A DNA stretch of 64,000 nucleotides from Planctomycetota bacterium (lineage in GTDB: Bacteria; Planctomycetota; Phycisphaerae; Phycisphaerales; Phycisphaeraceae). Shown here piece by piece: positions 1 to 64,000 of this stretch. The translations under genes were made by a program, and so were the position numbers. The number at the start of each line of letters is the position of its first letter. The first letter of the stretch is position 1. The stretch spans positions 1,736,001 to 1,800,000 of the forward strand of contig CP066225.1 of the NCBI GenBank assembly GCA_016350165.1, written 5' to 3'. The notes beneath the pieces were generated by a model, which made no database searches, was not told the origin of the DNA, and was given only the letters and a program-made list of their open reading frames with translations.

Positions 1-1
1 A

Positions 2-1630
2 CAGATCCAAGAATTAGAACGTTTGTATATTGGGAAACGTGGCAAAATTAATCAACTGACTAAGTATAGAGATCATGGCAGAGGTGATTTATGGAAATCC
101 ATTTATACAATGCATCGCCAAAATACAGCGTTAGTGAAATCTTTAAATGAGCGGATGCAGCTTGCGACATGGGAATGCGCAAAGACGAATATTCGTGAAA
201 GTCGAGAATCAGGTGGGATTTTGCTACCTGTGAAAATTCGAACTCCGATTATGATCGGGCACTTTGATGATTTTGAACGTCCTCTAAAAAGGGGAATGCT
301 GCCGGGACCTGACTATACTGAATTTATCAGAAACGATGACTTACGAACGGGCTTTGGACATGTAGATCATCCCATAGAAAATCGCGGGCCTTGGGATACA
401 CTTTTTGGTTGGCGTGAACTTGAGGGTGAGGAGTTTGATGATAATGAGATTATTACAGCGTCACCTGGGAAACCACCACGAAGACGTAAATATATTACGA
501 GCGAACATATTAAAACAGCGTACCGTACATACGGACCTCAAGAATGGATGATTAATAAGTTATTTGGCAGCAATGACATCAATTCCCCCGGAGCATATAC
601 ACTTTTTGACGAACGTATCAAAGATTTTTCATCGTATAAACTCGATTATTTATTTCCGGGCGATCGTGCTCCGCAGATCCGTAGAATGTATAAGCCTAAC
701 TGGGAGATAGATCTAGTTGTTGATAATACGCGAATGCATGACATCAATACTTACAGTATTGAACAGTACCATCAAGAAATGAAGATTACGCCTCCACCAT
801 GGGCCGAGGGAGCTTCACTGTATTTGATATGTGAAATTAAAAGTCGTACCGCATTCAACTACGGCATACCGGGAACAAGAGGTAAAACGTGGAACTATAT
901 CAAACGATACGAACTCCCCTATCCATACTTAGCATCCACTAGAGATCGTAAAACAGGTTATGCGTTAATTCAGCCTGAAACGCCTATTTCTTATAAGAAA
1001 ATAAACCCACACGTTGAAGAATACATAAGCTCATACAAAACTGATCCCAACAATTTTGAACATGGCGGGGACTCTGAAATCAATTTGCCGCCAAGAATCG
1101 TTGGACGGTTTCCTGATGGCTCATTCCAATACAAGTCACAAAAGGTTTACTGGCTGGTTTATCGTGTATTTTTGGCTACTGATTTTCATGATCTTAGACA
1201 AGGCACCTTACCAATACCTAATCCCCATGAAGGCTTTGATCGCAATTTATCATCATCTCCCGCACCGTATGATTTCATTCAAGGTTCGATGCCGGCCGGA
1301 AATGAGCAAACAGAAGATCGGATGAAATTTTTGAGCGTTGTCTATCAGGATGACCGGGCGGAAATTTGGCCTGATCGATTTGATCGTAATCGTCATTACC
1401 CTAATCAAGTTAGTGTGGCTCAAGCAAAAATATACAACAATCACTCATGGGATTTGTGGACACAAATGTGGCACGCGCAATTAGAGCCTGTGCAGTCATA
1501 TGACACGTGGGCTGATGAATACAATGAAGGTGATGTGCTAGATATTGTTCATGAAGATCCGGAAGTCATTTTTGAACTTGGCAAATACTTAGAGAGTGTC
1601 AAGAAGATGTCTGATTACGGGAAGCATTAA
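2..1630 (+). CDS. TadG-like giant pseudopilin paralogue A (5' truncated by window edge)
   Basis: The reading frame is open to the left edge, so the N-terminus lies outside the window. What remains is about 543 residues that align with the ectodomains of the next two genes: shared blocks include NRGPWDTLFGWR, FEHGGDSEI and FNNHSWDLWTQMWHAQLEP near the C-terminus. By comparison with those genes, about 165 N-terminal residues, including the Tad-type membrane anchor, are missing from view. The TAA stop abuts the ATG of the next gene, so the array is probably one transcript. Function is inferred only: an exported protein tethered by a TadE/TadG-like helix. A TTG at 23 is in frame but is not the real start. 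Confidence 0.8.
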   Translation, partial: QIQELERLYIGKRGKINQLTKYRDHGRGDLWKSIYTMHRQNTALVKSLNERMQLATWECAKTNIRESRESGGILLPVKIRTPIMIGHFDDFERPLKRGMLPGPDYTEFIRNDDLRTGFGHVDHPIENRGPWDTLFGWRELEGEEFDDNEIITASPGKPPRRRKYITSEHIKTAYRTYGPQEWMINKLFGSNDINSPGAYTLFDERIKDFSSYKLDYLFPGDRAPQIRRMYKPNWEIDLVVDNTRMHDINTYSIEQYHQEMKITPPPWAEGASLYLICEIKSRTAFNYGIPGTRGKTWNYIKRYELPYPYLASTRDRKTGYALIQPETPISYKKINPHVEEYISSYKTDPNNFEHGGDSEINLPPRIVGRFPDGSFQYKSQKVYWLVYRVFLATDFHDLRQGTLPIPNPHEGFDRNLSSSPAPYDFIQGSMPAGNEQTEDRMKFLSVVYQDDRAEIWPDRFDRNRHYPNQVSVAQAKIYNNHSWDLWTQMWHAQLEPVQSYDTWADEYNEGDVLDIVHEDPEVIFELGKYLESVKKMSDYGKH

Positions 1631-3745
1631 ATGAGCACAAATGGTGCATTTAAAAATAAGAACATCAGTGCATTACTACATCGTTCTTGTGGAGTGATTT
1701 TCGTTCTTACACTTCTATCTTTATTACTTATTGCTGCAGTTGTGTTTTATGTTTTAAATGTTGGCAAACACGTACAAGAGCGCGTGGTTACACAAAATGC
1801 GGCTGATACTGCAGTAATTGCAGGCACAACCGAAATAACACGTACTTTTAATACAATTGCAATGAACAATGTGCAATGTGTTCGCAATCTCGCATTAATT
1901 AACATACTCGATTCAGTACCACAAGCATTAGACTATACGATCACTTCCTTTCATGAAAGAAAAGATGGCGACCTAACAGCATTACATCATGTACTTGAAT
2001 ATCAATATTATAAGTGCGGACCCAATATCCCTTGGTATAAAAATCTATTAAAAAGAGCTTTGGAAGGTCACCCCGGCAGCACAAGTGTTGTTCTACCGAA
2101 ACTGCATGAACTTAACGAACAAATTTGCCACGATCTTTATCGTCATCAAGGATTAACGAATTACAACCATCCAAAGAAAGATAGACATGGTGATATATGG
2201 GAATCAATCTATGCCATGTCACAGCAAAACCAAACGCTACTAGAAACCCTGAATGAGAGAATGCAAATAGCAGCGTCGGAAGCAGCTGGTGTTAATATGC
2301 CAGCGAAAACCTATTTGGGCGGCCTCATATTGCCTGCAGAGCTACCAGTTCCGATCATGAAGGGACACTTTAGTGACTTCGAAAGACCTTTAAAACGCGG
2401 GCTTTTACCAGGCAATGACTATACAGATTTTATTCGTAATGATGATGTTCGAACTGGTTTGGGTGATATTGATGATCCTGCATCAAATCGCGGACCATGG
2501 GATACATTGTTTGGTTGGAGAGATATTGATCGTAAAAATACAAAAGATGAAATTATTACGACGGGCATTGCTCAACCTCCGAGACGCAAGCAGTATTACA
2601 AAGGAGCTTCTGATGGCTCAAAATACAATACATATGGACCTCAAGAATGGATGATTCGAAAGCTCTTTGATGGTTACGATATGAACTCACCCGGTGCTTT
2701 ACACCCTTTCGATGAACGAGTACGTGATTTTTCATCTTATAAATTAGATTATTTGTTTTCAGGTAGCCCACAGCCGAAGATTCGTTTTATGTATAAGCCG
2801 AATTGGGAGGTAGATTTAGTTCGTGACGATGTACGAATGCGTGATCACAACGATTACACACTCAAAAAATATTACAAAGAAATGTCAAAGATGAAGAATC
2901 GCTGGGAAGAAGGCGCGACAATGTATCTTGTCTGTGAAATGAAAAGTCGCTTTACTTCCAACCCCGGCTTACCTGCGACCCAAGGCAAAACATGGAATTA
3001 TGTGAAACGAAATAAGAAGCCATATCCATATGTTGGGTACGTTGATAAATATTACCCCAATAGAACAAATGGACCTGAATATATTAATGATACTTATATT
3101 AGATCTCAGAACTATCTCAATGATTACGTTTATAGAATCAAAGCGAAATATTTAACTGATCCAAACAATTTTGAGCATGGTGGCGATTCCGAGATCGGAT
3201 TACAACCTCGAATCACAGGACGTAATCCAGACGGCACATATACATATGCTCCTCAAACGGTATTTTGGGAAATTTATTATGTTTTCATTGCACGCGATTT
3301 TCATGACATACCAGAGGGTGTAAAACCTATTACGAATCCACACAATGGCTTTGAAATGAATTTAGCTTCATCACCAGCGCCTTATGATTTTGTCCATCAT
3401 TATATGACACCTAATTCCACTGAAGCCAAAAGAAGGCTTCAATTTTTAAGTGTTGCATATCAGGATGATTATGCTGAATTTTGGCCTGAACGCTTCGATA
3501 AAAACCGCCTAACCCCAAAAATGGTTAGCATATCTCAAGCCAGAATATTTAATAATCATTCATGGGATCTTTGGACTCAGATGTGGCACACTCAGCTTGA
3601 ACCGATTAGTGATTATGCCGTTTGGATGGATGAATTGGGCGATCGCAATATTTCTCAAATTCAAACGTTAGACCATGGTACAATGTCAGAGCTTTCATAT
3701 TATCTAAAGAGTGTGAAAAATATGGCCAAGTATGGGAGACATTGA
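1631..3745 (+). CDS. TadG-like giant pseudopilin paralogue B
   Basis: 704 residues. A single hydrophobic segment at about residues 20-43 (core FVLTLLSLLLIAAVVFYVLN) follows a short basic N-terminus. Next comes a Tad/TadE-G type stretch, QNAADTAVIAGTTEITRTFN, resembling the helix after the anchor in TadG-like pseudopilins. The remaining 600 or so residues form a large Tyr/Trp/Asn-rich, presumably extracytoplasmic domain with blocks shared with both neighbours (GPWDTLFGWR, GPQEWMIRKL, FNNHSWDLWTQMWH). The start codon directly follows the upstream stop and the next gene starts 7 bp after this stop, indicating translational coupling. TadG family members are minor pilins or pilus-associated proteins; the ectodomain here is unusually large and I do not recognise its fold. 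Confidence 0.8.
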   Translation: MSTNGAFKNKNISALLHRSCGVIFVLTLLSLLLIAAVVFYVLNVGKHVQERVVTQNAADTAVIAGTTEITRTFNTIAMNNVQCVRNLALINILDSVPQALDYTITSFHERKDGDLTALHHVLEYQYYKCGPNIPWYKNLLKRALEGHPGSTSVVLPKLHELNEQICHDLYRHQGLTNYNHPKKDRHGDIWESIYAMSQQNQTLLETLNERMQIAASEAAGVNMPAKTYLGGLILPAELPVPIMKGHFSDFERPLKRGLLPGNDYTDFIRNDDVRTGLGDIDDPASNRGPWDTLFGWRDIDRKNTKDEIITTGIAQPPRRKQYYKGASDGSKYNTYGPQEWMIRKLFDGYDMNSPGALHPFDERVRDFSSYKLDYLFSGSPQPKIRFMYKPNWEVDLVRDDVRMRDHNDYTLKKYYKEMSKMKNRWEEGATMYLVCEMKSRFTSNPGLPATQGKTWNYVKRNKKPYPYVGYVDKYYPNRTNGPEYINDTYIRSQNYLNDYVYRIKAKYLTDPNNFEHGGDSEIGLQPRITGRNPDGTYTYAPQTVFWEIYYVFIARDFHDIPEGVKPITNPHNGFEMNLASSPAPYDFVHHYMTPNSTEAKRRLQFLSVAYQDDYAEFWPERFDKNRLTPKMVSISQARIFNNHSWDLWTQMWHTQLEPISDYAVWMDELGDRNISQIQTLDHGTMSELSYYLKSVKNMAKYGRH

Positions 3746-3752
3746 CAGCAGT

Positions 3753-5837
3753 ATGAGTACGCAAGTATCCCCAATACGTAAATCTAATTTCACTTGCCAT
3801 AAACAAGGCGCTGTCTTTGTGCTTACGTTATTAGCTTTATCTTTGATAGCTGCTGTCGTTTTTTATGTACTCAACGTTGGCAAGCATATTCAGGGCCGAG
3901 TCTCGACTCAAAATGCTACGGACGCTGCTGCACTCGCGGGTGCATCTGAAATCGCAAGAACGTTCAACACCATTGCGATGAATAATACTGAAATTGCTCG
4001 TAAGCTAGCCGCAATCAATATTATCGATGCAATCCCACGTTCTTTAGACTTTACAGTTACGACAACAAATGAAGAAGAGCAAGGCGACTTATCGGCTCTT
4101 CATACTGTCCTACAATATCAGTTGTATGAAGAAGGGCCGCATGATGTCTGGTATAAAGCGCTTTTGCAACGCGCATTGATGGGACATCGCGCGAGTACAA
4201 GTACAGTACTACCTCAACTGCTTGAACTAACAAATCTTTATACTGTAGAAAGCGAAAACATCAAAGCACTCACACATTACAAGCATCCATCGCTTGATAT
4301 TCATGGAGATATGTGGGAGTCAATCTATTCAATGTACAACCAGAATATGGGAATGCTGGATTCATTGAATGAGCGTATGCAGCTTGCAACATGGGAAGCA
4401 GCAAGATCGAATATTCGTACGAGTCGAGATGCAGGAGGTGTCATTCTTCCATTGACATTGCAAGTGCCAATCATGAAAGGGCATTTTTATGATTTTGAAC
4501 GCCCAATCCGATATGGCACATTGCCAGGTGAGCATCGTAGACATCCATTAATAGCAGATAGTATTTACATTGGGTTTGGTGAAACAGACGATTCAATAAC
4601 AAATCGCGGGCCTTGGGATACAGTATTTGGCTGGCGGCGTATTAATGGAAATGACGCTGGAGTATCCACTTCTACAGGTGGCCCCGGATCACCTCCAATA
4701 CGAAGGCAAATCACGAGTGAATATCAAGAGCCAACAGAATACACCGTGAGTGGACCACAAGCTTGGCTAAGAGGCAAGCTTTACGGTGGCTCAAGCATTG
4801 AACATCCCGGTGCATATCATTTACTAGATGAATACATCAGTTCATATTCACAAGTAAAACTTAACATGCTCTTTGGCGGTCCTACCGAATTGGTCCTCAA
4901 ACCTGATTGGGAAATCGATATTAGTAGCGATGACTCACGTATAGGTGATAACAATACGTATTGCAGAGATGATTTTGAAAAAAATAAAGTGCCGCATAAA
5001 GGGCTTCCAGGCAAGAGCCTTTATCTTGTTTGTGAAATGAAAAGCCGTTTTGCCACCAATCCTGGCTTGTCATCAGCTCAAGGCCAAACATGGAATTTTA
5101 TAGATCGAAGTATGGTGCCTTATCCTTATCTCACCTATGCAAACAGCTATCACCCTGACCGCACTAATGGGCCGCAGCAAATTCCCAGTCAATACATCCG
5201 ATCTCAGAAGGCTGTCAATAAACATGTCTATCAGATTAAAGCATGGTACCAGACTAATCCTGAAGGGTACGAACATGGTGGCGATCCTGACATTGGTTTG
5301 CCGCCAAGAATCATTGGTCGAAATCCGGATGGTTCTTATGTCTATGCAGCGCAGACTGTTTTTTGGAATATCTACTATGTGTATGTAGCAACCAATTGGC
5401 CCACACTACCTCCTGTTGAGATCAGAAATCCGCATGCAGGCTTTAATCCTGAGCTTGAAACTTCACCTGCACCAGTTGATTTCGTGCACGAGAACATGAC
5501 ACCAGAAACAGATACAACTAAAAAACGATTACAAATGCTTTGTATCACTTACCAAAATGATCAAGCTGAAGTTTGGCCAAAGCGGTTTGATCGCAATCGT
5601 CCTTACGGCAATATGGTTGGCTTGTCACAAGTTAAATTATTTAACAATCATTCTTGGGATTTATGGACGCAAATGTGGCATGCTCAATTAGAGCCTATTA
5701 ATGACTATGCAGTTTGGGCTGATGAATACAATGAAGGTGATGTGCTAAATATTGAGCATGAAGACCCAGAAGTACTGTTTGAACTTGGACGTTACCTAGA
5801 GAGTGTAAAAGCAATGTCTGATTTTGGGAGGCATTAA
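3753..5837 (+). CDS. TadG-like giant pseudopilin paralogue C
   Basis: 694 residues from the ATG at 3753. An in-frame ATG at 3732 overlaps the previous gene, but 3753 gives an MSTQ start matching the MSTN start of paralogue B. A membrane anchor at about residues 19-41 (FVLTLLALSLIAAVVFYVLN) is followed by QNATDAAALAGASEIARTFN, the canonical TadE/G-like post-anchor helix. The ectodomain shares NRGPWDT.FGWR, FEHGGD.DIGLPPRI and FNNHSWDLWTQMWHAQLEP with the two upstream genes. The C-terminal block (YNEGDVL, then ESVKAMSDFGRH) is closer to paralogue A than to B. Tandem duplication is inferred; the role is probably surface or pilus-related. Confidence 0.8.
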   Translation: MSTQVSPIRKSNFTCHKQGAVFVLTLLALSLIAAVVFYVLNVGKHIQGRVSTQNATDAAALAGASEIARTFNTIAMNNTEIARKLAAINIIDAIPRSLDFTVTTTNEEEQGDLSALHTVLQYQLYEEGPHDVWYKALLQRALMGHRASTSTVLPQLLELTNLYTVESENIKALTHYKHPSLDIHGDMWESIYSMYNQNMGMLDSLNERMQLATWEAARSNIRTSRDAGGVILPLTLQVPIMKGHFYDFERPIRYGTLPGEHRRHPLIADSIYIGFGETDDSITNRGPWDTVFGWRRINGNDAGVSTSTGGPGSPPIRRQITSEYQEPTEYTVSGPQAWLRGKLYGGSSIEHPGAYHLLDEYISSYSQVKLNMLFGGPTELVLKPDWEIDISSDDSRIGDNNTYCRDDFEKNKVPHKGLPGKSLYLVCEMKSRFATNPGLSSAQGQTWNFIDRSMVPYPYLTYANSYHPDRTNGPQQIPSQYIRSQKAVNKHVYQIKAWYQTNPEGYEHGGDPDIGLPPRIIGRNPDGSYVYAAQTVFWNIYYVYVATNWPTLPPVEIRNPHAGFNPELETSPAPVDFVHENMTPETDTTKKRLQMLCITYQNDQAEVWPKRFDRNRPYGNMVGLSQVKLFNNHSWDLWTQMWHAQLEPINDYAVWADEYNEGDVLNIEHEDPEVLFELGRYLESVKAMSDFGRH

Positions 5838-5839
5838 TC

Positions 5840-6571
5840 GTGTCACAAGAAAAAACACATAACTACTACACAAGAAGTAAAAAACATCGAACATTCGGTG
5901 GTGTTATGGCTGAAACAGTGTTAATCATGCCATTGGTTCTTGTTATCTTTGCACTTGTTGTATTTTTTGGTTTATCAATGCTTCGTACTGAACGCACTTC
6001 TATTATGGATCGTTATATCGTCTGGAAGGAAGCCTATCGTGCACCGGGCCCTGAAACAGTCGAGGATTTAAACAACGCTTTCTTAGGCGGTGATGCTGAC
6101 AAAATTGAATACAGAACGTCACAAGAACCTGCCAACCGACCTTTAATGGCACTTCAAAACGCAGTCAAAGAACGATCAAGAACAACATACGAATACACAA
6201 ACGAAATGCTTGAAGACTTTCCGTCGCAAATAAAGTTTGTCTTCAAAACAAGCTACAACACAGGCATACCATTTTTTGAGTGGTTAGGAACATGGCACAA
6301 GCATGGCCACGAAAGAGTTGATAACGAATGGAAATTCGTCAACGTTCCTGTTCTCAATGAGTACGATAAATGGACATATGGCAACGAAGAAAAAGTGTCG
6401 CCTGAGTTTGTACAAACCGACTACTTCTGGAGTTGGTACGACAGTGCACTCGTACAGTGCATTCGCAATGACAACGAATATGCGATGATATTTCGAGAAT
6501 TTCATCACAGTCGCCCAACGTACAGGGGACCCATGGTCGTTCCTGAGGATTGGCAACTTTCAACCAACTAA
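5840..6571 (+). CDS. TadE-like pseudopilin with ectodomain
   Basis: 243 residues from a GTG start two bases after the previous stop. The N-terminus is basic and contains GGVMAETVLIMPLVLVIFA, which fits the TadE consensus: a Gly pair, then a Glu just inside a hydrophobic helix (about residues 24-47). It is followed by a roughly 190-residue polar domain rich in Trp and Tyr. It closes the four-gene array. TadE proteins are minor pseudopilins of Flp/Tad pili. No TadA ATPase, TadB/C or prepilin peptidase is in the window; they may lie to the left. It converges on the coxC-like gene, leaving only 8 bp between the stops. Confidence 0.75.
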   Translation: MSQEKTHNYYTRSKKHRTFGGVMAETVLIMPLVLVIFALVVFFGLSMLRTERTSIMDRYIVWKEAYRAPGPETVEDLNNAFLGGDADKIEYRTSQEPANRPLMALQNAVKERSRTTYEYTNEMLEDFPSQIKFVFKTSYNTGIPFFEWLGTWHKHGHERVDNEWKFVNVPVLNEYDKWTYGNEEKVSPEFVQTDYFWSWYDSALVQCIRNDNEYAMIFREFHHSRPTYRGPMVVPEDWQLSTN

Positions 6572-6579
6572 AACAAGGC

Positions 6580-7278
6580 CTAAACAGCTACCAATAAAAC
6601 GACGAACATCACTAACCAAACTGCATCGAGAAAATGCCAATACATCGTGATGTATTTCACCGGGCCATAACATTCGTGATCATATCGTCCAAAGACAGCA
6701 TTGCGCGTAATTAGCCCAAGTGGAATAATGCCTCCAATAACATGGGCAGCGTGCAATGCGATTAAGAAAACTATAAAACCAAACAAAGCCAATTGCCGAG
6801 TATTCATAAATTCATCGTTCGCAGGCGAATTAGCTAACATCGCCCGATGTTGTTCTAAAAGTTCAACGGCAGCGGGTGCTTGAACTAAAATAAAAGCAAT
6901 TGCCAAAAATAGCGTAATCTTAATCATTCTCGTAAATTGCGGAATGCGTTGATATTGCACATGCTTAAGTGCCGATGACATTGTAAACGAGGAAGCAATG
7001 ATCAATATCGAAGAAAGATACAACAAGTATGGCATATGCACATTTGGTATATCAGGTGTAATCGTGCGATTCTCTGGTGACCCATCGGTATATGCAATAA
7101 CGTCATAAGGCTGCCTAATCTGAAAATCAATGATCAAGAACCCAATCATTGATGCAAGAAATAGAATGCCTATCGAAAACAAGAACAGTTGCATGCCAAA
7201 CGTGCCTGTACGCAAAGGCACTGGCTTACGACGAAGAGTTTGACGGTCAACATTATCCGCTTTGTTTCTAAATGACAT
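6580..7278 (-). CDS. Cytochrome c oxidase subunit III family protein (second copy)
   Basis: 232 residues from the ATG at 7278, preferred because GAGAG lies 6-7 bases upstream; an ATG five codons earlier (7293) lacks this. Several hydrophobic helices include GFIVFLIALHAAHVIGGIIP and YWHFLDAVWLVMFVVLL; the ALHAAHV.GG and YWHF.D motifs are typical of heme-copper oxidase subunit III. It lies downstream of the main caa3 genes but is separated by a clear terminator (7386-7418), so it probably has its own promoter or depends on read-through. It lacks the long polar insert of the other subunit III gene at 7890. The partner complex cannot be told from sequence: a paralogous caa3 subunit is likely, a NorE-like protein possible. 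Confidence 0.85.
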   Translation of the reverse strand: MSFRNKADNVDRQTLRRKPVPLRTGTFGMQLFLFSIGILFLASMIGFLIIDFQIRQPYDVIAYTDGSPENRTITPDIPNVHMPYLLYLSSILIIASSFTMSSALKHVQYQRIPQFTRMIKITLFLAIAFILVQAPAAVELLEQHRAMLANSPANDEFMNTRQLALFGFIVFLIALHAAHVIGGIIPLGLITRNAVFGRYDHECYGPVKYITMYWHFLDAVWLVMFVVLLVAV

Positions 7279-7385
7279 ATCAAGCTCTCGCATTACTACT
7301 AATACTGAATCACATAATATTAGGGATCACAAACCACAATTGGCTAAGAGGGAATTTGCTTAGGTTTGACGAGCAATGCAGCTGT

Positions 7386-7418
7386 AAAAAAAGCCTGCAC
7401 CTATATGCAGGCTTTTTT
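7386..7418 (-). terminator. Rho-independent terminator after the caa3 operon
   Basis: A perfect 7-bp stem GCCTGCA (7393-7399) / TGCAGGC (7406-7412) with a 6-nt loop is flanked by seven A and six T, so it can act in both directions. It lies 28 bp past the subunit IV stop on the minus strand. Confidence 0.85.
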
Positions 7419-7445
7419 GTCTGATAATAAAGTCCGGTTTCCCCT

Positions 7446-7850
7446 CTAATGCTCTGAACTACTTTCCTCAGTTGTTTCCTCCGACGGCACAGCAGCAGGG
7501 ATCGTTTGTTGTTGCAATCGATCCAGCAACGCAGGTCGTTCAACATATTTCTGATATTCAAGTGAATCTTTGAGGGCAAAGCCAATGAATACACCAACAA
7601 AGACAAACGCGACAACCAATGCCAAACCGTTATAGGGGGAATCCCAACGCAAGTGCATAAAGTAAAGTGCAACCAAGACGGCTTTAACAACAGCTACACC
7701 CAACGCTATCCAAATGTTCAGGCCACCCAAATCGACTTTGGTTACACCAACCGTCAGGATTGTGAGAATGATCAGTGCTGCAAACACCGCAAACAAGACC
7801 CGAAGAGGCACGACATGAACATGATATTCTGCATGTTTTGATTGACTCAT
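7446..7850 (-). CDS. caa3-type cytochrome c oxidase subunit IV (CoxD/CtaF-like)
   Basis: 134 residues from the ATG at 7850, chosen because AAGGA lies 8 bases upstream; a GTG at 7868 is the alternative. Three hydrophobic helices are visible: FAVFAALIILTILTVGVT; IALGVAVVKAVLVALYFMHL; GLALVVAFVFVGVFIGFAL. The VKA.LVALYFMHL signature is that of the small subunit IV family of bacterial heme-copper oxidases, which stabilises assembly of the core complex. The C-terminal 35 residues are polar and acidic. It is the last gene before the terminator and follows coxC by about 40 bp. Confidence 0.85.
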   Translation of the reverse strand: MSQSKHAEYHVHVVPLRVLFAVFAALIILTILTVGVTKVDLGGLNIWIALGVAVVKAVLVALYFMHLRWDSPYNGLALVVAFVFVGVFIGFALKDSLEYQKYVERPALLDRLQQQTIPAAVPSEETTEESSSEH

Positions 7851-7889
7851 ATTAATATCCTTGAGCACTACAACTCGTCTATGCGATTA

Positions 7890-8867
7890 TTAGTGTATGA
7901 GATACAACAGAGGGAAAAGAAAGATCCAGATCAAGTCGACAATGTGCCAATACAATCCGACCAAATCCACAGGCACAAAATACTTCGGACCAAATGTTCC
8001 ACGAAGTGCACGGATGAACAGCCAGAATATTAAGGCCATACCAACCAACACATGTATACCATGCAACCCAGTCATCAAGAAATAAATCTGGAAGAACTGC
8101 GATACCAGTTTTTGTTGTTGCGGATCTAAATCTTCGTAAGTTAATGGCTTCTTTTCAGAGGTCACATATGCTGAGCCATCTCCCTCAACTTCAGCAAATT
8201 TTGAAGACAAACCTGCTGGTGCATTTGTCGCATTGCCAATATTTGATTGCGCACTGGCCGGTAAGCTTTGATCTTGTGCCTCACCCGCTGCTTGATTATC
8301 CAGTACATCCTCAGTCGCTGCATCTTTTACTTGTAGTTCCAGATGTTCATCAGTCAACTCACCCTTATCTTCATGAGGCATTGCGTGAGATTCACCATAT
8401 TCAATCGCACCTGTCAATTCTTCAGGATTCGTATACTTACCTGATTTGACGTAAAAAGCATTATCCGAGCCAAACCACAAACCATGACTATACTTTGAAG
8501 AATATTCAATGGTTTTAATACCCATAAAACCAACACCGCCGAGCAGTGTCAGCAGCAACATGATCACAAGAATTGGTTTTTGACCAAGCTGTGCAGCACG
8601 AACACCCCACGCCATCGTCAACGATGAAGCAAGTAGAACAACTGTATTTATAGCGCCAAGATTTGTATCAAGAAAATGATGCGCATAGAGGAAAACATCT
8701 GGATGTGTCCCTCGATAAACTGCATAAGCACAGAACAAGCCGCCAAACATTAAGATTTCGGTAGCAAGAAACACCCACATGCCAATCTTGGCAGAGCTAT
8801 ACTGCTGAACTGGCGTATCGAAATGATGCGCCAAATGTGGATCGTGGTTATCATCAACCTTATTCAT
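7890..8867 (-). CDS. coxC: Cytochrome c oxidase subunit III with large polar insert
   Basis: 325 residues. ATG at 8867 has AAGAGA six bases upstream; TTG at 8873 is less likely. The N-terminal helices (GMWVFLATEILMFGGLFCAY, then NTVVLLASSLTMAWGVRAA) and the C-terminal TGLHGIHVLVG and YWHIVDLIWIFLFPLLY are classic subunit III motifs. Between them, about residues 135-250 form a hydrophilic Glu/Ala/Asn-rich insert absent from the paralogue at 6580 and from standard subunit III. It is presumably an extramembrane loop. Subunit III does no redox chemistry but supports proton uptake and stability of subunit I. It sits between ctaD and the subunit IV gene in the caa3 operon. Confidence 0.9.
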   Translation of the reverse strand: MNKVDDNHDPHLAHHFDTPVQQYSSAKIGMWVFLATEILMFGGLFCAYAVYRGTHPDVFLYAHHFLDTNLGAINTVVLLASSLTMAWGVRAAQLGQKPILVIMLLLTLLGGVGFMGIKTIEYSSKYSHGLWFGSDNAFYVKSGKYTNPEELTGAIEYGESHAMPHEDKGELTDEHLELQVKDAATEDVLDNQAAGEAQDQSLPASAQSNIGNATNAPAGLSSKFAEVEGDGSAYVTSEKKPLTYEDLDPQQQKLVSQFFQIYFLMTGLHGIHVLVGMALIFWLFIRALRGTFGPKYFVPVDLVGLYWHIVDLIWIFLFPLLYLIH

Positions 8868-8984
8868 GGACAATCTCTTTTGTTGTCGTTGAGATTAATG
8901 TCTCACTCAAACACAACTACATTAATCTGAATTTCAATCAGAGAACTCAGCCTCTGATTGATGGTCGTTAAAATCATTCATCAA

Positions 8985-11003
8985 CTAAGAATCGTTACGA
9001 GCCATCGCATCCTTCTCCTCTGGCTCGCTATCTTCATTCAACACATACCCAGCAATCTCAGGCCGCCAACGCCAATGCGAGTAATCATAAGGATCAGTCG
9101 CTGGTGGTGCATGGTCAAAGTTAGCATGTGGTGGCGGTGAAATCGTATGCCATTCCAATGAGTTTGCTCCCCATGGATTTGCGGGGGATTGCTTGCCCTT
9201 AAGTAAAGAGTGAATCCACACAAACAATACAAGGAACAAACCAACAGTTAGGATCAATGATCCGCCTGTCGAAATGTGATGGTAAATGGTGTACTTATCA
9301 ATGTAGGTTGCGTAGCGACGGGGCATACCCAACGCACCCATGATAAACTGAATAAAGAACGTAATATTGAAGCCAACAAAGACAAGCAACCAACCCCATC
9401 GTGCCCAGCGTTCTGAGTAATTCTTACCAAACATCTTAGGCCACCAATAATGCATACCCGCCAAGAAAGCGAACAAGGTCGATCCAACCATTACATAATG
9501 GAAGTGCGCAACAATGAAGTATGTATCGTGAATATGAATATTCACTGCTAAAGTCGCACAATAAATGCCCGTCAGACCACCAATCGTGAACAACCAAATA
9601 AAACCAAGTGCATACAGCATCGGTGAATCGAGTCGTATCGATCCGTTATACATGGTTGTCAGCCAGTTAAAGACTTTGATCGCAGACGGAATCGCAACGA
9701 GCATTGTAATGATCGAAAACACTGCGTTCAGTAATTCGCTCTGTCCCGATGTAAACATGTGGTGACCCCATACGAGGAAACCAAGAATCGCGATCGCCAT
9801 CGACGAACAAGCAATAAATGCGTAGCCAAAGATATGCTTACGTGAGAAAACAGAGATCACTTCAGAAACAATACCCATCGCAGGCAGAATCATGATGTAA
9901 ACCGCTGGGTGCGAGTAGAACCAGAAGAAGTGCTGATAAAGAATCGGATCACCACCCAAAGCTGGATCAAAGATACCAATTCCAAATGCGCGTTCTGCAA
10001 TCAGAAGTAACAATGTAATTGCAAGCACTGGCGTCGCAAGAATCTGAATCACAGCCGTGGCATATAATGCCCAGAGCATCAACGGCATGCGGAACCATGT
10101 CATCCCCTTAGGGCGCAACATGTGAATCGATGCAATGAAGTTAACCGCTGTAAGAATCGACGAGAAACCAAGCACAAAAGCGCCAGCCGTTGCAGCTACA
10201 ACAGCAGTATTCGTTTCAGTTGAATAAGGTGTATAGAAAGTCCAACCTGTATCTAAACCGCCACCACCCCAAACACCTTCAAGTGTTGGCACAAGGAAAT
10301 TCAAAATACCTTTACCTAGCACCCATAAGAAGAATAACGCCCCACCCATGTAACAATACCACGAGGCGAGATTCAATCTCGGAAACGCAACATCTTTCGC
10401 TCCAAGCATCAAAGGCAACACAAAGTTACCAATGATCGCAGGTATGGCTGGAATAATAAACAAGAACACCATCACCGCGCCATGAAGCGTAAATGATTGG
10501 TTATAGAACGTATTATGGTTCGTAAGATCTTGTGTATATTTCTGTGCCGCGGCATCCCGAGCATTGATCAGTTCAGGATATTCAACAACCTTTGCTCCCG
10601 CACCAGCACTACTTGCTGCATCCGTTAATACGACTTCAATCTTCTGTTGTTGTGCCTCAGCATCAGTAACACCCGGCTCATACAACAGCTTTATCGCTTC
10701 CTCTGGAACCGTCGCTCCAGAGCTTTCCACGATATTGCGTGTATCGTTCATTTCAAAACGCATCTGATTACTTGCATCAGCAATCGGCATCGTGAGCATG
10801 ACACGCAAAACAATCGCAAAGACTCCGCCGACAAAGAAGAAGGACAAAACAGCGATCATGTACATAATACCGATACGCTTATGATCAAGCGTAAACAGCC
10901 AGCTCATTAACCCACGCTGATGCGTCAGGTAATTATCTTTGTGCTGTTCATCAACGGGTTTACCGAAGATGTCAGTCTGTTGTGTTGGCTGGGTTGCCGA
11001 CAT
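8985..11003 (-). CDS. ctaD: Cytochrome c oxidase subunit I, type A2 heme-copper oxidase
   Basis: 672 residues, long for the family (about 550). It is the catalytic subunit, reducing O2 to water and pumping protons. Visible ligands: His174 (FTLHG, heme a), His365 and Tyr369 (HPAVY, CuB and cross-linked Tyr), His414-His415 (CuB), His500 (heme a3) and His502 (heme a) in [14 protein letters not shown]. The D-channel Glu of HPEVY is replaced by Ala, with Tyr-Ser just before it (YSHPAV). This is the known hallmark of type A2 oxidases such as Rhodothermus caa3. Residues about 72-168 are an extra polar segment between helices I and II. The start follows MSATQ and coxB lies about 100 bp upstream. Confidence 0.95.
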
Positions 11004-11106
11004 TTTTTACCTCGCGTTTAGAGTTCGTCCCGTTTACACAGGCACTAACGCTAATATCTATCTCACGCTTAGCTCTCCTCAAACCAAGCGATGATCTTCA
11101 CAATTA

Positions 11107-12159
11107 TTACTGCTCTGGCTCAGCTTTCGCTTCATCACCTGATTCAGCTTCTTCTCCACCACCCTCTGGCTGATACTTATCACTTTGTGCTTTTATAAAG
11201 GTCACAAGTGCTGTCACTTCCTGATCACTCAGTGGTATTGCAGGCATGACAGGTTGATAACCCTTCACGCCATGCGAGTTAGGCTGCACAATCGCTTGAC
11301 GAATAAAGTTATCATCAATGATTGGTGATGAGCCATCTTTCAGCTCGATTGGATATCCATAAGCATCTTTAAATGTTGGTCCAATCAGCTTCGATCCATT
11401 CAATGAGTGGCACTGTGCACAAGTTTTAGACTTGTATAACTTCGCACCATACTCAACTGGCGTCAGCCCTGCTCCCTGATCTGAAGCAGCTTCAAGCCAA
11501 CTTGTAAATGAATCTGGTGTGTGCACCACAACTTTGCTGACCATACGTGAGTGATTCAAACCACAATACTCAGCACAGAACAGATCATATTCTTTCTCAG
11601 GCGCATCTAAAGTGATCCCATTCCTAGTCGCATCAACTTCAAACCAAGTTTCGTTATACCGACCAGGCACCACATCCTTCTTAATCCTGAATGCAGGCAC
11701 ATAGAATGAGTGAATCACATCTTTCGATTCAAGCACCACCTTAATCGGCCGATCCGCAGGCACATGCAATTGCTCCGATGTTGCACCGTTTGGATAGGTA
11801 AAGTTCCAACCCCATTTATAGGCGGTAACCAACACCTCATAACTATTTGCTGGCGGTGTCGCCATATCCAAAAAGCCACGGAAGCCCCATAAGAAAATCG
11901 ACATCACAATAATCAATGGAATAATCGTCCACGTCACTTCCAATGCAGTATTGTGTGTATGACCATGTGGCTGATCATCCGGATGCTTTCTCGGGAAACG
12001 CAAAATAAACAGAACCATCAGCCCGGCTATCACAACCGTAAAAAAGACACTCACATACGTCAGGTAATTCCAAAGCCAATCGACCTGACCTGCATATGTG
12101 GAAGCGCCCTCTGGCAGAGAGATTCCTTTGGTTTGAGCTTGTGCAAGGATGCTAATCAT
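11107..12159 (-). CDS. coxB: caa3 oxidase subunit II with fused cytochrome c domain
   Basis: 350 residues. Two N-terminal membrane helices (about residues 32-54 and 76-94) are followed by a CuA cupredoxin domain with ligands His150, Cys195, Glu197, Cys199, His203 and Met206 (CAEYCGLNHSRM). A C-terminal class I cytochrome c domain has CAQCH at 247-251 and a distal Met near 305 (QPVMPAIP). The fusion defines a caa3-type oxidase, in which the attached heme c takes electrons, here probably directly from ACIII. The C-terminal tail is Glu-rich (GGGEEAESGDEAKAEPEQ). It lies between sco and ctaD. Confidence 0.95.
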   Translation of the reverse strand: MISILAQAQTKGISLPEGASTYAGQVDWLWNYLTYVSVFFTVVIAGLMVLFILRFPRKHPDDQPHGHTHNTALEVTWTIIPLIIVMSIFLWGFRGFLDMATPPANSYEVLVTAYKWGWNFTYPNGATSEQLHVPADRPIKVVLESKDVIHSFYVPAFRIKKDVVPGRYNETWFEVDATRNGITLDAPEKEYDLFCAEYCGLNHSRMVSKVVVHTPDSFTSWLEAASDQGAGLTPVEYGAKLYKSKTCAQCHSLNGSKLIGPTFKDAYGYPIELKDGSSPIIDDNFIRQAIVQPNSHGVKGYQPVMPAIPLSDQEVTALVTFIKAQSDKYQPEGGGEEAESGDEAKAEPEQ

Positions 12160-12258
12160 CTGTATACCTGTTTGCGTTTGGCGTTTTGATCACTCACTTC
12201 CCAGCTCATGATCTTGTTGTTCCAAACCGACATTCAATTCCTTAATCGCCCTCACTTA

Positions 12259-13140
12259 TCATGACGGCATACTCGGCGGCGACTGCTCACCCTTCCTCTT
12301 CTTGCGTTCACGTAACAGTAACAAACCGATTACGCTACCCAAGATCAACACAGTCACCCAGCCTGCAAACTTCATCAATCTAGTCACCGCCAGCGTATAC
12401 TGGCCTGACGTATGATCGTATTGGAAGCACATCATGACGATCTGATCTAAAAACGACCCGACCTTACTCTTCGAAGCATCCATAAGCGCCAACTTCATCT
12501 GTGTCGGCGGATACACGATGCCTGCCATGTACTTCGTGATCTTCCCCTCAGGCGAAGTAATCACAATTGCCGCAGGATGTGCAAACTGTTTCGATGCCTC
12601 ATCCCACTTAAAGCCAAACCCAGTCGCCTGTGTCAGCTTGTTAACATTCTCTTCATCACCTGTAAGAAAGACCCAGCCATCCTCTGGCATCCGATCTTTC
12701 CCACCTCCAAGTGTTCCAAGAATCGTGTCACGTTTATCACGAGCTAATTGCGGAGTCTCTGTGTGATCAAAGCTCACCGTGAGAATCCGATACTCATCGC
12801 CCGGCTTCCAATTCAATTCTTTTACACTGTCCGTCAAACCCTGCATTACAACGCCACACAACATCGGGCATTCGTAATATCCAAGATTCAGCACAACAGG
12901 CTTGCCATCCTTATAAAAGTCTGCAAGCTTTACCTTATTGCCATTCTGATCCGTGAACTCAAGATCCATCGGCACTTCATCGCCAAGCTTCTCTTCAAGT
13001 GTCACCTCATCAAAAATCTCAGGTGACGCTTCCTTGCGTGGCAACTCTCCCTGTCTGTAATAACCTTGTGCGGACAACATCGTCCCACTCAGCATCACAG
13101 ACAAAAACGAAAGCAAAATAACAGCTTTGTGAACAATCAA
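12259..13140 (-). CDS. SCO1/SenC-type copper chaperone
   Basis: 293 residues if started at the TTG at 13140, which has GGAGA seven bases upstream and yields a clean signal peptide (IVHKAVILLSFLSVMLSG). An ATG at 13203 (314 residues) has no convincing ribosome site and begins only 12 bp after the upstream stop. The thioredoxin-like domain carries the CuA-assembly motif CPMLC (about residues 91-95 from the TTG) and a distal His in FAHPAA (about 188), the three copper ligands of SCO proteins. A C-terminal helix (VTVLILGSVIGLLLL) and a Lys/Arg tail give a second anchor. Its place before coxB fits metallation of the CuA site. Confidence 0.9.
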   Translation of the reverse strand: MIVHKAVILLSFLSVMLSGTMLSAQGYYRQGELPRKEASPEIFDEVTLEEKLGDEVPMDLEFTDQNGNKVKLADFYKDGKPVVLNLGYYECPMLCGVVMQGLTDSVKELNWKPGDEYRILTVSFDHTETPQLARDKRDTILGTLGGGKDRMPEDGWVFLTGDEENVNKLTQATGFGFKWDEASKQFAHPAAIVITSPEGKITKYMAGIVYPPTQMKLALMDASKSKVGSFLDQIVMMCFQYDHTSGQYTLAVTRLMKFAGWVTVLILGSVIGLLLLRERKKRKGEQSPPSMPS

Positions 13141-13215
13141 AGTCTGATCTCCATATTTCAGACACAGGCAAAACAGATTGTCACTCGAATATGATGCTTT
13201 CATAACAAATACGAT

Positions 13216-13515
13216 TTACTTCGCATTCCTCTCAACAACCAACTCCATAGCCTGGTCGATCGGAATGTGTTCGTTACCTTTCGTGTCCTTCCCCTCCATG
13301 GTGATATTCGCAAGCTGCTCTGATTTCAGAGATTCAACCTCGGGATACGTTGCCTCAATGACACGCTTTTGCAAAATGTAGTTACGTTCAGTCTGCAACC
13401 ACGCAATCATGCCTACAAAAATGATCAAGACAAGCATCACACCCGCTATCACAACAGTCACCAATGCGCCAACATTAGTGTCCCTGTTTTCATGTTTTGC
13501 TTTCTCTAATGACAT
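13216..13515 (-). CDS. Small single-pass membrane protein of the ACIII-caa3 operon
   Basis: 99 residues from the ATG at 13515; a TTG at 13530 is the alternative start. There is one helix, VGALVTVVIAGVMLVLIIFV (about residues 15-37), with a short cytoplasmic N-terminus and a roughly 60-residue charged domain outside. No cysteine or heme motif is present. I do not recognise a named family. Its fixed place between actF and sco suggests an accessory subunit or assembly factor of the ACIII-oxidase supercomplex; this is inference from context only. Confidence 0.7.
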   Translation of the reverse strand: MSLEKAKHENRDTNVGALVTVVIAGVMLVLIIFVGMIAWLQTERNYILQKRVIEATYPEVESLKSEQLANITMEGKDTKGNEHIPIDQAMELVVERNAK

Positions 13516-13656
13516 ACCAATTTCAATCAATATTAGTAAAGGTCTATTGTCACATACGTTAAGGGCTTTCCTGCCCTACTCATTTCGCTCATTAGTAAAA
13601 GCGAGCATTGATCTGACTTTCTTGCCACAACTTATCTCACTTCATCTAACCTTCTA

Positions 13657-15033
13657 TTAGATATTATGGAAACCAAGCGAATCGTGAAGCCGTGGATCTT
13701 TCACGGGTACAGGACTATGTTTCGCAAAATTCAACAATGTCACACCAAGTAGCAAACCAAACATGCCCACTGCACATCCAATTTCCATCACGCCCAACGT
13801 GACATTATGAGAATCAAACATTGGCATAATGATCCACCAAACATCAACATAGTGAATCACCATCAGAAAAACAGCCCAGCAGAAAAGCACTGCCATATTT
13901 CTCTTTACATGTCGTGACAGCAAACCTGCAAACGGAATCAGCAACTGACCCGCAAGCAATATCAGTCCGACATACGACCAGCCGCTCACCTTATCAGGCA
14001 CCTGCGTCCAGCCATGAATTTCGTACCAAGCAGTTTCCTCAGGCAAGTTGCCATACCAAATCAGCATGTACTGCGAAAACGCGATGTAACCCCAGAAAAA
14101 TACAAACGCGAACAGCAACTTACCCAAGTCATGCATATGTTCTTTATTAACCGAAATCAACACGCCCAACTTCTTAGCGATCATGATCACAATAATCGTC
14201 AAGCAAACCGCGCCAAGAAACGCACCCGTAAAGTAGTACACACCAAACATCGTCGAGAACCAAACCGGATCAAGACTCATCAGCAAATCGAATGATGCAA
14301 ACGTAATCGTCAAAGCGAACACCAAAGTATTTATCGGCGCCCAGCCTTCCATCTTATTCGTAAGTGTGTGGTCACCCCCATCATCCTGCTTCGTACTATT
14401 ACGCCAATAGAATTTCGCCGCCATAATCCAAAGCAAGAAAAATACAACCCATCGAATCACAAAGAATATCGGATTCAAATAAGGTCGCTTCGCAATCATC
14501 ATCTCAGGCGGATAATAATGTTCGCCATGATCACCCGCAGCCACTTCACCATGCGAATCTTCTACAGTATCAGCAACCGTAACGATCTTCACATCACTAG
14601 CCGCTGCATGGCCACCGCCAGCTTCTAATTGATCTTCCCAATGATGAGCCGATACTGCCCATGGATACAACTCGCCGCTACCACTCAACACTAAACCAAC
14701 CAAAGGTAAGAACAAGATCAGCATCAAAGGCATCGCATTCGCAATCGCCTCAACCGGTCTTCTCACCACAACAGCCCAGCCCGCTCTGAATAAGTGCGTC
14801 AAAATCAAAAAGATCAGTGCACCCAACACAATACTGAGCACAAATGCAAAACCTGCCAAGTAAGCAAACTGCATATGTTTACTGAATACACTTCCTTCAG
14901 TTGCAAACGAGAATATAAAAGCGGCAAGCAAACCGACTACACCGATCGCTATCCAAAACAGCGCCGCCCCCTTAGCTTTACTGCCAAGCGGCTTCGCATC
15001 AATCGGATCGAGATAAGCACCGTGTTCTGCCAC
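13657..15033 (-). CDS. actF: ACIII subunit ActF, NrfD-like quinol-site membrane subunit
   Basis: 458 residues with about ten hydrophobic helices, such as LFWIAIGVVGLLAAFIFSFA, FVLSIVLGALIFLILTHLF and LLFAFVFFWGYIAFSQYMLIW. The family is the second NrfD/PsrC-like subunit of alternative complex III, which forms the membrane core with ActC and contributes a quinol site or proton path. A His/Gly/Glu-rich loop (about residues 130-175) is probably extramembrane. It is the last act gene. The 223-bp spacer upstream is unusually long for the operon and holds a purine-rich stretch in the mRNA sense. Confidence 0.9.
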   Translation of the reverse strand: MAEHGAYLDPIDAKPLGSKAKGAALFWIAIGVVGLLAAFIFSFATEGSVFSKHMQFAYLAGFAFVLSIVLGALIFLILTHLFRAGWAVVVRRPVEAIANAMPLMLILFLPLVGLVLSGSGELYPWAVSAHHWEDQLEAGGGHAAASDVKIVTVADTVEDSHGEVAAGDHGEHYYPPEMMIAKRPYLNPIFFVIRWVVFFLLWIMAAKFYWRNSTKQDDGGDHTLTNKMEGWAPINTLVFALTITFASFDLLMSLDPVWFSTMFGVYYFTGAFLGAVCLTIIVIMIAKKLGVLISVNKEHMHDLGKLLFAFVFFWGYIAFSQYMLIWYGNLPEETAWYEIHGWTQVPDKVSGWSYVGLILLAGQLLIPFAGLLSRHVKRNMAVLFCWAVFLMVIHYVDVWWIIMPMFDSHNVTLGVMEIGCAVGMFGLLLGVTLLNFAKHSPVPVKDPRLHDSLGFHNI

Positions 15034-15256
15034 AGTTTTGCTCCGTCATCTTGACTCAAGCAAAGCTTCTCGCTTCGCTATCATTCACTCTCATAGCCTC
15101 ACGGCCTGTGCCCAAACAAATGAACACTCTTTTTCTCTAAACCCAGCAGACTGCGCTAACAGCCCACTGCGAATTCCGCCCTCCCTTTTCCCATTCTCCC
15201 TACCCCATCGTCTTCAAATCAGTTCAACACCATCCCCGCAATCTCGAGTCCTGACT

Positions 15257-16033
15257 CTAAGGCTGCTCAGCTATTTCAGCTTCACTTGCGTGCTGACTGA
15301 TTTGCAATGCGCGAACATAAGCCACAATCGCCCAACGATCTTCAACCGACAACTGCTCCCCATAACCCTTCATGTTTCGGATACCGTTCGTGATCGTGTT
15401 ATATAGTTTCCCGTTCGAATATTCCTTTTCACCATAAAGCAGATTCCCCGTCTGAGGATTCTCTGCCAAAATGTTCGACGCAGGCGTCCATTGATTCAAT
15501 GTGCTATTAATATTCACAAGTTCAAGTGCACGTTTATTCACCATCCCCTGCCCTTGACCGTCATATCCATGACACGTCGAACAGAAAATGTCGAACCGCT
15601 CCTGACCTCGCTTCACAAACACATCATCAACTTCTACTCGCTTTGGGAAACCAGCATAAAAATTCAAAGTCGCTTCACCACCCTCTTCCGTCGGCCCAAC
15701 CACAACAGCCTTGCCCGCAGCATCCAACTTATATCCGTAAGTGAAATGATCATCATTGATCACTGCATCACGTGATACCGTCCCAGCTGGATTGGCACGC
15801 ATTGATCTCTGGTCTGCAAAAATCGGATTGATTGCTTGCGCATCAAACCGGGGCTGCAAATCCATATCCTGGAAAATATGCACCGGCGGCTTCGCCGACG
15901 TCGTCGTCCTTGCCTTCGCAATAAACGCCAACGGCACCCACGTAGCCACAACAACCAATACCGCAATAGCTATCAACCAAAACGGCATCTTCGGCAGGTA
16001 CATGTCTTCGATGAAATCTTTTATCAGCTTCAT
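15257..16033 (-). CDS. actE: ACIII subunit ActE, membrane-anchored monoheme cytochrome c
   Basis: 258 residues. The N-terminal helix PFWLIAIAVLVVVATWVPLAFI (about residues 17-38) is followed by a periplasmic class I cytochrome domain with one CSTCH heme site (FCSTCHGYDG) and a later Met in IRNMKGYGEQL as a possible axial ligand. In ACIII, ActE carries electrons from the ActA pentaheme side towards the oxidase. The motif VHIFQDMDLQPRFDAQ after the anchor is typical of ActE homologues. The start lies 45 bp downstream of the actD stop. Confidence 0.9.
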   Translation of the reverse strand: MKLIKDFIEDMYLPKMPFWLIAIAVLVVVATWVPLAFIAKARTTTSAKPPVHIFQDMDLQPRFDAQAINPIFADQRSMRANPAGTVSRDAVINDDHFTYGYKLDAAGKAVVVGPTEEGGEATLNFYAGFPKRVEVDDVFVKRGQERFDIFCSTCHGYDGQGQGMVNKRALELVNINSTLNQWTPASNILAENPQTGNLLYGEKEYSNGKLYNTITNGIRNMKGYGEQLSVEDRWAIVAYVRALQISQHASEAEIAEQP

Positions 16034-16078
16034 CCGGATTCATTCCTCGCTGACACTAATCAGCGTTTTGAAAACTTC

Positions 16079-16693
16079 TTAATCAACAATCTCATCAACC
16101 GCCGTCGCACCAAGCTTCTTTAACAAAGCTTCCGTCTCCTTGCGGTCGTATTGTTTATCTTTACATTCAACACCGATAAAGAACCGGTCATCAGTCGCAC
16201 GAATAAACCGATCAACCTTGAACAGCGGGTTATACAGCATCGGTAACTTGTTCAATATGAACATCCCAAATACTGCGGCAAACGCTGACAACAAAATCGT
16301 CAACTCAAAGATTACCGGTATCCATGCAGGCAAACTGTTAAACGGCTTACCCGAAATGATAAACTTGTAACCCACAACTTCTGTGCCCGGCATCAACGGC
16401 GTGTAAAAATCTGTCGACATCGAAAAGATCGTCAGACCAATACCTGCCATTAATCCTGACAACCCACAGATCAACACAATCCAAGGCAAAATCGTCGACT
16501 TAATACCCATCGCATCATCTATCCCATGGATAGGAAACGGCGAATAAATATCCCAACGATTAAAACCCTTGTCTCGCATCTGCTTCGCAGCACGCATCAA
16601 AACATCAACATCATCAAACTCGCCTATGATGCCGACAACGCGCCCTTTGGCTTCAGGGGATTCTTTGGATTCATTTGCAGCGACTTCGCTCAT
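16079..16693 (-). CDS. actD: ACIII subunit ActD (DUF3341)
   Basis: 204 residues. A soluble N-terminal part begins GRVVGIIGEFDDVDVLMRAA and contains the family motif YSPFPIHGID. Two helices follow (ILPWIVLICGLSGLMAGIGL and IPVIFELTILLSAFAAVFGM), with a loop holding PFNSLPAWIPV, and then a cytoplasmic tail. This is the usual ActD organisation. ActD has no cofactor and helps hold ActC and ActF. The upstream 269-bp spacer to actC carries no convincing gene but has a long polypyrimidine tract on +, purine in the mRNA. Confidence 0.9.
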   Translation of the reverse strand: MSEVAANESKESPEAKGRVVGIIGEFDDVDVLMRAAKQMRDKGFNRWDIYSPFPIHGIDDAMGIKSTILPWIVLICGLSGLMAGIGLTIFSMSTDFYTPLMPGTEVVGYKFIISGKPFNSLPAWIPVIFELTILLSAFAAVFGMFILNKLPMLYNPLFKVDRFIRATDDRFFIGVECKDKQYDRKETEALLKKLGATAVDEIVD

Positions 16694-16962
16694 GGTTCTC
16701 GCTCAAACTCTGTCACTGGACTCACTTGCGTAAGCCTTACTCTTTCAAGACTCACAACGAGTCTCTTTTAAAGCACCAGCCAAGCTTTCGCTCAGATCGT
16801 GCAATCTTCTCCCCTCTCCCTTCACGTCTCCCCATTCCCTCTTCCTCTTATCCCTCTCCTCCTGTTCCCTAAAACTATCACCCCGTTGTTCGCCACCCGC
16901 TTTCTCTCCGCCAAGTATTTCGGCAAACAACACATTCGTCTAACCACAGGCTCCCACACTCA

Positions 16963-18417
16963 TCAATCTGGTTGATAATCAGATCGACCTTCCGACCCCA
17001 TCGCCTCACCTCCCGGACCACTATGTGCATGCGCCTCTGGCATCACACTCTTAATCTCAGCCATCGCACACGTCGGCAAGAACTTCAAGAACAACAAGAA
17101 CATCGTGAAGAACAAACCAAACGAACCAATGAACATACAAATATCAACCCAAGTCGGAACAAACAGATCCCAACTCGAAGGCAAGAAATCGCGAACCAAA
17201 CTCGTGACAATAATCACAAAACGTTCAAACCACATACCAACGTTCACGCACATCGCTGCAAACATCACCCAGAAAACACTCATTCGTGCCCGCTTAAACC
17301 ACAGCACCTGTGGCCCAATACAGTTGCAGAAAATCATCAAACAGAACGCCCACCAATACGGGCCCTTCATTCGATTCAAGAACGCAAACTGCTCTTCCGG
17401 GACCTGCCCATACCAAGCGATGAAAAACTCAATCGCATAGGCATATACAACAATCATCCCAGTACCCAGCATCACTTTCGACATGTTTTCAACATGCCGC
17501 CACGTGATGATGTCTTCCAAACCGAACAGCTTGCGGCAAGGAACCGCCAGCGTGATCACCATCGCAAATCCACCATAGATCGCACCAGCCACAAAGTAAG
17601 GTGGGAAGATCGTTGTATGCCAACCCGGCAACTGCGCCACAGCAAAGTCAAACGAAACGACCGAGTGCACAGACAAAACCAGCGGCGTCGCCAGCGCTGC
17701 CAACAACAAATACGCCTTTTCATAACGATGCCAGTGACGACACGATCCCGTCCAACCCAATGACGCAATACTATATCCAAACTTCGCAATCGAATTTTTC
17801 GCACGATCACGCAATGTCGCCATGTCAGGCACCATCCCTGTCAACCAGAACAACGTCGATACCGTCGCATAAGTACCCACAGCAAAAACGTCCCACAAAA
17901 GCGGGCTTCTAAACTGTGGCCACATATCCATCTGGTTCGGAATAGGGAACAACCAAAATGCCAACCAAGGTCGTCCAACGTGCACACCTGGGAACACGCT
18001 CGCGCACATCACCGCAAAAATCGTCATCGCTTCAGCAAAACGGTTAATACCTGTTCGCCAATTTTGTCTAAACAAAAACAGAATCGCACTGATCAGCGTA
18101 CCCGCATGACCAATACCAACCCAGAACACAAAGTTCACAATCGGAAAGCCCCAAGCCACCGGCTGATTATTACCCCAAATACCCGTACCCGTCACAAACA
18201 GATAACCCAGCAGTCCACCAAACATCGCAAGCAACGTCGATGAAAACATGAACGCAATCCACCACCACACGTTAGGCCATCCACGTGCCAAATCAGCAAC
18301 CGTCGAAGTGACCGCACCAAAATCCTTACCACCTGTAACAAGTGGCGCCCTTTCACGAGGATCGTTACTCAGGTTCTTATCATACGAGTCATGCGCGTTG
18401 TTCGAAATCGTTGACAT
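16963..18417 (-). CDS. actC: ACIII subunit ActC, NrfD/PsrC-like membrane subunit
   Basis: 484 residues with about ten helices, beginning [20 protein letters not shown]. The segment [19 protein letters not shown] and the later [19 protein letters not shown] are conserved in NrfD-family quinol-oxidising subunits, where a His/Asp pair lines the quinol pocket. ActC docks beneath the ActB iron-sulfur module and is the main quinol oxidation subunit in ACIII structures. It lies 102 bp after actB. The short C-terminal tail is Gly/Ser-rich. Confidence 0.92.
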
Positions 18418-18519
18418 TGAATCTAACGCCTTCTCTGTTTCGCTTGCTTACTTCACAAGCTCCTGCCTAATCAATCGCTGCAGTCAGTTCTCACTGGCTG
18501 CAACTCTAACGCGTTCCGG

Positions 18520-21500
18520 TCACGCCTTGGTGTGTGTCACATCCTGCGTGATCTCCCCGCGATGATCTCCCGCATCATCTTTTCTCGGGTTTCGTATCTT
18601 GGCCATGTACTGCGTACGTGGACGAGTATTCAGTTGCGCCAGCACCGGATATGTCCTCTCCTGAGACATACTCTTCTTCACCTTTGATTCCTTGTTCAAC
18701 AAGTTACCGAAGATAATCGCATCCGTTGGACACGTCTGTTGGCATGCCGTTTGAACTGCATCCGCTGCTATCGTTGGCTTCGCAGGCGCATTCGCATCAT
18801 TATTCGTGATACCCTTCGCCCACGCATTCTTTGTATCAATCTTCGCTCTCGCGATCCTTTGAGTACAGAACGTACACTTCTCCATCACACCACGCATACG
18901 CACCGTCACATCCGGGTTGAACATCATCTTCTTGATCTCATTCACAACATCACGCTGCTGAGTATCAGGCCAGTTCAACCAAGGCTTCGCCATCCCTCTC
19001 GGATTCTTTGAATGATAATCAAAGTAATTAAAGCGGCGAACCTTATAAGGACAGTTATTCGAACAATAACGAGTGCCAATACAACGGTTGTAAACCATCG
19101 TATTCAGACCTTCACTGTCATGAACCGTCGCAGCAACAGGGCATACCTGCTCGCATGGTGCATTCTCACAGTGCTGACACATCATCGGCATGTGCGAAAT
19201 CTCAGGCTTCGTTGCAAATTCATCCTTCGGATCAGTCTTAAAATACCGGTCCGTACGAATCCAATGCATCTCACGATGCATCAACACCTGATCTTTACCA
19301 GCAACTGGAATATTGTTCTCCGCCTGACATGCAACAATACAAGCGTTACACCCAATACACTTGTTCATGTCAACCGTCATGCCCCAAGCATGCGTATCCG
19401 TATAATCAACAGGCACGTTCTTCGCTTCCGCATTGTAACTCGCCGATCCATCATCATTCGTCGATGGCGGCTCCCACAACTGAAGCGGTATCGTTCCAAA
19501 GTGATCAGACTTCGTCGCAAACTTCGGATCTTTTTCATAACCTTCAAGCGTGCTCTCACGAACAATCGAACCGTTCGCAAACTTATTACCAACACGCTCA
19601 CGCTTGCCCTTCATCCCAATCGCATCAAGCAAGTAATGATTCTGAGTCAATGCCAATGACTGACGATCACTCGTCACTTCAAGCTTAATGTCATCATAAT
19701 GCATTGATCCGCTTGTACGAACCGGATAAACATTCACACCAACATCATGACCAATACTAAACGTACCAGCCCGTTGTTCTTTCCGACCATACCCCATCGC
19801 AACTGTCACCACACCCTCAGCCTGACCAGGCATCCGATACGCCGGCAACGTCACGCTCTTACCACCAACATTTAACTTCACCAACTGGCCATCCTTCTTA
19901 ATGCCCAGCTTCTGCAGTGAATCACTCACGCTGATGATCGCGACGTTATCCCACGTCACTTTCGTCATCGCTTCAGGTAATTCCTGCAACCAACCACTAT
20001 TCGCAAATCGGCCATCATAAACTTGGCCACTCTTCACAAACTCAACTTCCCAACCCTCAGGACGCTTCGCAGTCGCAGCACCAATCAACTTCGCCTTGCC
20101 ACTAAGCGCTGAATAGCCCGTCCCTTCCTTATAACCAACTTGCAAGACCTTCTGCCATGCACCCTGATTACCAGCAGCTGCGACACCAGTTGCAACAGCT
20201 GTCTCACGGACAATGCTATACCCATCAGTCTCGTCTTCACCCGCCAATATCGCCATAAGCTCAATCGGACTCTTCCCATCAAACAGCGGCAAAATCAACG
20301 GCTGCTGCAGACTCACACCACCATCCCACGTACGGCCATCTCCCCAACTCTCCAAATACCCCGCCCGAGGCAACTGCCATCCACACTTCACACTTGTTTC
20401 ATTTAAGTACGTCGTCAGATGAACACTATTCTTTACCTTTGCCAGTCCACCACCAAAATCAACATCCGCAGGAGCATCAAAGACTGGATTCCCGCCAATG
20501 ATCACAAGCGTTTCAATCTCCTCACCTAACATGCGCTTAGTCAGTTCTTGAATCTGACCAAGGTTATCCCCCTCACTACCCTCTTCAACATAAAATACTT
20601 GCTTGCCACTATTACCCAACGCATCATTCAGCACCGCAACCAGTGCATGCACCTCAGGCGATTGCCCCTCACCCGCCACAATCAAACTCTCGCCCCGATG
20701 AGCCAACAAGTCCGCCGCAACTTCCTCAGCAAATTTCTGCTCTTCAGGCTTAAGCTCACCAACACGATATTTCCCATCACCCAAAACAATCGCAGCAACC
20801 TCGCCAATAACAAGTGTCATCGTACGATTACAAACCGCTAACCGGTAATCAGCAACTGAACCCGTCTGTGAAAAAGTCGCTTCAACTGCATACAACCGAT
20901 TACTTGTTTTTCCATTAGCCTTATCAACCCCGTCACGCACCTTCGACCATTGTTTTGCATAACGGATCGAGCCGCCTATCCCCCAAAGCAGATCCGCACC
21001 AAACGTCGCAATAATTTTCGCATCATTCAGGTCATAAATCGGCCGCGCACCTTTACCACCAAACGCGCCCTTCAGACCTGCAATCGAGTTATCACGATTA
21101 ATTGATTCCCATGTATACCACTTTGCACCCGGATACTTCGCAAGCAGCTTCGCCTTCATCCTTAATACAGACGGGCTCTCACTCGCTTCACTCAATATCG
21201 CAACCTTGTTACCACCAACTTCCATCGCATTTTTTGCAGCCTTACCAAACACCGGCCACGTACTGCGACTACTCTTCCCCTCTCCTCTCAAAACCCAACG
21301 CATACGCTGCGGGTCATACTGCTCCAACACACTCGCTTGCGCAAACACATCAGTCGCGCCAAGTGAAAACGGATGCGTTTCATTACCCTCGATCTTAATT
21401 GGTCGACCATCAAACGCAGTCACGACAACTGCATCCGAAACACCGCCCCTTTCAATCATCGAAGCATAATATTGCAAACCGCCCGGCGTACGACCTGCTG

Positions 21501-21822
21501 GTCTCGCCGCAAACGGTGCCAATTTCTCTTCCGGATATCTTCTACAACCACTCAACGACAAACCAGCCAACGACATACTCGCTGCCATCAACTGAACAAA
21601 CCGGCGACGACTCATCGACAACACTTGTTCTGGCTCATACCCACCAGCAAATTCATCACCAAGCGCAGTCTGAAACGCTTCCGTATTCGCATACTCTTCC
21701 AAGTTACGCCAATACACAGCACCTGTGACCTGCTCTTCCGCAGCATCATTCACCGAACCGCTACTTAATGGAGCGGAAGAGGCGGATACATTGGGGGAGG
21801 ATGGGGGGATTATCTGTGACAC
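18520..21822 (-). CDS. actB: ACIII subunit ActB, molybdopterin-oxidoreductase-like/iron-sulfur fusion
   Basis: 1100 residues from a GTG at 21822 that overlaps the actA stop by 13 bp, suggesting translational coupling. A twin-arginine motif (SRRRFVQL, Arg72-74) leads into a short hydrophobic stretch ending LSLSGC, so Cys93 could be lipidated after Tat export. The long middle part resembles the molybdopterin-oxidoreductase domain, which in ACIII carries no molybdenum. The C-terminal ferredoxin-like part has Cys clusters CIGCNACIVAC, CQHCENAPCEQVC, CIGTRYCSNNC and CTFC for up to four Fe-S clusters. It relays electrons from the quinol subunit. Confidence 0.93.
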   Translation of the reverse strand: MSQIIPPSSPNVSASSAPLSSGSVNDAAEEQVTGAVYWRNLEEYANTEAFQTALGDEFAGGYEPEQVLSMSRRRFVQLMAASMSLAGLSLSGCRRYPEEKLAPFAARPAGRTPGGLQYYASMIERGGVSDAVVVTAFDGRPIKIEGNETHPFSLGATDVFAQASVLEQYDPQRMRWVLRGEGKSSRSTWPVFGKAAKNAMEVGGNKVAILSEASESPSVLRMKAKLLAKYPGAKWYTWESINRDNSIAGLKGAFGGKGARPIYDLNDAKIIATFGADLLWGIGGSIRYAKQWSKVRDGVDKANGKTSNRLYAVEATFSQTGSVADYRLAVCNRTMTLVIGEVAAIVLGDGKYRVGELKPEEQKFAEEVAADLLAHRGESLIVAGEGQSPEVHALVAVLNDALGNSGKQVFYVEEGSEGDNLGQIQELTKRMLGEEIETLVIIGGNPVFDAPADVDFGGGLAKVKNSVHLTTYLNETSVKCGWQLPRAGYLESWGDGRTWDGGVSLQQPLILPLFDGKSPIELMAILAGEDETDGYSIVRETAVATGVAAAGNQGAWQKVLQVGYKEGTGYSALSGKAKLIGAATAKRPEGWEVEFVKSGQVYDGRFANSGWLQELPEAMTKVTWDNVAIISVSDSLQKLGIKKDGQLVKLNVGGKSVTLPAYRMPGQAEGVVTVAMGYGRKEQRAGTFSIGHDVGVNVYPVRTSGSMHYDDIKLEVTSDRQSLALTQNHYLLDAIGMKGKRERVGNKFANGSIVRESTLEGYEKDPKFATKSDHFGTIPLQLWEPPSTNDDGSASYNAEAKNVPVDYTDTHAWGMTVDMNKCIGCNACIVACQAENNIPVAGKDQVLMHREMHWIRTDRYFKTDPKDEFATKPEISHMPMMCQHCENAPCEQVCPVAATVHDSEGLNTMVYNRCIGTRYCSNNCPYKVRRFNYFDYHSKNPRGMAKPWLNWPDTQQRDVVNEIKKMMFNPDVTVRMRGVMEKCTFCTQRIARAKIDTKNAWAKGITNNDANAPAKPTIAADAVQTACQQTCPTDAIIFGNLLNKESKVKKSMSQERTYPVLAQLNTRPRTQYMAKIRNPRKDDAGDHRGEITQDVTHTKA

Positions 21823-22529
21823 GTTGAACAGCTCGTCATGTAGGCTTTGTTGTGAATCTCATACTTGGCTTTCAACTCCGTACCTACACGAAGCTGTGCC
21901 TCTTCCAACGTTTCACCCGCATTCATTGCAGGCTTCCATCCAAGATTGGTCACTTCATCAACCGGACGTAAATGCTTTTCTGGTGCGCGGTGACATTCCA
22001 AACACCAACTCATGCTCAACGGCTCTACCGTCTGAACAACTTTCATCTTGTCCACGCGACCATGACAACTCACACAACTCACGCCCTTATTCACGTGAGC
22101 CGAGTGGTTAAAGTAAACATAATCTGGCAAGTTATGAACCTTCACCCACTCCACAGGCTGACCCGTTGCATAACTCTCATACAAAGCCGCCAACTTCGGA
22201 CTCTGCTTCTTCACCCCATTAACACCGTCCTGGCTACTATGGCAATTCATGCATGTGCTCGTCGGCGGTATCGCCGCAAACCCTGCATCCTCCACCGTCG
22301 TATGACAGTACCGGCAGTCAATCCCCAACTGACCAACATGCAACTCATGGCTATAAGGCACCGGTTGCTCCGGTGCATAACCAATGTTCAACGTCTTCGC
22401 TGACATCCCATAGTTCACAATTACGCCCGCATACGGCGCTCCACCAACTGCAACGATCACTAAAATCGGCAGCAGGTAATTGACCCACCTTGGGAAAATA
22501 TAACGATTCTTAACCTGATTCTCTGGCAT
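21810..22529 (-). CDS. actA: ACIII subunit ActA, pentaheme cytochrome c
   Basis: 239 residues. One N-terminal helix (about residues 16-36, LPILVIVAVGGAPYAGVIV) is followed by a periplasmic domain with exactly five CXXCH sites: CRYCH, CMNCH, CVSCH, CLECH and CSTCH, the last two residues before the C-terminus. Five hemes match ActA of characterised ACIII complexes. It is the first gene of the cluster; the long upstream region must hold the promoter, but I could not pick a convincing one. Confidence 0.92.
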   Translation of the reverse strand: MPENQVKNRYIFPRWVNYLLPILVIVAVGGAPYAGVIVNYGMSAKTLNIGYAPEQPVPYSHELHVGQLGIDCRYCHTTVEDAGFAAIPPTSTCMNCHSSQDGVNGVKKQSPKLAALYESYATGQPVEWVKVHNLPDYVYFNHSAHVNKGVSCVSCHGRVDKMKVVQTVEPLSMSWCLECHRAPEKHLRPVDEVTNLGWKPAMNAGETLEEAQLRVGTELKAKYEIHNKAYMTSCSTCHR

Positions 22530-23713
22530 GTTCTACAAGCCAAGTTGTATACAGATGCGCACCTCGGCACACAACTGCAAACATACATCGTGTTATTAAA
22601 AACAAACTTACTAATGCGCGAAATGAAGCGCTCCTCGTGGCGTCCGAGGATAACGTCAAACCTTTCCTCTGACAATCCAATCTTCTTCATCATTCAACAA
22701 CACTTAATACTCCCATGTTCACTTCACAAAAGCACTTACATATTCAGATAAACCTATCCATAGAATACGATTAAATTAGCCTACATAGAAAACCCCTACG
22801 CATTCGCGTTAAACCTATATTTTCGCCCCCAATTCAATTACGAATTGGTTCTCATTTCTATTAACGCATTTCTGCATATACGTATCACCACTTACAAAGG
22901 TATATAAAAAAAAATTCACTCTCTGTTTCAACCCACTTCTTAACAACATGTTTATTCGTGGAAAACTCATTACATACAAACATAAAACAACAACTGTTAC
23001 ACATGAACCCAAAAAACAATTCAAACAAACACAATTCAAATCGCATTACTTGCATAACAATGCAACAGCATCTTCACTTGCTATTCACAACTAAACTTCA
23101 CAAACTCAATTCGAACTATTTATCAATAACACCAATCAATAAAACAAAAGCAAAGATGACAAGTAACATTAAAACAAAAATGAATAAGTAATATGACTTA
23201 AAGATCACTATACCTTTTTAATAAAAATAAAAAATATCTTTTTATGAATTGTGAATATCTAACCCCTCGTTAGATAAATGATTTAACAACAAGCTAACCA
23301 ATGACAACCGCGCTGCACTTTTACCAAATACTTCATCATCACTCGCAACATCAAACCGCAACCTTAAAACACAACTACTCACACATCACCCAACCTGCCG
23401 ATATTAACTCTCGTCGCAAACCTCAAACCCACATCACTCAACTTCAAACTCACCAATGCTCCACCCCGCGCATCCCAGCAACTCACACCAAAATTCTCAA
23501 CCCCAACACCACCTCACTCACTCCCCTCCTCAACCAACCCACACATCAAATGCCCCAATTCCTCAGCCCCTACTTGAATCTCACGCCACCTTATTTACTC
23601 TATCACCTTCAGGCGCATCTCACTCGCGACACCGCAAGCACTCTAAAACACTTTAGACACTTTAGCTAAATCAATTGTTGATCTAGGTTTACAACTTATT
23701 TACACTGGTACCC
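22530..23713. other. G-poor divergent intergenic region between actA and the SurA-like gene
   Basis: 1.18 kb without a convincing gene. The left part is AT-rich. The right part is nearly G-free on +: hand count of 23341-23580 gives about 107 C and 13 G. Short open frames here (for example 22958-23191 and 23301-23669) have composition forced by this bias and almost no acidic residues. Promoters of both flanking genes must be here. The only clear structure I see is the inverted repeat at 23256-23276. Confidence 0.6.
23256..23276. repeat. Inverted repeat, possible operator or attenuator
   Basis: Perfect 8-bp arms TATCTAAC / GTTAGATA with a 5-nt spacer CCCTC. There is no T-run on either side, so a protein-binding site is more likely than a terminator. 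It lies about 440 bp upstream of the SurA-like gene and 730 bp upstream of actA. Confidence 0.5.
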
Positions 23714-24889
23714 ATGACGAAACTCCGCAAAATCGGCTTCCTTACGCTCACCGCAGCAGCCTGCATCAATCTTGCTGGCTGCGCTCTCTTCTACGAGGAT
23801 GACGATGGCCCCACCCCCGAACAGCTCAAAGCAATCGAAAAACAATATCGCAGTCGCGAGAAAAAACGTGCACAAGCGCTCTCTGCAGGCCCAATCGTCA
23901 TTGATCAGCAAAACACACTCGTCATGAACGCCATGATCGGCCAGGTCAACGGCAACGCCATCTACGCTGACGAAGTCTTCTCACCAATCCACGATCAGCT
24001 CTCCGCACTCGGCAAACGCCTCTCACGCGAAGAGTTCCTCACCGAAATTCGTGGCATCCCCCCTCAAAAACCCGGCATCATCCAGCAAAACATCACCTCA
24101 ATCGTACAAAATGCCCTCATCTACGGCGACGCCGAGCGTAACCTCACCAACAACGAACGCTACGTCGTCAAAATGTACACACAAAAAAACCGCGAGTTTC
24201 TCGTCCGCATGCACGGCCAAGGCTCGTACGCACTCGCTGACAAAACACTCAAAGAGGATCGTGGCATCGGCATCGAAGAAGTTCTCGAAAACGAACGCCG
24301 CCGTTTCATCATTCAACGCTACGTTGACAGCAAAATCACACCGCTCGTCAACGTCTCACGTGGTGACATCGAACGCTACTACCGCGATCATCCAGAAATC
24401 TTCAATCCCAAAACCGTTCGCGATACCCGCCTCATCGGCGTCACAACCGCTCAAGCCGCTTCACAAGTTCAATCATTACTCTCAAAAGGCACATCATTCG
24501 CCGACATCGCGAAAAGCGATCTCAACGAGCGCCTTCGCATCTCCGGCGGCCTCTTCCAAAACCAAGTAGGTGACGCACCTTTCACAAAATCACTCGACCT
24601 GCTCAACCAAAAACTTGTCGAACTCGTTGAAGGTGAATACACCACCGAACCAATCAAAATCGGCAAGGTTCATTGGTTCCTCAGCATCGAAAAATTACAA
24701 AAACACAAAGCACTCTCACTTCGCGATGCTCAAATCCCAATCGACAAAGAACTCCGCGATCAGCAGTTCAAAAAACACGTTCAACAGTACAACGAAAACC
24801 TCTTCATTGAAGGCAGCTACGACAACCTCGAAGATATGACCAACACACTCATACAGATCGCCATGAACCGATACGCACAACCCGAGTAG
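23714..24889 (+). CDS. SurA/PpiC-like peptidyl-prolyl isomerase lipoprotein
   Basis: 391 residues. The N-terminus MTKLRKIGFLTLTAAACINL ends in a lipobox (LAGC; lipidated Cys about residue 23). After a charged linker, VNGNAIYADEVFSPI resembles the N-terminal chaperone segment of SurA-like proteins. Residues about 225-330 look like a degenerate parvulin domain (ERYYRDHPEIFNPKTVRDTRL and GTSFADIAKSDLNERLRISGG). The role is probably folding of envelope proteins. The parvulin active site is not clearly intact, so it may be chaperone only. The stop is 32 bp before yraN, with which it may form an operon. Confidence 0.7.
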   Translation: MTKLRKIGFLTLTAAACINLAGCALFYEDDDGPTPEQLKAIEKQYRSREKKRAQALSAGPIVIDQQNTLVMNAMIGQVNGNAIYADEVFSPIHDQLSALGKRLSREEFLTEIRGIPPQKPGIIQQNITSIVQNALIYGDAERNLTNNERYVVKMYTQKNREFLVRMHGQGSYALADKTLKEDRGIGIEEVLENERRRFIIQRYVDSKITPLVNVSRGDIERYYRDHPEIFNPKTVRDTRLIGVTTAQAASQVQSLLSKGTSFADIAKSDLNERLRISGGLFQNQVGDAPFTKSLDLLNQKLVELVEGEYTTEPIKIGKVHWFLSIEKLQKHKALSLRDAQIPIDKELRDQQFKKHVQQYNENLFIEGSYDNLEDMTNTLIQIAMNRYAQPE

Positions 24890-24921
24890 CCTTCACTAGA
24901 CATCCATCAAAAGGGGCGGGC

Positions 24922-25377
24922 ATGCCAAATAAACTCACCTCACTTACCCTATGGATTCTTACACAAATCACAGGTCGCGATACCCACATCCATACCGTCG
25001 GCTACAGAGGTGAAACCGCCGCCACTCGCTTCCTTCGCAAAAATAACTATCGCATTATTAGACGCAACTTAAAACTCCGTCTAGGCGAAGTCGATATCCT
25101 CGCACGTGACCCCGATGGCTCCACCATCGTCCTCATCGAAGTCAAATCAACCATCTCAAACGATCCTGACGCAATCCCTCCCGAATCACACATCACCTCT
25201 GAAAAACAAGAGAAACTCATCACACTCGCTTCAGTTATTCAAAAGAAATTCAACCTGCAACTCCACCCCATCCGCATCGACGTCATCACCGTCACACTCC
25301 CCGAAAAAATCACTGCCTCACCTACCATCAACCACTACAAAGACGCCATACAGACAGCCGCAACCAATTGGCTCTAA
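24922..25377 (+). CDS. yraN: YraN/UPF0102 family endonuclease-like protein
   Basis: 151 residues. GYRGETAATRFLRKNNYRII, then RLGEVDILARD and LIEVKS, give the E...GE.D...E.K pattern of the restriction-endonuclease-like fold seen throughout UPF0102. The catalytic Asp (GEVD) and the E-x-K pair are present. The cellular role of the family is unsettled (nuclease/Holliday-junction type suggested). ATG with AGGGGCGGGC directly upstream as ribosome site. It is followed by the REP-like palindrome at 25422. Confidence 0.85.
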   Translation: MPNKLTSLTLWILTQITGRDTHIHTVGYRGETAATRFLRKNNYRIIRRNLKLRLGEVDILARDPDGSTIVLIEVKSTISNDPDAIPPESHITSEKQEKLITLASVIQKKFNLQLHPIRIDVITVTLPEKITASPTINHYKDAIQTAATNWL

Positions 25378-25421
25378 CCATCCGCTGTACACTCTATCTA
25401 CTGATTAATCATTTATTAAAT

Positions 25422-25454
25422 CAAATAGCCGCGACCTGACAGGTCGCCGGTCTT
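25422..25454 (-). repeat. REP-like palindromic 33-mer, copy 1 (inverted)
   Basis: The reverse complement matches the copies at 45118 and 46512 at 32 of 33 positions. The core is GCGACCTG-a-CAGGTCGC, flanked by CCGG on one side and CGGCTA on the other. It sits between two converging genes (stops at 25377 and 25455), a typical REP position, and could fold as a terminator-like hairpin in both directions. Confidence 0.8.
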
Positions 25455-25709
25455 TCACCGCCACTGCCCCGGCAACCTCACACCCAACACCCCCAAACAC
25501 GTAAACAGAATCATACTCACAAACACTTCGTCAATATTACCAACAACCGGCAGGTTATCCGGTATCTCACCAATAAACCCAAACGAAAAGTTCAGCAAAT
25601 AAACCACACACACAATCAACCCTATCCCCGCCATCACACGCTTAATAAACCCAGGCTTCCCCACAACTTTTCCCTTCACGCCATCATTCACCTGTTCACT
25701 TACTTTCAT
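25455..25709 (-). CDS. Small membrane protein, DUF1232-like
   Basis: 84 residues. Two hydrophobic segments (VMAGIGLIVCVVYLLNFSFG and VSMILFTCLGVLGV) enclose the motif EIPDNLPVVGNIDEVF, which resembles the DUF1232 signature (P.D.IP..G..DD). DUF1232 proteins are small membrane proteins of unknown role. Its start overlaps the upstream DUF4230 gene by 14 bp, so the two are co-translated. The N-terminus (SEQVNDGVKGK) echoes that of the upstream protein (NDQVND). Confidence 0.65.
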   Translation of the reverse strand: MKVSEQVNDGVKGKVVGKPGFIKRVMAGIGLIVCVVYLLNFSFGFIGEIPDNLPVVGNIDEVFVSMILFTCLGVLGVRLPGQWR

Positions 25710-26469
25710 CTTCTTCCCTCACTTCAACTTCGATTTCATACCCCTCATGGCTCGTCCCCATCAACGCCTCAAGCAACCGCGTCACACTTTCCTTCGCCCT
25801 GATTCTCGCAATCTCCATATTCTCCTCAACCTTCGCCTGATCTACGATCGTCGCCCTGATCTCACGTCTCGCCTCCTCCGCCAACTGTTTCGGCGTCCCA
25901 GGCCAGCTCACCCAACCACGATCCATCTCAACCTGTATCAAATCAGGATCAGTCTGAATCACCACCATCTCAAGATTAATCTCAGGCTCATTAATCCTCA
26001 CCAATATCTTCTTGCCCTCATCATCAATTTCAATATCCCCATCACTCAGCTCTGAAAAATCCACCCACCACTCAACCTTATTCTTAAAATACTTCACCCT
26101 CGCCGTACTCGTCGTACTGAAAATCTCCCCAATAAACTTCGTCACCTGTTCCTTCTCGATAATCACATCCACAGTATGCAGATACACCACATACTTGCTC
26201 TGCCCCCTCAGATTATCAATGATCCCCGTCACCGTCTTACTTGCAGTCGTTGAATAGACAAACTCACTCGCCTTACCCAACACCTTAAACACACCATAAC
26301 CACCCACGCCCAGAATAAGCACAGCCAGTATCATCATCCCCATCATAAATCTGCGAAAGCCGCCCCGCCTTTTCTCAACCACCTCTCCACCACCCTCAGC
26401 AACCACACGATCGCCCTGCTCTACCTCTGCCTCAACCGGTTTGTCATTCACTTGATCATTCATCCGCAA
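25696..26469 (-). CDS. DUF4230-like membrane-anchored protein
   Basis: 257 residues. A cytoplasmic N-terminus of about 35 residues leads to one helix (FMMGMMILAVLILGVGGYGV). The external domain contains TVTGIIDNLRGQSKYVVYLH and repeated beta-strand-like stretches, then a helical part rich in Glu/Arg (KQLAEEARREIRATIVDQ). The arrangement matches DUF4230 proteins of unknown function; assignment is by overall pattern only. It is the first gene of a two-gene unit with the DUF1232-like gene. Confidence 0.6.
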   Translation of the reverse strand: MRMNDQVNDKPVEAEVEQGDRVVAEGGGEVVEKRRGGFRRFMMGMMILAVLILGVGGYGVFKVLGKASEFVYSTTASKTVTGIIDNLRGQSKYVVYLHTVDVIIEKEQVTKFIGEIFSTTSTARVKYFKNKVEWWVDFSELSDGDIEIDDEGKKILVRINEPEINLEMVVIQTDPDLIQVEMDRGWVSWPGTPKQLAEEARREIRATIVDQAKVEENMEIARIRAKESVTRLLEALMGTSHEGYEIEVEVREEDESK

Positions 26470-26561
26470 TCATCTCACACGCACAATAAATTTATTACAA
26501 CCAGTCTCCCTCATTCCTCGCCTACATGTCAAGACAATTCCCTCAACCTCGCGTAAAACCA

Positions 26562-28145
26562 CTACAAATCAAGATGTTTTCGAAGTTCTCTCTCAAACAC
26601 ATCCAGCGGCGCCTTCTTCCCTGTCCACGCTTCAAACTGACCCGCCGCCTGTCTGACAAACATCTCACCACCACTCACAACCAAACAACCCTTCGCCTTC
26701 GCAGCTTTAAGCAACTTCGTTTCAAGCGGATTGTAAATCGTATCGAACACAACCATCCCCGCTTTCAACACATCCGCTTCAACAGGCATTTCATCTTCAT
26801 TCGGATGCATCCCCATCGGCGTACAATTGATCAGTACCTCACAATCAATCGCATTAACTTCACTCATCGCCTTCGCACTCGCGCCGAACTCCTTCGCAAG
26901 TGCTTCCGCTTTTTCAACAGTCCTGTTGTACACCACAACCTCAGCACCATACCCCGCAAACCCCGCAACAATCGCGCGAGATACGCCACCAGCTCCTAAC
27001 ACCACAACCTTCTTACCCTTTAACCCATCCCTCTCAATCCCCATACGATCACACACCGAATCCAGCGCCGCTGCATAATCCGTATTAAAAGCATACAACG
27101 AACCATCATCCCTTTTCACCAACGTATTCGCTGCACCAATTTTCTCCGTCAACGCCTCAATCTCTCCGCCCTCTTCCCTCACAAAGTCCAGCAAGTTTCC
27201 CTTATGTGGGATCGTCACCGAACACCCCTTAAAATCAAGCGATTCATAATCCAACCACGTCCCAATCGTCGCCTTAAACGACTCATAGCTCGGCCCCACA
27301 GGTAGCGGCAAATAAACCCCATCAAAATCCACTTCATCAAAACCAGCATTATGAATCTGCGGACTCATCGAATGCCCCACCGGATATCCCACCACACCAT
27401 AAACCTTCGTATCTTTTCCCAGTCTATCCCACCGATAGAGCCCCTTAATTTCTTCAACCGTAGGCTGCCCCGGCGCCGTCCCTTTATCACTCCCCAATGC
27501 CGCAAACGTCAGCAGCGCGCCAAACTTCTTCGCAAGTACGCGTGACGCCAAACCATACTCACCCATGCAAAGCGCGATCGTCGGCTTCCACTTCCTTTCA
27601 ATAATCTCAAACGCTTCAAGATTATCTCGCAAGCTCTTCGCCGCCCAAGCAACCTTAATCACGCGGCATTCATCCGCCTCAACCATCTTCTCAACCCGCT
27701 GCATCAAATCGCGAGGCCGCTCCTTGAAATCATGCGATGACAAAATCAATCCACTCCCTCCACGCACCGCATTCATCACCTTCTGCCGAATGTTCGCACT
27801 CTTCTCCCAAGCCAGCAGTTCACAATCTATATACGCAGGCCCAACCCCATGATCATCCACCCCTACTTCATCACCTTCTTCAACCGACCTGCCCGGAGCA
27901 TGCTGCAACGCGCTCATCCTTTCCATCTCATCCCCATCATATTCACCACCCTCCCACACAGGCCTGCACGTCACGATGCAAGGCAACTTACTACCCTTCA
28001 CCAAATCGCCAATCGCAAGCATGTCTTCCGTGAAATGATCAATCCGAAACTCCACAAGATCAGCCCCCGCTGCCGCCGCTTTCGCAGAATCAACAAGACC
28101 TTGTTCAAGTTCATACACCATGATTGGAACTGTTAGCTTTGTCAT
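26562..28145 (-). CDS. aroDE: Bifunctional 3-dehydroquinate dehydratase / shikimate dehydrogenase
   Basis: 527 residues from the second of two ATGs (28145), with GGAG six bases upstream; an in-frame start at 28190 is unlikely. Residues 1-225 are a type I dehydroquinase, with SHDFKERP and the Schiff-base Lys in RVIKVAWAAKSL. Residues about 255-527 are shikimate dehydrogenase: GYPVGHSMSPQIHNAGF, Lys in SVTIPHKGN, Asp in FNTDYAAAL and the NADP site VVLGAGGVSRAI. It catalyses steps 3 and 4 of the shikimate pathway. The fusion is well known in plants and some bacteria, including planctomycetes. It ends 93 bp before the DUF4230 gene. Confidence 0.93.
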   Translation of the reverse strand: MTKLTVPIMVYELEQGLVDSAKAAAAGADLVEFRIDHFTEDMLAIGDLVKGSKLPCIVTCRPVWEGGEYDGDEMERMSALQHAPGRSVEEGDEVGVDDHGVGPAYIDCELLAWEKSANIRQKVMNAVRGGSGLILSSHDFKERPRDLMQRVEKMVEADECRVIKVAWAAKSLRDNLEAFEIIERKWKPTIALCMGEYGLASRVLAKKFGALLTFAALGSDKGTAPGQPTVEEIKGLYRWDRLGKDTKVYGVVGYPVGHSMSPQIHNAGFDEVDFDGVYLPLPVGPSYESFKATIGTWLDYESLDFKGCSVTIPHKGNLLDFVREEGGEIEALTEKIGAANTLVKRDDGSLYAFNTDYAAALDSVCDRMGIERDGLKGKKVVVLGAGGVSRAIVAGFAGYGAEVVVYNRTVEKAEALAKEFGASAKAMSEVNAIDCEVLINCTPMGMHPNEDEMPVEADVLKAGMVVFDTIYNPLETKLLKAAKAKGCLVVSGGEMFVRQAAGQFEAWTGKKAPLDVFERELRKHLDL

Positions 28146-28406
28146 CATTGGCTCCAGTTTGCGAGAATATTTCCCGACTGAACAACACAACTTTCAACAG
28201 CAGCAGATCCACACGAACTTCATTACGACGCAACGACCTGCTGGTCAACGAGAAAAATATTTCGCAAAACGCATTAAAGGGTAACAACCTCCCCCCATTC
28301 ATCAACACATTCACTTCCCCCACACAACCAACCACCACCCAACCACCAATCAACACCCCCTTCATCCTTCATCCTCAATCCTTTTCTCATCCCACCAACT
28401 CCCCAA

Positions 28407-28429
28407 CCAACGATACGCTACAGTGAAAC
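28407..28429 (-). repeat. 23-bp GTTTCACT module, copy 7 (inverted)
   Basis: On the minus strand it reads GTTTCACT, then GT, then AGCGTATCGTTGG. It is the only copy left of the proposed skew switch and is inverted relative to the six copies at 45.1-46.7 kb. Confidence 0.75.
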
Positions 28430-28632
28430 AACCTACCCACCTCAATCCGCCACACACGCACCACCCCCTCACCCCGCCACCCCATCTTCACCTCAATCCT
28501 TCGCTCACCCCCCAAAGGCCCGCCCGGCCTCATTGAGGGCCCACCAAATCAACACCAAACCAATCCCTCGGCAGCGCGCATGAAAAACAACATTCCCAAA
28601 CAACGCTTCCCGAAAAACCAATCCAAAACGGC

Positions 28633-28671
28633 CCATTTCTGTCCATTCTTGACCCATTTCTAACCATTCCT
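28633..28671 (-). repeat. Phased AGAAATGG boxes, left cluster (inverted)
   Basis: Four boxes on the minus strand, AGAAATGG, AAGAATGG, AGAAATGG and AGGAATGG, with + strand starts at 28633, 28643, 28654 and 28664. The 10-11-10 bp spacing places them on one face of the helix. GCGCGC words flank one side (28688, 28722). Confidence 0.7.
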
Positions 28672-28919
28672 GACCCAAAACTGCCCAATGCGCGCGATCT
28701 TCTCAATTCTGCGAATGTGCGCGCAACACATATAATCCTCAACATCACAACAACTTACATCAATATGTAGATAAATCTGAAATTTCGTGCGCGTGCACAA
28801 ATCCACACAATGCGCTTTTATGCGCGCATTCTTTCACCCCTTTCGACCCATTTTCGCGCACGAAATCAACCCCACTTTGAACACTCAAACTGCACACAAA
28901 ACCAATTCTTTACATGCAC

Positions 28920-28950
28920 AAAAAAACGCAGGCAGCTAAGCTACCTGCGC
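28920..28950 (-). terminator. Rho-independent terminator for the 56-residue gene
   Basis: An 11-bp stem with one mismatch, arms 28927-28937 and 28939-28949, flanked by seven A on + which give a U-run on the minus transcript. It lies about 100 bp past the small gene's stop. Confidence 0.75.
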
Positions 28951-29046
28951 TCTTCTAAATCAAACTACATGACTCACAACCCATAATACCGTTTCATACC
29001 CTCACCATTTCTCATAAAGCAATGGCAGGATGAGAGTTACATAAAA

Positions 29047-29217
29047 TCACGCATACATACGCTTGTTATCCCGAATCCTCGCAGCCTCAATCGCGTATCT
29101 CGCTGACTCAAGTACCAGACCCTTCTTTGCTAAGTCCAGTTGCTTACTGCGGATACGCGCGTACTCGCGTGGTTTGAATTGCTTCTCCATTTCAGTTTTC
29201 TTTATTTGGCGTACCAT
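29047..29217 (-). CDS. Short basic protein, 56 residues, unknown function
   Basis: ATG at 29217, stop TGA at 29047-29049. A double ribosome-site-like sequence, TAGGATAGGAAC, directly precedes the ATG, and a terminator lies about 100 bp downstream. The protein is very basic and likely helical: it starts MVRQIKKTEMEKQF and contains REYARIRSKQLDLAKKGL and ARYAIEAARIRDNKR. No family recognised; the charge suggests nucleic-acid binding or a ribosome-associated role, but this is inference. It is shorter than usual annotation cut-offs and so easily missed. Confidence 0.6.
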   Translation of the reverse strand: MVRQIKKTEMEKQFKPREYARIRSKQLDLAKKGLVLESARYAIEAARIRDNKRMYA

Positions 29218-29686
29218 GTTCCTATCCTACCGTTGCTAAAAATACTCAATCCGTGGCCATCACTCCATGCCACTCCCTTACTAACCTGCAAGCACGATGC
29301 CAAATTCCATCGTAGCTTCCATAACTCCTTTAGGAATTGCCCTTTACAACGCCTCCTAAAGACATCAATCCCCACATCCATCCACCCAATCCCGTCTAAT
29401 AAAACTATCGCCCTTCCCCACTTGCTCTCGCCAGTATCATCTCTCCACCTGGTGACCACAATATTCAGATCAGATCAGTTTTATGCTAATTAAAGCTCCT
29501 CCGACCTGATTTCTTAACTCATTTATCTCTAAGTCTTTGCGCACCTATAGTACAATTACTCCATGAGCAATTTCTGCTAATAATGCATGAAAACTCTGGA
29601 TAATCACCCACCCCATTCGCCCCCTGACCGCCCAATGTGTAACCTATGAGCTTACCTGACATACCTACTGATTGCGGAGCTCAGCA
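29218..29686. other. Intergenic region upstream of the DUF1015 gene
   Basis: About 470 bp between divergent genes. Overlapping open frames on both strands have no ribosome site or recognisable product. It should hold the promoters of the 56-residue gene and the DUF1015 gene; TACAAT near 29550 is a possible -10 for the latter, without a good -35. Nothing else stands out. Confidence 0.4.
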
Positions 29687-31009
29687 ATGCCACAATTACA
29701 ACCCATCAAAGCCCTAACTTATTCCGTCGGCTCGGGCGAAGATATTTCAGACCTCATCGCCCCTCCTTACGACGTCCTCGATGAAGGCCCAAAACAGCAG
29801 CTCCTCTCCCAATCACCCAACAACATCGTCGCTGTCGATCTCCCCGTCACACCCCCAAAAACCGTCGGCCCAGACGAAAAATACAACGAAGCTGCCGACC
29901 TTTTCAACCAGTGGATCGAAGCAGGCATCCTCAAGCAATCATCTAAGCCAGCAATATATCTCTATGAACAGCAATATGTTACCAACGGCAAAGCGTACGC
30001 TCGACGTGGCATGTTCGCTGCTTTAAAGCTCGAAGAATTCAATCAGCCCAACGGCATCTTCCGTCACGAAATGACCATCCAAGGCGGACTCGACGACCGT
30101 TACAAACTCATGAACGCATCCAAGGCGCAGCTCTCCCCGATCTTCGGCGTCTACTCCGATGCTGAAAACACCGTCTCAGATCTCCTCGACAACATCTACG
30201 CCACCGACCCCTCATTCACAGGCACCACACCCAACGACAACGTCCTGCACCGCGTTTGGATCATCGACGACGAACAACTCATCGCACAACTGCAAGTCTT
30301 TTTCCAACAAGCACCTGTGTACATCGCAGACGGCCATCACCGCTACACCACAGCCCTTAACTACCACAAAAACAACCCAGACAATCCTGACGCATCAACC
30401 TGCCTCTTCGTCCTCGTCGCAGCCGAAGACCCTGGCATGATCGTCCTCCCAACGCACCGCGTCATCACAGGCATGACCGATTTTTCCATCGAAAAATTCG
30501 TCCAACTCGCTGCTCAACAAGAAGATATCGTCGTCCACGCAACGACCTTCACCCCAGACAACCTCGACAAGCTCGAAGCCACTCTCCCCGGCGTCGGTAA
30601 TCATGCCATGGGCATCTACGATCCAAAAACTCAAACCACCTACACCATCTCAACCAAGTCAACCGACCCACTAGCCAGCATCACACCCGACAAACCAGAG
30701 GTCTGGCGCACACTCGATGTTGCCATCCTTCAGCACATGCTCGTCGAACAAATTCTCAAACCAAATTTCGCATCAAATCCCGACAACGTCGGCTACAAAT
30801 ACACCGCCAACATCGAAGACTTCAAAAACCTCACCGACCAGACCGACGACAACGGCCAACCACGCCTCGGCATCATCGTTCAATACACTCCACTGCAATC
30901 AGTCATGGGTGTGTCACTTGCCAATGAAGTGATGCCAGCCAAGTCAACTTACTTCTTCCCGAAACTCGCAACCGGTTTGGTCATCAATCCACTCACACCA
31001 CTCGACTAA
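29687..31009 (+). CDS. DUF1015 family protein
   Basis: 440 residues from the ATG at 29687 with CGGAG seven bases upstream; a TTG five codons earlier is not needed. DUF1015 motifs are clear: LIAPPYDVLDEGPKQQLL near residue 20, NNIVAVDLP, IFRHEMTIQGGLDDRYKLM, YIADGHHRYTTALNY and the C-terminal KSTYFFPKLATGLVINPL. The family is widespread and its function is not established; it is sometimes found with serine or aminotransferase genes. It stands alone here with its own terminator. Codons are strongly C-rich at third positions, as elsewhere on + left of 43 kb. Confidence 0.9.
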   Translation: MPQLQPIKALTYSVGSGEDISDLIAPPYDVLDEGPKQQLLSQSPNNIVAVDLPVTPPKTVGPDEKYNEAADLFNQWIEAGILKQSSKPAIYLYEQQYVTNGKAYARRGMFAALKLEEFNQPNGIFRHEMTIQGGLDDRYKLMNASKAQLSPIFGVYSDAENTVSDLLDNIYATDPSFTGTTPNDNVLHRVWIIDDEQLIAQLQVFFQQAPVYIADGHHRYTTALNYHKNNPDNPDASTCLFVLVAAEDPGMIVLPTHRVITGMTDFSIEKFVQLAAQQEDIVVHATTFTPDNLDKLEATLPGVGNHAMGIYDPKTQTTYTISTKSTDPLASITPDKPEVWRTLDVAILQHMLVEQILKPNFASNPDNVGYKYTANIEDFKNLTDQTDDNGQPRLGIIVQYTPLQSVMGVSLANEVMPAKSTYFFPKLATGLVINPLTPLD

Positions 31010-31036
31010 CACTCGATTAGAACAAAACAATTATCA

Positions 31037-31064
31037 AACCCACGTTCGCATACGTGGGTTTTTT
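31037..31064 (+). terminator. Rho-independent terminator after the DUF1015 gene
   Basis: A 9-bp stem AACCCACGT / ACGTGGGTT with 6-nt loop, followed by a T-run, 28 bp past the stop. Confidence 0.85.
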
Positions 31065-31145
31065 ATTTCTCTAAAATCCATTTCCGCTAATCTGTGTGCA
31101 ATACGTCTTGTATTCGATCTGTCACACACTAGATAATAGATACAG

Positions 31146-31457
31146 ATGAATAACAGACTATTAAAGCCAAACATTTGGACCAACACTAAAACACGAAAGC
31201 ATCAAAAGCGCTTTCGATACACATACCTAATAAGCCTCATATTCTCATGCACACTACTCGCTGCGACCATCATTCTTGGCGACGATACAGTAGATAGCGA
31301 ACTGGATACGATCAAAATAATCATAACCATCGCAATGTTCATTTCTTTTTTTATTACATATTGTTTAATGCGAATCGTTAATCGCTCAAACACGTCAGAA
31401 CAAAGAAACCGTGATTCGTTTGTCGTTCATGAATTTGACCATGATGATTCCGAATAA
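31146..31457 (+). CDS. Small two-helix membrane protein, unknown
   Basis: 103 residues. The basic N-terminus (TKTRKHQKRFRY) leads to two helices, YLISLIFSCTLLAATIIL and IIITIAMFISFFITYCLM, separated by an acidic loop (GDDTVDSELD). The C-terminus is polar and acidic. I recognise no family. It faces the RDD gene convergently, with 31 bp between the stops. An inner-membrane location is likely by the positive-inside rule. Confidence 0.55.
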   Translation: MNNRLLKPNIWTNTKTRKHQKRFRYTYLISLIFSCTLLAATIILGDDTVDSELDTIKIIITIAMFISFFITYCLMRIVNRSNTSEQRNRDSFVVHEFDHDDSE

Positions 31458-31488
31458 TCCACGACGATCGGACTACCAACAATCCGTC

Positions 31489-31989
31489 TCAACGCGAATC
31501 TACATAATCACGTCGGAAACGTTTTTGTGATGCAGTTAATTTCGGACATTTTTCGACTGAAATATTGGTAATTCCCTCATGCCACGGCCTACCTGAAAGA
31601 ATAACCGCGAGCACAATTAGCAATAAGCCAACACCTGTAAAAATGGTCAGCCCCTTATACAGTTCACGCAACATCAACTCTTTTTTGCCCATACGTTGAC
31701 TATAGATTGGGAAATAGCGGAGGCCACAGATTTTCTTTCCCAATGTTGTACCAGTTGCACCTGCTAGTAATGGGAAATAAATCAATGGCATCAAAAGAAT
31801 CTGCATTAATAACAAACAGCCAAATATACCTAGCGCCATTCCTGCTAAAATCTCATTTAATCCAACTTCTTCACCGCCGATCATATGTAATGATTGGGAA
31901 ACGATTAAATAAATGCCGATCGAGCCACCATACCCGACAAATAGATCGATAAAGAGTGCGAGTGCTCGCCAAGTAAGAAGTCGCATCAT
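31489..31989 (-). CDS. RDD family membrane protein
   Basis: 166 residues (two adjacent ATGs, 31989 and 31986). The RDD signature is at the start (Arg in WRALALFIDLFVGYGG) and TTLGKKICGLRYF in the middle is the second conserved block. Three to four helices are visible. RDD proteins are small membrane proteins of mostly unknown role, some acting as Na+/H+ antiporters. The gene diverges from the P-loop kinase gene. Confidence 0.85.
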   Translation of the reverse strand: MMRLLTWRALALFIDLFVGYGGSIGIYLIVSQSLHMIGGEEVGLNEILAGMALGIFGCLLLMQILLMPLIYFPLLAGATGTTLGKKICGLRYFPIYSQRMGKKELMLRELYKGLTIFTGVGLLLIVLAVILSGRPWHEGITNISVEKCPKLTASQKRFRRDYVDSR

Positions 31990-32070
31990 TCGCTCCCGAA
32001 AGTTTTATTGATACAAAAAAATAATACTATATCGTACAATCTATCAACATCAATCACCACTGCGAGTTCC

Positions 32071-32640
32071 ATGAAACAAGCACATTTAACAGTCGGTTCT
32101 TCAATCAATCGCATCACCATCATCGGCTGTTGCGGCGGTGGTAAATCCACACTCGCAAAACATCTCTCCAAAAAACTCTCCATCCCTCGCCATGACCTCG
32201 ACGACCTCTTTTGGCATGAAGATTGGGTTTTAACTCCTAAGGAAAAACAGCCCGCAGTACTTGCGCCTATCATCGAAGATGATGAATGGATCATTGATTC
32301 AAATTATGCAGCAACACTTTTAGCAGAGCGTTTTAATCGATCCGATTTGATCATTCACATCGATTTGCCAACATGGTTTTGTTTATTCCGAATTTCCAAA
32401 CGCTCGATCCTGCAATTTTTAAACATTGAAAAATCATTACCCAAACGCATTCAGGAAGCACATAAAACCAAACGTCAAAAGACGCTCTCTGATCTCGCAT
32501 TTTACCGCTATGTTTACAGATTCAAAAAACGAATGCACCCCAAATTTGAGCAAGCTCTAAAGCAAACTCAAACTCAGGACAAACTCATTGTCCTTAAATC
32601 CAAAAGACAAATTAATAACTTTATTAATACATTTCACTAA
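32071..32640 (+). CDS. P-loop kinase, adenylate kinase / FlaR-like topology modulator family
   Basis: 189 residues from the ATG at 32071; an in-frame TTG at 32008 would overlap the promoter region of the divergent RDD gene. The Walker A motif GCCGGGKST at about residues 17-25 is followed by HDLDDLFWHEDW and IDSNYAATLLAERF, as in the DNA topology modulation protein (FlaR-related) family of small nucleotide kinases. The substrate is unknown. C-terminal residues are Lys/Arg-rich. No terminator was seen after it. Confidence 0.8.
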   Translation: MKQAHLTVGSSINRITIIGCCGGGKSTLAKHLSKKLSIPRHDLDDLFWHEDWVLTPKEKQPAVLAPIIEDDEWIIDSNYAATLLAERFNRSDLIIHIDLPTWFCLFRISKRSILQFLNIEKSLPKRIQEAHKTKRQKTLSDLAFYRYVYRFKKRMHPKFEQALKQTQTQDKLIVLKSKRQINNFINTFH

Positions 32641-32761
32641 TTTTACACCAAACGTAATAACCACTTCTCACTTAAAAATAATCTTTCAACTCCCAGTCAT
32701 TTTCGATACGATTCTATACAGACAGGATCATTGATATTTATTCTTCATGAAGGTTTCCAAT

Positions 32762-32977
32762 ATGATGCTTGCCTGTGATCATCCTGCCCCATCAAATAAA
32801 AAATCTCTGCAATACCTTACCGCCATCTTCTTTGGGATTTTCAGTAATATTACGATCGCACAAATCTATGTTGTACCGATGCGCGTATGGTGGGTTTACG
32901 TTTTGCAAACGTTGTTTATAGCTGCGGCCTTCTATACGATTCACCTGCGTTTCTTCAGTAGAGATACAGATAAATAA
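32762..32977 (+). CDS. Short membrane protein, unknown
   Basis: 71 residues from the ATG at 32762, with GAAGG eight bases upstream; an ATG at 32747 is the alternative. Two hydrophobic stretches (LTAIFFGIFSNITIAQIYVV and WWVYVLQTLFIAAAFYTIHL) end in a charged tail FFSRDTDK. No family recognised. It is convergent with pgeF, 12 bp between the stops. Confidence 0.5.
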   Translation: MMLACDHPAPSNKKSLQYLTAIFFGIFSNITIAQIYVVPMRVWWVYVLQTLFIAAAFYTIHLRFFSRDTDK

Positions 32978-32989
32978 TCCTATAGCCAA

Positions 32990-33844
32990 TTAATCTGTAA
33001 AACTTATGACGGCAGCCATGCGGCCGCATGCTTTTGCGTTATTGTGCCCAACACTGCGTCTATAGCTGTAAAACTCTTCCGTATTGGTATAAGTACACTG
33101 ATCGCAAACGTCTATCCGATCATTAGACACGCCGAGACGCCGTAGTTGTTGCTGTATTGCTCGCGACAAATCAATATACGGTCTACCTGTTGATGACACT
33201 CCCCAATCATCTCGTCTAACCACACAATCGGGCAACCCAATACTCTCAAACTGTTCAGCAACTTCATTCCCTACTTCAAAAGCTTCAACACCGATACAAG
33301 GCCCGATAGCGCATACGATACTTTCTAATAGACAACCTTTTTCGATCATCGCATCCACCGTATGAATTGCAATACCCGAGACCACCGACCGCCAGCCTGC
33401 ATGCAATGCACCTAAAATCAGCTTTTTCTCCGATGTTTTACCTACCAACAACACCGAGCCACAGTCAGCTGTTCGTATCGCTAACATCTCATTAGCATTT
33501 GCACTCACCATTCCATCAGCTTGCGGCGCATCCCGCAAAACCATTGGCTTGTCATTTTGTTGCCACACTTTTACAGCACTACCATGAACTTGTCTCACTT
33601 CGCGCCTAATCATCCGCTGCATCTCAATAGATTTGCGTAATCGTCGCCAATTTGCAGCAACAACTCGGCTATCACTTTCAATCCCCAAATCTAATCCTGC
33701 AAAATCTTCCCCTGCATCCCCAACCTCACTCAAACCTCCAAGACGTGTACTAAAACCATGCAAAACAGCATCGCCGCCAAACGATTCGATTAATGTCGAT
33801 CGATACACGACAACACCATTATCGTAAACATCACGTCTTATCAT
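32990..33844 (-). CDS. pgeF: PgeF/YfiH (laccase-domain) family protein
   Basis: 284 residues. Family motifs: GFSTRLGGLSEVG, QVHG (metal-binding His), IRTADCGSVLL (Cys/Asp), GALHAGWRSVVSGI (His) and AIGPCIGVEAFEVG. Members have been described as multicopper laccase-like enzymes and as purine nucleoside phosphorylases; in E. coli PgeF removes misincorporated L-Ser from peptidoglycan precursors. The start overlaps the upstream DUF1570 gene stop by 4 bp (ATGA type), so the two are coupled. Confidence 0.9.
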   Translation of the reverse strand: MIRRDVYDNGVVVYRSTLIESFGGDAVLHGFSTRLGGLSEVGDAGEDFAGLDLGIESDSRVVAANWRRLRKSIEMQRMIRREVRQVHGSAVKVWQQNDKPMVLRDAPQADGMVSANANEMLAIRTADCGSVLLVGKTSEKKLILGALHAGWRSVVSGIAIHTVDAMIEKGCLLESIVCAIGPCIGVEAFEVGNEVAEQFESIGLPDCVVRRDDWGVSSTGRPYIDLSRAIQQQLRRLGVSNDRIDVCDQCTYTNTEEFYSYRRSVGHNNAKACGRMAAVISFTD

Positions 33845-35241
33845 CGTGTACGCTTCTCTTCAGGACGTTTATAAACAAAGCCATCCCAAGCATAGTCAAG
33901 CTTATACCCCAGCTTCAATCCACCTTGACCAATTACAATCTTTGCTCGCATAGAAGGCTTCACTTTTTCTGCTGTTATCCAAACTTCCGTACGATCAGCA
34001 ATCTTCTTTTTCTCTATTTTATAAGGGGTTTGATTGCCTTCCTCATCACGATAAGACCATACATCCTCATCTGTTGTTGAAACGTACCGCATATCAAGGC
34101 GATCAACCATCACACTCTCTGTTACCTCTGAATCCTTCAATTGGCTAAGCAGTTGCTGATCATTAAATCTATAGAGCATATTTCCCTTGGACTGCACAAA
34201 TCGATTAACAACAATCGCCAAAAATTCAATTTCAAATCGTGCTTCACCAAAGCGATCTTGCTCAAGATTTAAAACATACTCCTTCCAGTACGTTTCCAGA
34301 TCACGCATTTTTACCCCTGTAAATGCAGCATTATACGCTTGTTTATGCGTTTTCCCTTTGCCGATGGCTTTCATATATTTCGCAAACGCATCACGTACCA
34401 CTTGCTTCTCATGATGTCTGAAGAAATGCACAACCAGCCATGATTGCGTGTATTGATGACCACCCCCTGTAACATTACTCGACCTTTTTGCTCGACGTGA
34501 ACCGATGTTTTGCTTCATATTTGCAGACCACTGCCTGCCTGACATCTGAAGCAGATTACCCAAAGGCATGTATTTATCTTGTTCAATCGCAGCTTTCATA
34601 TTAGCCACACGCATCATATTCACCACACCCTTAACAACACGTCCATCAACAACCCAGCTATTTTCAAAGTACTCAGCCAATCCCTCATTCATCCAAGTCG
34701 GCAAACCATCACCCATAAAATGATGTGCTGCTTGATGAAATCCTTCGTGACGCAACAACGCCTTCACACTTCCCTCTGAGTGACCTCCCAAGAAAATAAC
34801 CAACCCCTCCAGTTTACCGCCTTGCACAAACAAACCACTCGCATGCCGACCATCCACACCATAATGCTTAAGAAAGTCAACCATGTCTTGCCACGATTCA
34901 AGAATATAGACATTCTTGCGTGCACGTTTTCGTGGCTTGTACCCCTCAAAAAAATCGACATATGCTTCAAAAACAGTATCTAAATGCTCAACATACTTCT
35001 CAACATCTTCCCGCTTAGCATTGGTATAAACCTTGTAATGTTTACTCTCCCAATTGGTCATGCTTTGTTTTGTAATCGCACGTTTTCTTCTTGATGTTGC
35101 TTGCTCTCGATTCTGACTTCTTTGAGCGTATGCACCTTCGAACGCCACACCAACCAAACACATGCACAGCAAACCAACAAGTGCAAACCGTTGATGCACA
35201 AGTAATCTGGATATTCTATCAATCTCTTTATAAGCAGCCAT
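33841..35241 (-). CDS. DUF1570-type secreted metallopeptidase-like protein
   Basis: 466 residues from the ATG at 35241, with CGGAG eight bases upstream. A signal-like segment FALVGLLCMCLVGVAFEGAY (about residues 19-38) follows a basic N-terminus. The peptidase_MA-like core has HEGFHQAAHHF (zinc HExxH at about 165-169) and NEGLAEYFE (third ligand Glu), as in planctomycete DUF1570 proteins. The C-terminal 150 residues are not recognised. Activity in the envelope is inferred. It forms an operon with pgeF. Confidence 0.8.
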   Translation of the reverse strand: MAAYKEIDRISRLLVHQRFALVGLLCMCLVGVAFEGAYAQRSQNREQATSRRKRAITKQSMTNWESKHYKVYTNAKREDVEKYVEHLDTVFEAYVDFFEGYKPRKRARKNVYILESWQDMVDFLKHYGVDGRHASGLFVQGGKLEGLVIFLGGHSEGSVKALLRHEGFHQAAHHFMGDGLPTWMNEGLAEYFENSWVVDGRVVKGVVNMMRVANMKAAIEQDKYMPLGNLLQMSGRQWSANMKQNIGSRRAKRSSNVTGGGHQYTQSWLVVHFFRHHEKQVVRDAFAKYMKAIGKGKTHKQAYNAAFTGVKMRDLETYWKEYVLNLEQDRFGEARFEIEFLAIVVNRFVQSKGNMLYRFNDQQLLSQLKDSEVTESVMVDRLDMRYVSTTDEDVWSYRDEEGNQTPYKIEKKKIADRTEVWITAEKVKPSMRAKIVIGQGGLKLGYKLDYAWDGFVYKRPEEKRTR

Positions 35242-35295
35242 ACACAATGCTCCGGAATTATCTATCTAACTCAACAGCATTGATGATACTGCTAA

Positions 35296-37284
35296 TCAAT
35301 TTGACTTGCTATCCAAACCTTCATCACGCAATGTCTTTTTGATATTCATTTCAGCCAGACGTATTGTCGCATGGTCCATCTCTGTCATTGCTTTTTGGAA
35401 AGCATCCGCATCTGGGTTATCCGCATCGATAAACTCTGTGACTTTCCAGACATGCCACTCAATATGCTGCTTATATTCCCCATCAATCTCATCAGCCACA
35501 CGTTCAAGCTGCTTCTTGATATTACGGATATCCAGCTTCGAGTTCATACGAAGATCAATCAAGCGGTGCGCATTCATATCTTCAAGTGCATGCTCAAAGC
35601 TATCCTTCTCCATCTGCTCAACTTCTTCACGTGTTAAGCCATGATTCGGAATGATCTGAATTGAAGCACGTTTGCCACTTCTCATTTCTGTTGCCATAAC
35701 GTTCAGTACGCCATTTGCATCAACCAGAAACATCACTTCGATCTTCGGAAGACCTGCAGGCATCGGTGGAATACCTTTGAGTTCAAACTCACCCAGGCTT
35801 CTACAATCCTCAACCAACTCTCTTTCACCCTGTAAAACATGAATCTTTACGTTCGTCTGCCCATCAACATACGTTGAGAACATTTCCGTTGCGCGCGTTG
35901 GAATCGTCGTGTTACTGGTTATTAACTTCGCAACAGCGCCGCCCATTGTTTCAATCCCCAAGCCGAGTGGGATCACATCCAGCAGCAGCATATCCTGCTT
36001 CACACCCATCATGATCGCGCCTTGCACCGCAGCACCAAGTGCAACCACTTCATCAGGATTTAAAGCCGTATAACACTGTACGCCAAAATATTCACTGACC
36101 TTCTGACGCACCAATGGAATTCTTGTCGAGCCTCCTACCATCACCACGCGTTCAACATCATCCGCAATCATGTCCGCACCCTTAAGTGCAACGCCACATG
36201 CATCCAATGTTTTCTTCACCCAACCCTCAATCATTTGCTCAAACTCTAAGCGCGTAATAGTTCGTTCATATGTTTTGCCTTCACCTACCTCAACCTGAAC
36301 CACCGCTTGCTCTTCATTCGAGAGATGAATCTTCATCGCCTCTGCAAAATTTCGGAAAGCTTGTCTCGTACTTGCCGGAAACTCAACCTGCTTACCCTCA
36401 AAGAACTGTTCGCGTATTTCTTTCTGCATCAGTTCTACCAACATGCGGTCCACATCGTCGCCGCCAAGATGTGTATCGCCAGCCGTTCCCAACACCTGAT
36501 CGACACGTCCTTCTTCACCACGATTCAAACGCATGATTGAAACATCGAATGTTCCGCCACCCAAATCGTAAACCGCAACAACGCCATCCCCATGTTCCGC
36601 ACCCTGCCCCTCGTGACTTCCATCCGCCGCACCATCCGAGCATGCTTCCGGATTAACTTTCACGTTCAAGCTCACCGTACCCACCCCAGTTTTTTCCGCC
36701 ATCGGTAGACCAATGCTACCCTTCTCAGCTTCTGCCTCATCACCACTCATGCCCAAACCATATGCCAGCGCTGCCGCCGTCGGCTCGTTCACAATTCTCA
36801 CCACATCCAGTCCCGCCAACCTACCCGCATCACGTGTCGCCTGTCGCTGAGCATCATCGAAATACGCTGGCACAGTTACCACAGCCTTCTTCACACGCTG
36901 CCCCAACTCCCGCTCAGCCTGCTTTTTCAGTTCCCCCAAAATCATCGCACTCACCTCTTGTGGGCTCACAACCGCTCCGCCAACATCCACACGAGCCGTA
37001 TTCTGAGCACCCCCCACAACCTTGTAAGGCAGGTACCCCAACTCTCCTTCAATATCACCTAAACCCCTACCCATCAAACGCTTAACGCTATGAATCGTCT
37101 GTTCTGGATACTCCACCGCATGGCGACGAGCTTCCTCGCCAATCATCTCCGCCGTCCCCTTATCACCCAACCTCACCACACTAGGCAAGCTCTCCCCCAG
37201 AATCCGTGGGCCATGCTCATCACAAAACGCGACCAGCGAGTTGGTCGTACCAAGATCAATCCCTATGATGAGTTCCTGACTCAA
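35296..37284 (-). CDS. Hsp70 family chaperone (DnaK/HscA-like) with an insert
   Basis: 662 residues. ATPase motifs: [53 protein letters not shown] and [12 protein letters not shown]. The substrate-binding domain follows ([12 protein letters not shown], then [13 protein letters not shown]), with a helical lid. About 50 extra residues (roughly 185-235, Gly/Glu/Asp-rich) split the nucleotide-binding domain just before DLGGGTFD. The lid lacks the usual acidic DnaK tail (EEVD-like), so it may be a specialised Hsp70 rather than the main DnaK. No dnaJ or grpE is nearby. Confidence 0.9.
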
Positions 37285-37483
37285 AGCTATACTCCTAAAA
37301 AGCTCCAGATCCCTTATACAACCCCGAGATCTTGAGTTTTGTTCTCAATTACTCAAACATTATAGTGAACTCCACCCCGCACCACACATCACCCAATCAA
37401 GCCTGCTCATCCCCCCCAATCTCCTCATGCCGCCCTTTTGTTCCCGCTATTTCTCCAACCCCCAATCAGCCGAAAACCGCAAA

Positions 37484-37867
37484 ATGTTCGAAATCACAGT
37501 CCAAGCCAATTTTGCAGCATCTCACACCATCCGCCTCCCCGATGGTTCATTCGAGCCTATCCATACTCACGACTGGCGCATCACCGCCACCATTGCATCC
37601 GAGCAGCTCGACGAAATCGAAACCGTCATGGATTTTCACATTCTCGAACAATACCTCAAAGACGTCGTCTCCCCTCTCGACGGCCACCACCTCAACGATC
37701 TCCCACCTTTCCAAACCACAAACCCCGACACATGGAACCCATCCGCTGAACGCGTCATCCAATACATCGCACTCGAACTCATAAAAAAACTCCCACCACA
37801 CATCAAACTTGTCTCCGCCACCACTACAGAAGCGCCAAACTGTACCGCAACCTATCGCCCATCCTGA
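37484..37867 (+). CDS. 6-pyruvoyl-tetrahydropterin synthase / QueD-like protein without the usual Cys
   Basis: 127 residues from the ATG at 37484; upstream in-frame ATG at 37427 gives an unrelated leader. Zinc-ligand histidines are visible: His14 (FAASHT), His27 and His29 (IHTHDW). LDGHHLNDLPPF and TTTEAPN match the Asp/His and Glu of the family. The catalytic Cys normally a few residues before the His pair (CxxxHGH) is absent, Phe23 taking its place. The function may therefore differ from QueD or PTPS. No queuosine or pterin genes are adjacent. Confidence 0.75.
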   Translation: MFEITVQANFAASHTIRLPDGSFEPIHTHDWRITATIASEQLDEIETVMDFHILEQYLKDVVSPLDGHHLNDLPPFQTTNPDTWNPSAERVIQYIALELIKKLPPHIKLVSATTTEAPNCTATYRPS

Positions 37868-38017
37868 TCCCTCTACCAGCCAACCTATCTAATCAACCAC
37901 TGTACAATGATCCTGCGCGCACATCACACCAATAATTAAACTTGACCACCGCTCGCAACCCCACGACAATCTTTCTCATAACTTGCGTCACCAATCCCAT
38001 TCCTCGGCAGATATAAC

Positions 38018-38623
38018 ATGCATAACAACTTATCCATCAAAACCATCGCACTACTTTTACTCATCACCCTCACTTCCGCTTGCATCCAAACAACAAGCAA
38101 CCCTCTCGCTACCATGCCGCCAACTTCCAATTGGCGTTTCTCAGCCAAAGGCATTCACGCAACAGCCAACCATGCCGACCCAACAAACGAACTCTGGTAC
38201 ATCGATTCCATCACCATTGATTACAGCCTCATTCACCCGCGAACACTCGAAAACATTGCTATTTTAGTCAAAAATCATCCAAACCCAGTACCACTCAAAG
38301 ATCTTACCTCAACTTTCCTCCTCGAAAACGCAACCCTTGAGCAACCAACAGACTCAACCCTTTACATGACCCGTCACCACGACGGCCCCGATACGCAGGT
38401 TTTCGACGCTTACCTTCAAGCTAAAGACTCAGAAGACATCTACCACTTCATCACCACCAGCAGCGAAGTCCTTTTCTTCCAAACAAGTGTCAACCAATCA
38501 CTCCGCAACAAAGACCTCATCAAATTCGTCAACCTCAAAACAAACGAAACTTACGCATCACCACTCAACCACATCCAACTACAGAAACTTTTGCAAACGC
38601 GCCTTGCACGCTACAAAAACTAA
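38018..38623 (+). CDS. Lipoprotein, unknown function
   Basis: 201 residues. The signal peptide IKTIALLLLITLTSAC ends in a lipobox (LTSAC, lipidated Cys about residue 22). The mature part contains NWRFSAKGIHATANH and a Ser/Thr/Asn-rich beta-type domain; no motif recognised. It has its own terminator at 38645, shared with the converging PEP-CTERM gene. Confidence 0.7.
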   Translation: MHNNLSIKTIALLLLITLTSACIQTTSNPLATMPPTSNWRFSAKGIHATANHADPTNELWYIDSITIDYSLIHPRTLENIAILVKNHPNPVPLKDLTSTFLLENATLEQPTDSTLYMTRHHDGPDTQVFDAYLQAKDSEDIYHFITTSSEVLFFQTSVNQSLRNKDLIKFVNLKTNETYASPLNHIQLQKLLQTRLARYKN

Positions 38624-38644
38624 TCAACACATTTAACGTATAAA

Positions 38645-38673
38645 AAAAATAACCCTGCGAATGCAGGGTTTTT
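38645..38673. terminator. Bidirectional terminator between converging genes
   Basis: An 8-bp stem AACCCTGC / GCAGGGTT with a GAAT tetraloop, A-run on the left and T-run on the right. It lies between the lipoprotein gene (+) and the small PEP-CTERM gene (-). Confidence 0.85.
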
Positions 38674-38699
38674 AAATTCATTCATTTTTCACCAGCAAC

Positions 38700-38984
38700 T
38701 CATTTCTTCGGCCGCATAATTGCCAACGTCCCCAATAATATCAGAACCAATGATCCGGGCTCTGGCACAAAACTGATCGTGTCATCTTTTGGCTTTGTAT
38801 CAATCGGATTCAACATCAACGGCTCAACTGCCGCAGGTTCAACACCCAAACTCAAATCCAGTAACTCATCTTTCATCACCTGCGACACATCTACAGCAAT
38901 ACCTTCAGTTGCCTGCAACTGGGAAATCATTACTCCCCCCAACAACAAACACAGAGATAACATCAGCATTATTCTGCGTGACAT
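38700..38984 (-). CDS. Very short PEP-CTERM protein
   Basis: 94 residues from the ATG at 38984, with GAGGAAG just upstream; a GTG at 39005 is possible. A signal peptide (MLMLSLCLLLGGVMIS) and only about 45 residues of acidic mature sequence precede the sorting signal FVPEPGSLVLILLG and a short basic end (RPKK). PEP-CTERM proteins are cut and probably anchored by exosortase, which is not in the window. Such a small exported domain is unusual. Confidence 0.75.
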   Translation of the reverse strand: MSRRIMLMLSLCLLLGGVMISQLQATEGIAVDVSQVMKDELLDLSLGVEPAAVEPLMLNPIDTKPKDDTISFVPEPGSLVLILLGTLAIMRPKK

Positions 38985-39371
38985 CTTCTTCCTCACGAAA
39001 AGCACTCCAACCTATCAATGTGATTACCCACACCCATAACCACTCAATCACAATGGCATTGATCAAAACAAATACATTTATCGAAGGGGCTTTCTCACCT
39101 CAACTTCGCAGCAAAGACTATCATTTAAAATAGGCAAATTCAAACGAATCTAGTACACAAAATTTTTCCTAGCCAAACAACGCAACAATACCCGAGCGCC
39201 TTTCAGATTCACCTGATTTACTTATAACGATTCACACGATTACATAAAATATTCGCGACAGTCTTGTATAAGACGCTGAAGTTATCCCGATACCGACTGT
39301 GACTAAAATGTGAATTTCCGCTGTTAAAATAGGCAATATTATCTACAACCATTTACGAATATAAAACCAGA
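38985..39371. other. Intergenic region
   Basis: About 390 bp, AT-rich. No gene seen. The word TAAAATAGGCAA occurs twice in direct orientation (near 39128 and 39325). It must contain the promoter of the small PEP-CTERM gene. Confidence 0.4.
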
Positions 39372-40223
39372 TTAATCAGGCAATGGCGCAGGTGGCATCT
39401 GTGTATACGTCGGCTCATCGCGCATATGACGCAGGATATCCGCCAAAATTCGAGGGTCCTGCTCCGCCCATGAATGTCCGCCACCCATCGCGGCACGCCC
39501 CACCCACCAGATCGGCACATCATCAGGAGCTGTATTCTCTTCACCTACAATCACATCATCCAACCTCGCATACGTCCGCAACTCAAACCTTCTATTCATC
39601 GAATAGTCCTGATCGAGATGCATCAGAAAATCACTCCCTGCCTTCATGTCTCTAGCATTCGGATCAAACGAACCCAACCAGGCAAGCGACGCACCCTTAT
39701 GTGGCGTGCATATCGTATACAAATTCCTGATATTCAACCGCTTCCTTGTTGTCGTCGCAACCACAGTCCCAAACGTTGTTGAACTTACCGGCGCTTCACG
39801 CGGCGGGATCGCTGCATACCTCGCAATCAAACCACCCATCGAATACGCAATCACATCCACCTCAACCGTCTCATTCGCTTCAATCGAAGGCAACTCATCT
39901 TCCAAAGCTTTCACCAACTTATTCGCAGAATCATCAAACGATGAAGATCCAAAAAACGCAATCGGAATCACTGCCGTATTTTGCGTGGTCTTACGAACAA
40001 AGTTCGCCATCCCCTCAGACGAAAACCCCGGGTCCATCCATCCCCCCAGCACAATCACCGGCCGCGATAACTGCTTCGGATTTTCAGCCATCATGTCTAA
40101 CTCATGCTTAGCCTTCTTTACAGGCAATGCGAAAGATGGATTCACACGTCCCTTCGCGCAGCCGCCAACCGCAATCAGTACAGATGACAACAAGCCCATT
40201 GACCAGCCAAACATTTTTCGCAT
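39372..40223 (-). CDS. Alpha/beta-hydrolase lipoprotein, lipase-like, paralogue 1
   Basis: 283 residues from the ATG at 40223, with GGAG six bases upstream. Signal peptide and lipobox (VGGC). Motifs shared with the paralogue at 43499: RVNPSF, RPVIVLGGW.DPGF, VDVIAYSMGGLIARYA and CTPHKGASLAW. The nucleophile Ser lies in AYSMG, where the canonical first Gly is Ala; a late His (GGHSW) could complete the triad. Likely an extracytoplasmic lipase or esterase; substrate unknown. Third codon positions are strongly G-rich on the coding strand (C on +), unlike its paralogue. Confidence 0.78.
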   Translation of the reverse strand: MRKMFGWSMGLLSSVLIAVGGCAKGRVNPSFALPVKKAKHELDMMAENPKQLSRPVIVLGGWMDPGFSSEGMANFVRKTTQNTAVIPIAFFGSSSFDDSANKLVKALEDELPSIEANETVEVDVIAYSMGGLIARYAAIPPREAPVSSTTFGTVVATTTRKRLNIRNLYTICTPHKGASLAWLGSFDPNARDMKAGSDFLMHLDQDYSMNRRFELRTYARLDDVIVGEENTAPDDVPIWWVGRAAMGGGHSWAEQDPRILADILRHMRDEPTYTQMPPAPLPD

Positions 40224-40346
40224 GATTAACTCCGGAATCACATATCTCAAGTCATTACAATTCAGCCCACATTGTAAACCCAACGCCTCATAAACACGAA
40301 ACCAACGAAACCATTGCCAAACTCCAAACCACCGCGCAGCACTTAC

Positions 40347-40378
40347 AAAAAACCGGCAACCACATCGTGATTGCCGGC
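40347..40378 (-). terminator. Terminator after the glycosidase-like PEP-CTERM gene
   Basis: Stem CCGGCAA / TTGCCGG (40353-40359 and 40371-40377) with an inner CAC/GTG pair, six A on the left giving the U-run on the minus transcript. Confidence 0.8.
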
Positions 40379-40432
40379 CATCAATACTTTCACTTGTCGC
40401 ATTATTTACTTCAAATCATGCAACTCTTCACA

Positions 40433-41575
40433 TTAACCTCTCTGACGACGACGCATCAGCATCAAACCGCCAAGACCAAGCATCGCAAGTGATGCTGGCT
40501 CAGGAACTTCACGCCATGTACGTCCCATAGCAACTGCTTCTTTGAAATCTTCTTGGACATTTAGCAATTCAGATAGACCGTATGACGTTGATCCTTCTTT
40601 ATACGCAGGCCAGCGATACATCGCAACGCAACGGATCTTCTGGTTATCATCAACCATATTCCAATTGTTTACTTCTTCATAGATCGCTTTGACCCAGCCA
40701 TTATTCTCGTCTTTCCAAGCCTGGAATGTATCGCCAACCCATTTACCCGACTCAGAATTCTGGTCACACTCAGTAATAAAAACGGGCTTATCCTTCATGC
40801 TCTCAGGAATCATTTCCATATAGTTCTTATAAACACGGAAATTGTAATATTTATCCTGATATGGATCGTTCATCTTCTTATCGCTTGTCACGAGACTCGG
40901 ATCAGCACCGTGCGTGTAAGCGTGCAGTGGAATACCATCAACGCGATCCGCACCAATGCCATCCAGAATATCACGCCAATAATGAACGAAGTCACCAATC
41001 CCGCCATAAGGTGGTGCCCATGTACCTGAAGGCGAAGGACAAATCTTTGGCTTCTCAGCCAGATTCATCGCATCAACTTTGTCATAAATCTTGTTATATG
41101 CCTTCACATAGCGTGCTGCTGTTATCTTTTCGCCAACACCTTCATTCCAACCATCATTACCCGGCCACTCACGTGGAAGGTTTGTCTCATTACCAATAAT
41201 CCAGTAATCAACACCCTTCGAATTCTTGATGTAGTTTGCCGCATTCTGCGCAAACTGCTCGTAATCCTTCTCGTATGGCAAAGTACCCTTTGAACCGTAA
41301 CCATAGTTCAAACGAACAATATTCGTCATTTTTTTGTCTTTGTACTGAGTAAAATCTTTACCCTGTGCGCCGGTTAAACCAATTTCTTCTGTATGAACCA
41401 GCCATCCACCATTTTCACCCATCAGGTGCTCTCCACCCGGATCGTGCATGCCGTAGATGTATGGATTGTCTTCCGCAATCAGACTCGTGCTCATCACGCA
41501 AGCCATCATGCCCGTTGCCATCAGCATTCCCAACCCCATACGGGATCGGCGGTCTCTCTTGGAGATGTTAAACAT
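40433..41575 (-). CDS. PEP-CTERM protein with clan GH-A glycosidase-like domain
   Basis: 380 residues; AAGGAG lies nine bases before the ATG. The signal peptide (MGLGMLMATGMMACVMSTSL) is followed by a TIM-barrel-like domain starting YIYGMHDPGG. YWIIGNETNLP has the Asn-Glu of a clan A acid/base, and PVFITECDQ about 140 residues later could hold the nucleophile Glu. The C-terminus has VPEPASLAMLG, a helix and MRRRQRG, the PEP-CTERM signal. It is probably an exported, surface-anchored polysaccharide-active or -binding protein; the exact GH family is not assigned. Confidence 0.78.
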   Translation of the reverse strand: MFNISKRDRRSRMGLGMLMATGMMACVMSTSLIAEDNPYIYGMHDPGGEHLMGENGGWLVHTEEIGLTGAQGKDFTQYKDKKMTNIVRLNYGYGSKGTLPYEKDYEQFAQNAANYIKNSKGVDYWIIGNETNLPREWPGNDGWNEGVGEKITAARYVKAYNKIYDKVDAMNLAEKPKICPSPSGTWAPPYGGIGDFVHYWRDILDGIGADRVDGIPLHAYTHGADPSLVTSDKKMNDPYQDKYYNFRVYKNYMEMIPESMKDKPVFITECDQNSESGKWVGDTFQAWKDENNGWVKAIYEEVNNWNMVDDNQKIRCVAMYRWPAYKEGSTSYGLSELLNVQEDFKEAVAMGRTWREVPEPASLAMLGLGGLMLMRRRQRG

Positions 41576-42048
41576 CGTGAGGGTCTCCTTGGTTTGGGTC
41601 TCTCTAATCTCTAAAGGCTCGATCGCCTTCCTCTCTTGTCAAAATGCATCACAAAATGCCAAATTCGTAATATCGTGTTATCAGTAGGAGCTGGCGGACA
41701 CTCTCACACAAAACTTTCAAATGTCTCCACAATATAACAAATTCTATAATTAGAAATATGTAACAATTTGAACAATTGTCAAGATGTTTTTTACCCGACC
41801 ACAGGATTTCTATAGGCTTTGCGGCAATTCCCACGCCCAACCTTCGCTATTTTCACATCAGCCCATTTACCACCACACACATCCCAATTTCATGCCAAAT
41901 TGTCCCCACCTAATAACAAACAAGAAATTGGTAATTCCGTGCTCATCATTGAGCTTTCCGTGCTTCTTCTTCAATACCAAATGCGCATAGAAAAGGCCGC
42001 AGCATCCCGGAAAACACTGCAGCCCGCACTATACATCTTCTAATTCAT
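41576..42048. other. Intergenic region between PEP-CTERM genes
   Basis: About 470 bp. No convincing gene. It holds the promoter region of the glycosidase-like gene on the left and, at 41991-42026, the terminator of the next gene on the right. Confidence 0.4.
41991..42026 (-). terminator. Probable terminator after the 213-residue PEP-CTERM gene
   Basis: Stem GGCCGCAG / CTGCAGCC (41995-42002 and 42017-42024) with one mismatch; four A on the left give a short U-run on the minus transcript. Confidence 0.6.
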
Positions 42049-42690
42049 TTATTTCCGACGACGCAGCAATGCCAATCCGCCCAATCCAAACAGCGCCAAT
42101 GATGCAGGTTCAGGCACCGCGGTCATGCTCAAATACATATCCGCAGCCGTGTGCTTCATATCACCTGTCATGTCTGCAAAACAATCAAATCGTTTGCTTG
42201 TTGAATCTTTACGCAGGTCAAAGCCAGCAAATGAAACTGCATAATCCTGGCCATCCAACGTCACCACACCACGCCCCGTACCATGACCAACACTCACAGT
42301 CATACGATCCGCAGCCGCGTCAACATCAACCGTAAACGCAACATCCTGACCCTCAATGCTGTAAACAATATCAAAGCTATCAGTACATGTTGAACTCAAA
42401 TTCGCTTGCGATGAAAGCAAAACCAGACCCGCATTAAATGCCTTATCAACTTCAACATTCGCTTGATCTTCAAAGTCAATCGAGAACTTCGGTTTCTGAT
42501 TATTATCACCAACACCCAATGTGATCATCGCATCATAACTACCCCAGTTGTTATAAACGCGTGTCGTCGATTTATGGTCTGTCTTCACCAACTTGCCATC
42601 AAGCGACACCATATCAGCTGAAGCATTGGCAAATGTAAAAAGTGAAAGAGCACCAGTAAGTACGAACGTAGAAATCGCGCGGTATTGCAT
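42049..42690 (-). CDS. PEP-CTERM protein, beta-rich ectodomain
   Basis: 213 residues; TAGGAG lies seven bases before the second of two ATGs (42690). Signal peptide STFVLTGALSLFTFANASA. The mature region is beta-rich, with two Cys (SSTCTDSF and RFDCFADM), and carries no recognised catalytic motif. The C-terminus VPEPASLALFG, hydrophobic helix and LRRRK is a textbook PEP-CTERM signal. Exosortase-dependent surface anchoring is inferred. It is the gene nearest the strand-composition switch. Confidence 0.8.
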   Translation of the reverse strand: MQYRAISTFVLTGALSLFTFANASADMVSLDGKLVKTDHKSTTRVYNNWGSYDAMITLGVGDNNQKPKFSIDFEDQANVEVDKAFNAGLVLLSSQANLSSTCTDSFDIVYSIEGQDVAFTVDVDAAADRMTVSVGHGTGRGVVTLDGQDYAVSFAGFDLRKDSTSKRFDCFADMTGDMKHTAADMYLSMTAVPEPASLALFGLGGLALLRRRK

Positions 42691-43198
42691 CATCTTTCTC
42701 CTAAAAAATTAGACGCAAATAAATAATACGCATCTGTGCACTGACACATGTCATCACAACATCGCAGCAGCACACATCTGCCCCAGTTTAATTTTAATAT
42801 CTAGGCGGTTACTTCTTTAAGGAGGGACACACAAAACAAATAAGCACATAACAACGCGCGACATTCTCCATGGATCGTTGCAATACACATCTGAATATCA
42901 CTGTTATCGCTATTCAATTTCATGTGGAATCTTTCTCACTCCACTGCGATTAAAAGTACAACGTGCTAACTATGAAATCAAGCAAATGTGCTGAAATAAG
43001 AACAAATAATCAAGTTTTCCCTTAACACTAAAATGATCTAATTTTCTATCTTAAACCAACCACGCAAACTAGTAAGAATAGATAAACTTTACCGCCCAAC
43101 CCACCTTCAGCATACCATTAACAAGTAGAACACTTTAAAACATATCTACAATCACTATTCATTTTGTACTATAAAAATAGTTCATTTTATCAAGTAAA

Positions 43199-43231
43199 GA
43201 AGTTGTTGTTTTCTTCGCAAACAACAACTTC
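43199..43231. repeat. Perfect 13-bp inverted repeat
   Basis: Arms GAAGTTGTTGTTT and AAACAACAACTTC with a 7-nt loop TCTTCGC. There is no T-run on either side, so it is not an ordinary terminator. It lies inside the region where strand composition reverses. Confidence 0.8.
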
Positions 43232-43394
43232 TAATAAACGCGCACCTATGCAGATATCCCAGCTCTGCTTTATTCACTATTTTTATTGAGCATTTTCAGG
43301 AGATTATTTCCAACCCGTATATTCTGCACATATTTACATTTGTTTGTCGCCAATACAAGAATGATTTTTTGATAACGATGACAAACATTTACAT

Positions 43395-43425
43395 AAAAAC
43401 AACCGGCAACAATTTATGTTGCCGG
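43395..43425 (-). terminator. Terminator after hydrolase paralogue 2
   Basis: Stem CCGGCAAC / GTTGCCGG (43403-43410 and 43418-43425), followed on the minus strand by TTGTTTTTA. The stem resembles the one at 40347. Confidence 0.8.
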
Positions 43426-43498
43426 CTGGTCATGTTAAAAAGTTTTCACATAATGTGATACTAATTCATTTACATCACACGCTAATCGAAATCATCGA

Positions 43499-44482
43499 TC
43501 AACCACCTGAATCAGATTGTGGTGCGGGTGATGCGTTGTATTCTGCTGCAACTTGTGGCTCGCTTGAAATCGATTCAGGCTTCTTCACAAGTACTGTTGT
43601 TGGCGGTGTGGTTCCTTCTGGCAATACCGGCGATACCTCCCAAGGGAATGGCGCAGGATCACCAATCGCCAGTGGCGGCTCACCACGTAAACGCTTCGCG
43701 ATATCCGCGAGGAAGCGGCGATCAGTACCCGAGTTACCGTGCGCTGTCTGGAATGGACGATTATCAACCCACCAAAGATCAACGCCTTCAGGTGCAGCGT
43801 TTTCTTCGCCAACGATCATGTCTTGCAGACGTGTGTATGCGACAACGTCATAACGATCATTTTCTTTAAAATCACGGTTGAGTCGGACGATGAAATCGCC
43901 GCCTGGGATCATAGCTCGCGCAGATGGGTCCCACCATGCGGTCCATGCCATTGCTGCACCCTTGTGAGGTGTGCCGATGGTGTAGAGATTTCTGACATTC
44001 AGACGTTTGCGGAATGCTTTTTCGCCTGTTTCATGAGTTGGGATCGCAGCGTAGCGCGCGACGAGGCCACCCATTGAGAAACCAATCACATCGACTTCAA
44101 CTGTTTCGTTGGGATCTTCTGATGGGAAGTTTTTTTCAACGGCTTTAATGGTTTTACGTGCGGATTCATCAAAACCACCTGTTCCAAAGTAGTTGATTGC
44201 GATGACGCGTTGATCGCCTGTCGCGAGTTGCATGCGTTTTGCGATTGATGCTGGGACGAAACCTGGGTCACCCCAACCGCCGAGTACGACGACGGGACGT
44301 TTCAGGACGACAGGTTTCTCGGACATGTCGGCGAGTTCCTGTTTAGCATCGTCGTAGGAGGTATTGAATGATGGATTAACGCGGTTATTGAAACCACAAC
44401 CTGTGATTACTGACAGAATGATTGCCAGCGCGAACAGGTTAGATAAATGTCGCGTTTTAGAGGAATGCAAAAACTTTCTCAT
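43499..44482 (-). CDS. Alpha/beta-hydrolase lipoprotein, lipase-like, paralogue 2
   Basis: 327 residues from the ATG at 44482; an in-frame start at 44560 would add 26 unlikely residues. Signal peptide with lipobox (VITGC). It shares RVNPSF, RPVVVLGGWGDPGF, NETVEVDVIGFSMGGLVARYA and GTPHKGAAMAW with the gene at 39372. The nucleophile motif is canonical GFSMG; FQTAHGNSGTD may hold the catalytic His. The C-terminus has a Pro/Ser-rich extension of about 50 residues that the paralogue lacks. Exported lipase or esterase is inferred. On + it is G-rich, opposite to its paralogue on the same strand. Confidence 0.8.
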   Translation of the reverse strand: MRKFLHSSKTRHLSNLFALAIILSVITGCGFNNRVNPSFNTSYDDAKQELADMSEKPVVLKRPVVVLGGWGDPGFVPASIAKRMQLATGDQRVIAINYFGTGGFDESARKTIKAVEKNFPSEDPNETVEVDVIGFSMGGLVARYAAIPTHETGEKAFRKRLNVRNLYTIGTPHKGAAMAWTAWWDPSARAMIPGGDFIVRLNRDFKENDRYDVVAYTRLQDMIVGEENAAPEGVDLWWVDNRPFQTAHGNSGTDRRFLADIAKRLRGEPPLAIGDPAPFPWEVSPVLPEGTTPPTTVLVKKPESISSEPQVAAEYNASPAPQSDSGG

Positions 44483-44909
44483 GACCACCAATCCTATGTG
44501 GGCCCCTGCCGTTTGGCCGCTAGACATTGCATCTATACGGCAAACCCTATCCTCCCGCACTTGCCTAATAAGACAATCGGAGATTTTTGGTGATCAGATC
44601 GCGATGATAAACCCTAGAAAAATGACTGATAAAAAGTGGGTTTAATGTGTGTGATGTGAAGATGGTTGGGAAGAATGCGGATGGTTGAACGTGAAGGAGA
44701 TTCGGTTTTGCGCGCATGAATTTTTCGGAAGTTGGTTTTTGAGATGGTCATAAATAGAGGTTTTTTTTTAGTGTGTTTTTTGATTTTGGACGAATTGCGT
44801 TTGTTTGTATTGCTGTTTGTACGAGATGCGGAAGAAGTGTGATAAAAGCTGGAGTTGTGAAGCGCAAACGTGCGCGCGGTTTTTGATTTTCGATGATTTA
44901 CCCGTAGTT

Positions 44910-44979
44910 AGAAATGGTTAGAAATAGCTTAAAAACGTATAGAAATGGCGAGGTTTGGGGTAAAACTGATTAGAAATGG
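44910..44979 (+). repeat. Phased AGAAATGG boxes, right cluster
   Basis: Boxes AGAAATGG, AGAAATAG, AGAAATGG and AGAAATGG start at 44910, 44920, 44941 and 44972. The spacings of 10, 21 and 31 bp are one, two and three helical turns. The cluster is in the opposite orientation to the one at 28633-28671 and is likewise flanked by GCGCGC words. Confidence 0.7.
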
Positions 44980-45082
44980 TCAGAGAATTGCGCGCTTTTT
45001 TAAGGTGAATGCGTGAATGTGCGCGCGTTTTGGAAGAGGGTTGGTTTGGTATGGGATTTGCTGATAGGGATTAATGTGAGAT

Positions 45083-45105
45083 GTTTCACTTGAGCGTGTC
45101 GTTGG
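45083..45105 (+). repeat. 23-bp GTTTCACT module, copy 1
   Basis: GTTTCACT, TG, AGCGTGTCGTTGG. It lies 12 bp before the REP-like palindrome at 45118; the same pair recurs at 46476 and 46512. Confidence 0.8.
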
Positions 45106-45117
45106 TTGTGATAGCGG

Positions 45118-45150
45118 AAGACCGGCGACCTGTCAGGTCGCGGCTACTTG
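45118..45150 (+). repeat. REP-like palindromic 33-mer, copy 2
   Basis: Core GCGACCTG-t-CAGGTCGC with flanks AAGACCG and GGCTACTTG. Identical over 33 bp to copy 3 (46512), and one base different from inverted copy 1 (25422). Confidence 0.85.
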
Positions 45151-45189
45151 AATTGCAAAGAATGTAACTGGTTGGGGCTATGTTGATTT

Positions 45190-45212
45190 GTTTCACTTGA
45201 ACGTATCGTTGG
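45190..45212 (+). repeat. 23-bp GTTTCACT module, copy 2
   Basis: GTTTCACT, TG, AACGTATCGTTGG; preceded by TGTTGATTT, as in copy 5. Confidence 0.75.
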
Positions 45213-45235
45213 TATGCGCGCGTAGAGATTTAGTT

Positions 45236-45258
45236 GTTTCACTGAAGCGTGTCGTTGA
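45236..45258 (+). repeat. 23-bp GTTTCACT module, copy 3
   Basis: GTTTCACT, GA, AGCGTGTCGTTGA; ends 43 bp before the tatD-like stop. Confidence 0.75.
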
Positions 45259-45301
45259 TACAACAAGTGTGTGTTATTGATGTTTCTTAGTTTTGGTTTG
45301 G

Positions 45302-46108
45302 TTATTTGAGGGGGAAGAGGCGTTTGGTGTTTTTGTAGAGTTGTTGTGCGAGATCGTCTTGATGGATGCCGAGGATGTCGGCGATGCCGGGAAGGATTTG
45401 AGCGAGGTTGGAAGGTTCGTTGCGCGTGTTACCTTCGGGGTCTTCGCCTTCAATGATGTATTCGTCGGGGGGCATCATATATGGCGCATCGGTTTCGATG
45501 AGGAGACGATCATCGGGAACTGCTTTGATTGCTTCACGTGATTTTTTGCGTGATGTATCGAGGACATTGCCTGCGAATGAGAAGTAGAGGTTGTCGTATT
45601 TGCTGGAGAGTTGCTTGACGATTTCGGCGGAGCCTGAAAAACCGTGGAGCATCATGCCTGCGGATGGAATGCCTTGATCGGCGAGAACGGATTGGAGCCA
45701 TCCGTGTGCTTTGAGGCAGTGAACGGAGACTGAGCGGCCGAGTTTTTCGGCTAGGTTGAGTTGCTCTCGAAAGACGCCTTCCATTGTGTCTTCGTCACGA
45801 TCTTCGATGTATTGGTCGAGGCCGATTTCGCCTATCTGTGCGTTAGATGATAACTTGAGTTTTTGTTCGAGAAGGTCGAGCCAATTGTCATCTACTTCGT
45901 TGATGAACCAGGGGTGGAGCCCGATACATGGGATGACTGAGGGGAATTGATTTGGGTAGTCGAGGACTTCGTCCCAGTCTTCGGGTGATGTGCCGTTGAC
46001 GACGAGGTGTGTGATACCGGCGTCGAGTGCGCGTTGGATGACAGCTTGGCGGTCTGGAGAGAAGGAGCCGTCTTGAATATGTGTGTGACAGTCGATGATG
46101 TTGTCCAT
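45302..46108 (-). CDS. TatD family metal-dependent hydrolase
   Basis: 268 residues from the ATG at 46108, with AAAGG upstream; 46123 is an alternative start. Metal ligands are visible: IIDCHTHIQDG (two His), GEIGLDQY (Glu), VHCLKAHG (His), LHGFSGS (His) and LIETDAPYM (Asp). TatD enzymes are Mg-dependent 3'-5' exonucleases or related phosphohydrolases. It is embedded between two repeat-rich spacers. Confidence 0.9.
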   Translation of the reverse strand: MDNIIDCHTHIQDGSFSPDRQAVIQRALDAGITHLVVNGTSPEDWDEVLDYPNQFPSVIPCIGLHPWFINEVDDNWLDLLEQKLKLSSNAQIGEIGLDQYIEDRDEDTMEGVFREQLNLAEKLGRSVSVHCLKAHGWLQSVLADQGIPSAGMMLHGFSGSAEIVKQLSSKYDNLYFSFAGNVLDTSRKKSREAIKAVPDDRLLIETDAPYMMPPDEYIIEGEDPEGNTRNEPSNLAQILPGIADILGIHQDDLAQQLYKNTKRLFPLK

Positions 46109-46440
46109 TGCGAAGCCTTTCATGCGTGTTGGAGTTCAGGCGAGACTGAACGGTGGCTGTAAGCTTTGGAATTGTGTTTGAGCGAGAGTGGCGAGTTAAG
46201 TCGCGAGAAAAAAGTCGCGTAATGGGATTTGAAGCCGATCTTGCTCAGGAAATAACTACAGGCGAACATCGGATATGTTCACCTGTTTATTATTGCGTGG
46301 AAGAGGTGTTTTGTCACGGGGCGAAGAGGAGAATGTTTTGAGTGGGATTGTGGGGGTGAGGATGTTTCGGCATGTGGGATGTGGTGGAAAAGTGGGGGCT
46401 GGGGTGAGAGGTGCGTTGGGTGAGACGTGAGGTTGTGAGC

Positions 46441-46468
46441 GCGCCGATCGTGGATCGGCGGCTACTTG
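46441..46468 (+). repeat. Degenerate REP-like element
   Basis: A different palindrome core, CCGATC-gtg-GATCGG, is followed by the same tail CGGCTACTTG as the REP-like 33-mer. This suggests that tail and core evolve separately. Confidence 0.5.
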
Positions 46469-46475
46469 GTGGGTT

Positions 46476-46498
46476 GTTTCACTTGAGCGTGTCGGTGG
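46476..46498 (+). repeat. 23-bp GTTTCACT module, copy 4
   Basis: GTTTCACT, TG, AGCGTGTCGGTGG; 13 bp before REP-like copy 3. Confidence 0.8.
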
Positions 46499-46511
46499 TT
46501 GGTGGTTACGG

Positions 46512-46544
46512 AAGACCGGCGACCTGTCAGGTCGCGGCTACTTG
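46512..46544 (+). repeat. REP-like palindromic 33-mer, copy 3
   Basis: Identical to copy 2 at 45118. The neighbouring sequence is also similar (TTGARTTGCA after it, then TGTTGATTTGTTTCACT), so copies 2 and 3 sit in a longer composite direct repeat of about 130 bp. Confidence 0.85.
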
Positions 46545-46582
46545 AGTTGCAGAAATTTCATTGGTCGGGGAGATGTTGATTT

Positions 46583-46605
46583 GTTTCACTCAAGCGTATC
46601 GTTGA
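46583..46605 (+). repeat. 23-bp GTTTCACT module, copy 5
   Basis: GTTTCACT, CA, AGCGTATCGTTGA; preceded by TGTTGATTT as in copy 2. Confidence 0.75.
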
Positions 46606-46633
46606 AATAACGAACTAAGGATTATGCGTTGTT

Positions 46634-46656
46634 GTTTCACTGTAGCGTATCGGTGG
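46634..46656 (+). repeat. 23-bp GTTTCACT module, copy 6
   Basis: GTTTCACT, GT, AGCGTATCGGTGG; closest to the inverted copy at 28407. Confidence 0.75.
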
Positions 46657-46766
46657 TTGTGTAGATGTTTGAGGTTGAGGAGAAGTGAGGTGTGAGCACG
46701 CCGGCTGTTGGTGGCTGGTGGTGTGAGGGTGAATGTAGAGAGTCGTGGTTTTGTGGGGTGTGCATG

Positions 46767-46795
46767 AAAAAAGCTGCGATGATGAGTCGCAGCTT
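46767..46795 (-). terminator. Terminator after the secreted Cys/His protein gene
   Basis: A 9-bp stem AAGCTGCGA / TCGCAGCTT with 7-nt loop; six A on the left give the U-run on the minus transcript. Confidence 0.85.
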
Positions 46796-46819
46796 TGTGA
46801 GGTTTGACTTAGGAAAGAC

Positions 46820-47740
46820 TTATTTTTCTTCTTTGTGCCAAGTGATTTTGTCGCCGGGGATTTTGTCGTTGACTTTGCGTTTGGGGTTGAATTTAAAGAG
46901 GTTGTCGAGGTTTGTAAGGCGAACAACTTTGACTTCTTTAATGTTGGCGAGTGAGACGGTCTGGTCGGCGAGGCCGTTGGTTGAACGCTGTGAGGACCAG
47001 TAACGGAGGAAGTGGTGAGGTTTACCTTCGGCTTTGAGACGTTCGGAGACGAGGTATCCGAGGAAGACGACGGAGTGTCCGCCGCCATTGTTCCATGAGA
47101 TGTTCATGAAGTCGCCGGGTCGAGCGTAGTTTGGGTCGATGACGGTGCCCATTTTGGTGTATTGGACGAGAGCGAAATGATTGCCGTAGCCGTCGTCGTT
47201 CCAGTGCCCCCACATTTTGATGCCGTCGTTGCGTCTGCCGCCGTCATGTTCCTGCATGCGCATGGCTTCGAGGCGAGTTGACGTGAGTTTTTCTTTTGGT
47301 TTGTGCTGTTTGAAGTAGATGTTGAGACCTTCGATGAAGGCTGAGTATGAGGAGCCGGAACAGTATGAGGTTGTTCTGGGCGCTTTAATGAGTGGTCTGC
47401 CGAAGAGTTCGATGTCGTATCCGATGGGCGATTCAGTTGGTTTGGCTTTGATGCCGATGAAGTAGCCACCGCCTTTGGGAGCTGAGGCTTGAACGATGTC
47501 GATACCTTTGAGGACGAGTTGGTTGAAGCCGGGGACGTCGTCGCTGAAGGATGAGAAGTGCGAGGTGTGGTAACGTGGGAGGTCGTTTTGTTCGGGAGTG
47601 AGGAGGTATGTGGTTTTGTTGTCGGTTGTTGGTTTAGCAGGGATTTTGTCGGCTTGTTTTTCGGCGGCTGCGAGTGGGGAGGCGAAGGAGATGAGCGTAG
47701 TGAGAGAGATTGCGGCGGTAATAAAACGTAAGGATGTCAT
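46820..47740 (-). CDS. Secreted protein with Cys/His (NlpC/CHAP-like) pattern
   Basis: 306 residues. The signal peptide ITAAISLTTLISFASPLAAA is cut near residue 26. A Cys in SYCSGSSYSAFIEGL (about 126) and a His in NNGGGHSVVFLGYL (about 221), preceded by RPGDFMNISW, resemble the nucleophile and general base of papain-like NlpC/P60 or CHAP amidases. The spacing is larger than usual. A cell-wall or peptide-cleaving role is inferred; the family is not certain. The C-terminus is basic (FNPKRKVNDK). Confidence 0.65.
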   Translation of the reverse strand: MTSLRFITAAISLTTLISFASPLAAAEKQADKIPAKPTTDNKTTYLLTPEQNDLPRYHTSHFSSFSDDVPGFNQLVLKGIDIVQASAPKGGGYFIGIKAKPTESPIGYDIELFGRPLIKAPRTTSYCSGSSYSAFIEGLNIYFKQHKPKEKLTSTRLEAMRMQEHDGGRRNDGIKMWGHWNDDGYGNHFALVQYTKMGTVIDPNYARPGDFMNISWNNGGGHSVVFLGYLVSERLKAEGKPHHFLRYWSSQRSTNGLADQTVSLANIKEVKVVRLTNLDNLFKFNPKRKVNDKIPGDKITWHKEEK

Positions 47741-47901
47741 GATTGGCTACCTTTGAGGGAGTCGTTAAATGATGCCAGTTAGAGCCCACACTGTTCCAAT
47801 GTGATGGCTATTGTACCGTCGGAGGAAATTTGATGTAAGGGTGAGGTGAGGTAGTGAGGCGTGAGGATGCAGGGGTGGGAGGGGTTGAGTACAATGAGAG
47901 A

Positions 47902-48903
47902 ATGAGTGAAAAGCCAGGTACAAATTGTGGAAGTGATCATGCGGTCCAAGGGGGAGGCGGTGTGTGTGGGTATTCTTTTGGTTGCAATTTCACGAAGCTG
48001 AAGTATCCGGTAGAGGCGGCTGTATGGTCGGTGTTGCCGGTGTGTGACTGGTTTGTGTTTGCAGTTGGGAAGAGTGAAGACGACACGATGGAGCGTGTGT
48101 TGTCGATTAAGAATGATCCGAAGTTGCCGATCCCTAAAGAACGGTTTGTGATTGTTGAGACTGAATGGCCTGCGGTGCAGATTGATGGAACGGTGCTTTC
48201 GATTGAGGCTAACAAGGCGTTAGACGCGGCTGAGGAAGTTGCGAAAGAGAATGGATTGACGTGGGGATTTTATATTCAGGCAGATGAGGTGATTCATGAG
48301 GATGACCTTGAAGCTGTTGCGGATTCGATGACGTACTGGAAAGATAAGACGGATGTGAAGGCGTTGCAGTTTCGGTATCACCACTTTGTGCTGGACTATG
48401 AGACGGTTGATCCTTGGATGTATCACAAGGCTTGTCGGGTTATGCGGCTGGATGGTTCGACTCGGATTTTTGGGGATGCATGTGGACCGGGGTTACCGAA
48501 TTATGAAGGACCTAAGAATGATGGGTACCTTGATAAGAATCACTTGGGGAATTATGTGCAATGGGCGGCAACGCCTGCAAAACCTGGGCATAATGTGCTT
48601 GGGAAGAAGGCACGCGTGTTCCACTATGGTTGGGTGAAGACGAAGGAAGATCTGGATGAGAAGTTCCAGATGGTTGAGAGTTTGTGGTGGGGAACTTTGG
48701 ATGAAGAAGAAAAAGAGCGACGCAAGAATAATAAGTTTGGGCGGTTTATCGAGCGATATCCGTACCTGAAAAAGTTTACGGGGTCACATCCGAAGGTGAT
48801 GAAGGAATTGGTTGAGAAGCATGGCGGATTTGCGAAGGTGCCTAATCGATGGCTGAATCCGAGATTTTATGCTGAGGTTTTAAGGCATGGATTTCATGGA
48901 TAA
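47902..48903 (+). CDS. Glycosyltransferase family 2-like protein
   Basis: 333 residues from the ATG at 47902, with TGAGAGA upstream; an in-frame start at 47854 lies in low-complexity DNA. CGYSFGCNFTKLKYPVEAAV at the N-terminus resembles the donor-binding strand of GT-A enzymes. WGFYIQADEVIHEDDLEAV carries the acidic DxD-like motif, and HYGWVKTKEDLDEKFQ is a common C-terminal block of such proteins. Substrate unknown. It is the first of a plus-strand glycan-type gene group, though separated from the others by the minus-strand kinase gene. Confidence 0.75.
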   Translation: MSEKPGTNCGSDHAVQGGGGVCGYSFGCNFTKLKYPVEAAVWSVLPVCDWFVFAVGKSEDDTMERVLSIKNDPKLPIPKERFVIVETEWPAVQIDGTVLSIEANKALDAAEEVAKENGLTWGFYIQADEVIHEDDLEAVADSMTYWKDKTDVKALQFRYHHFVLDYETVDPWMYHKACRVMRLDGSTRIFGDACGPGLPNYEGPKNDGYLDKNHLGNYVQWAATPAKPGHNVLGKKARVFHYGWVKTKEDLDEKFQMVESLWWGTLDEEEKERRKNNKFGRFIERYPYLKKFTGSHPKVMKELVEKHGGFAKVPNRWLNPRFYAEVLRHGFHG

Positions 48904-48930
48904 ATGACATCAACAATTTACTAAAACATT

Positions 48931-48966
48931 AAGCTACTGATCAATCATCAAGTAGCTTATTTTTTA
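48931..48966. terminator. Terminator of the GT2-like gene overlapping the end of the kinase-like gene
   Basis: An 8-bp stem AAGCTACT / AGTAGCTT (48931-48938 and 48951-48958), T-run after it on +. The right arm and loop lie inside the last codons and stop of the converging gene at 48941. Confidence 0.75.
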
Positions 48967-49594
48967 TTGATGCAGAAACATTTAAGGCTTCAAAACAAGC
49001 TCGACGCTCATCTGAGGTCCATTTAGCGTGTATTGCAGTACGGTTAAAGACGTCAAGCATGTTATAGATACGAGAAAACGAATGGGTCTTGCTAAAACTC
49101 ATGACATCAATTAGGTGAAGGATGTCTGAATCATCATCTAATACCATATTAGAAAGCTTGCAATCACGAAAGATATAGCCTTTTGAGAGGATGTAGTTAA
49201 TAAGAGTTGCGACCTTAAGGATCATATTATGGCGTGATTCAGGTTTTGTAAGATCACCCCAGAAAAAGCGGTCAAAAATCTGCTTGCCTATGTATGGAGT
49301 GACCAAGTATGCGGTGTTCTTGTGTAGAGTTGTGATATAGACAGGAGCAACATGGAATTCATTTTTTGCAAGATGTGAAGCCATACGTGCTTCACGTTGG
49401 GCAGGATGATATTGAATAAACCATGTCAGACATTGCCGAAAGGGGTGGTTTCTAAATTGCTTAATAACGAATTTTTGGTTTTCGTATTCGACGAGCCACA
49501 CCTTGCTGCGTTTGTCGTCTTTAAAGATTTGTAAAGACTTCTGCTGCAGTAGATTAATGAATGCTGGCTTGTCCAATTTGATCATAGTCATCAT
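48941..49594 (-). CDS. Kinase-like protein, LPS/Kdo kinase (WaaP/InaA) type
   Basis: 217 residues from the ATG at 49594; 49591 or 49585 are also possible, and no strong ribosome site is seen. A Lys in KFVIKQFR may be the ATP-binding residue. GYIFRDCKLSNMVLDD is a clear catalytic loop (HRD-like Arg-Asp, Lys and Asn) and HLIDVMS stands where DFG would be. This is the small protein-kinase-like fold of lipopolysaccharide core heptose or Kdo kinases. Phosphorylation of a surface glycan is inferred from family and neighbours. Confidence 0.7.
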   Translation of the reverse strand: MMTMIKLDKPAFINLLQQKSLQIFKDDKRSKVWLVEYENQKFVIKQFRNHPFRQCLTWFIQYHPAQREARMASHLAKNEFHVAPVYITTLHKNTAYLVTPYIGKQIFDRFFWGDLTKPESRHNMILKVATLINYILSKGYIFRDCKLSNMVLDDDSDILHLIDVMSFSKTHSFSRIYNMLDVFNRTAIHAKWTSDERRACFEALNVSASIKNKLLDD

Positions 49595-49867
49595 GATAGC
49601 GAATATTGGTGCGAAGTTCCTAAATATAGCCTGATTGGAGGACTGGTATGCAATGAGAACCCACAAAGATACGATTGGATGCTATAATTGACCTTTGCGT
49701 TGATAGGGGCTGTATTACGTGAATGAGCCGCATTGCAGCCATAACAAGTAAGAAATACATCAGAGCTTATTGTAGTGCCGGTGATATACAGATGCCGCAA
49801 TAAAAATTAGATTCAATTTGTATTTTTGCTTCATTTAAATCCTTATTACGGACATTGAGATATTACG

Positions 49868-50770
49868 ATGAAGGTACTCTTATACCGCGATTCAGTTGGG
49901 GCTTGTAAACTGTGGCAGAACCACTTTGCGGAAATTTTGGATCATAATGGGATTGAGTACCGATGGGTAAAGTTCGACAATATGTTCAAACGGCCCAAAT
50001 CACCTGAAAAGTTCATGAGAGAGCTTCGAAAAGTGTATGAACCAGGGGATTATTTTGTTTGCAGATTTAATCGGGAGAGACACGAGGCGCTGATACCTGT
50101 ATACAAACAAATATCAGATTTGGTTGGTGACGATCACATGTTCCCGAATTACAACTCGTTTTGGTATTACGATGACAAAGTGAAGCAGATGGAAACGTAT
50201 CAGAAGAATGGGTATAACTGCCCGGCTCAGGCGTGGGTGAAAGATGCGGAAGAACTAAATGGGTTTATGAAGAAAGAGGGATTGAGTTTTCCGCTGGTAA
50301 GAAAAGACCCGGGTGGAGCTGCGTCAACATGTGTGAGTTTAATTGAAAGTGAGAATACTGAATATCCGTGCCTTGTGCAGGATTTTTGGTCGAACAATGA
50401 TAGTGATTTAAAAGTGAATATCATTGGGCCATATGCGATGACATATAAGCGGTATGTGAGAGAAAATGATTTTCGTGCTTCAGGTTCGGGTAAAGATGAG
50501 TACCCGGAAGATGTGCCACGTGAAGTGATGGAGTTGGCGTATCAGATCTCGAAGGATCATGGCTTCGACTGCATGGGGTACGATTTTATTAAGGATCACA
50601 ATGGGGACTGGGGTGTGATTGAAATGTCTTACACAACGACGAATGAATATGTGCACCAGACGCAGTACTATTACGATTGTGAAGATGATTATCGTAAGAT
50701 GAACAAAGAGGGGTTATTAGCAGAGTATTTTATACTGAAGAATCTGGTACCAGGCATTGAACGTCAATAA
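49868..50770 (+). CDS. ATP-grasp domain protein
   Basis: 300 residues. An N-terminal Rossmann-like part (MKVLLYRDSVGACKLW) is followed by ATP-grasp features: SFPLVRKDPGGAAS (glycine-rich loop), DLKVNIIGPYAMTYKRYVR, and the metal-binding end DFIKDHNGDWGVIEMSYTTT. ATP-grasp enzymes join a carboxylate to an amine or similar nucleophile. Its place beside glycosyltransferases and AsnB suggests amide or amino-acid decoration of a surface polymer; this is inference. 42 bp separate it from the GT4 gene. Confidence 0.75.
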   Translation: MKVLLYRDSVGACKLWQNHFAEILDHNGIEYRWVKFDNMFKRPKSPEKFMRELRKVYEPGDYFVCRFNRERHEALIPVYKQISDLVGDDHMFPNYNSFWYYDDKVKQMETYQKNGYNCPAQAWVKDAEELNGFMKKEGLSFPLVRKDPGGAASTCVSLIESENTEYPCLVQDFWSNNDSDLKVNIIGPYAMTYKRYVRENDFRASGSGKDEYPEDVPREVMELAYQISKDHGFDCMGYDFIKDHNGDWGVIEMSYTTTNEYVHQTQYYYDCEDDYRKMNKEGLLAEYFILKNLVPGIERQ

Positions 50771-50812
50771 CTACAAAAAAGAGGGGGCATTGTAGGAAAT
50801 CAAGAGGGTACG

Positions 50813-51958
50813 ATGCGGATCTGCTTATTTACACCTAATTTTTATCCTGCGGTTGGTGGTGCTGAGAAGGCGGCGCTGACGATTGCGCAGCGGCTGCATG
50901 ATCGTGGGCATGAAGTGACGGTGTTGGGCGGGAAGCAGCGAGCACGTGATCGTAAGACGGGGGTGCCTGATTTTGATTTTCGGTTTGTACAGTATACGAG
51001 GCCGCCGAAACAGAATGTGTTTGCGGAAGGGTTGGCGTGGCCGCTGATTAAGGCGCACAAGAAATATCATTTTGATGTGGTATTGGCGTTCTATGCATAT
51101 CCGACGGGGTATGCTGCAAATATAGCCAGAAAGATGACGGGTGTGCCGGTGGTAATCTCGCCTCGGGGTGGCGACTTGTATCCGAATTTTCATGGGCTAA
51201 AGAAACTGCGTGTAAAAGGGATTGTGAAGAAAGGGTATGGGGAAGCGGATCGTATTGTTGCGATGTCTAACTGGTTAATAGAACGGATCGAAGAAATTTG
51301 CGGGGAGAATCATCCGACGATTGATCAGGTTTATAACGGGATTGATCTGAAAGAGCATGATCAGCAGCTGGCGATGTGTGATGATGCGGCGGTTGAAGGG
51401 GTAGAAGCTGGGAAATACGTGCTGATGCTTGCGCGGTTGGCGGAGGTAAAACGTCAAGAGACGATGATCGATGCTGCTGTGAAACTGAAAGGGTGGCTGA
51501 AAGAGCGCGGGATAAAGATTGTCATGGCGGGTGATGGTGCGAATCGAGCGCGACTTGAAAAGTTGGTGGATGAGAAAAAGGTGAGAAGTGTGGTGATGTT
51601 TACGGGGACTGTTGGCGGTTTGGAAAAATATTGGTTATTAAAGAATGCGCGGCTACTGGTTTCAACATCACGTGAGGAGGGGATGCCTAATACATTAATA
51701 GAAGCGATTGCAACGGGATTGCCTGTGCTTGCGTCGGATATTGGGCCACATGTTGAGATGGTTGACGGCAAAGGGTTTGGAGAGCTGTTTAAGCTTGATG
51801 ATATTGATGAGTTGGCAAAAAGAATGAAGGGGATGATTGACGGGGATATGGCGGGGTATCAGGCTAAGGCGAAGCAGGAACGAGAGGTTTACTCGGTTGC
51901 TCGGATGATTGATGGGTATGAGAAGGCGCTTGAGGCGGTATTGAAGCAGAAAGATTAG
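50813..51958 (+). CDS. Glycosyltransferase family 4 (GT-B fold)
   Basis: 381 residues. NFYPAVGGAEKAALTIAQRL near the N-terminus is the GT4 acceptor-side motif. The C-terminal half has LARLAEVKRQETMIDAA, VMAGDGANRARLEKLV and STSREEGMPNTLIEAIATG, the EEGxxxxxxEA-type donor-binding signature of retaining GT4 enzymes. Likely transfers a sugar to a lipid- or polysaccharide-linked acceptor. Its last 95 bp overlap the end of the converging asnB gene. Confidence 0.9.
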   Translation: MRICLFTPNFYPAVGGAEKAALTIAQRLHDRGHEVTVLGGKQRARDRKTGVPDFDFRFVQYTRPPKQNVFAEGLAWPLIKAHKKYHFDVVLAFYAYPTGYAANIARKMTGVPVVISPRGGDLYPNFHGLKKLRVKGIVKKGYGEADRIVAMSNWLIERIEEICGENHPTIDQVYNGIDLKEHDQQLAMCDDAAVEGVEAGKYVLMLARLAEVKRQETMIDAAVKLKGWLKERGIKIVMAGDGANRARLEKLVDEKKVRSVVMFTGTVGGLEKYWLLKNARLLVSTSREEGMPNTLIEAIATGLPVLASDIGPHVEMVDGKGFGELFKLDDIDELAKRMKGMIDGDMAGYQAKAKQEREVYSVARMIDGYEKALEAVLKQKD

Positions 51959-53834
51959 TATCTGAGTCGATGGGGTGCGTGGTAAGCCAACCAAGAAGAG
52001 TAAGTATTGTGTAGACGGTGCGTGAATCTTCACGCCGCTGTTGCAACTTACGATATCGTCGATTGATTTCTTTAGTATTGAGGAATGGTGCGATGTCGGC
52101 GGCTTGATCTAACCATTGATTCGTTTGGCCTGACCATTGTTTAAAGATGAAGTCGGAGACTGGGACGGAGAAGCCGTGCTTAGGGCGGTCCCATACTTCA
52201 CGTGGGAGATGACGGCGAGAAAGTTCAGTAAGAATCGCTTTAAAGGTTTGATTGTGATATTTGGATGAAGCAGGCTGAGTGAGGATGAGATCAGTTACGG
52301 GATTGCCAAGGAATGGGACACGGACTTCTAGCGAATGAGCCATGGACGCGCGATCAGATTTTGCGAGACAATTTTCTGAAAGATAGGTATGGAGATCTGC
52401 CCGTGTCAGTGCTTCGATGTCGATTGGGTCTGAGAATGAAGCGGCGAGTGATAACCAATCATTGAGAGTACGTGATATATCTGCTTGTTTTATTGACGAT
52501 TTTGCGAGAAGAGAAGCCATGTCTTTGCGTGTACCGGGGAATGGGCCGAGCTTAACACGATCCCAGAGAAGTTTTTGTTTGCCTGAGAGAGCGCGGCGGC
52601 GAAGTGATGGGTGAAGGATATGCATGGAATCGAGTGCGCTTAGAATATTGGTCTTGAGTGTTGGGGGGTATTTGGTTTCGGTTTCGAGGAAACGATTGTA
52701 GCCACAGAAAAGCTCATCGCCTCCATCACCAGCGATGGCGACGGTGACGTGCTGCTTGGTGAGTTGGCAGAGGATACTTAAAGGTAAATATGCGGGGTCA
52801 GCGAAGGGTTGATCAAGATCTTTGATTGCGGACTCGAAAAAGGTAGCGTCGATTTCGTTTGCTGAAAGAAGATGGTGCTTACAGCCAAGCTGCTCAGCTA
52901 CTTTCTGAGCATATTTTGTTTCATCATAGCCTTTACCAAAAGGGAAGCCGATGGTGAAAGTTTGCACTCGACTAGAGCCTGAAGCTTGAGCCATGTAATA
53001 AGTCATGAGCGAAGAGTCGATACCGCCTGATAAGAAGGCACCAAGCGGAACATCAGAAACCATTTGACGTTTGACGGATTCCTTAAGTGCAGCATCAGTT
53101 TGTTCCACGAGATCTTCGAAAGGAGAAGGATCTCGACCGGTGTCTAATTGTGGAATAGACCAAAAGGGTTTTGTTTTGAGTGTGGCGGATGGCTTGTGAT
53201 AGGTCAGTGAATGGCCAGGCGGAAGGGAATGCACATCACGGAGGATGGTGAGTGGCGAAGGGATGGATTGGCAGGCGAGATATTCTCTAAGCGCATGATA
53301 GTTGAGTTTGCGTGGGAAGTTAGCGAGTTGCCAAAAAGGCGCGAGAGTTGAAGCAGTGATGAAGCCTTGATGAGTGGAATAGTAAAAAGGCTTTATGCCA
53401 AAGCGGTCTTTTGCGGCGTGAAACGTGTGTGTTTTACGATCGTAGATGGTAAAGGCGAACATGCCATCAAGTTTGGGGAGGAGTGAATCTAAGCCCCAGT
53501 GAGCGAAGCCTAGTAACAGAACTTCCGTATCAGAGTGATGCGTTTGAAATTGAACGCCCTGCTTTACGAGTTGCTTACGAAGTTCAGGAGCGTTGTATAT
53601 TTCGCCGTTATAGACGATGACGTAACGATCATCGGATGTGATCATGGGTTGACGCCCATGTTCAAGATCAACAACTGAAAGACGACGATGGCCGAGCTGG
53701 ACATCAGCGTCGCCATGTGAAAGAGAGCCGGCCCATATGCCACGATCATCAGGGCCACGAGATGCAAGTGTATCGAGTGCCCGTTCAAAGTCTGAATGAT
53801 AATGATCGCTCGAGAATGTGAGGAATCCGCACAT
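51864..53834 (-). CDS. asnB: Asparagine synthase, glutamine-hydrolysing
   Basis: 656 residues. The start MCGFLTFSS exposes the catalytic Cys2 of the class II glutamine amidotransferase domain. GHRRLSVVDLEHGRQP and YNGEIYN follow. The synthetase domain has the PP-loop AFLSGGIDSSLMTYY and AGDGGDELFCGYNRF. Copies in sugar clusters often amidate carboxyl groups on glycans rather than making Asn; which applies here is open. The last 31 or so residues (Pro/Ser-rich) are antisense to the GT4 gene and are probably a drifting tail. Confidence 0.9.
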   Translation of the reverse strand: MCGFLTFSSDHYHSDFERALDTLASRGPDDRGIWAGSLSHGDADVQLGHRRLSVVDLEHGRQPMITSDDRYVIVYNGEIYNAPELRKQLVKQGVQFQTHHSDTEVLLLGFAHWGLDSLLPKLDGMFAFTIYDRKTHTFHAAKDRFGIKPFYYSTHQGFITASTLAPFWQLANFPRKLNYHALREYLACQSIPSPLTILRDVHSLPPGHSLTYHKPSATLKTKPFWSIPQLDTGRDPSPFEDLVEQTDAALKESVKRQMVSDVPLGAFLSGGIDSSLMTYYMAQASGSSRVQTFTIGFPFGKGYDETKYAQKVAEQLGCKHHLLSANEIDATFFESAIKDLDQPFADPAYLPLSILCQLTKQHVTVAIAGDGGDELFCGYNRFLETETKYPPTLKTNILSALDSMHILHPSLRRRALSGKQKLLWDRVKLGPFPGTRKDMASLLAKSSIKQADISRTLNDWLSLAASFSDPIDIEALTRADLHTYLSENCLAKSDRASMAHSLEVRVPFLGNPVTDLILTQPASSKYHNQTFKAILTELSRRHLPREVWDRPKHGFSVPVSDFIFKQWSGQTNQWLDQAADIAPFLNTKEINRRYRKLQQRREDSRTVYTILTLLGWLTTHPIDSDTNLSASIPPQAPSHTHQSSEQPSKPLVPASP

Positions 53835-53938
53835 TCATTCCATTATCATTCCAACATTTGCGCAGACTATTCAGAATACTTCTTAAGGAACGGCTCTGGG
53901 TATTTACATTTATTGTTATAGGCAGTTTATATATAGTT

Positions 53939-55234
53939 TCAAATATGGATTACTTCTGCGTGTTTGAAGGATTGACCGAGAGCTGCTTTAGAATCAAGTT
54001 CGAGCCAATTATCGAGGAGGTCGGCATAAACGGAACGAAAATCACGATTAAATTTCAGATCGCCTTTCTCGAGGTCAGTGAGTGATGGATAAGTTCCGTG
54101 GATGCCGGTGGGTGATGATGCAAGATGGTTGCCGAAGAGAAACATGAGACCGGCTGCTCCATGATCAGTACCTGCTGAAGCGTTTTGTTGAACACGTCTG
54201 CCGAACTCACTGAATGCGAGTGTCATGACACGATCCTGATCACCTGTGGCCTTTAGTTCTTTGAGGAATGCGTTAACTGAATCGGAAAAGTTTTTGAGTA
54301 GTGTGTTTTGTTTTTGTATTTGATTGGCGTGTGTGTCGAAGCCGCCGAGTGTGACGTAATAGATGCGCGTTGGTAAATCGTTTGCGATCATTGCAGCCAC
54401 TTGTTTGAGTTGATTGGCGAAATTAGTTTGGGGGAACTTTGTTTTAGAAGTACGTTTGACCGCTTTACCTAAACGGTCGGATGCGATCTGCGCATCGAGT
54501 GAAGTTCTGTAAATAAAATCAAGAGTTGGATTGTTCGTTGTGAGATTCGAATTTTGAATTTGTTCGTAGTACTTATCAAGAGATTTATTTGAACCTTTGG
54601 CAATCCAGCGGAGTGATTCGGGGTTTTGATATGCGATTGGTTTGATACGTTTTCCTTGTACGGCAGTTGTCGCGATCGCACCAATACTAATAATTGAGAG
54701 CGCCTGGTTAGTTGTGAGTGGTTTGTTTTTTGGTAAGGAAGCGTCGAAAGCTTTGCCGATCCAGCCTTGAGATTTTGGATTGGTATCGCCTGCATGATAA
54801 ACATCCATCGATGCAAAATGAGAACGGTTTGGATTAGGGTAACCAATACCAGGGAGAATAGCGCATTGATTAGAGAGTGCGAGCTCGTGAATATGTGACA
54901 TGTTGGGATTGAGGCCGAGCCCTTGGGTTTGGTCGAGCGTGAGGATGTCAGATTCATTGATTTTGATTTGAGGCCTTGCGTTGTAGTATGCGGATTCGCC
55001 GAAAGGGATGAGCGTATTGAGCCCGTCGTTACCGCCTGAGAGTTGAATGACAACGAGGATACGATCCTCGGGGACGCCGGGAAGTGAAGATGTTGCAGCA
55101 TCAGCGTAAGGTGCGGCGAGTAGATTTGAACTACTCATCAAAAAGCTGGGGACAGTCGTTGCGGCTGATGCAAGAACGAGACTTGTGTTTAAGAATTGAC
55201 GACGTGTGTAGTTGTTTACTTTTTGATCAGTCAT
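53939..55234 (-). CDS. DUF1501 family exported protein
   Basis: 431 residues from the ATG at 55234, with CGGAG nine bases upstream. A Tat motif YTRRQFL and hydrophobic stretch form the signal. VVIQLSGGNDGLNTLIP, NRSHFASMDVYHAG and TLGGFDTHANQ are DUF1501 signatures, related to sulfatase/alkaline-phosphatase-like enzymes. TLAFSEFGRRVQQNASAGTDHG is the other conserved block. Nearly always paired with DUF1800, as here (59 bp apart). Function is not established. Confidence 0.9.
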   Translation of the reverse strand: MTDQKVNNYTRRQFLNTSLVLASAATTVPSFLMSSSNLLAAPYADAATSSLPGVPEDRILVVIQLSGGNDGLNTLIPFGESAYYNARPQIKINESDILTLDQTQGLGLNPNMSHIHELALSNQCAILPGIGYPNPNRSHFASMDVYHAGDTNPKSQGWIGKAFDASLPKNKPLTTNQALSIISIGAIATTAVQGKRIKPIAYQNPESLRWIAKGSNKSLDKYYEQIQNSNLTTNNPTLDFIYRTSLDAQIASDRLGKAVKRTSKTKFPQTNFANQLKQVAAMIANDLPTRIYYVTLGGFDTHANQIQKQNTLLKNFSDSVNAFLKELKATGDQDRVMTLAFSEFGRRVQQNASAGTDHGAAGLMFLFGNHLASSPTGIHGTYPSLTDLEKGDLKFNRDFRSVYADLLDNWLELDSKAALGQSFKHAEVIHI

Positions 55235-55293
55235 TTTCACAGGCTCCGAGACTGTCGGTCATATCTAATCGTTGAATAGTACTAAAATGGTCA

Positions 55294-56790
55294 CTAACAA
55301 AGTTGATATTCTGGCATGGTTGTCAGGAGTAATAAGAGTTGGATGAGTGATTGGCGATCGAGGTTTTCTTGTGAGCTAACGAAGCTATATAGTGGTTGTT
55401 TTCGATTGGCGGGGATGTCGCCGAGCGTTAGATTTGCGAGATGATCAACAATAGTGCGAGAAGGCGTGCTTGATAAATCAAAATTCTTCACAAGCGGCAT
55501 GGGGTCGTATGCGTTGGTGTTGTTGAATTTATGTTTTTTGCGGCCAAATTTTGTTCCTGCGATCATAGCGGTCGTGAAGTTATGCCTAGCGACGAGTGTT
55601 GAGGTGTTGATCCATGATTGGCCGACGTCCCAACCTGCGACTGAGGGGGGTTCGAAAGGCTGCTGCCCCATCATTTTGGTTGCATAACGAAGTGCTCGAT
55701 CACTACGCACGTTTACTGAGAGAGAACGAACTGTTGTTGCGAGTAAATGGATAGGACTTTTTACTTTGCGGCCTACGATGTTTGGATCGTAGAAATGCTG
55801 TGACTCGAAGAGGACTGTCAAGGCTGAGGAGATTTTATAGTTATTATTACGTAATGTTGCAGCCAGTTGACCAATGACTTGCTGTTGATCGGTCGTCAAA
55901 TCTGATTCAAGATCGGTTATATCTGCGACGAAATGACGATAGATTTTAAATGCGATAAAACGTGAGCACTGAATATTGTTCAGCAGCAAGTTGACAAAAT
56001 CATCGCCGGTGTGAGTGCCGGTTTCGCCGAGAATGGTTTTGGTTTGTGAATCATGATTGCGTTTATTGAATGAAAAATCATTGTCATTAAATGTAAAACC
56101 CGTAAGAGCGCGTGCGCCTTCGCGGATATCGTCTTCGGTGTAATGCCCTTCACCTAATGTAAAAAGTTCCATCAACTCACGAGCGAGATTTTCGTTGGGT
56201 TTTCTTTTGTTGTTTTGATTGTTATTGAGAAACTTGATCATGGCTGGATCACGTATGATGGCGCGTGCGAGATCAGCGAATGAACCTGATGCGTTTTCGC
56301 GGAAGAGATTGTTTTGCTGATACATAAGGTATGCATCACGTACGCTTTGTTGTTTGGAAGCAAAATGTGAATGCCAAAGAAGTGTGAGGCGTTCTTCGAG
56401 TGGACGAGGGGTTGCGAACATACGCTTGAGCCACCACATTTGAAGTTCGGAAAACATATCACGATCTTCACCAATGCGATCTTTTCGTTGGCTGCGTAGT
56501 TCTTTTAACTCTTTATCTTTTTTTTCTTTGCGTAGTTTTTGAATCATCATGCGTTCTTGCCGCGAAGGAGGGCGCATGACGTCGGGGTTCAGATCAATAC
56601 TAGGAAGATTGCCGTCATCAATGGTGAAGTAGTTTACCAGCTCTTTAACTGCCTTTTTCAGGCCAAGTGCGGCGTAACGATCGACTTCATCTGTTGTCGC
56701 ACCGAAGCCTGCACGCCAAAGAAGATGCCTCGCTTGAAACCATTTAAACTCTGAATCAGCAAGCGGTAAAAGAGATGTGTTGGTATTCAT
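55294..56790 (-). CDS. DUF1800 family protein
   Basis: 498 residues from the ATG at 56790, with AGGA eight bases upstream; an in-frame start at 56928 gives an implausible leader. ARHLLWRAGFGATTDEVDR, MWWLKRMFATPRPLEERLTL, LWHSHFASKQQSVRD, NENLARELMELFTLGEGHYT and FEPPSVAGWDVGQSWINTST are DUF1800 hallmarks. It is usually co-transcribed with DUF1501. There is no signal peptide in the chosen frame, which is usual for the family. Function unknown. Confidence 0.9.
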   Translation of the reverse strand: MNTNTSLLPLADSEFKWFQARHLLWRAGFGATTDEVDRYAALGLKKAVKELVNYFTIDDGNLPSIDLNPDVMRPPSRQERMMIQKLRKEKKDKELKELRSQRKDRIGEDRDMFSELQMWWLKRMFATPRPLEERLTLLWHSHFASKQQSVRDAYLMYQQNNLFRENASGSFADLARAIIRDPAMIKFLNNNQNNKRKPNENLARELMELFTLGEGHYTEDDIREGARALTGFTFNDNDFSFNKRNHDSQTKTILGETGTHTGDDFVNLLLNNIQCSRFIAFKIYRHFVADITDLESDLTTDQQQVIGQLAATLRNNNYKISSALTVLFESQHFYDPNIVGRKVKSPIHLLATTVRSLSVNVRSDRALRYATKMMGQQPFEPPSVAGWDVGQSWINTSTLVARHNFTTAMIAGTKFGRKKHKFNNTNAYDPMPLVKNFDLSSTPSRTIVDHLANLTLGDIPANRKQPLYSFVSSQENLDRQSLIQLLLLLTTMPEYQLC

Positions 56791-57006
56791 ATCGCATTTC
56801 CTGTTATTTAAACAGAGATATAGATAGAACGAATTTGATGAATTGATATTGCAAAAAAGATACTGCTTGGAGATCAGACATGTCTTTACCGAAAAAGATA
56901 GCACATGGCCATTTTTTAATCGTTTCAATTATTTTGAAATAAAAATTAATCGAAAAAGCCATTAAACATCTAATTTTTAAGGGTTTTGTGATCTAATCAT
57001 GAGTTA

Positions 57007-57032
57007 GCGCTAATCTAAGCATATATTAGCGC
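57007..57032. repeat. Inverted repeat, possible operator
   Basis: Perfect 8-bp arms GCGCTAAT / ATTAGCGC with a 10-nt spacer, about 215 bp upstream of the DUF1800 start. The spacing of arm centres (about 18 bp) suits a dimeric regulator. Confidence 0.45.
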
Positions 57033-57341
57033 CCTGCAAAAAAATCTAAAAGTTTTATGTATTTTTAAGTAGATACTCTAATGTGTGCAAGCTATTTGCC
57101 GATGATGGAGGTACAAAAGACGGCAGCAAACAATCTGCTTAAAAGTGAATAAATAAAGTACAAGTTCGATCAGAGTAAAATATGAATTTCAAATAGATGA
57201 ATTGCTGCTTAGGTATTTCAATTCGACGTTTACAAGCTGTATAGCTCAGAATGATATGAATGCCGACAACTTATAACTGACAGTTTCATATTTGGTTAAA
57301 GCGAAACTTCACTTACGCTAAATCAAATATTTGCCCCCGTT

Positions 57342-57381
57342 GAGATGCAATGGTATGCCCACTGATTGCATCTCTTTTTTT
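57342..57381 (+). terminator. Orphan + strand terminator
   Basis: A perfect 10-bp stem GAGATGCAAT / ATTGCATCTC with a 13-nt loop, then seven T. There is no + strand gene within several kb upstream. Confidence 0.8.
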
Positions 57382-57390
57382 ATATATGAA

Positions 57391-57418
57391 ACAAAACAGC
57401 ATCACCAAGATGATGCTG
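57391..57418 (-). terminator. Terminator after the histidine kinase gene
   Basis: Stem CAGCATCA / TGATGCTG with 6-nt loop; on the minus strand it is followed by TTTTGTTT. It lies about 105 bp past the stop. Confidence 0.75.
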
Positions 57419-57524
57419 CAATTATTGTTGATATGAAATTCTTACAAAAACGGGCTAAAACCATATTATTCAGCATGTGGCCACCATACAGGGTAACCTA
57501 TTCTCAAATAAAAGATCAATGGAA

Positions 57525-59180
57525 TTAATATGGGCCTTGCGTGTCGGCAGAGTGAGGTTGCTGCTCGGTATTGGTTGGAAGGATGATGCGGAAGGTTGTG
57601 CCTTTGTCGTCGGCAGTATCGATCTGTATTTTGCCGCCATGCTCTTCGACAACCTTTTTGGTAACGACAAGACCAAGCCCTGTTCCACGCAAGCCTTTGG
57701 TTGAGTGGAATGGCTGGAAGAGACGTTTTTGCGTTTCAGGTGGGATGCCGATGCCGTTGTCACGGACTTGAATAAGCACAACTTCCTTATCGGGAATGTA
57801 TTCTGCCTTTAGAGTAACCACACCTGATTCAGGTTCGCATGCGTCGAGGCCGTTATTCACAAGATTGAGTACAGCTTGATGAACACCGCCCGGGTCGAGT
57901 GGGACGGGAGGCATGTCGTTGTCGAAATCAGAGATGAGAGCAACTTGTTTTGAATCATACGATTGCTGCATGAGGGCAATGATTTCGGTGAGGATTTGAG
58001 GGAGGTTTGTCATGACAATTTCTGGCTTGCGCTGTTTGGAGAACGCGAGCATGTTCATGGCGAGTTCGTAGATGCGTTGCTGATTGCGTGCGACGATGTC
58101 CCAGCCGTTTTTCAGAACGGTAATATTGTTTTTGCGCATGCCGAGTTCGACGACTTCGGCGCCACCTCGCATACCTTGAAGAATATTTTTGATTGAGTGT
58201 GAGAGTGAAGCGACTGTTTGGCCAACGGCAGCGAGGCGTTCAGCTTTGACACGTGCCTCATAAAGACGTGCGTTTGCGAGGGCGAGACCTGTGTGTACGC
58301 CGATGGTTGTGAGAAGTGCGAGTTGATCTTCGGTGTAGGTGTAGTTTTTGATCATGGAGTCAACTTGGATGACGCCATAGATTTTGTCTTTGAATTTGAT
58401 GGGGACACACATGGCGGAGCGGATGCCGTAGGACTGAACGGAGTCGCCGGTGGCGAAACGCTGGTCGTTCATGGCATTGGCGGAGAGGACGCCGACTTTT
58501 TTCTGGATCACGTAGCGGACGATGGTTTTAGAGATAGCAATTGGCTTTGCTTCTTCACCGGGTTTACCGCCGGCCGCTTTGGTGCGGATTACAACGGGAT
58601 CGTAGTTTTCGTCTGTTTTGTCTGGGTTTGTGCGTAGGAGGATGAAGCCGCGGTCAGCGTCAAAGTAGTTAAAGACGATGTCCATGACTTTATCGAGTAG
58701 TTCTTGACGATCTGAGACTGTACCGATGAGTGAGGTGAGTTCGTAGATAACTTTGAGTTGGAATTCTGCATCGGAGCCGGGGGAGGGAACGGACATGACC
58801 ATTGAATCATCATTGGATTCAACGGTATGCTCGACAGAGATGTCGATTTCATCGCGGCCCGCCAGACGGACAGGCGCGGCTTTGCGTTGTGGTTCGTCGC
58901 CGAAGAGAAGCAGTGTCGTTCCGGTTCTAATTTGGTCACCGGGGTGGAGAATCACTTTGGAGCCAACGAGTGTTCCATTGACGTACGTGCCGTTGGATGA
59001 GTGGAGGTCACGAATGATCCACGAACCTTCATCGGGCGTGAGTTCAGCGTGACGACGCGAGATGGTTTGGTCGTTGAGTGGTAGTGCCTCGGAAGAACGG
59101 CCGATCTGTTGCGGCTCGTTGGCTGGGAGTTCGAAGCGACGACCTTTTTCCGGTCCCTGTAATACGGTCAATACGAGCAA
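57525..59180 (-). CDS. FHA-GAF sensor histidine kinase
   Basis: 551 residues from a TTG at 59180 with GGAG six bases upstream; another TTG lies at 59192. An N-terminal FHA domain (about 10-100: IGRSSEALPLNDQTISRRHA, LHSSNGTYVNG) reads phospho-Thr. A GAF domain (about 140-300) carries DADRGFILLR and GIRSAMCVPIKFKDKIYGVI. The dimerisation box SLSHSIKNILQGMRGG holds the phospho-accepting His. The ATPase part has NLVNNGLDAC (N box), DNGIGIPP (G1) and GTGLGLVVTKKVVEEHGG (G2). It is an orphan kinase, with no response regulator adjacent. Confidence 0.9.
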   Translation of the reverse strand: MLVLTVLQGPEKGRRFELPANEPQQIGRSSEALPLNDQTISRRHAELTPDEGSWIIRDLHSSNGTYVNGTLVGSKVILHPGDQIRTGTTLLLFGDEPQRKAAPVRLAGRDEIDISVEHTVESNDDSMVMSVPSPGSDAEFQLKVIYELTSLIGTVSDRQELLDKVMDIVFNYFDADRGFILLRTNPDKTDENYDPVVIRTKAAGGKPGEEAKPIAISKTIVRYVIQKKVGVLSANAMNDQRFATGDSVQSYGIRSAMCVPIKFKDKIYGVIQVDSMIKNYTYTEDQLALLTTIGVHTGLALANARLYEARVKAERLAAVGQTVASLSHSIKNILQGMRGGAEVVELGMRKNNITVLKNGWDIVARNQQRIYELAMNMLAFSKQRKPEIVMTNLPQILTEIIALMQQSYDSKQVALISDFDNDMPPVPLDPGGVHQAVLNLVNNGLDACEPESGVVTLKAEYIPDKEVVLIQVRDNGIGIPPETQKRLFQPFHSTKGLRGTGLGLVVTKKVVEEHGGKIQIDTADDKGTTFRIILPTNTEQQPHSADTQGPY

Positions 59181-59192
59181 GGCTAACTCCAA

Positions 59193-59224
59193 GTTAGTGC
59201 TAGTGGTTAGTGCTAGTGCTAGTT
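59193..59224. repeat. Short tandem repeat upstream of the histidine kinase
   Basis: Irregular repeats of GTTAGTGCTAGT and GCTAGT between the kinase start and argH stop. It is probably slippage-prone, close to the kinase ribosome site. Confidence 0.6.
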
Positions 59225-59252
59225 GAGGTATTGAGGGATGAGGTTATGAGAA

Positions 59253-59275
59253 GCCCACGCCGCTGGGGCGTGGGC
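59253..59275 (-). terminator. Possible terminator after argH
   Basis: A GC-rich stem GCCCACGC / GCGTGGGC with a 7-nt loop, 20 bp past the argH stop. No good U-run follows, so it may be only an mRNA-stabilising hairpin. Confidence 0.4.
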
Positions 59276-59294
59276 GATACAGTCTAACTGATGA

Positions 59295-60737
59295 TTAGTC
59301 GTTCGCGAGCACTTTTTTCCAGTGAGCGAGTTGGGCTTTGAAGCCGGGGAGGCCTGAGTTGCCGGAGGACTGGTAACGCTTAACGACGTTTTGTGGGGTG
59401 AGCCAATCGTAGACGTCTTTGTCGAAGGTGACGTTGAACTCTTTGGTTGCTTCGGCCATCTGCTCGATGGTGAGATCGGAGAGTTCGGTGAGGTTGTCGG
59501 CTTGACATTTACGGACGAGTGAGCCGACGACCTGGTGAGAGGTGCGGAATGGGACACCGCGATTGACGAGGTATTCTGCGAGTGAGGTTGCATCGAGGAA
59601 ACCTTCGTTGAGTTTCTTAGCAATGTGCTCACCTTTGAAGCGTGTTGTTTTGACGATGTTTGTTGCCATGTCGAGGCAGTCACAGACAGCGTCGTATGCT
59701 GTGAAGATGAAACGCTTGTCTTCTTGGAGGTCACGGTTGTAGCCGACGGTGATACCTTTGGTCATGGTTAAGAGTGCAACTAACTGGCCATAGACGCCGG
59801 AGACTTTGCCACGAACGAGTTCGAGCATGTCTGGATTTTGCTTTTGCGGCATCATGGATGAGCCGGTGGTGTAGAGATCGTCGAGCTTGATGAATGAAAA
59901 TTCGGTGGATGCGTAGATGATCCACTGCTCTGCCCAACGCGAGAGGGTCATTGCGGTCATGGAAAGCGCGTAAACGAAATCGAGGCCAGCGTCGCGCGAT
60001 GCGGTGCCGTCGATTGAGTTCATGGATGCGGGACCAACACCGAGCGCGTCCGCGGTGATGTTGCGGTCGAGTGGGAGTGACGAACCGGCAATTGCGCCAG
60101 ACCCGAGTGGGTTTTCTGGGTATGAGTGAACGAGAGCAGAAAGACGTTGCTGAGCGCGGTCGATTGCTGCGACCCAAGCCATGAGCTCGCCGCCTGCGAC
60201 GATGGGTTGAGCGCGTTGGAGGTGAGTGTATGAAGGCATGACGACTTCGCCATCTTTTTCGGCGAGGGAAACGTAGGCTTCAATGAGGTTGGTGTATTTC
60301 TTGTCGATCTCGTGATATGCGTCTGCGATCCAGAGCTTGAGATCGAGTGCAACTTGGTCGTTACGCGAACGGCCGGTGTGGAGCTTGCGACCTGCATCGC
60401 CTGTTTTGGCGACGAGTGCAGCTTCGACACACATGTGTACGTCTTCGAGTTCGACGTTCCAGCCAGTCCAGTTGTCACCTTGCTCGTCGATTTCGGATTC
60501 GATTTCGGTGAGGCCACGTGTGATCTCGGCGAGGTCTTGATCCGTGAGAAGATTTTGAGCGCGGAGCATGTTTGCGTGTGCGAGTGAGCCCGCGATGTCT
60601 TGTTTGTATAGACGGGTGTCGTAGTCGAGTGAGGCTACGAAGCGAGCGGCAAGTGGGTCGGCAGCAGAACCTTCGCCTGCTTTTGCGTGTTCCCAAGGCT
60701 TAACGACTGGTGACGATTTGGAAGTTTCATTGCTCAT
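59295..60737 (-). CDS. argH: Argininosuccinate lyase
   Basis: 480 residues. GRSRNDQVALDLKLW and the fumarase-superfamily signature GSSMMPQKQNPD (catalytic Ser loop) are intact; THLQRAQP holds the conserved His. It catalyses the last step of arginine synthesis, argininosuccinate to arginine plus fumarate. The N-terminus (KPWEHAKAGEGSAADPLAAR) has a variant of the common WGGRF motif. Neighbours are not arginine genes; 48 bp upstream ends the PLP-enzyme gene. Confidence 0.93.
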   Translation of the reverse strand: MSNETSKSSPVVKPWEHAKAGEGSAADPLAARFVASLDYDTRLYKQDIAGSLAHANMLRAQNLLTDQDLAEITRGLTEIESEIDEQGDNWTGWNVELEDVHMCVEAALVAKTGDAGRKLHTGRSRNDQVALDLKLWIADAYHEIDKKYTNLIEAYVSLAEKDGEVVMPSYTHLQRAQPIVAGGELMAWVAAIDRAQQRLSALVHSYPENPLGSGAIAGSSLPLDRNITADALGVGPASMNSIDGTASRDAGLDFVYALSMTAMTLSRWAEQWIIYASTEFSFIKLDDLYTTGSSMMPQKQNPDMLELVRGKVSGVYGQLVALLTMTKGITVGYNRDLQEDKRFIFTAYDAVCDCLDMATNIVKTTRFKGEHIAKKLNEGFLDATSLAEYLVNRGVPFRTSHQVVGSLVRKCQADNLTELSDLTIEQMAEATKEFNVTFDKDVYDWLTPQNVVKRYQSSGNSGLPGFKAQLAHWKKVLAND

Positions 60738-60785
60738 GGGGTCATTGTAGCTGGAATAGGGGATTCTGGCCTGTGGTGGATAGGA

Positions 60786-61910
60786 TCAGAATTTAATGGG
60801 AATGAGTTGACCAGTGTTTTCAAAATTGCGGAGCTGATCGAGGTATGGGGCATGGTCGATGTCGTTAGATTTGAGCCAATCGGGGTTGTAGAAGGTATCG
60901 AGATAACGGGAACCGGGATCGCAGATGACGGTGGCGACATTGATGGGTTGGGATTGCTGAGATGCATGTGCGATGTATTGGAGGGAGCCGTAGACGTTGG
61001 TGCCGGTGGAGCCGCCGACTTTACGATCGAGGATGGATTCGAGCCAATGGATGGTGGCGATTGATGCAGGATCGGGGATTTTAAGGACAGTATCGATGAC
61101 TGAAGTGACGAATGAGGGTTGCGGCTTCGGCTGGCCGATGCCTTCGATGCGAGAACTGTGAGATGAGCGAAGTTCGGAATCGCGCGTGGAGAAATAGTCA
61201 GCGTAGACGGAATGATCGGGGTCAACGACGCAGAGGCGTGTGTTCTTATATAGATTGTGCTGATAGCGGATGTAGCGACCAATGGTGGCGGAGGTGCCGC
61301 CGGTGCCAGCAGACATGACGACCCAGTCGAGGTTGGGGTTAGGTTCAAGCTGCATTTGCTCGAAAAGTCGTTCTGCGATGTTATTGCTGCCACGCCAATC
61401 GGTTGCGCGCTCGGCGAAGGTAAATTGATCCATGTAATGGCCGTCGAGTTCGAGGGCTAGCTTGGCTGCTTCCTCGTAAATATTGTGTGGCGGAACTTTG
61501 TGGGTTTTGCCGCCATAGAACTCGATTTTTTTGATCTTTTCCTGAGCGGTGTTTTTTGGGATGACCGCTATGAATGGGAGACCGAGCAATTGAGCGAAGT
61601 ATGCTTCAGAGATGGCAGTGTTGCCTGAGGAGGCTTCGATGATGTGAGTGTTTTGTTTGATATGCCCGTTGGCGAGGCCGAAGAGGAAGAGGGATCGAGC
61701 GAGGCGGTGCTTGAGTGAGCCTGACGGGTGAATGGATTCATCTTTGAGATAAAGGGTGGAACCTTGGAAACAGGGGAGCTGGAGTTTGAGGAGATGGGTG
61801 TCGGCAGACCGCTGATAGTCAGCGTTGATGCGTGAAATGGCATGACAGTGCCAATCGAGCTCGGCAGCCGTCAAGGAGCGATCGGGGTATGGGGCGGACT
61901 GATGAGGCAA
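60786..61910 (-). CDS. PLP-dependent cysteine synthase family protein (Cds1-like)
   Basis: 374 residues from a TTG at 61910 with GGAG eight bases upstream; 61952 is an upstream alternative. The PLP Lys is in IHPSGSLKHRLARSL; EASSGNTAISEAYFAQL binds the substrate carboxylate; SAGTGGTSATIGRYI is the phosphate-binding loop; VGGSTGTNVYG and VICDPGSRYL follow. The overall pattern, with a long N-terminus and HPSGSLKHR, is that of the cysteine synthase/cysteine desulfhydrase Cds1 subgroup. Whether it makes or degrades cysteine cannot be told from sequence. Confidence 0.85.
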   Translation of the reverse strand: MPHQSAPYPDRSLTAAELDWHCHAISRINADYQRSADTHLLKLQLPCFQGSTLYLKDESIHPSGSLKHRLARSLFLFGLANGHIKQNTHIIEASSGNTAISEAYFAQLLGLPFIAVIPKNTAQEKIKKIEFYGGKTHKVPPHNIYEEAAKLALELDGHYMDQFTFAERATDWRGSNNIAERLFEQMQLEPNPNLDWVVMSAGTGGTSATIGRYIRYQHNLYKNTRLCVVDPDHSVYADYFSTRDSELRSSHSSRIEGIGQPKPQPSFVTSVIDTVLKIPDPASIATIHWLESILDRKVGGSTGTNVYGSLQYIAHASQQSQPINVATVICDPGSRYLDTFYNPDWLKSNDIDHAPYLDQLRNFENTGQLIPIKF

Positions 61911-62055
61911 GACTGTAACTCCTGAAATGACAATAAATTGCGAAACGATCAATTCATAAAAACTACATACACAATCGCATATACGGCCTTGTAGATGTCG
62001 GTTAGATTCGTTATACCAACGGAATTTTGATGAGACAGATTAGGTTATCTTAAGG

Positions 62056-62601
62056 CTATAACTCATCCTCATCGGGTGCATTGGGGTCATGTCGTTTGAG
62101 GTAGAACATGGAGTCAGTGGCGCGGGGACCAACGAGGTGGAGTGAGAGTGGGTATTTGGGGCTGCTTTCGAGGTAGAGTGAGAGCAGATGCGTGGCGAAT
62201 TTGATCTGGTTGTCGATGTTCTTCTCAATACGCGCGGTGTCAGTAGGTGAGAGGAAGGTGGAGGTGAGGAAATCCCAGTTTGGATCGAGGCGAACCATGA
62301 GGTGGCCTTCGTCCCATTCAATGGGGTAGCCATGGACATAACCTTCGCCAGTATTTGGGGGATGGAACCAGTAACAGATGAAGCGATCCTTGGAGACGGT
62401 AGACGTATCTTGTGTGCCACCAAGGAGTAAGCGAGCATGCGAAACGCGAATTGGGTTATTGCCGATGCGTTTTCTGGCAATCCAGGCATGACGTTCGAAA
62501 GCGTCATAGAGGCCGACGTGAGCGTAGCTGGTCACTAGCTTGTCGGTGCAATATTTCGGATTGACCTGCTTCTGAGCAGATTGATCGAGGGGGTTAGACA
62601 T
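62056..62601 (-). CDS. Conserved-looking cytosolic protein, unknown
   Basis: 181 residues; AGGG seven bases before the ATG. No signal or membrane segment. Trp/His/Tyr-rich blocks (HAWIARKRIGNNPIRVSHAR, FICYWFHPPN, GHLMVRLDPNWDFLTS) look like a folded domain. It ends in an acidic tail (DPNAPDEDEL). I do not recognise the family. Confidence 0.65.
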   Translation of the reverse strand: MSNPLDQSAQKQVNPKYCTDKLVTSYAHVGLYDAFERHAWIARKRIGNNPIRVSHARLLLGGTQDTSTVSKDRFICYWFHPPNTGEGYVHGYPIEWDEGHLMVRLDPNWDFLTSTFLSPTDTARIEKNIDNQIKFATHLLSLYLESSPKYPLSLHLVGPRATDSMFYLKRHDPNAPDEDEL

Positions 62602-62876
62602 AGGCGATCCCTAGGGTGAAACTGACCATGCGAGGGTATTGTAGTGGATTGTGAGAACGGATAAATCAGACTGGGGATTGGGAAGCTGTAATTTGAGCCA
62701 AATAACCCCCATTTTGTGCACGATGAGAGGTGAATCACACCCGAAGAAGCTACAAGAAGGTATGATTGTCCATCAGTCGTATGAGCCGATATCCTATTCG
62801 GTGAAAAGCTAATATGGGCTCTGATGCCCTGCAGGGGAATAATTTCAGAATTTTGAGACAATCGGAGAGTTTATCA

Positions 62877-63293
62877 ATGAGCGATGCTCCCATTATCACC
62901 GGCCCAAAATCAGTCGGTGTACTAAATAAAGAAGACGATGGCATGGTTACGCTTAAGGTGCCTGGTACTGATTATCAGTTCAAGCTAGTGCCTAAAGGTG
63001 AAACGACCTCCAGCAACGGAGAGATGATCAGCGGCATTATCAGCGCTCAAGCAGAGCGTGTGGATGTGATTACTGCTGGTGGTAAATTTGTTGAGCCGGT
63101 GTATGGTCGCCCACGTCGTGTACAGGGAATGATCACTGGCGGCGATGTGGCTGCAAACGTGATTATCGTCAATGCTGGTGGCGCTGTTGTTCATGCGAAA
63201 CTCATGGACCTTCAGAAAGCTGGCGATTTTATGATTGGCCAGAATGTCAGCTTCGATGTTAAGCCTGGCTCAACTTTCGAGTTATCGAAGTAA
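62877..63293 (+). CDS. Small beta-rich protein, unknown
   Basis: 138 residues from the ATG at 62877 (CGGAG upstream); an ATG at 62814 is less likely. Strand-rich, Gly/Val-rich sequence without signal or membrane segments: VGVLNKEDDGMVTLKVPG, RVDVITAGGKFVEPVYGRPR and RVQGMITGGDVAANVIIVNA. It ends FDVKPGSTFELSK. An OB- or SH3-like barrel is possible; no family recognised. 48 bp before the decarboxylase gene, probably co-transcribed. Confidence 0.7.
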   Translation: MSDAPIITGPKSVGVLNKEDDGMVTLKVPGTDYQFKLVPKGETTSSNGEMISGIISAQAERVDVITAGGKFVEPVYGRPRRVQGMITGGDVAANVIIVNAGGAVVHAKLMDLQKAGDFMIGQNVSFDVKPGSTFELSK

Positions 63294-63341
63294 CATCTGT
63301 TCATCACGCAATCATTTATCGCTCATCAGAAAGCAAACACC

Positions 63342-64000
63342 ATGTCGGAAATCATGAAACGAATTCTGGTCACTGGCGGCGCCGGTTTTCTCGGCTCTCA
63401 CCTTTGTGACAGGCTTGTTAAAGCTGGCCATGATGTGATCTGCCTCGACAACTTTTTTACGAGTCAGAAATCTAACGTCGTACATTTATTACAAGCGCCT
63501 AACTTCGAGTTAGTTCGTCATGATGTAACTCATCCGATTTGGCTTGAGGTTGATGAAATCTACAACCTTGCATGCCCTGCCTCGCCGGTACATTACCAGT
63601 ATAACCCAATCAAAACGATGAAGGTTTCGGTAATGGGCGCGATCAACATGCTTGGTCTTGCTAAACGATGTGGTGCTAAGATTTTCCAAGCTTCGACATC
63701 TGAAGTATATGGCGATCCCGATGTGCACCCACAACCTGAATCATACCGCGGCAGCGTCAACCCAATCGGCGTTCGCTCATGTTACGACGAAGGTAAGCGT
63801 GCAGCAGAAACATTGTTCTTTGATTACTACCGTTCAAACAATGTCAATATTCGTGTCGTGCGTATCTTTAATACTTACGGCCCACGTATGCACCCATATG
63901 ATGGGCGAGTTGTTTCGAATTTTATTCTTCAAGCACTTAAAGGCGAAGACATCACCATCTATGGCGATGGTGCTCAGACACGCTCATTCTGCTATGTCGA
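63342..64000 (+). CDS. UDP-glucuronate decarboxylase-like SDR enzyme (3' truncated by window edge)
   Basis: 219 residues are visible; the gene continues past the right edge. [19 protein letters not shown] is the extended-SDR NAD site. [21 protein letters not shown] and [12 protein letters not shown] (the catalytic YxxxK) with [19 protein letters not shown] are diagnostic of UDP-xylose synthase (UXS), which converts UDP-GlcA to UDP-xylose. A second ATG at 63354 (MKRILVTGG) is an equally good start. It supplies a nucleotide sugar for surface glycans. Confidence 0.9.

Follow-up and report, generated by a model that had tools for sequence, protein, structure and literature searches.

Does the abrupt reversal of strand composition found in the chromosome of Poriferisphaera heterotrophicis ZRK32 mark the place where this chromosome starts to replicate? 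The bacterial norm is one origin per chromosome, and the reversal had been put forward as a candidate for that origin (referred to below as the original prediction). The DNA that was analysed, called the window, is a stretch of 64,000 nucleotides corresponding to bases 1,736,001-1,800,000 of the single 5,234,020-bp contig of this strain; coordinates refer to the window unless they exceed its length or are assigned to a genome. A second genome, that of the same-genus relative P. corsica KS4 (4,291,168 bp), was used for comparison. Strain names are those in the available text of PMC10945688 and PMC7783415; the former also names public transcriptomes of strain ZRK32 (PRJNA768630 and PRJNA694614).

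The strand reversal in the window

The reversal is genuine, yet it is not the chromosome's single origin. A recount of 23341-23580, left of the switch, gave 107 C and 13 G, and a recount of 44641-44880, right of it, gave 79 G and 20 C, both in exact agreement with the hand counts of the original prediction (C-rich and G-rich + strand, respectively). In 1-kb bins, GC skew ranges from -0.25 to -0.53 across most of 12-43 kb and from +0.2 to +0.45 across most of 44-63 kb, and decays to about 0 at both ends of the window. The leftmost 6 kb, which had been described as closer to balanced, show a skew of about 0 because the flanking skew domains end at 6,095 (a domain maximum) and at 63,263. The window-wide minimum of the cumulative skew is at 43,507, and the 4-fold degenerate sites of the gene at 43499-44560 place the switch at about 43.66-43.83 kb. 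The features involved are as follows.

6095..43507, no strand: left arm, C-rich on the + strand (cumulative maximum to switch)
43198..43232, no strand: perfect inverted repeat with 14-bp arms, within the AT-rich spacer (repeat search; perhaps unrelated to the element system described below)
43499..43830, no strand: strand-composition switch from C-rich to G-rich on the + strand, the midpoint of the origin-like site (minimum of the cumulative G-C count at 43,507)
43507..63263, no strand: right arm, G-rich on the + strand (switch to next cumulative maximum)

The spacer at 42691-43498 proved to be AT-rich (66% A+T) and to contain the perfect hairpin that had been reported (the 14-bp inverted repeat). 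The two DnaA-box-like words matching at 8 of 9 positions were not recovered: the spacer holds no word within one mismatch of TTATCCACA, the only consensus tried. On the - strand, another hairpin (43400-43428) obtains a terminator-like score; it directly follows the gene for an alpha/beta hydrolase-like protein. The immediate neighbour genes of the site code for PEP-CTERM, alpha/beta hydrolase-like and TatD proteins, and neither dnaA nor other replication genes are adjacent. The absence of a nearby dnaA had been stated correctly, as the site is at 1.779 Mb, dnaA at 2,498,075 and its paralogue at 2,246,839.

If the site were the chromosomal origin, the global minimum of the cumulative skew was expected here. 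It is found at about 2.46 Mb instead, with a value of about -82,000 versus about -68,000 at 1.73 Mb beside the site (sampled from 100 stretches, with a resolution of about 50 kb). The sign of the switch and the AT-rich spacer would suit a single chromosomal origin, but the sampled global minimum and dnaA are elsewhere, and 44 other such jumps occur in the sampled 44% of the genome. We thus attribute virtually no probability to a single origin at this site. What stands of the original prediction, with good support, is an origin-like site, the sign, sharpness, skew on both sides and shared element of which recur at most jumps along the chromosome.

A chain of skew domains along the chromosome

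Statistics for strain ZRK32 cover 2.32 of 5.23 Mb (44%), namely 100 stretches of 20 kb, 20 further stretches around the window, and the window itself. Of the 100, 98 were evenly spaced and two were shifted to flank the window. The sample from P. corsica comprises 400 kb of 4.29 Mb, picked for known matches to the element described below. Jumps less than 4 kb from the end of a stretch were not callable.

In the sampled 44% of the ZRK32 genome there are 45 upward jumps from C-rich to G-rich with a contrast of at least 0.4, one of which is the site in the window. These jumps are linked by gradual declines, resulting in N-shaped skew domains of about 40 kb each. Across the 100 stretches, the 5-kb bins have skews between about -0.6 and +0.67, and the sign flips inside most stretches; a few are almost flat (e.g., near 2.72 and 4.61 Mb). 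Thirteen cumulative minima, with a mean spacing of 42 kb and contrasts of 0.35-0.75, were found in 522 contiguous kb; the contrasts of the 12 scorable maxima are -0.06 to -0.55. With 3-kb arms, 53 upward versus 6 downward peaks exceed 0.4. This asymmetry is weaker with wider arms and a lower threshold (56 up versus 47 down at 0.3 with 5-kb arms), as expected from slow falls. Some falls are steep, with a contrast down to -0.55, and 10 downward jumps were called when elements were masked.

The same chain of domains is seen in the 400 kb from P. corsica, with a mean spacing of 39.6 kb in a 300-kb stretch. Sharp upward jumps, gradual falls and a mid-domain change of sign, the marks of an N-domain chain, are all present. 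Simple scaling from 13 minima in 522 kb and from 10 in 400 kb would give about 130 domains in strain ZRK32 and 107 in P. corsica. As a control, 50 kb around the oriC of E. coli showed a maximum contrast of 0.16, and 0.05 at oriC itself. Bacterial skew is generally small, typically around 2.5% according to the available text on SkewDB (PMC8941118).

A dispersed element at most upward jumps

Starting from DNA to the right of the switch, a dispersed element family was first recognised as 58 matching pieces within the ZRK32 genome. Its members and their parts in the window are as follows.

28394..28906, - strand: second element copy, pointing left (HMM match 1764394-1764906 in the genome, 122 bits)
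44602..45292, + strand: full-length element copy between two genes, pointing away from the switch (HMM positions 2-688, 554 bits)
44862..45032, + strand: core unit of this copy (motif positions; model match 44870-45026)
45061..45259, + strand: downstream portion of the element, with three direct repeats that contain GTTTCACT words (repeat search, motif positions)
46427..46671, + strand: further downstream pieces of the element family (HMM pieces, 1782427-1782671 in the genome)

The full-length copy scores high by construction, since the first profile was seeded with it. Around the second copy, the + strand is C-rich on both sides, more strongly to the left.

Profile matches are located within about 6 kb of 43 of the 45 ZRK32 jumps (one of them only a weak match with 18 bits) and of 8 of the 11 P. 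corsica jumps. For a strict association test, elements were masked before jumps were called, and randomly shifted elements (1000 runs) served as the null. An element is within 3 kb of 37 of the 42 upward jumps in strain ZRK32, pointing outward at 34 and inward at 5 (null: mean 12.5, maximum 24), and of 8 of the 11 in P. corsica, all pointing outward (null: mean 1.7, maximum 6). This leaves 5/42 and 3/11 upward jumps devoid of an element within 3 kb. None of the downward jumps called in this test (10 in ZRK32, 2 in P. corsica) has an element within the same distance. Among element sites with enough flanking sequence, 25/35 (ZRK32) and 8/9 (P. corsica) have a called jump, and 10/35 and 1/9 do not. 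The switch itself sits about 1 kb behind the element and outside it.

Near-matches to the core word (one mismatch) were found at the two ZRK32 jumps that have no profile match (three and one, respectively, at 0.9-1.3 kb and on the expected side, with a background of 0.92 per 8 kb). Of the three element-less jumps in P. corsica, one has several clustered near-matches 0.4 kb away, which point either way; the other two are ambiguous. The core word itself, TTTGTGCGCRC, is within 3.5 kb of a jump in 57 of 117 cases in strain ZRK32 (15.7 expected; 48 outward) and in 14 of 17 cases in P. corsica (3.3 expected; 12 outward), as counted with jumps called without element masking. In the same count, TTATCCACA is not enriched within 3.5 kb of jumps (2 versus 1.7 expected and 1 versus 0.6 expected, respectively).

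According to the available text of PMC4403523 and PMC8941118, skew plots are known to be distorted by rearrangements and inversions, which could speak for an inversion mosaic in a single-origin, strongly skewed chromosome. Such a mosaic predicts, however, equally sharp rises and falls, against masked counts of 42 up and 10 down in strain ZRK32 and 11 and 2 in P. corsica. It also predicts blocks rather than slopes, and no element that is confined to the rises. We consider it extremely improbable. An assembly or inversion breakpoint at this junction, against which the original prediction had cautioned, fails to account for the recurrence of the jumps or for the asymmetry between sharp rises and slow falls.

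Anatomy of the element

The element is dispersed and mostly intergenic. For 63 of the 75 core sites, the overlap with called ORFs is below 20%. The ORFs that overlap the remaining 12 run on the opposite strand and are mostly short (121-206 aa); they are probably spurious, such ORFs being common by chance in skewed DNA.

The core consists of two TTTGTGCGCRC sites, the word being half or more of the palindrome TTTGTGCGCACAAA. In strain ZRK32, 22 of 32 core pairs measure 160 or 161 bp end to end (149-150 bp apart). Among the five pairs from P. corsica, four measure 159 bp and one 161 bp (148 and 150 bp apart, respectively). Between the core ends, many copies of the element carry a TGATTTACCCGTA-like word as well as AAA or TTT runs. 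In 28 copies taken together, these A/T runs show a 10.75-bp period (power 11.5 versus 2.5 ± 0.44 for block-shuffled copies, z 20). Helically phased A/T tracts normally mean bent DNA, and by this token the element DNA should bend or wrap. Repeated recognition words, fixed geometry and helical phasing are among the features of a replicator of the iteron type, and these three were found.

Core geometry and phasing were established on copies other than that of the site in the window. The latter has GTGCGCGC at 44870 and 45019 (149 bp apart), TTTACCCGTAG at 44897, and (A/T)GAAATGG words at 44910, 44941 and 44972. Its end sites have diverged, and no word within one mismatch of TTTGTGCGCRC occurs within 4 kb of the switch. 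A 40-base word within this copy (45118-45157), which has an inner palindrome, recurs at 3,299,799 (100%) and 3,965,159 (97%) and possibly represents a second, better conserved repeat family.

REP/BIME and MITE-like dispersed repeats are likewise mostly intergenic and occur in dozens of copies. The element differs from these in that its longer matches are 68-82% identical to the consensus, that most of its core pairs have a geometry of 148-150 bp, and that its place and orientation are tied to the jumps. The element may have been non-autonomous mobile DNA long ago. A structured RNA was considered and rejected: no Rfam match at the gathering threshold was obtained in the 30 kb searched (20000-50000), and RNAalifold detected no common structure in 62 copies, with zero energy for real and shuffled columns alike.

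Agreement between two Poriferisphaera species

The skew maps of the two species agree where gene order is conserved. Of 104 reciprocal best hits, 80 passed the identity and flank limits. Flank skew in strain ZRK32 and P. corsica correlates with r 0.70 for the 70 syntenic genes in 9 blocks, a value reached by none of 2000 block permutations, versus r -0.26 for the 10 non-syntenic (moved) genes (r 0.59 over all 80). An assembly artefact is ruled out by this matching skew map in a second, separately published genome.

Two jump sites are shared between the species and a third could be compared; for the remaining eight jumps in P. corsica, the corresponding ZRK32 positions were judged by inspection to be outside or at the ends of the ZRK32 sample, or unplaced by synteny. 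The P. corsica jump at 846,906 and the ZRK32 jump at 3,671,426 are within the same orthologous gene, while those at 802,820 and 3,624,965 are beside the same gene, in a locally rearranged block with poor skew agreement. Element orientation is equal in both pairs. At the P. corsica jump at 722,410, the counterpart genes in strain ZRK32 are still C-rich and the ZRK32 element is beyond the next gene; this site seems to have shifted between the species.

Skew around the element and its relation to oriC

Skew was regressed on element positions (41 smoothed coefficients, in-sample; 16 sites in ZRK32 and 9 in P. corsica, contiguous stretches). Element positions alone fit 58% of the skew variance in strain ZRK32 (522 bins) and 50% in P. 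corsica (400 bins), and cross-species prediction by the fitted kernels gave r 0.72 and 0.67 (R2 0.52 and 0.44). The fitted effect in front of the element is +0.37 and +0.33 and decays to 0 over about 20 kb; that behind it is -0.16 to -0.24 and starts about 2 kb behind the element. A constant (replichore) term of 0.08 has its direction set by oriC. On average, skew drops smoothly with distance from the element. Skew extends both ways from the element, favouring its front. A purely unidirectional element was rejected because the fitted back kernel is nonzero, and a polar, bidirectional reading was kept.

At jumps with elements in one orientation only, skew in front and behind is 0.34 and 0.23 in strain ZRK32 (23 jumps) and 0.32 and 0.31 in P. 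corsica (8 jumps). The back arm is oppositely skewed by more than 0.1 at 19/23 and 7/8 of these, which were selected for sharpness, favouring strong back arms. The following groups are of unselected sites. For ZRK32 elements pointing away from oriC, front skew is 0.39 and back skew -0.01 (13 sites), and for those pointing towards oriC 0.30 and -0.28 (10 sites). The corresponding values for P. corsica are 0.38 and -0.15 (4 sites) and 0.30 and -0.39 (5 sites).

The maximum between two jumps is displaced away from oriC. It is at 0.41 of the domain (sd 0.11) in the ZRK32 stretch left of oriC, and at 0.57 (sd 0.08) and 0.53 in the P. corsica stretches right of dnaA, which is at position 361 of that genome (oriC being taken to lie near dnaA). 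This shift fits forks passing from oriC or a timing gradient with oriC first, but could also be the sum of two independent biases.

The two dnaA paralogues of strain ZRK32 are at 2498075-2498551 and 2246839-2247315. The 3.4 kb around the former show steady negative skew, with no jump, no TTATNCACA boxes and no exact element words; the nearest called jump within the sampled sequence is at 2,475,323. The second DnaA may have a different binding word. A genus-specific extra DnaA as initiator was rejected, since at least two DnaA-domain matches are present in 37 of the 41 genomes searched in the order.

Independence from gene direction

On the + strand of ZRK32, GC skew at 4-fold degenerate sites in the left arms is -0.78 for + genes and -0.72 for - genes, with 6-8 C per G, and in the right arms it is +0.53 and +0.74, respectively. 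In P. corsica, the values in the same order are -0.79, -0.65, +0.71 and +0.75. Gene calls were longest-first open reading frames, some of them spurious, and conserved genes (reciprocal best hits) serve as a control. In these, 4-fold skew correlates with flank skew both in P. corsica (83 genes, r 0.87) and in strain ZRK32 (48 genes, r 0.88). The skew thus follows the position on the chromosome, independent of gene direction. A gene-direction effect is ruled out by the 4-fold skew in both gene orientations together with the conserved-gene control, and selection on protein sequence by the skew at 4-fold sites.

Long-range transcription could bias one strand: the element would be a very strong, terminator-resistant promoter, from which transcripts of 15-20 kb run outward irrespective of gene direction while C is lost from the exposed non-template strand. 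In favour of this are the polarity of the element and the G-richness of the side that it faces, which is strong on average (front means of 0.30-0.39 in the four groups). The sign on the outward-running strand (G>C, slight T>A) also fits non-template deamination. The gene layout, however, does not suit this explanation. Conserved genes are not co-oriented with the G-rich strand (17/29 in ZRK32, 23/51 in P. corsica), and of the 71 genes located in front of an element, 36 are directed against it. The four direction combinations of flanking genes are found at 17, 19, 16 and 19 sites, showing no preference, among the 71 of 75 core sites with both flanking genes in the sampled sequence. Furthermore, the oppositely skewed back arm of the sharpness-selected jumps would demand a second, unseen promoter, average skew falls smoothly with distance, and sigma-70-like sites at the site in the window (the only type searched) are not above shuffles (4 versus 5.9 expected). 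We therefore regard transcription as quite unlikely.

Proposed replication from many sites

We infer that the strand-biasing process is replication and that the element is a replicator. Each element would then mark a replication origin, and this bacterium would replicate from roughly 100-130 sites, with a weaker trend set by oriC; from the sequence data at hand, we give this an even chance. The switch in the window would be one of the roughly 100-130 bidirectional initiation sites. A putative initiator would recognise the element by its two TTTGTGCGCRC half-palindromes around phased A/T tracts. Forks would set out in both directions from a point about 1 kb behind the element, preferring the side that the element faces, and neighbouring forks would meet in a broad zone between sites. 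As the leading strand would become G-rich over evolution, fork direction would be recorded as skew that jumps sharply upward at each site and declines gradually from one site to the next. DnaA and oriC near 2.46-2.50 Mb would add the weaker chromosome-wide trend. Slightly short of an even chance, in our view, is the stronger version, a eukaryote-like mode of replication from about 100-130 discrete, conserved, sequence-specified origins about 40 kb apart, which use a phased, bent, non-DnaA element while dnaA and a weak oriC are kept.

Replication is the best reading because of the sign, the N shape, the skew on both sides, the independence from gene direction, the agreement between species, the origin-like element and the interplay with oriC. 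We do not go beyond an even chance because the element is polar, the switch is about 1 kb behind it, no initiator was found, and the argument is made from sequence. The reading is weakened by the back arm of close to 0 at unselected ZRK32 elements that point away from oriC, which a symmetric origin need not show. It is also weakened by the lack of a jump in the 3.4 kb around dnaA and of DnaA-box enrichment at jumps, and by the sign, which also fits transcription. Further, there are element sites without a jump, jumps without an element, flat stretches and some steep falls. We know of no precedent for about 100 natural origins on a bacterial chromosome.

The polarity of the element and the switch about 1 kb behind it, together with the extreme 4-fold bias (6-8 C to 1 G in ZRK32 left arms), would also suit some other polar process than normal origin firing, launched by the element and leaving one strand exposed for about 20 kb. 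Candidates are recombination-linked replication, strand displacement and a targeted mutator. Simple resection from a break, though, would be expected to expose the strand that has its 3' end there, and the sign would then be opposite if C deaminates. Any such process must also act at most sites in both species, and long enough to keep their maps in agreement. We consider it unlikely.

Comparison with known systems

Some bacterial origins have words about one helical turn apart, comparable to those of the element. With a bacterial oriC the site shares the switch from C to G and the AT-rich spacer, but it differs in having no dnaA, no DnaA-box enrichment and another recognition word, and in being one of many per chromosome. 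Skew domains of the human genome (N-domains) consist of two abrupt upward jumps with a linear fall between them, which were interpreted as gradients of fork polarity between initiation zones (PMC3320577, available text). Upward jumps joined by declining skew are common to both systems. The human domains are megabase-sized, whereas those described here are bacterial, about 40 kb in size, and have a shared element at most jumps.

For some cyanobacteria (Synechocystis, Nostoc and others), asynchronous replication from multiple origins and irregular skew were reported (PMC7198777). These are bacterial chromosomes too; in contrast to their irregular skew, for which the available text of that report describes no discrete repeated origin element, Poriferisphaera has highly ordered skew, dnaA and an element at most sites. 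In archaea and yeast, several polarity changes of skew per chromosome were tied to origins (PMC3269012, available text). The multiplicity of polarity changes is shared, but there are three origins in Sulfolobus versus sites on the order of 100 here, in Bacteria. Multiple origins have been suspected from skew in a few other bacteria, according to the parts available of PMC3269012 and PMC4403523. Literature searches on Phycisphaerae, Planctomycetes or Poriferisphaera, GC skew, N-domains and multiple origins returned no description of this pattern among the matches listed, most subscription papers and all preprints being outside their scope. The word 'skew' was not found in the available main text of the paper on strain ZRK32 (PMC10945688).

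In two cultured species, the record of strand direction reverses at intervals of about 40 kb, in most cases at a shared element. The chain of domains resembles the blocks made by the many replication starts of animal and yeast chromosomes. If it is due to replication, the one-replicon rule is broken and a tractable bacterium becomes available for work on the licensing of origins, on timing and on termination. Otherwise, a process that drives 4-fold skew of 0.5-0.8 over arms of many kb around a short element would itself be new.

Distribution of the element and its core word

A search with the core unit model gave at least 72 and at least 62 copies in the two Poriferisphaera genomes, which are lower bounds (at most 72 candidates were scored per genome, and stricter filters lose weak matches), and no matches in 38 other genomes. 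A DNA search with a 367-base consensus matched the two Poriferisphaera genomes only. A genome from another family of the same order (G027) has five weak partial matches to the core (model positions 1-108, on contigs C13, C65, C116, C52 and C47), which may be due to chance or represent a remote relative.

The word TTTGTGCGCRC occurs 241 times in the genome of strain ZRK32 (3 times for the reversed control) and 145 times in that of P. corsica (control 5). It is at or near the control level in 34 further genomes, the largest excesses being 10 versus 5 and 13 versus 7. In five other genera of the family it is in excess (28 versus 2, 50 versus 2, 39 versus 2, 52 versus 13 and 33 versus 0). The five same-family genomes rich in this word are G005, G006, G015, G018 and G021. 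In G015, pairs of the word often have a spacing of 101 bp, and many are located close to the ends of contigs, which would be the case for repeats that break an assembly.
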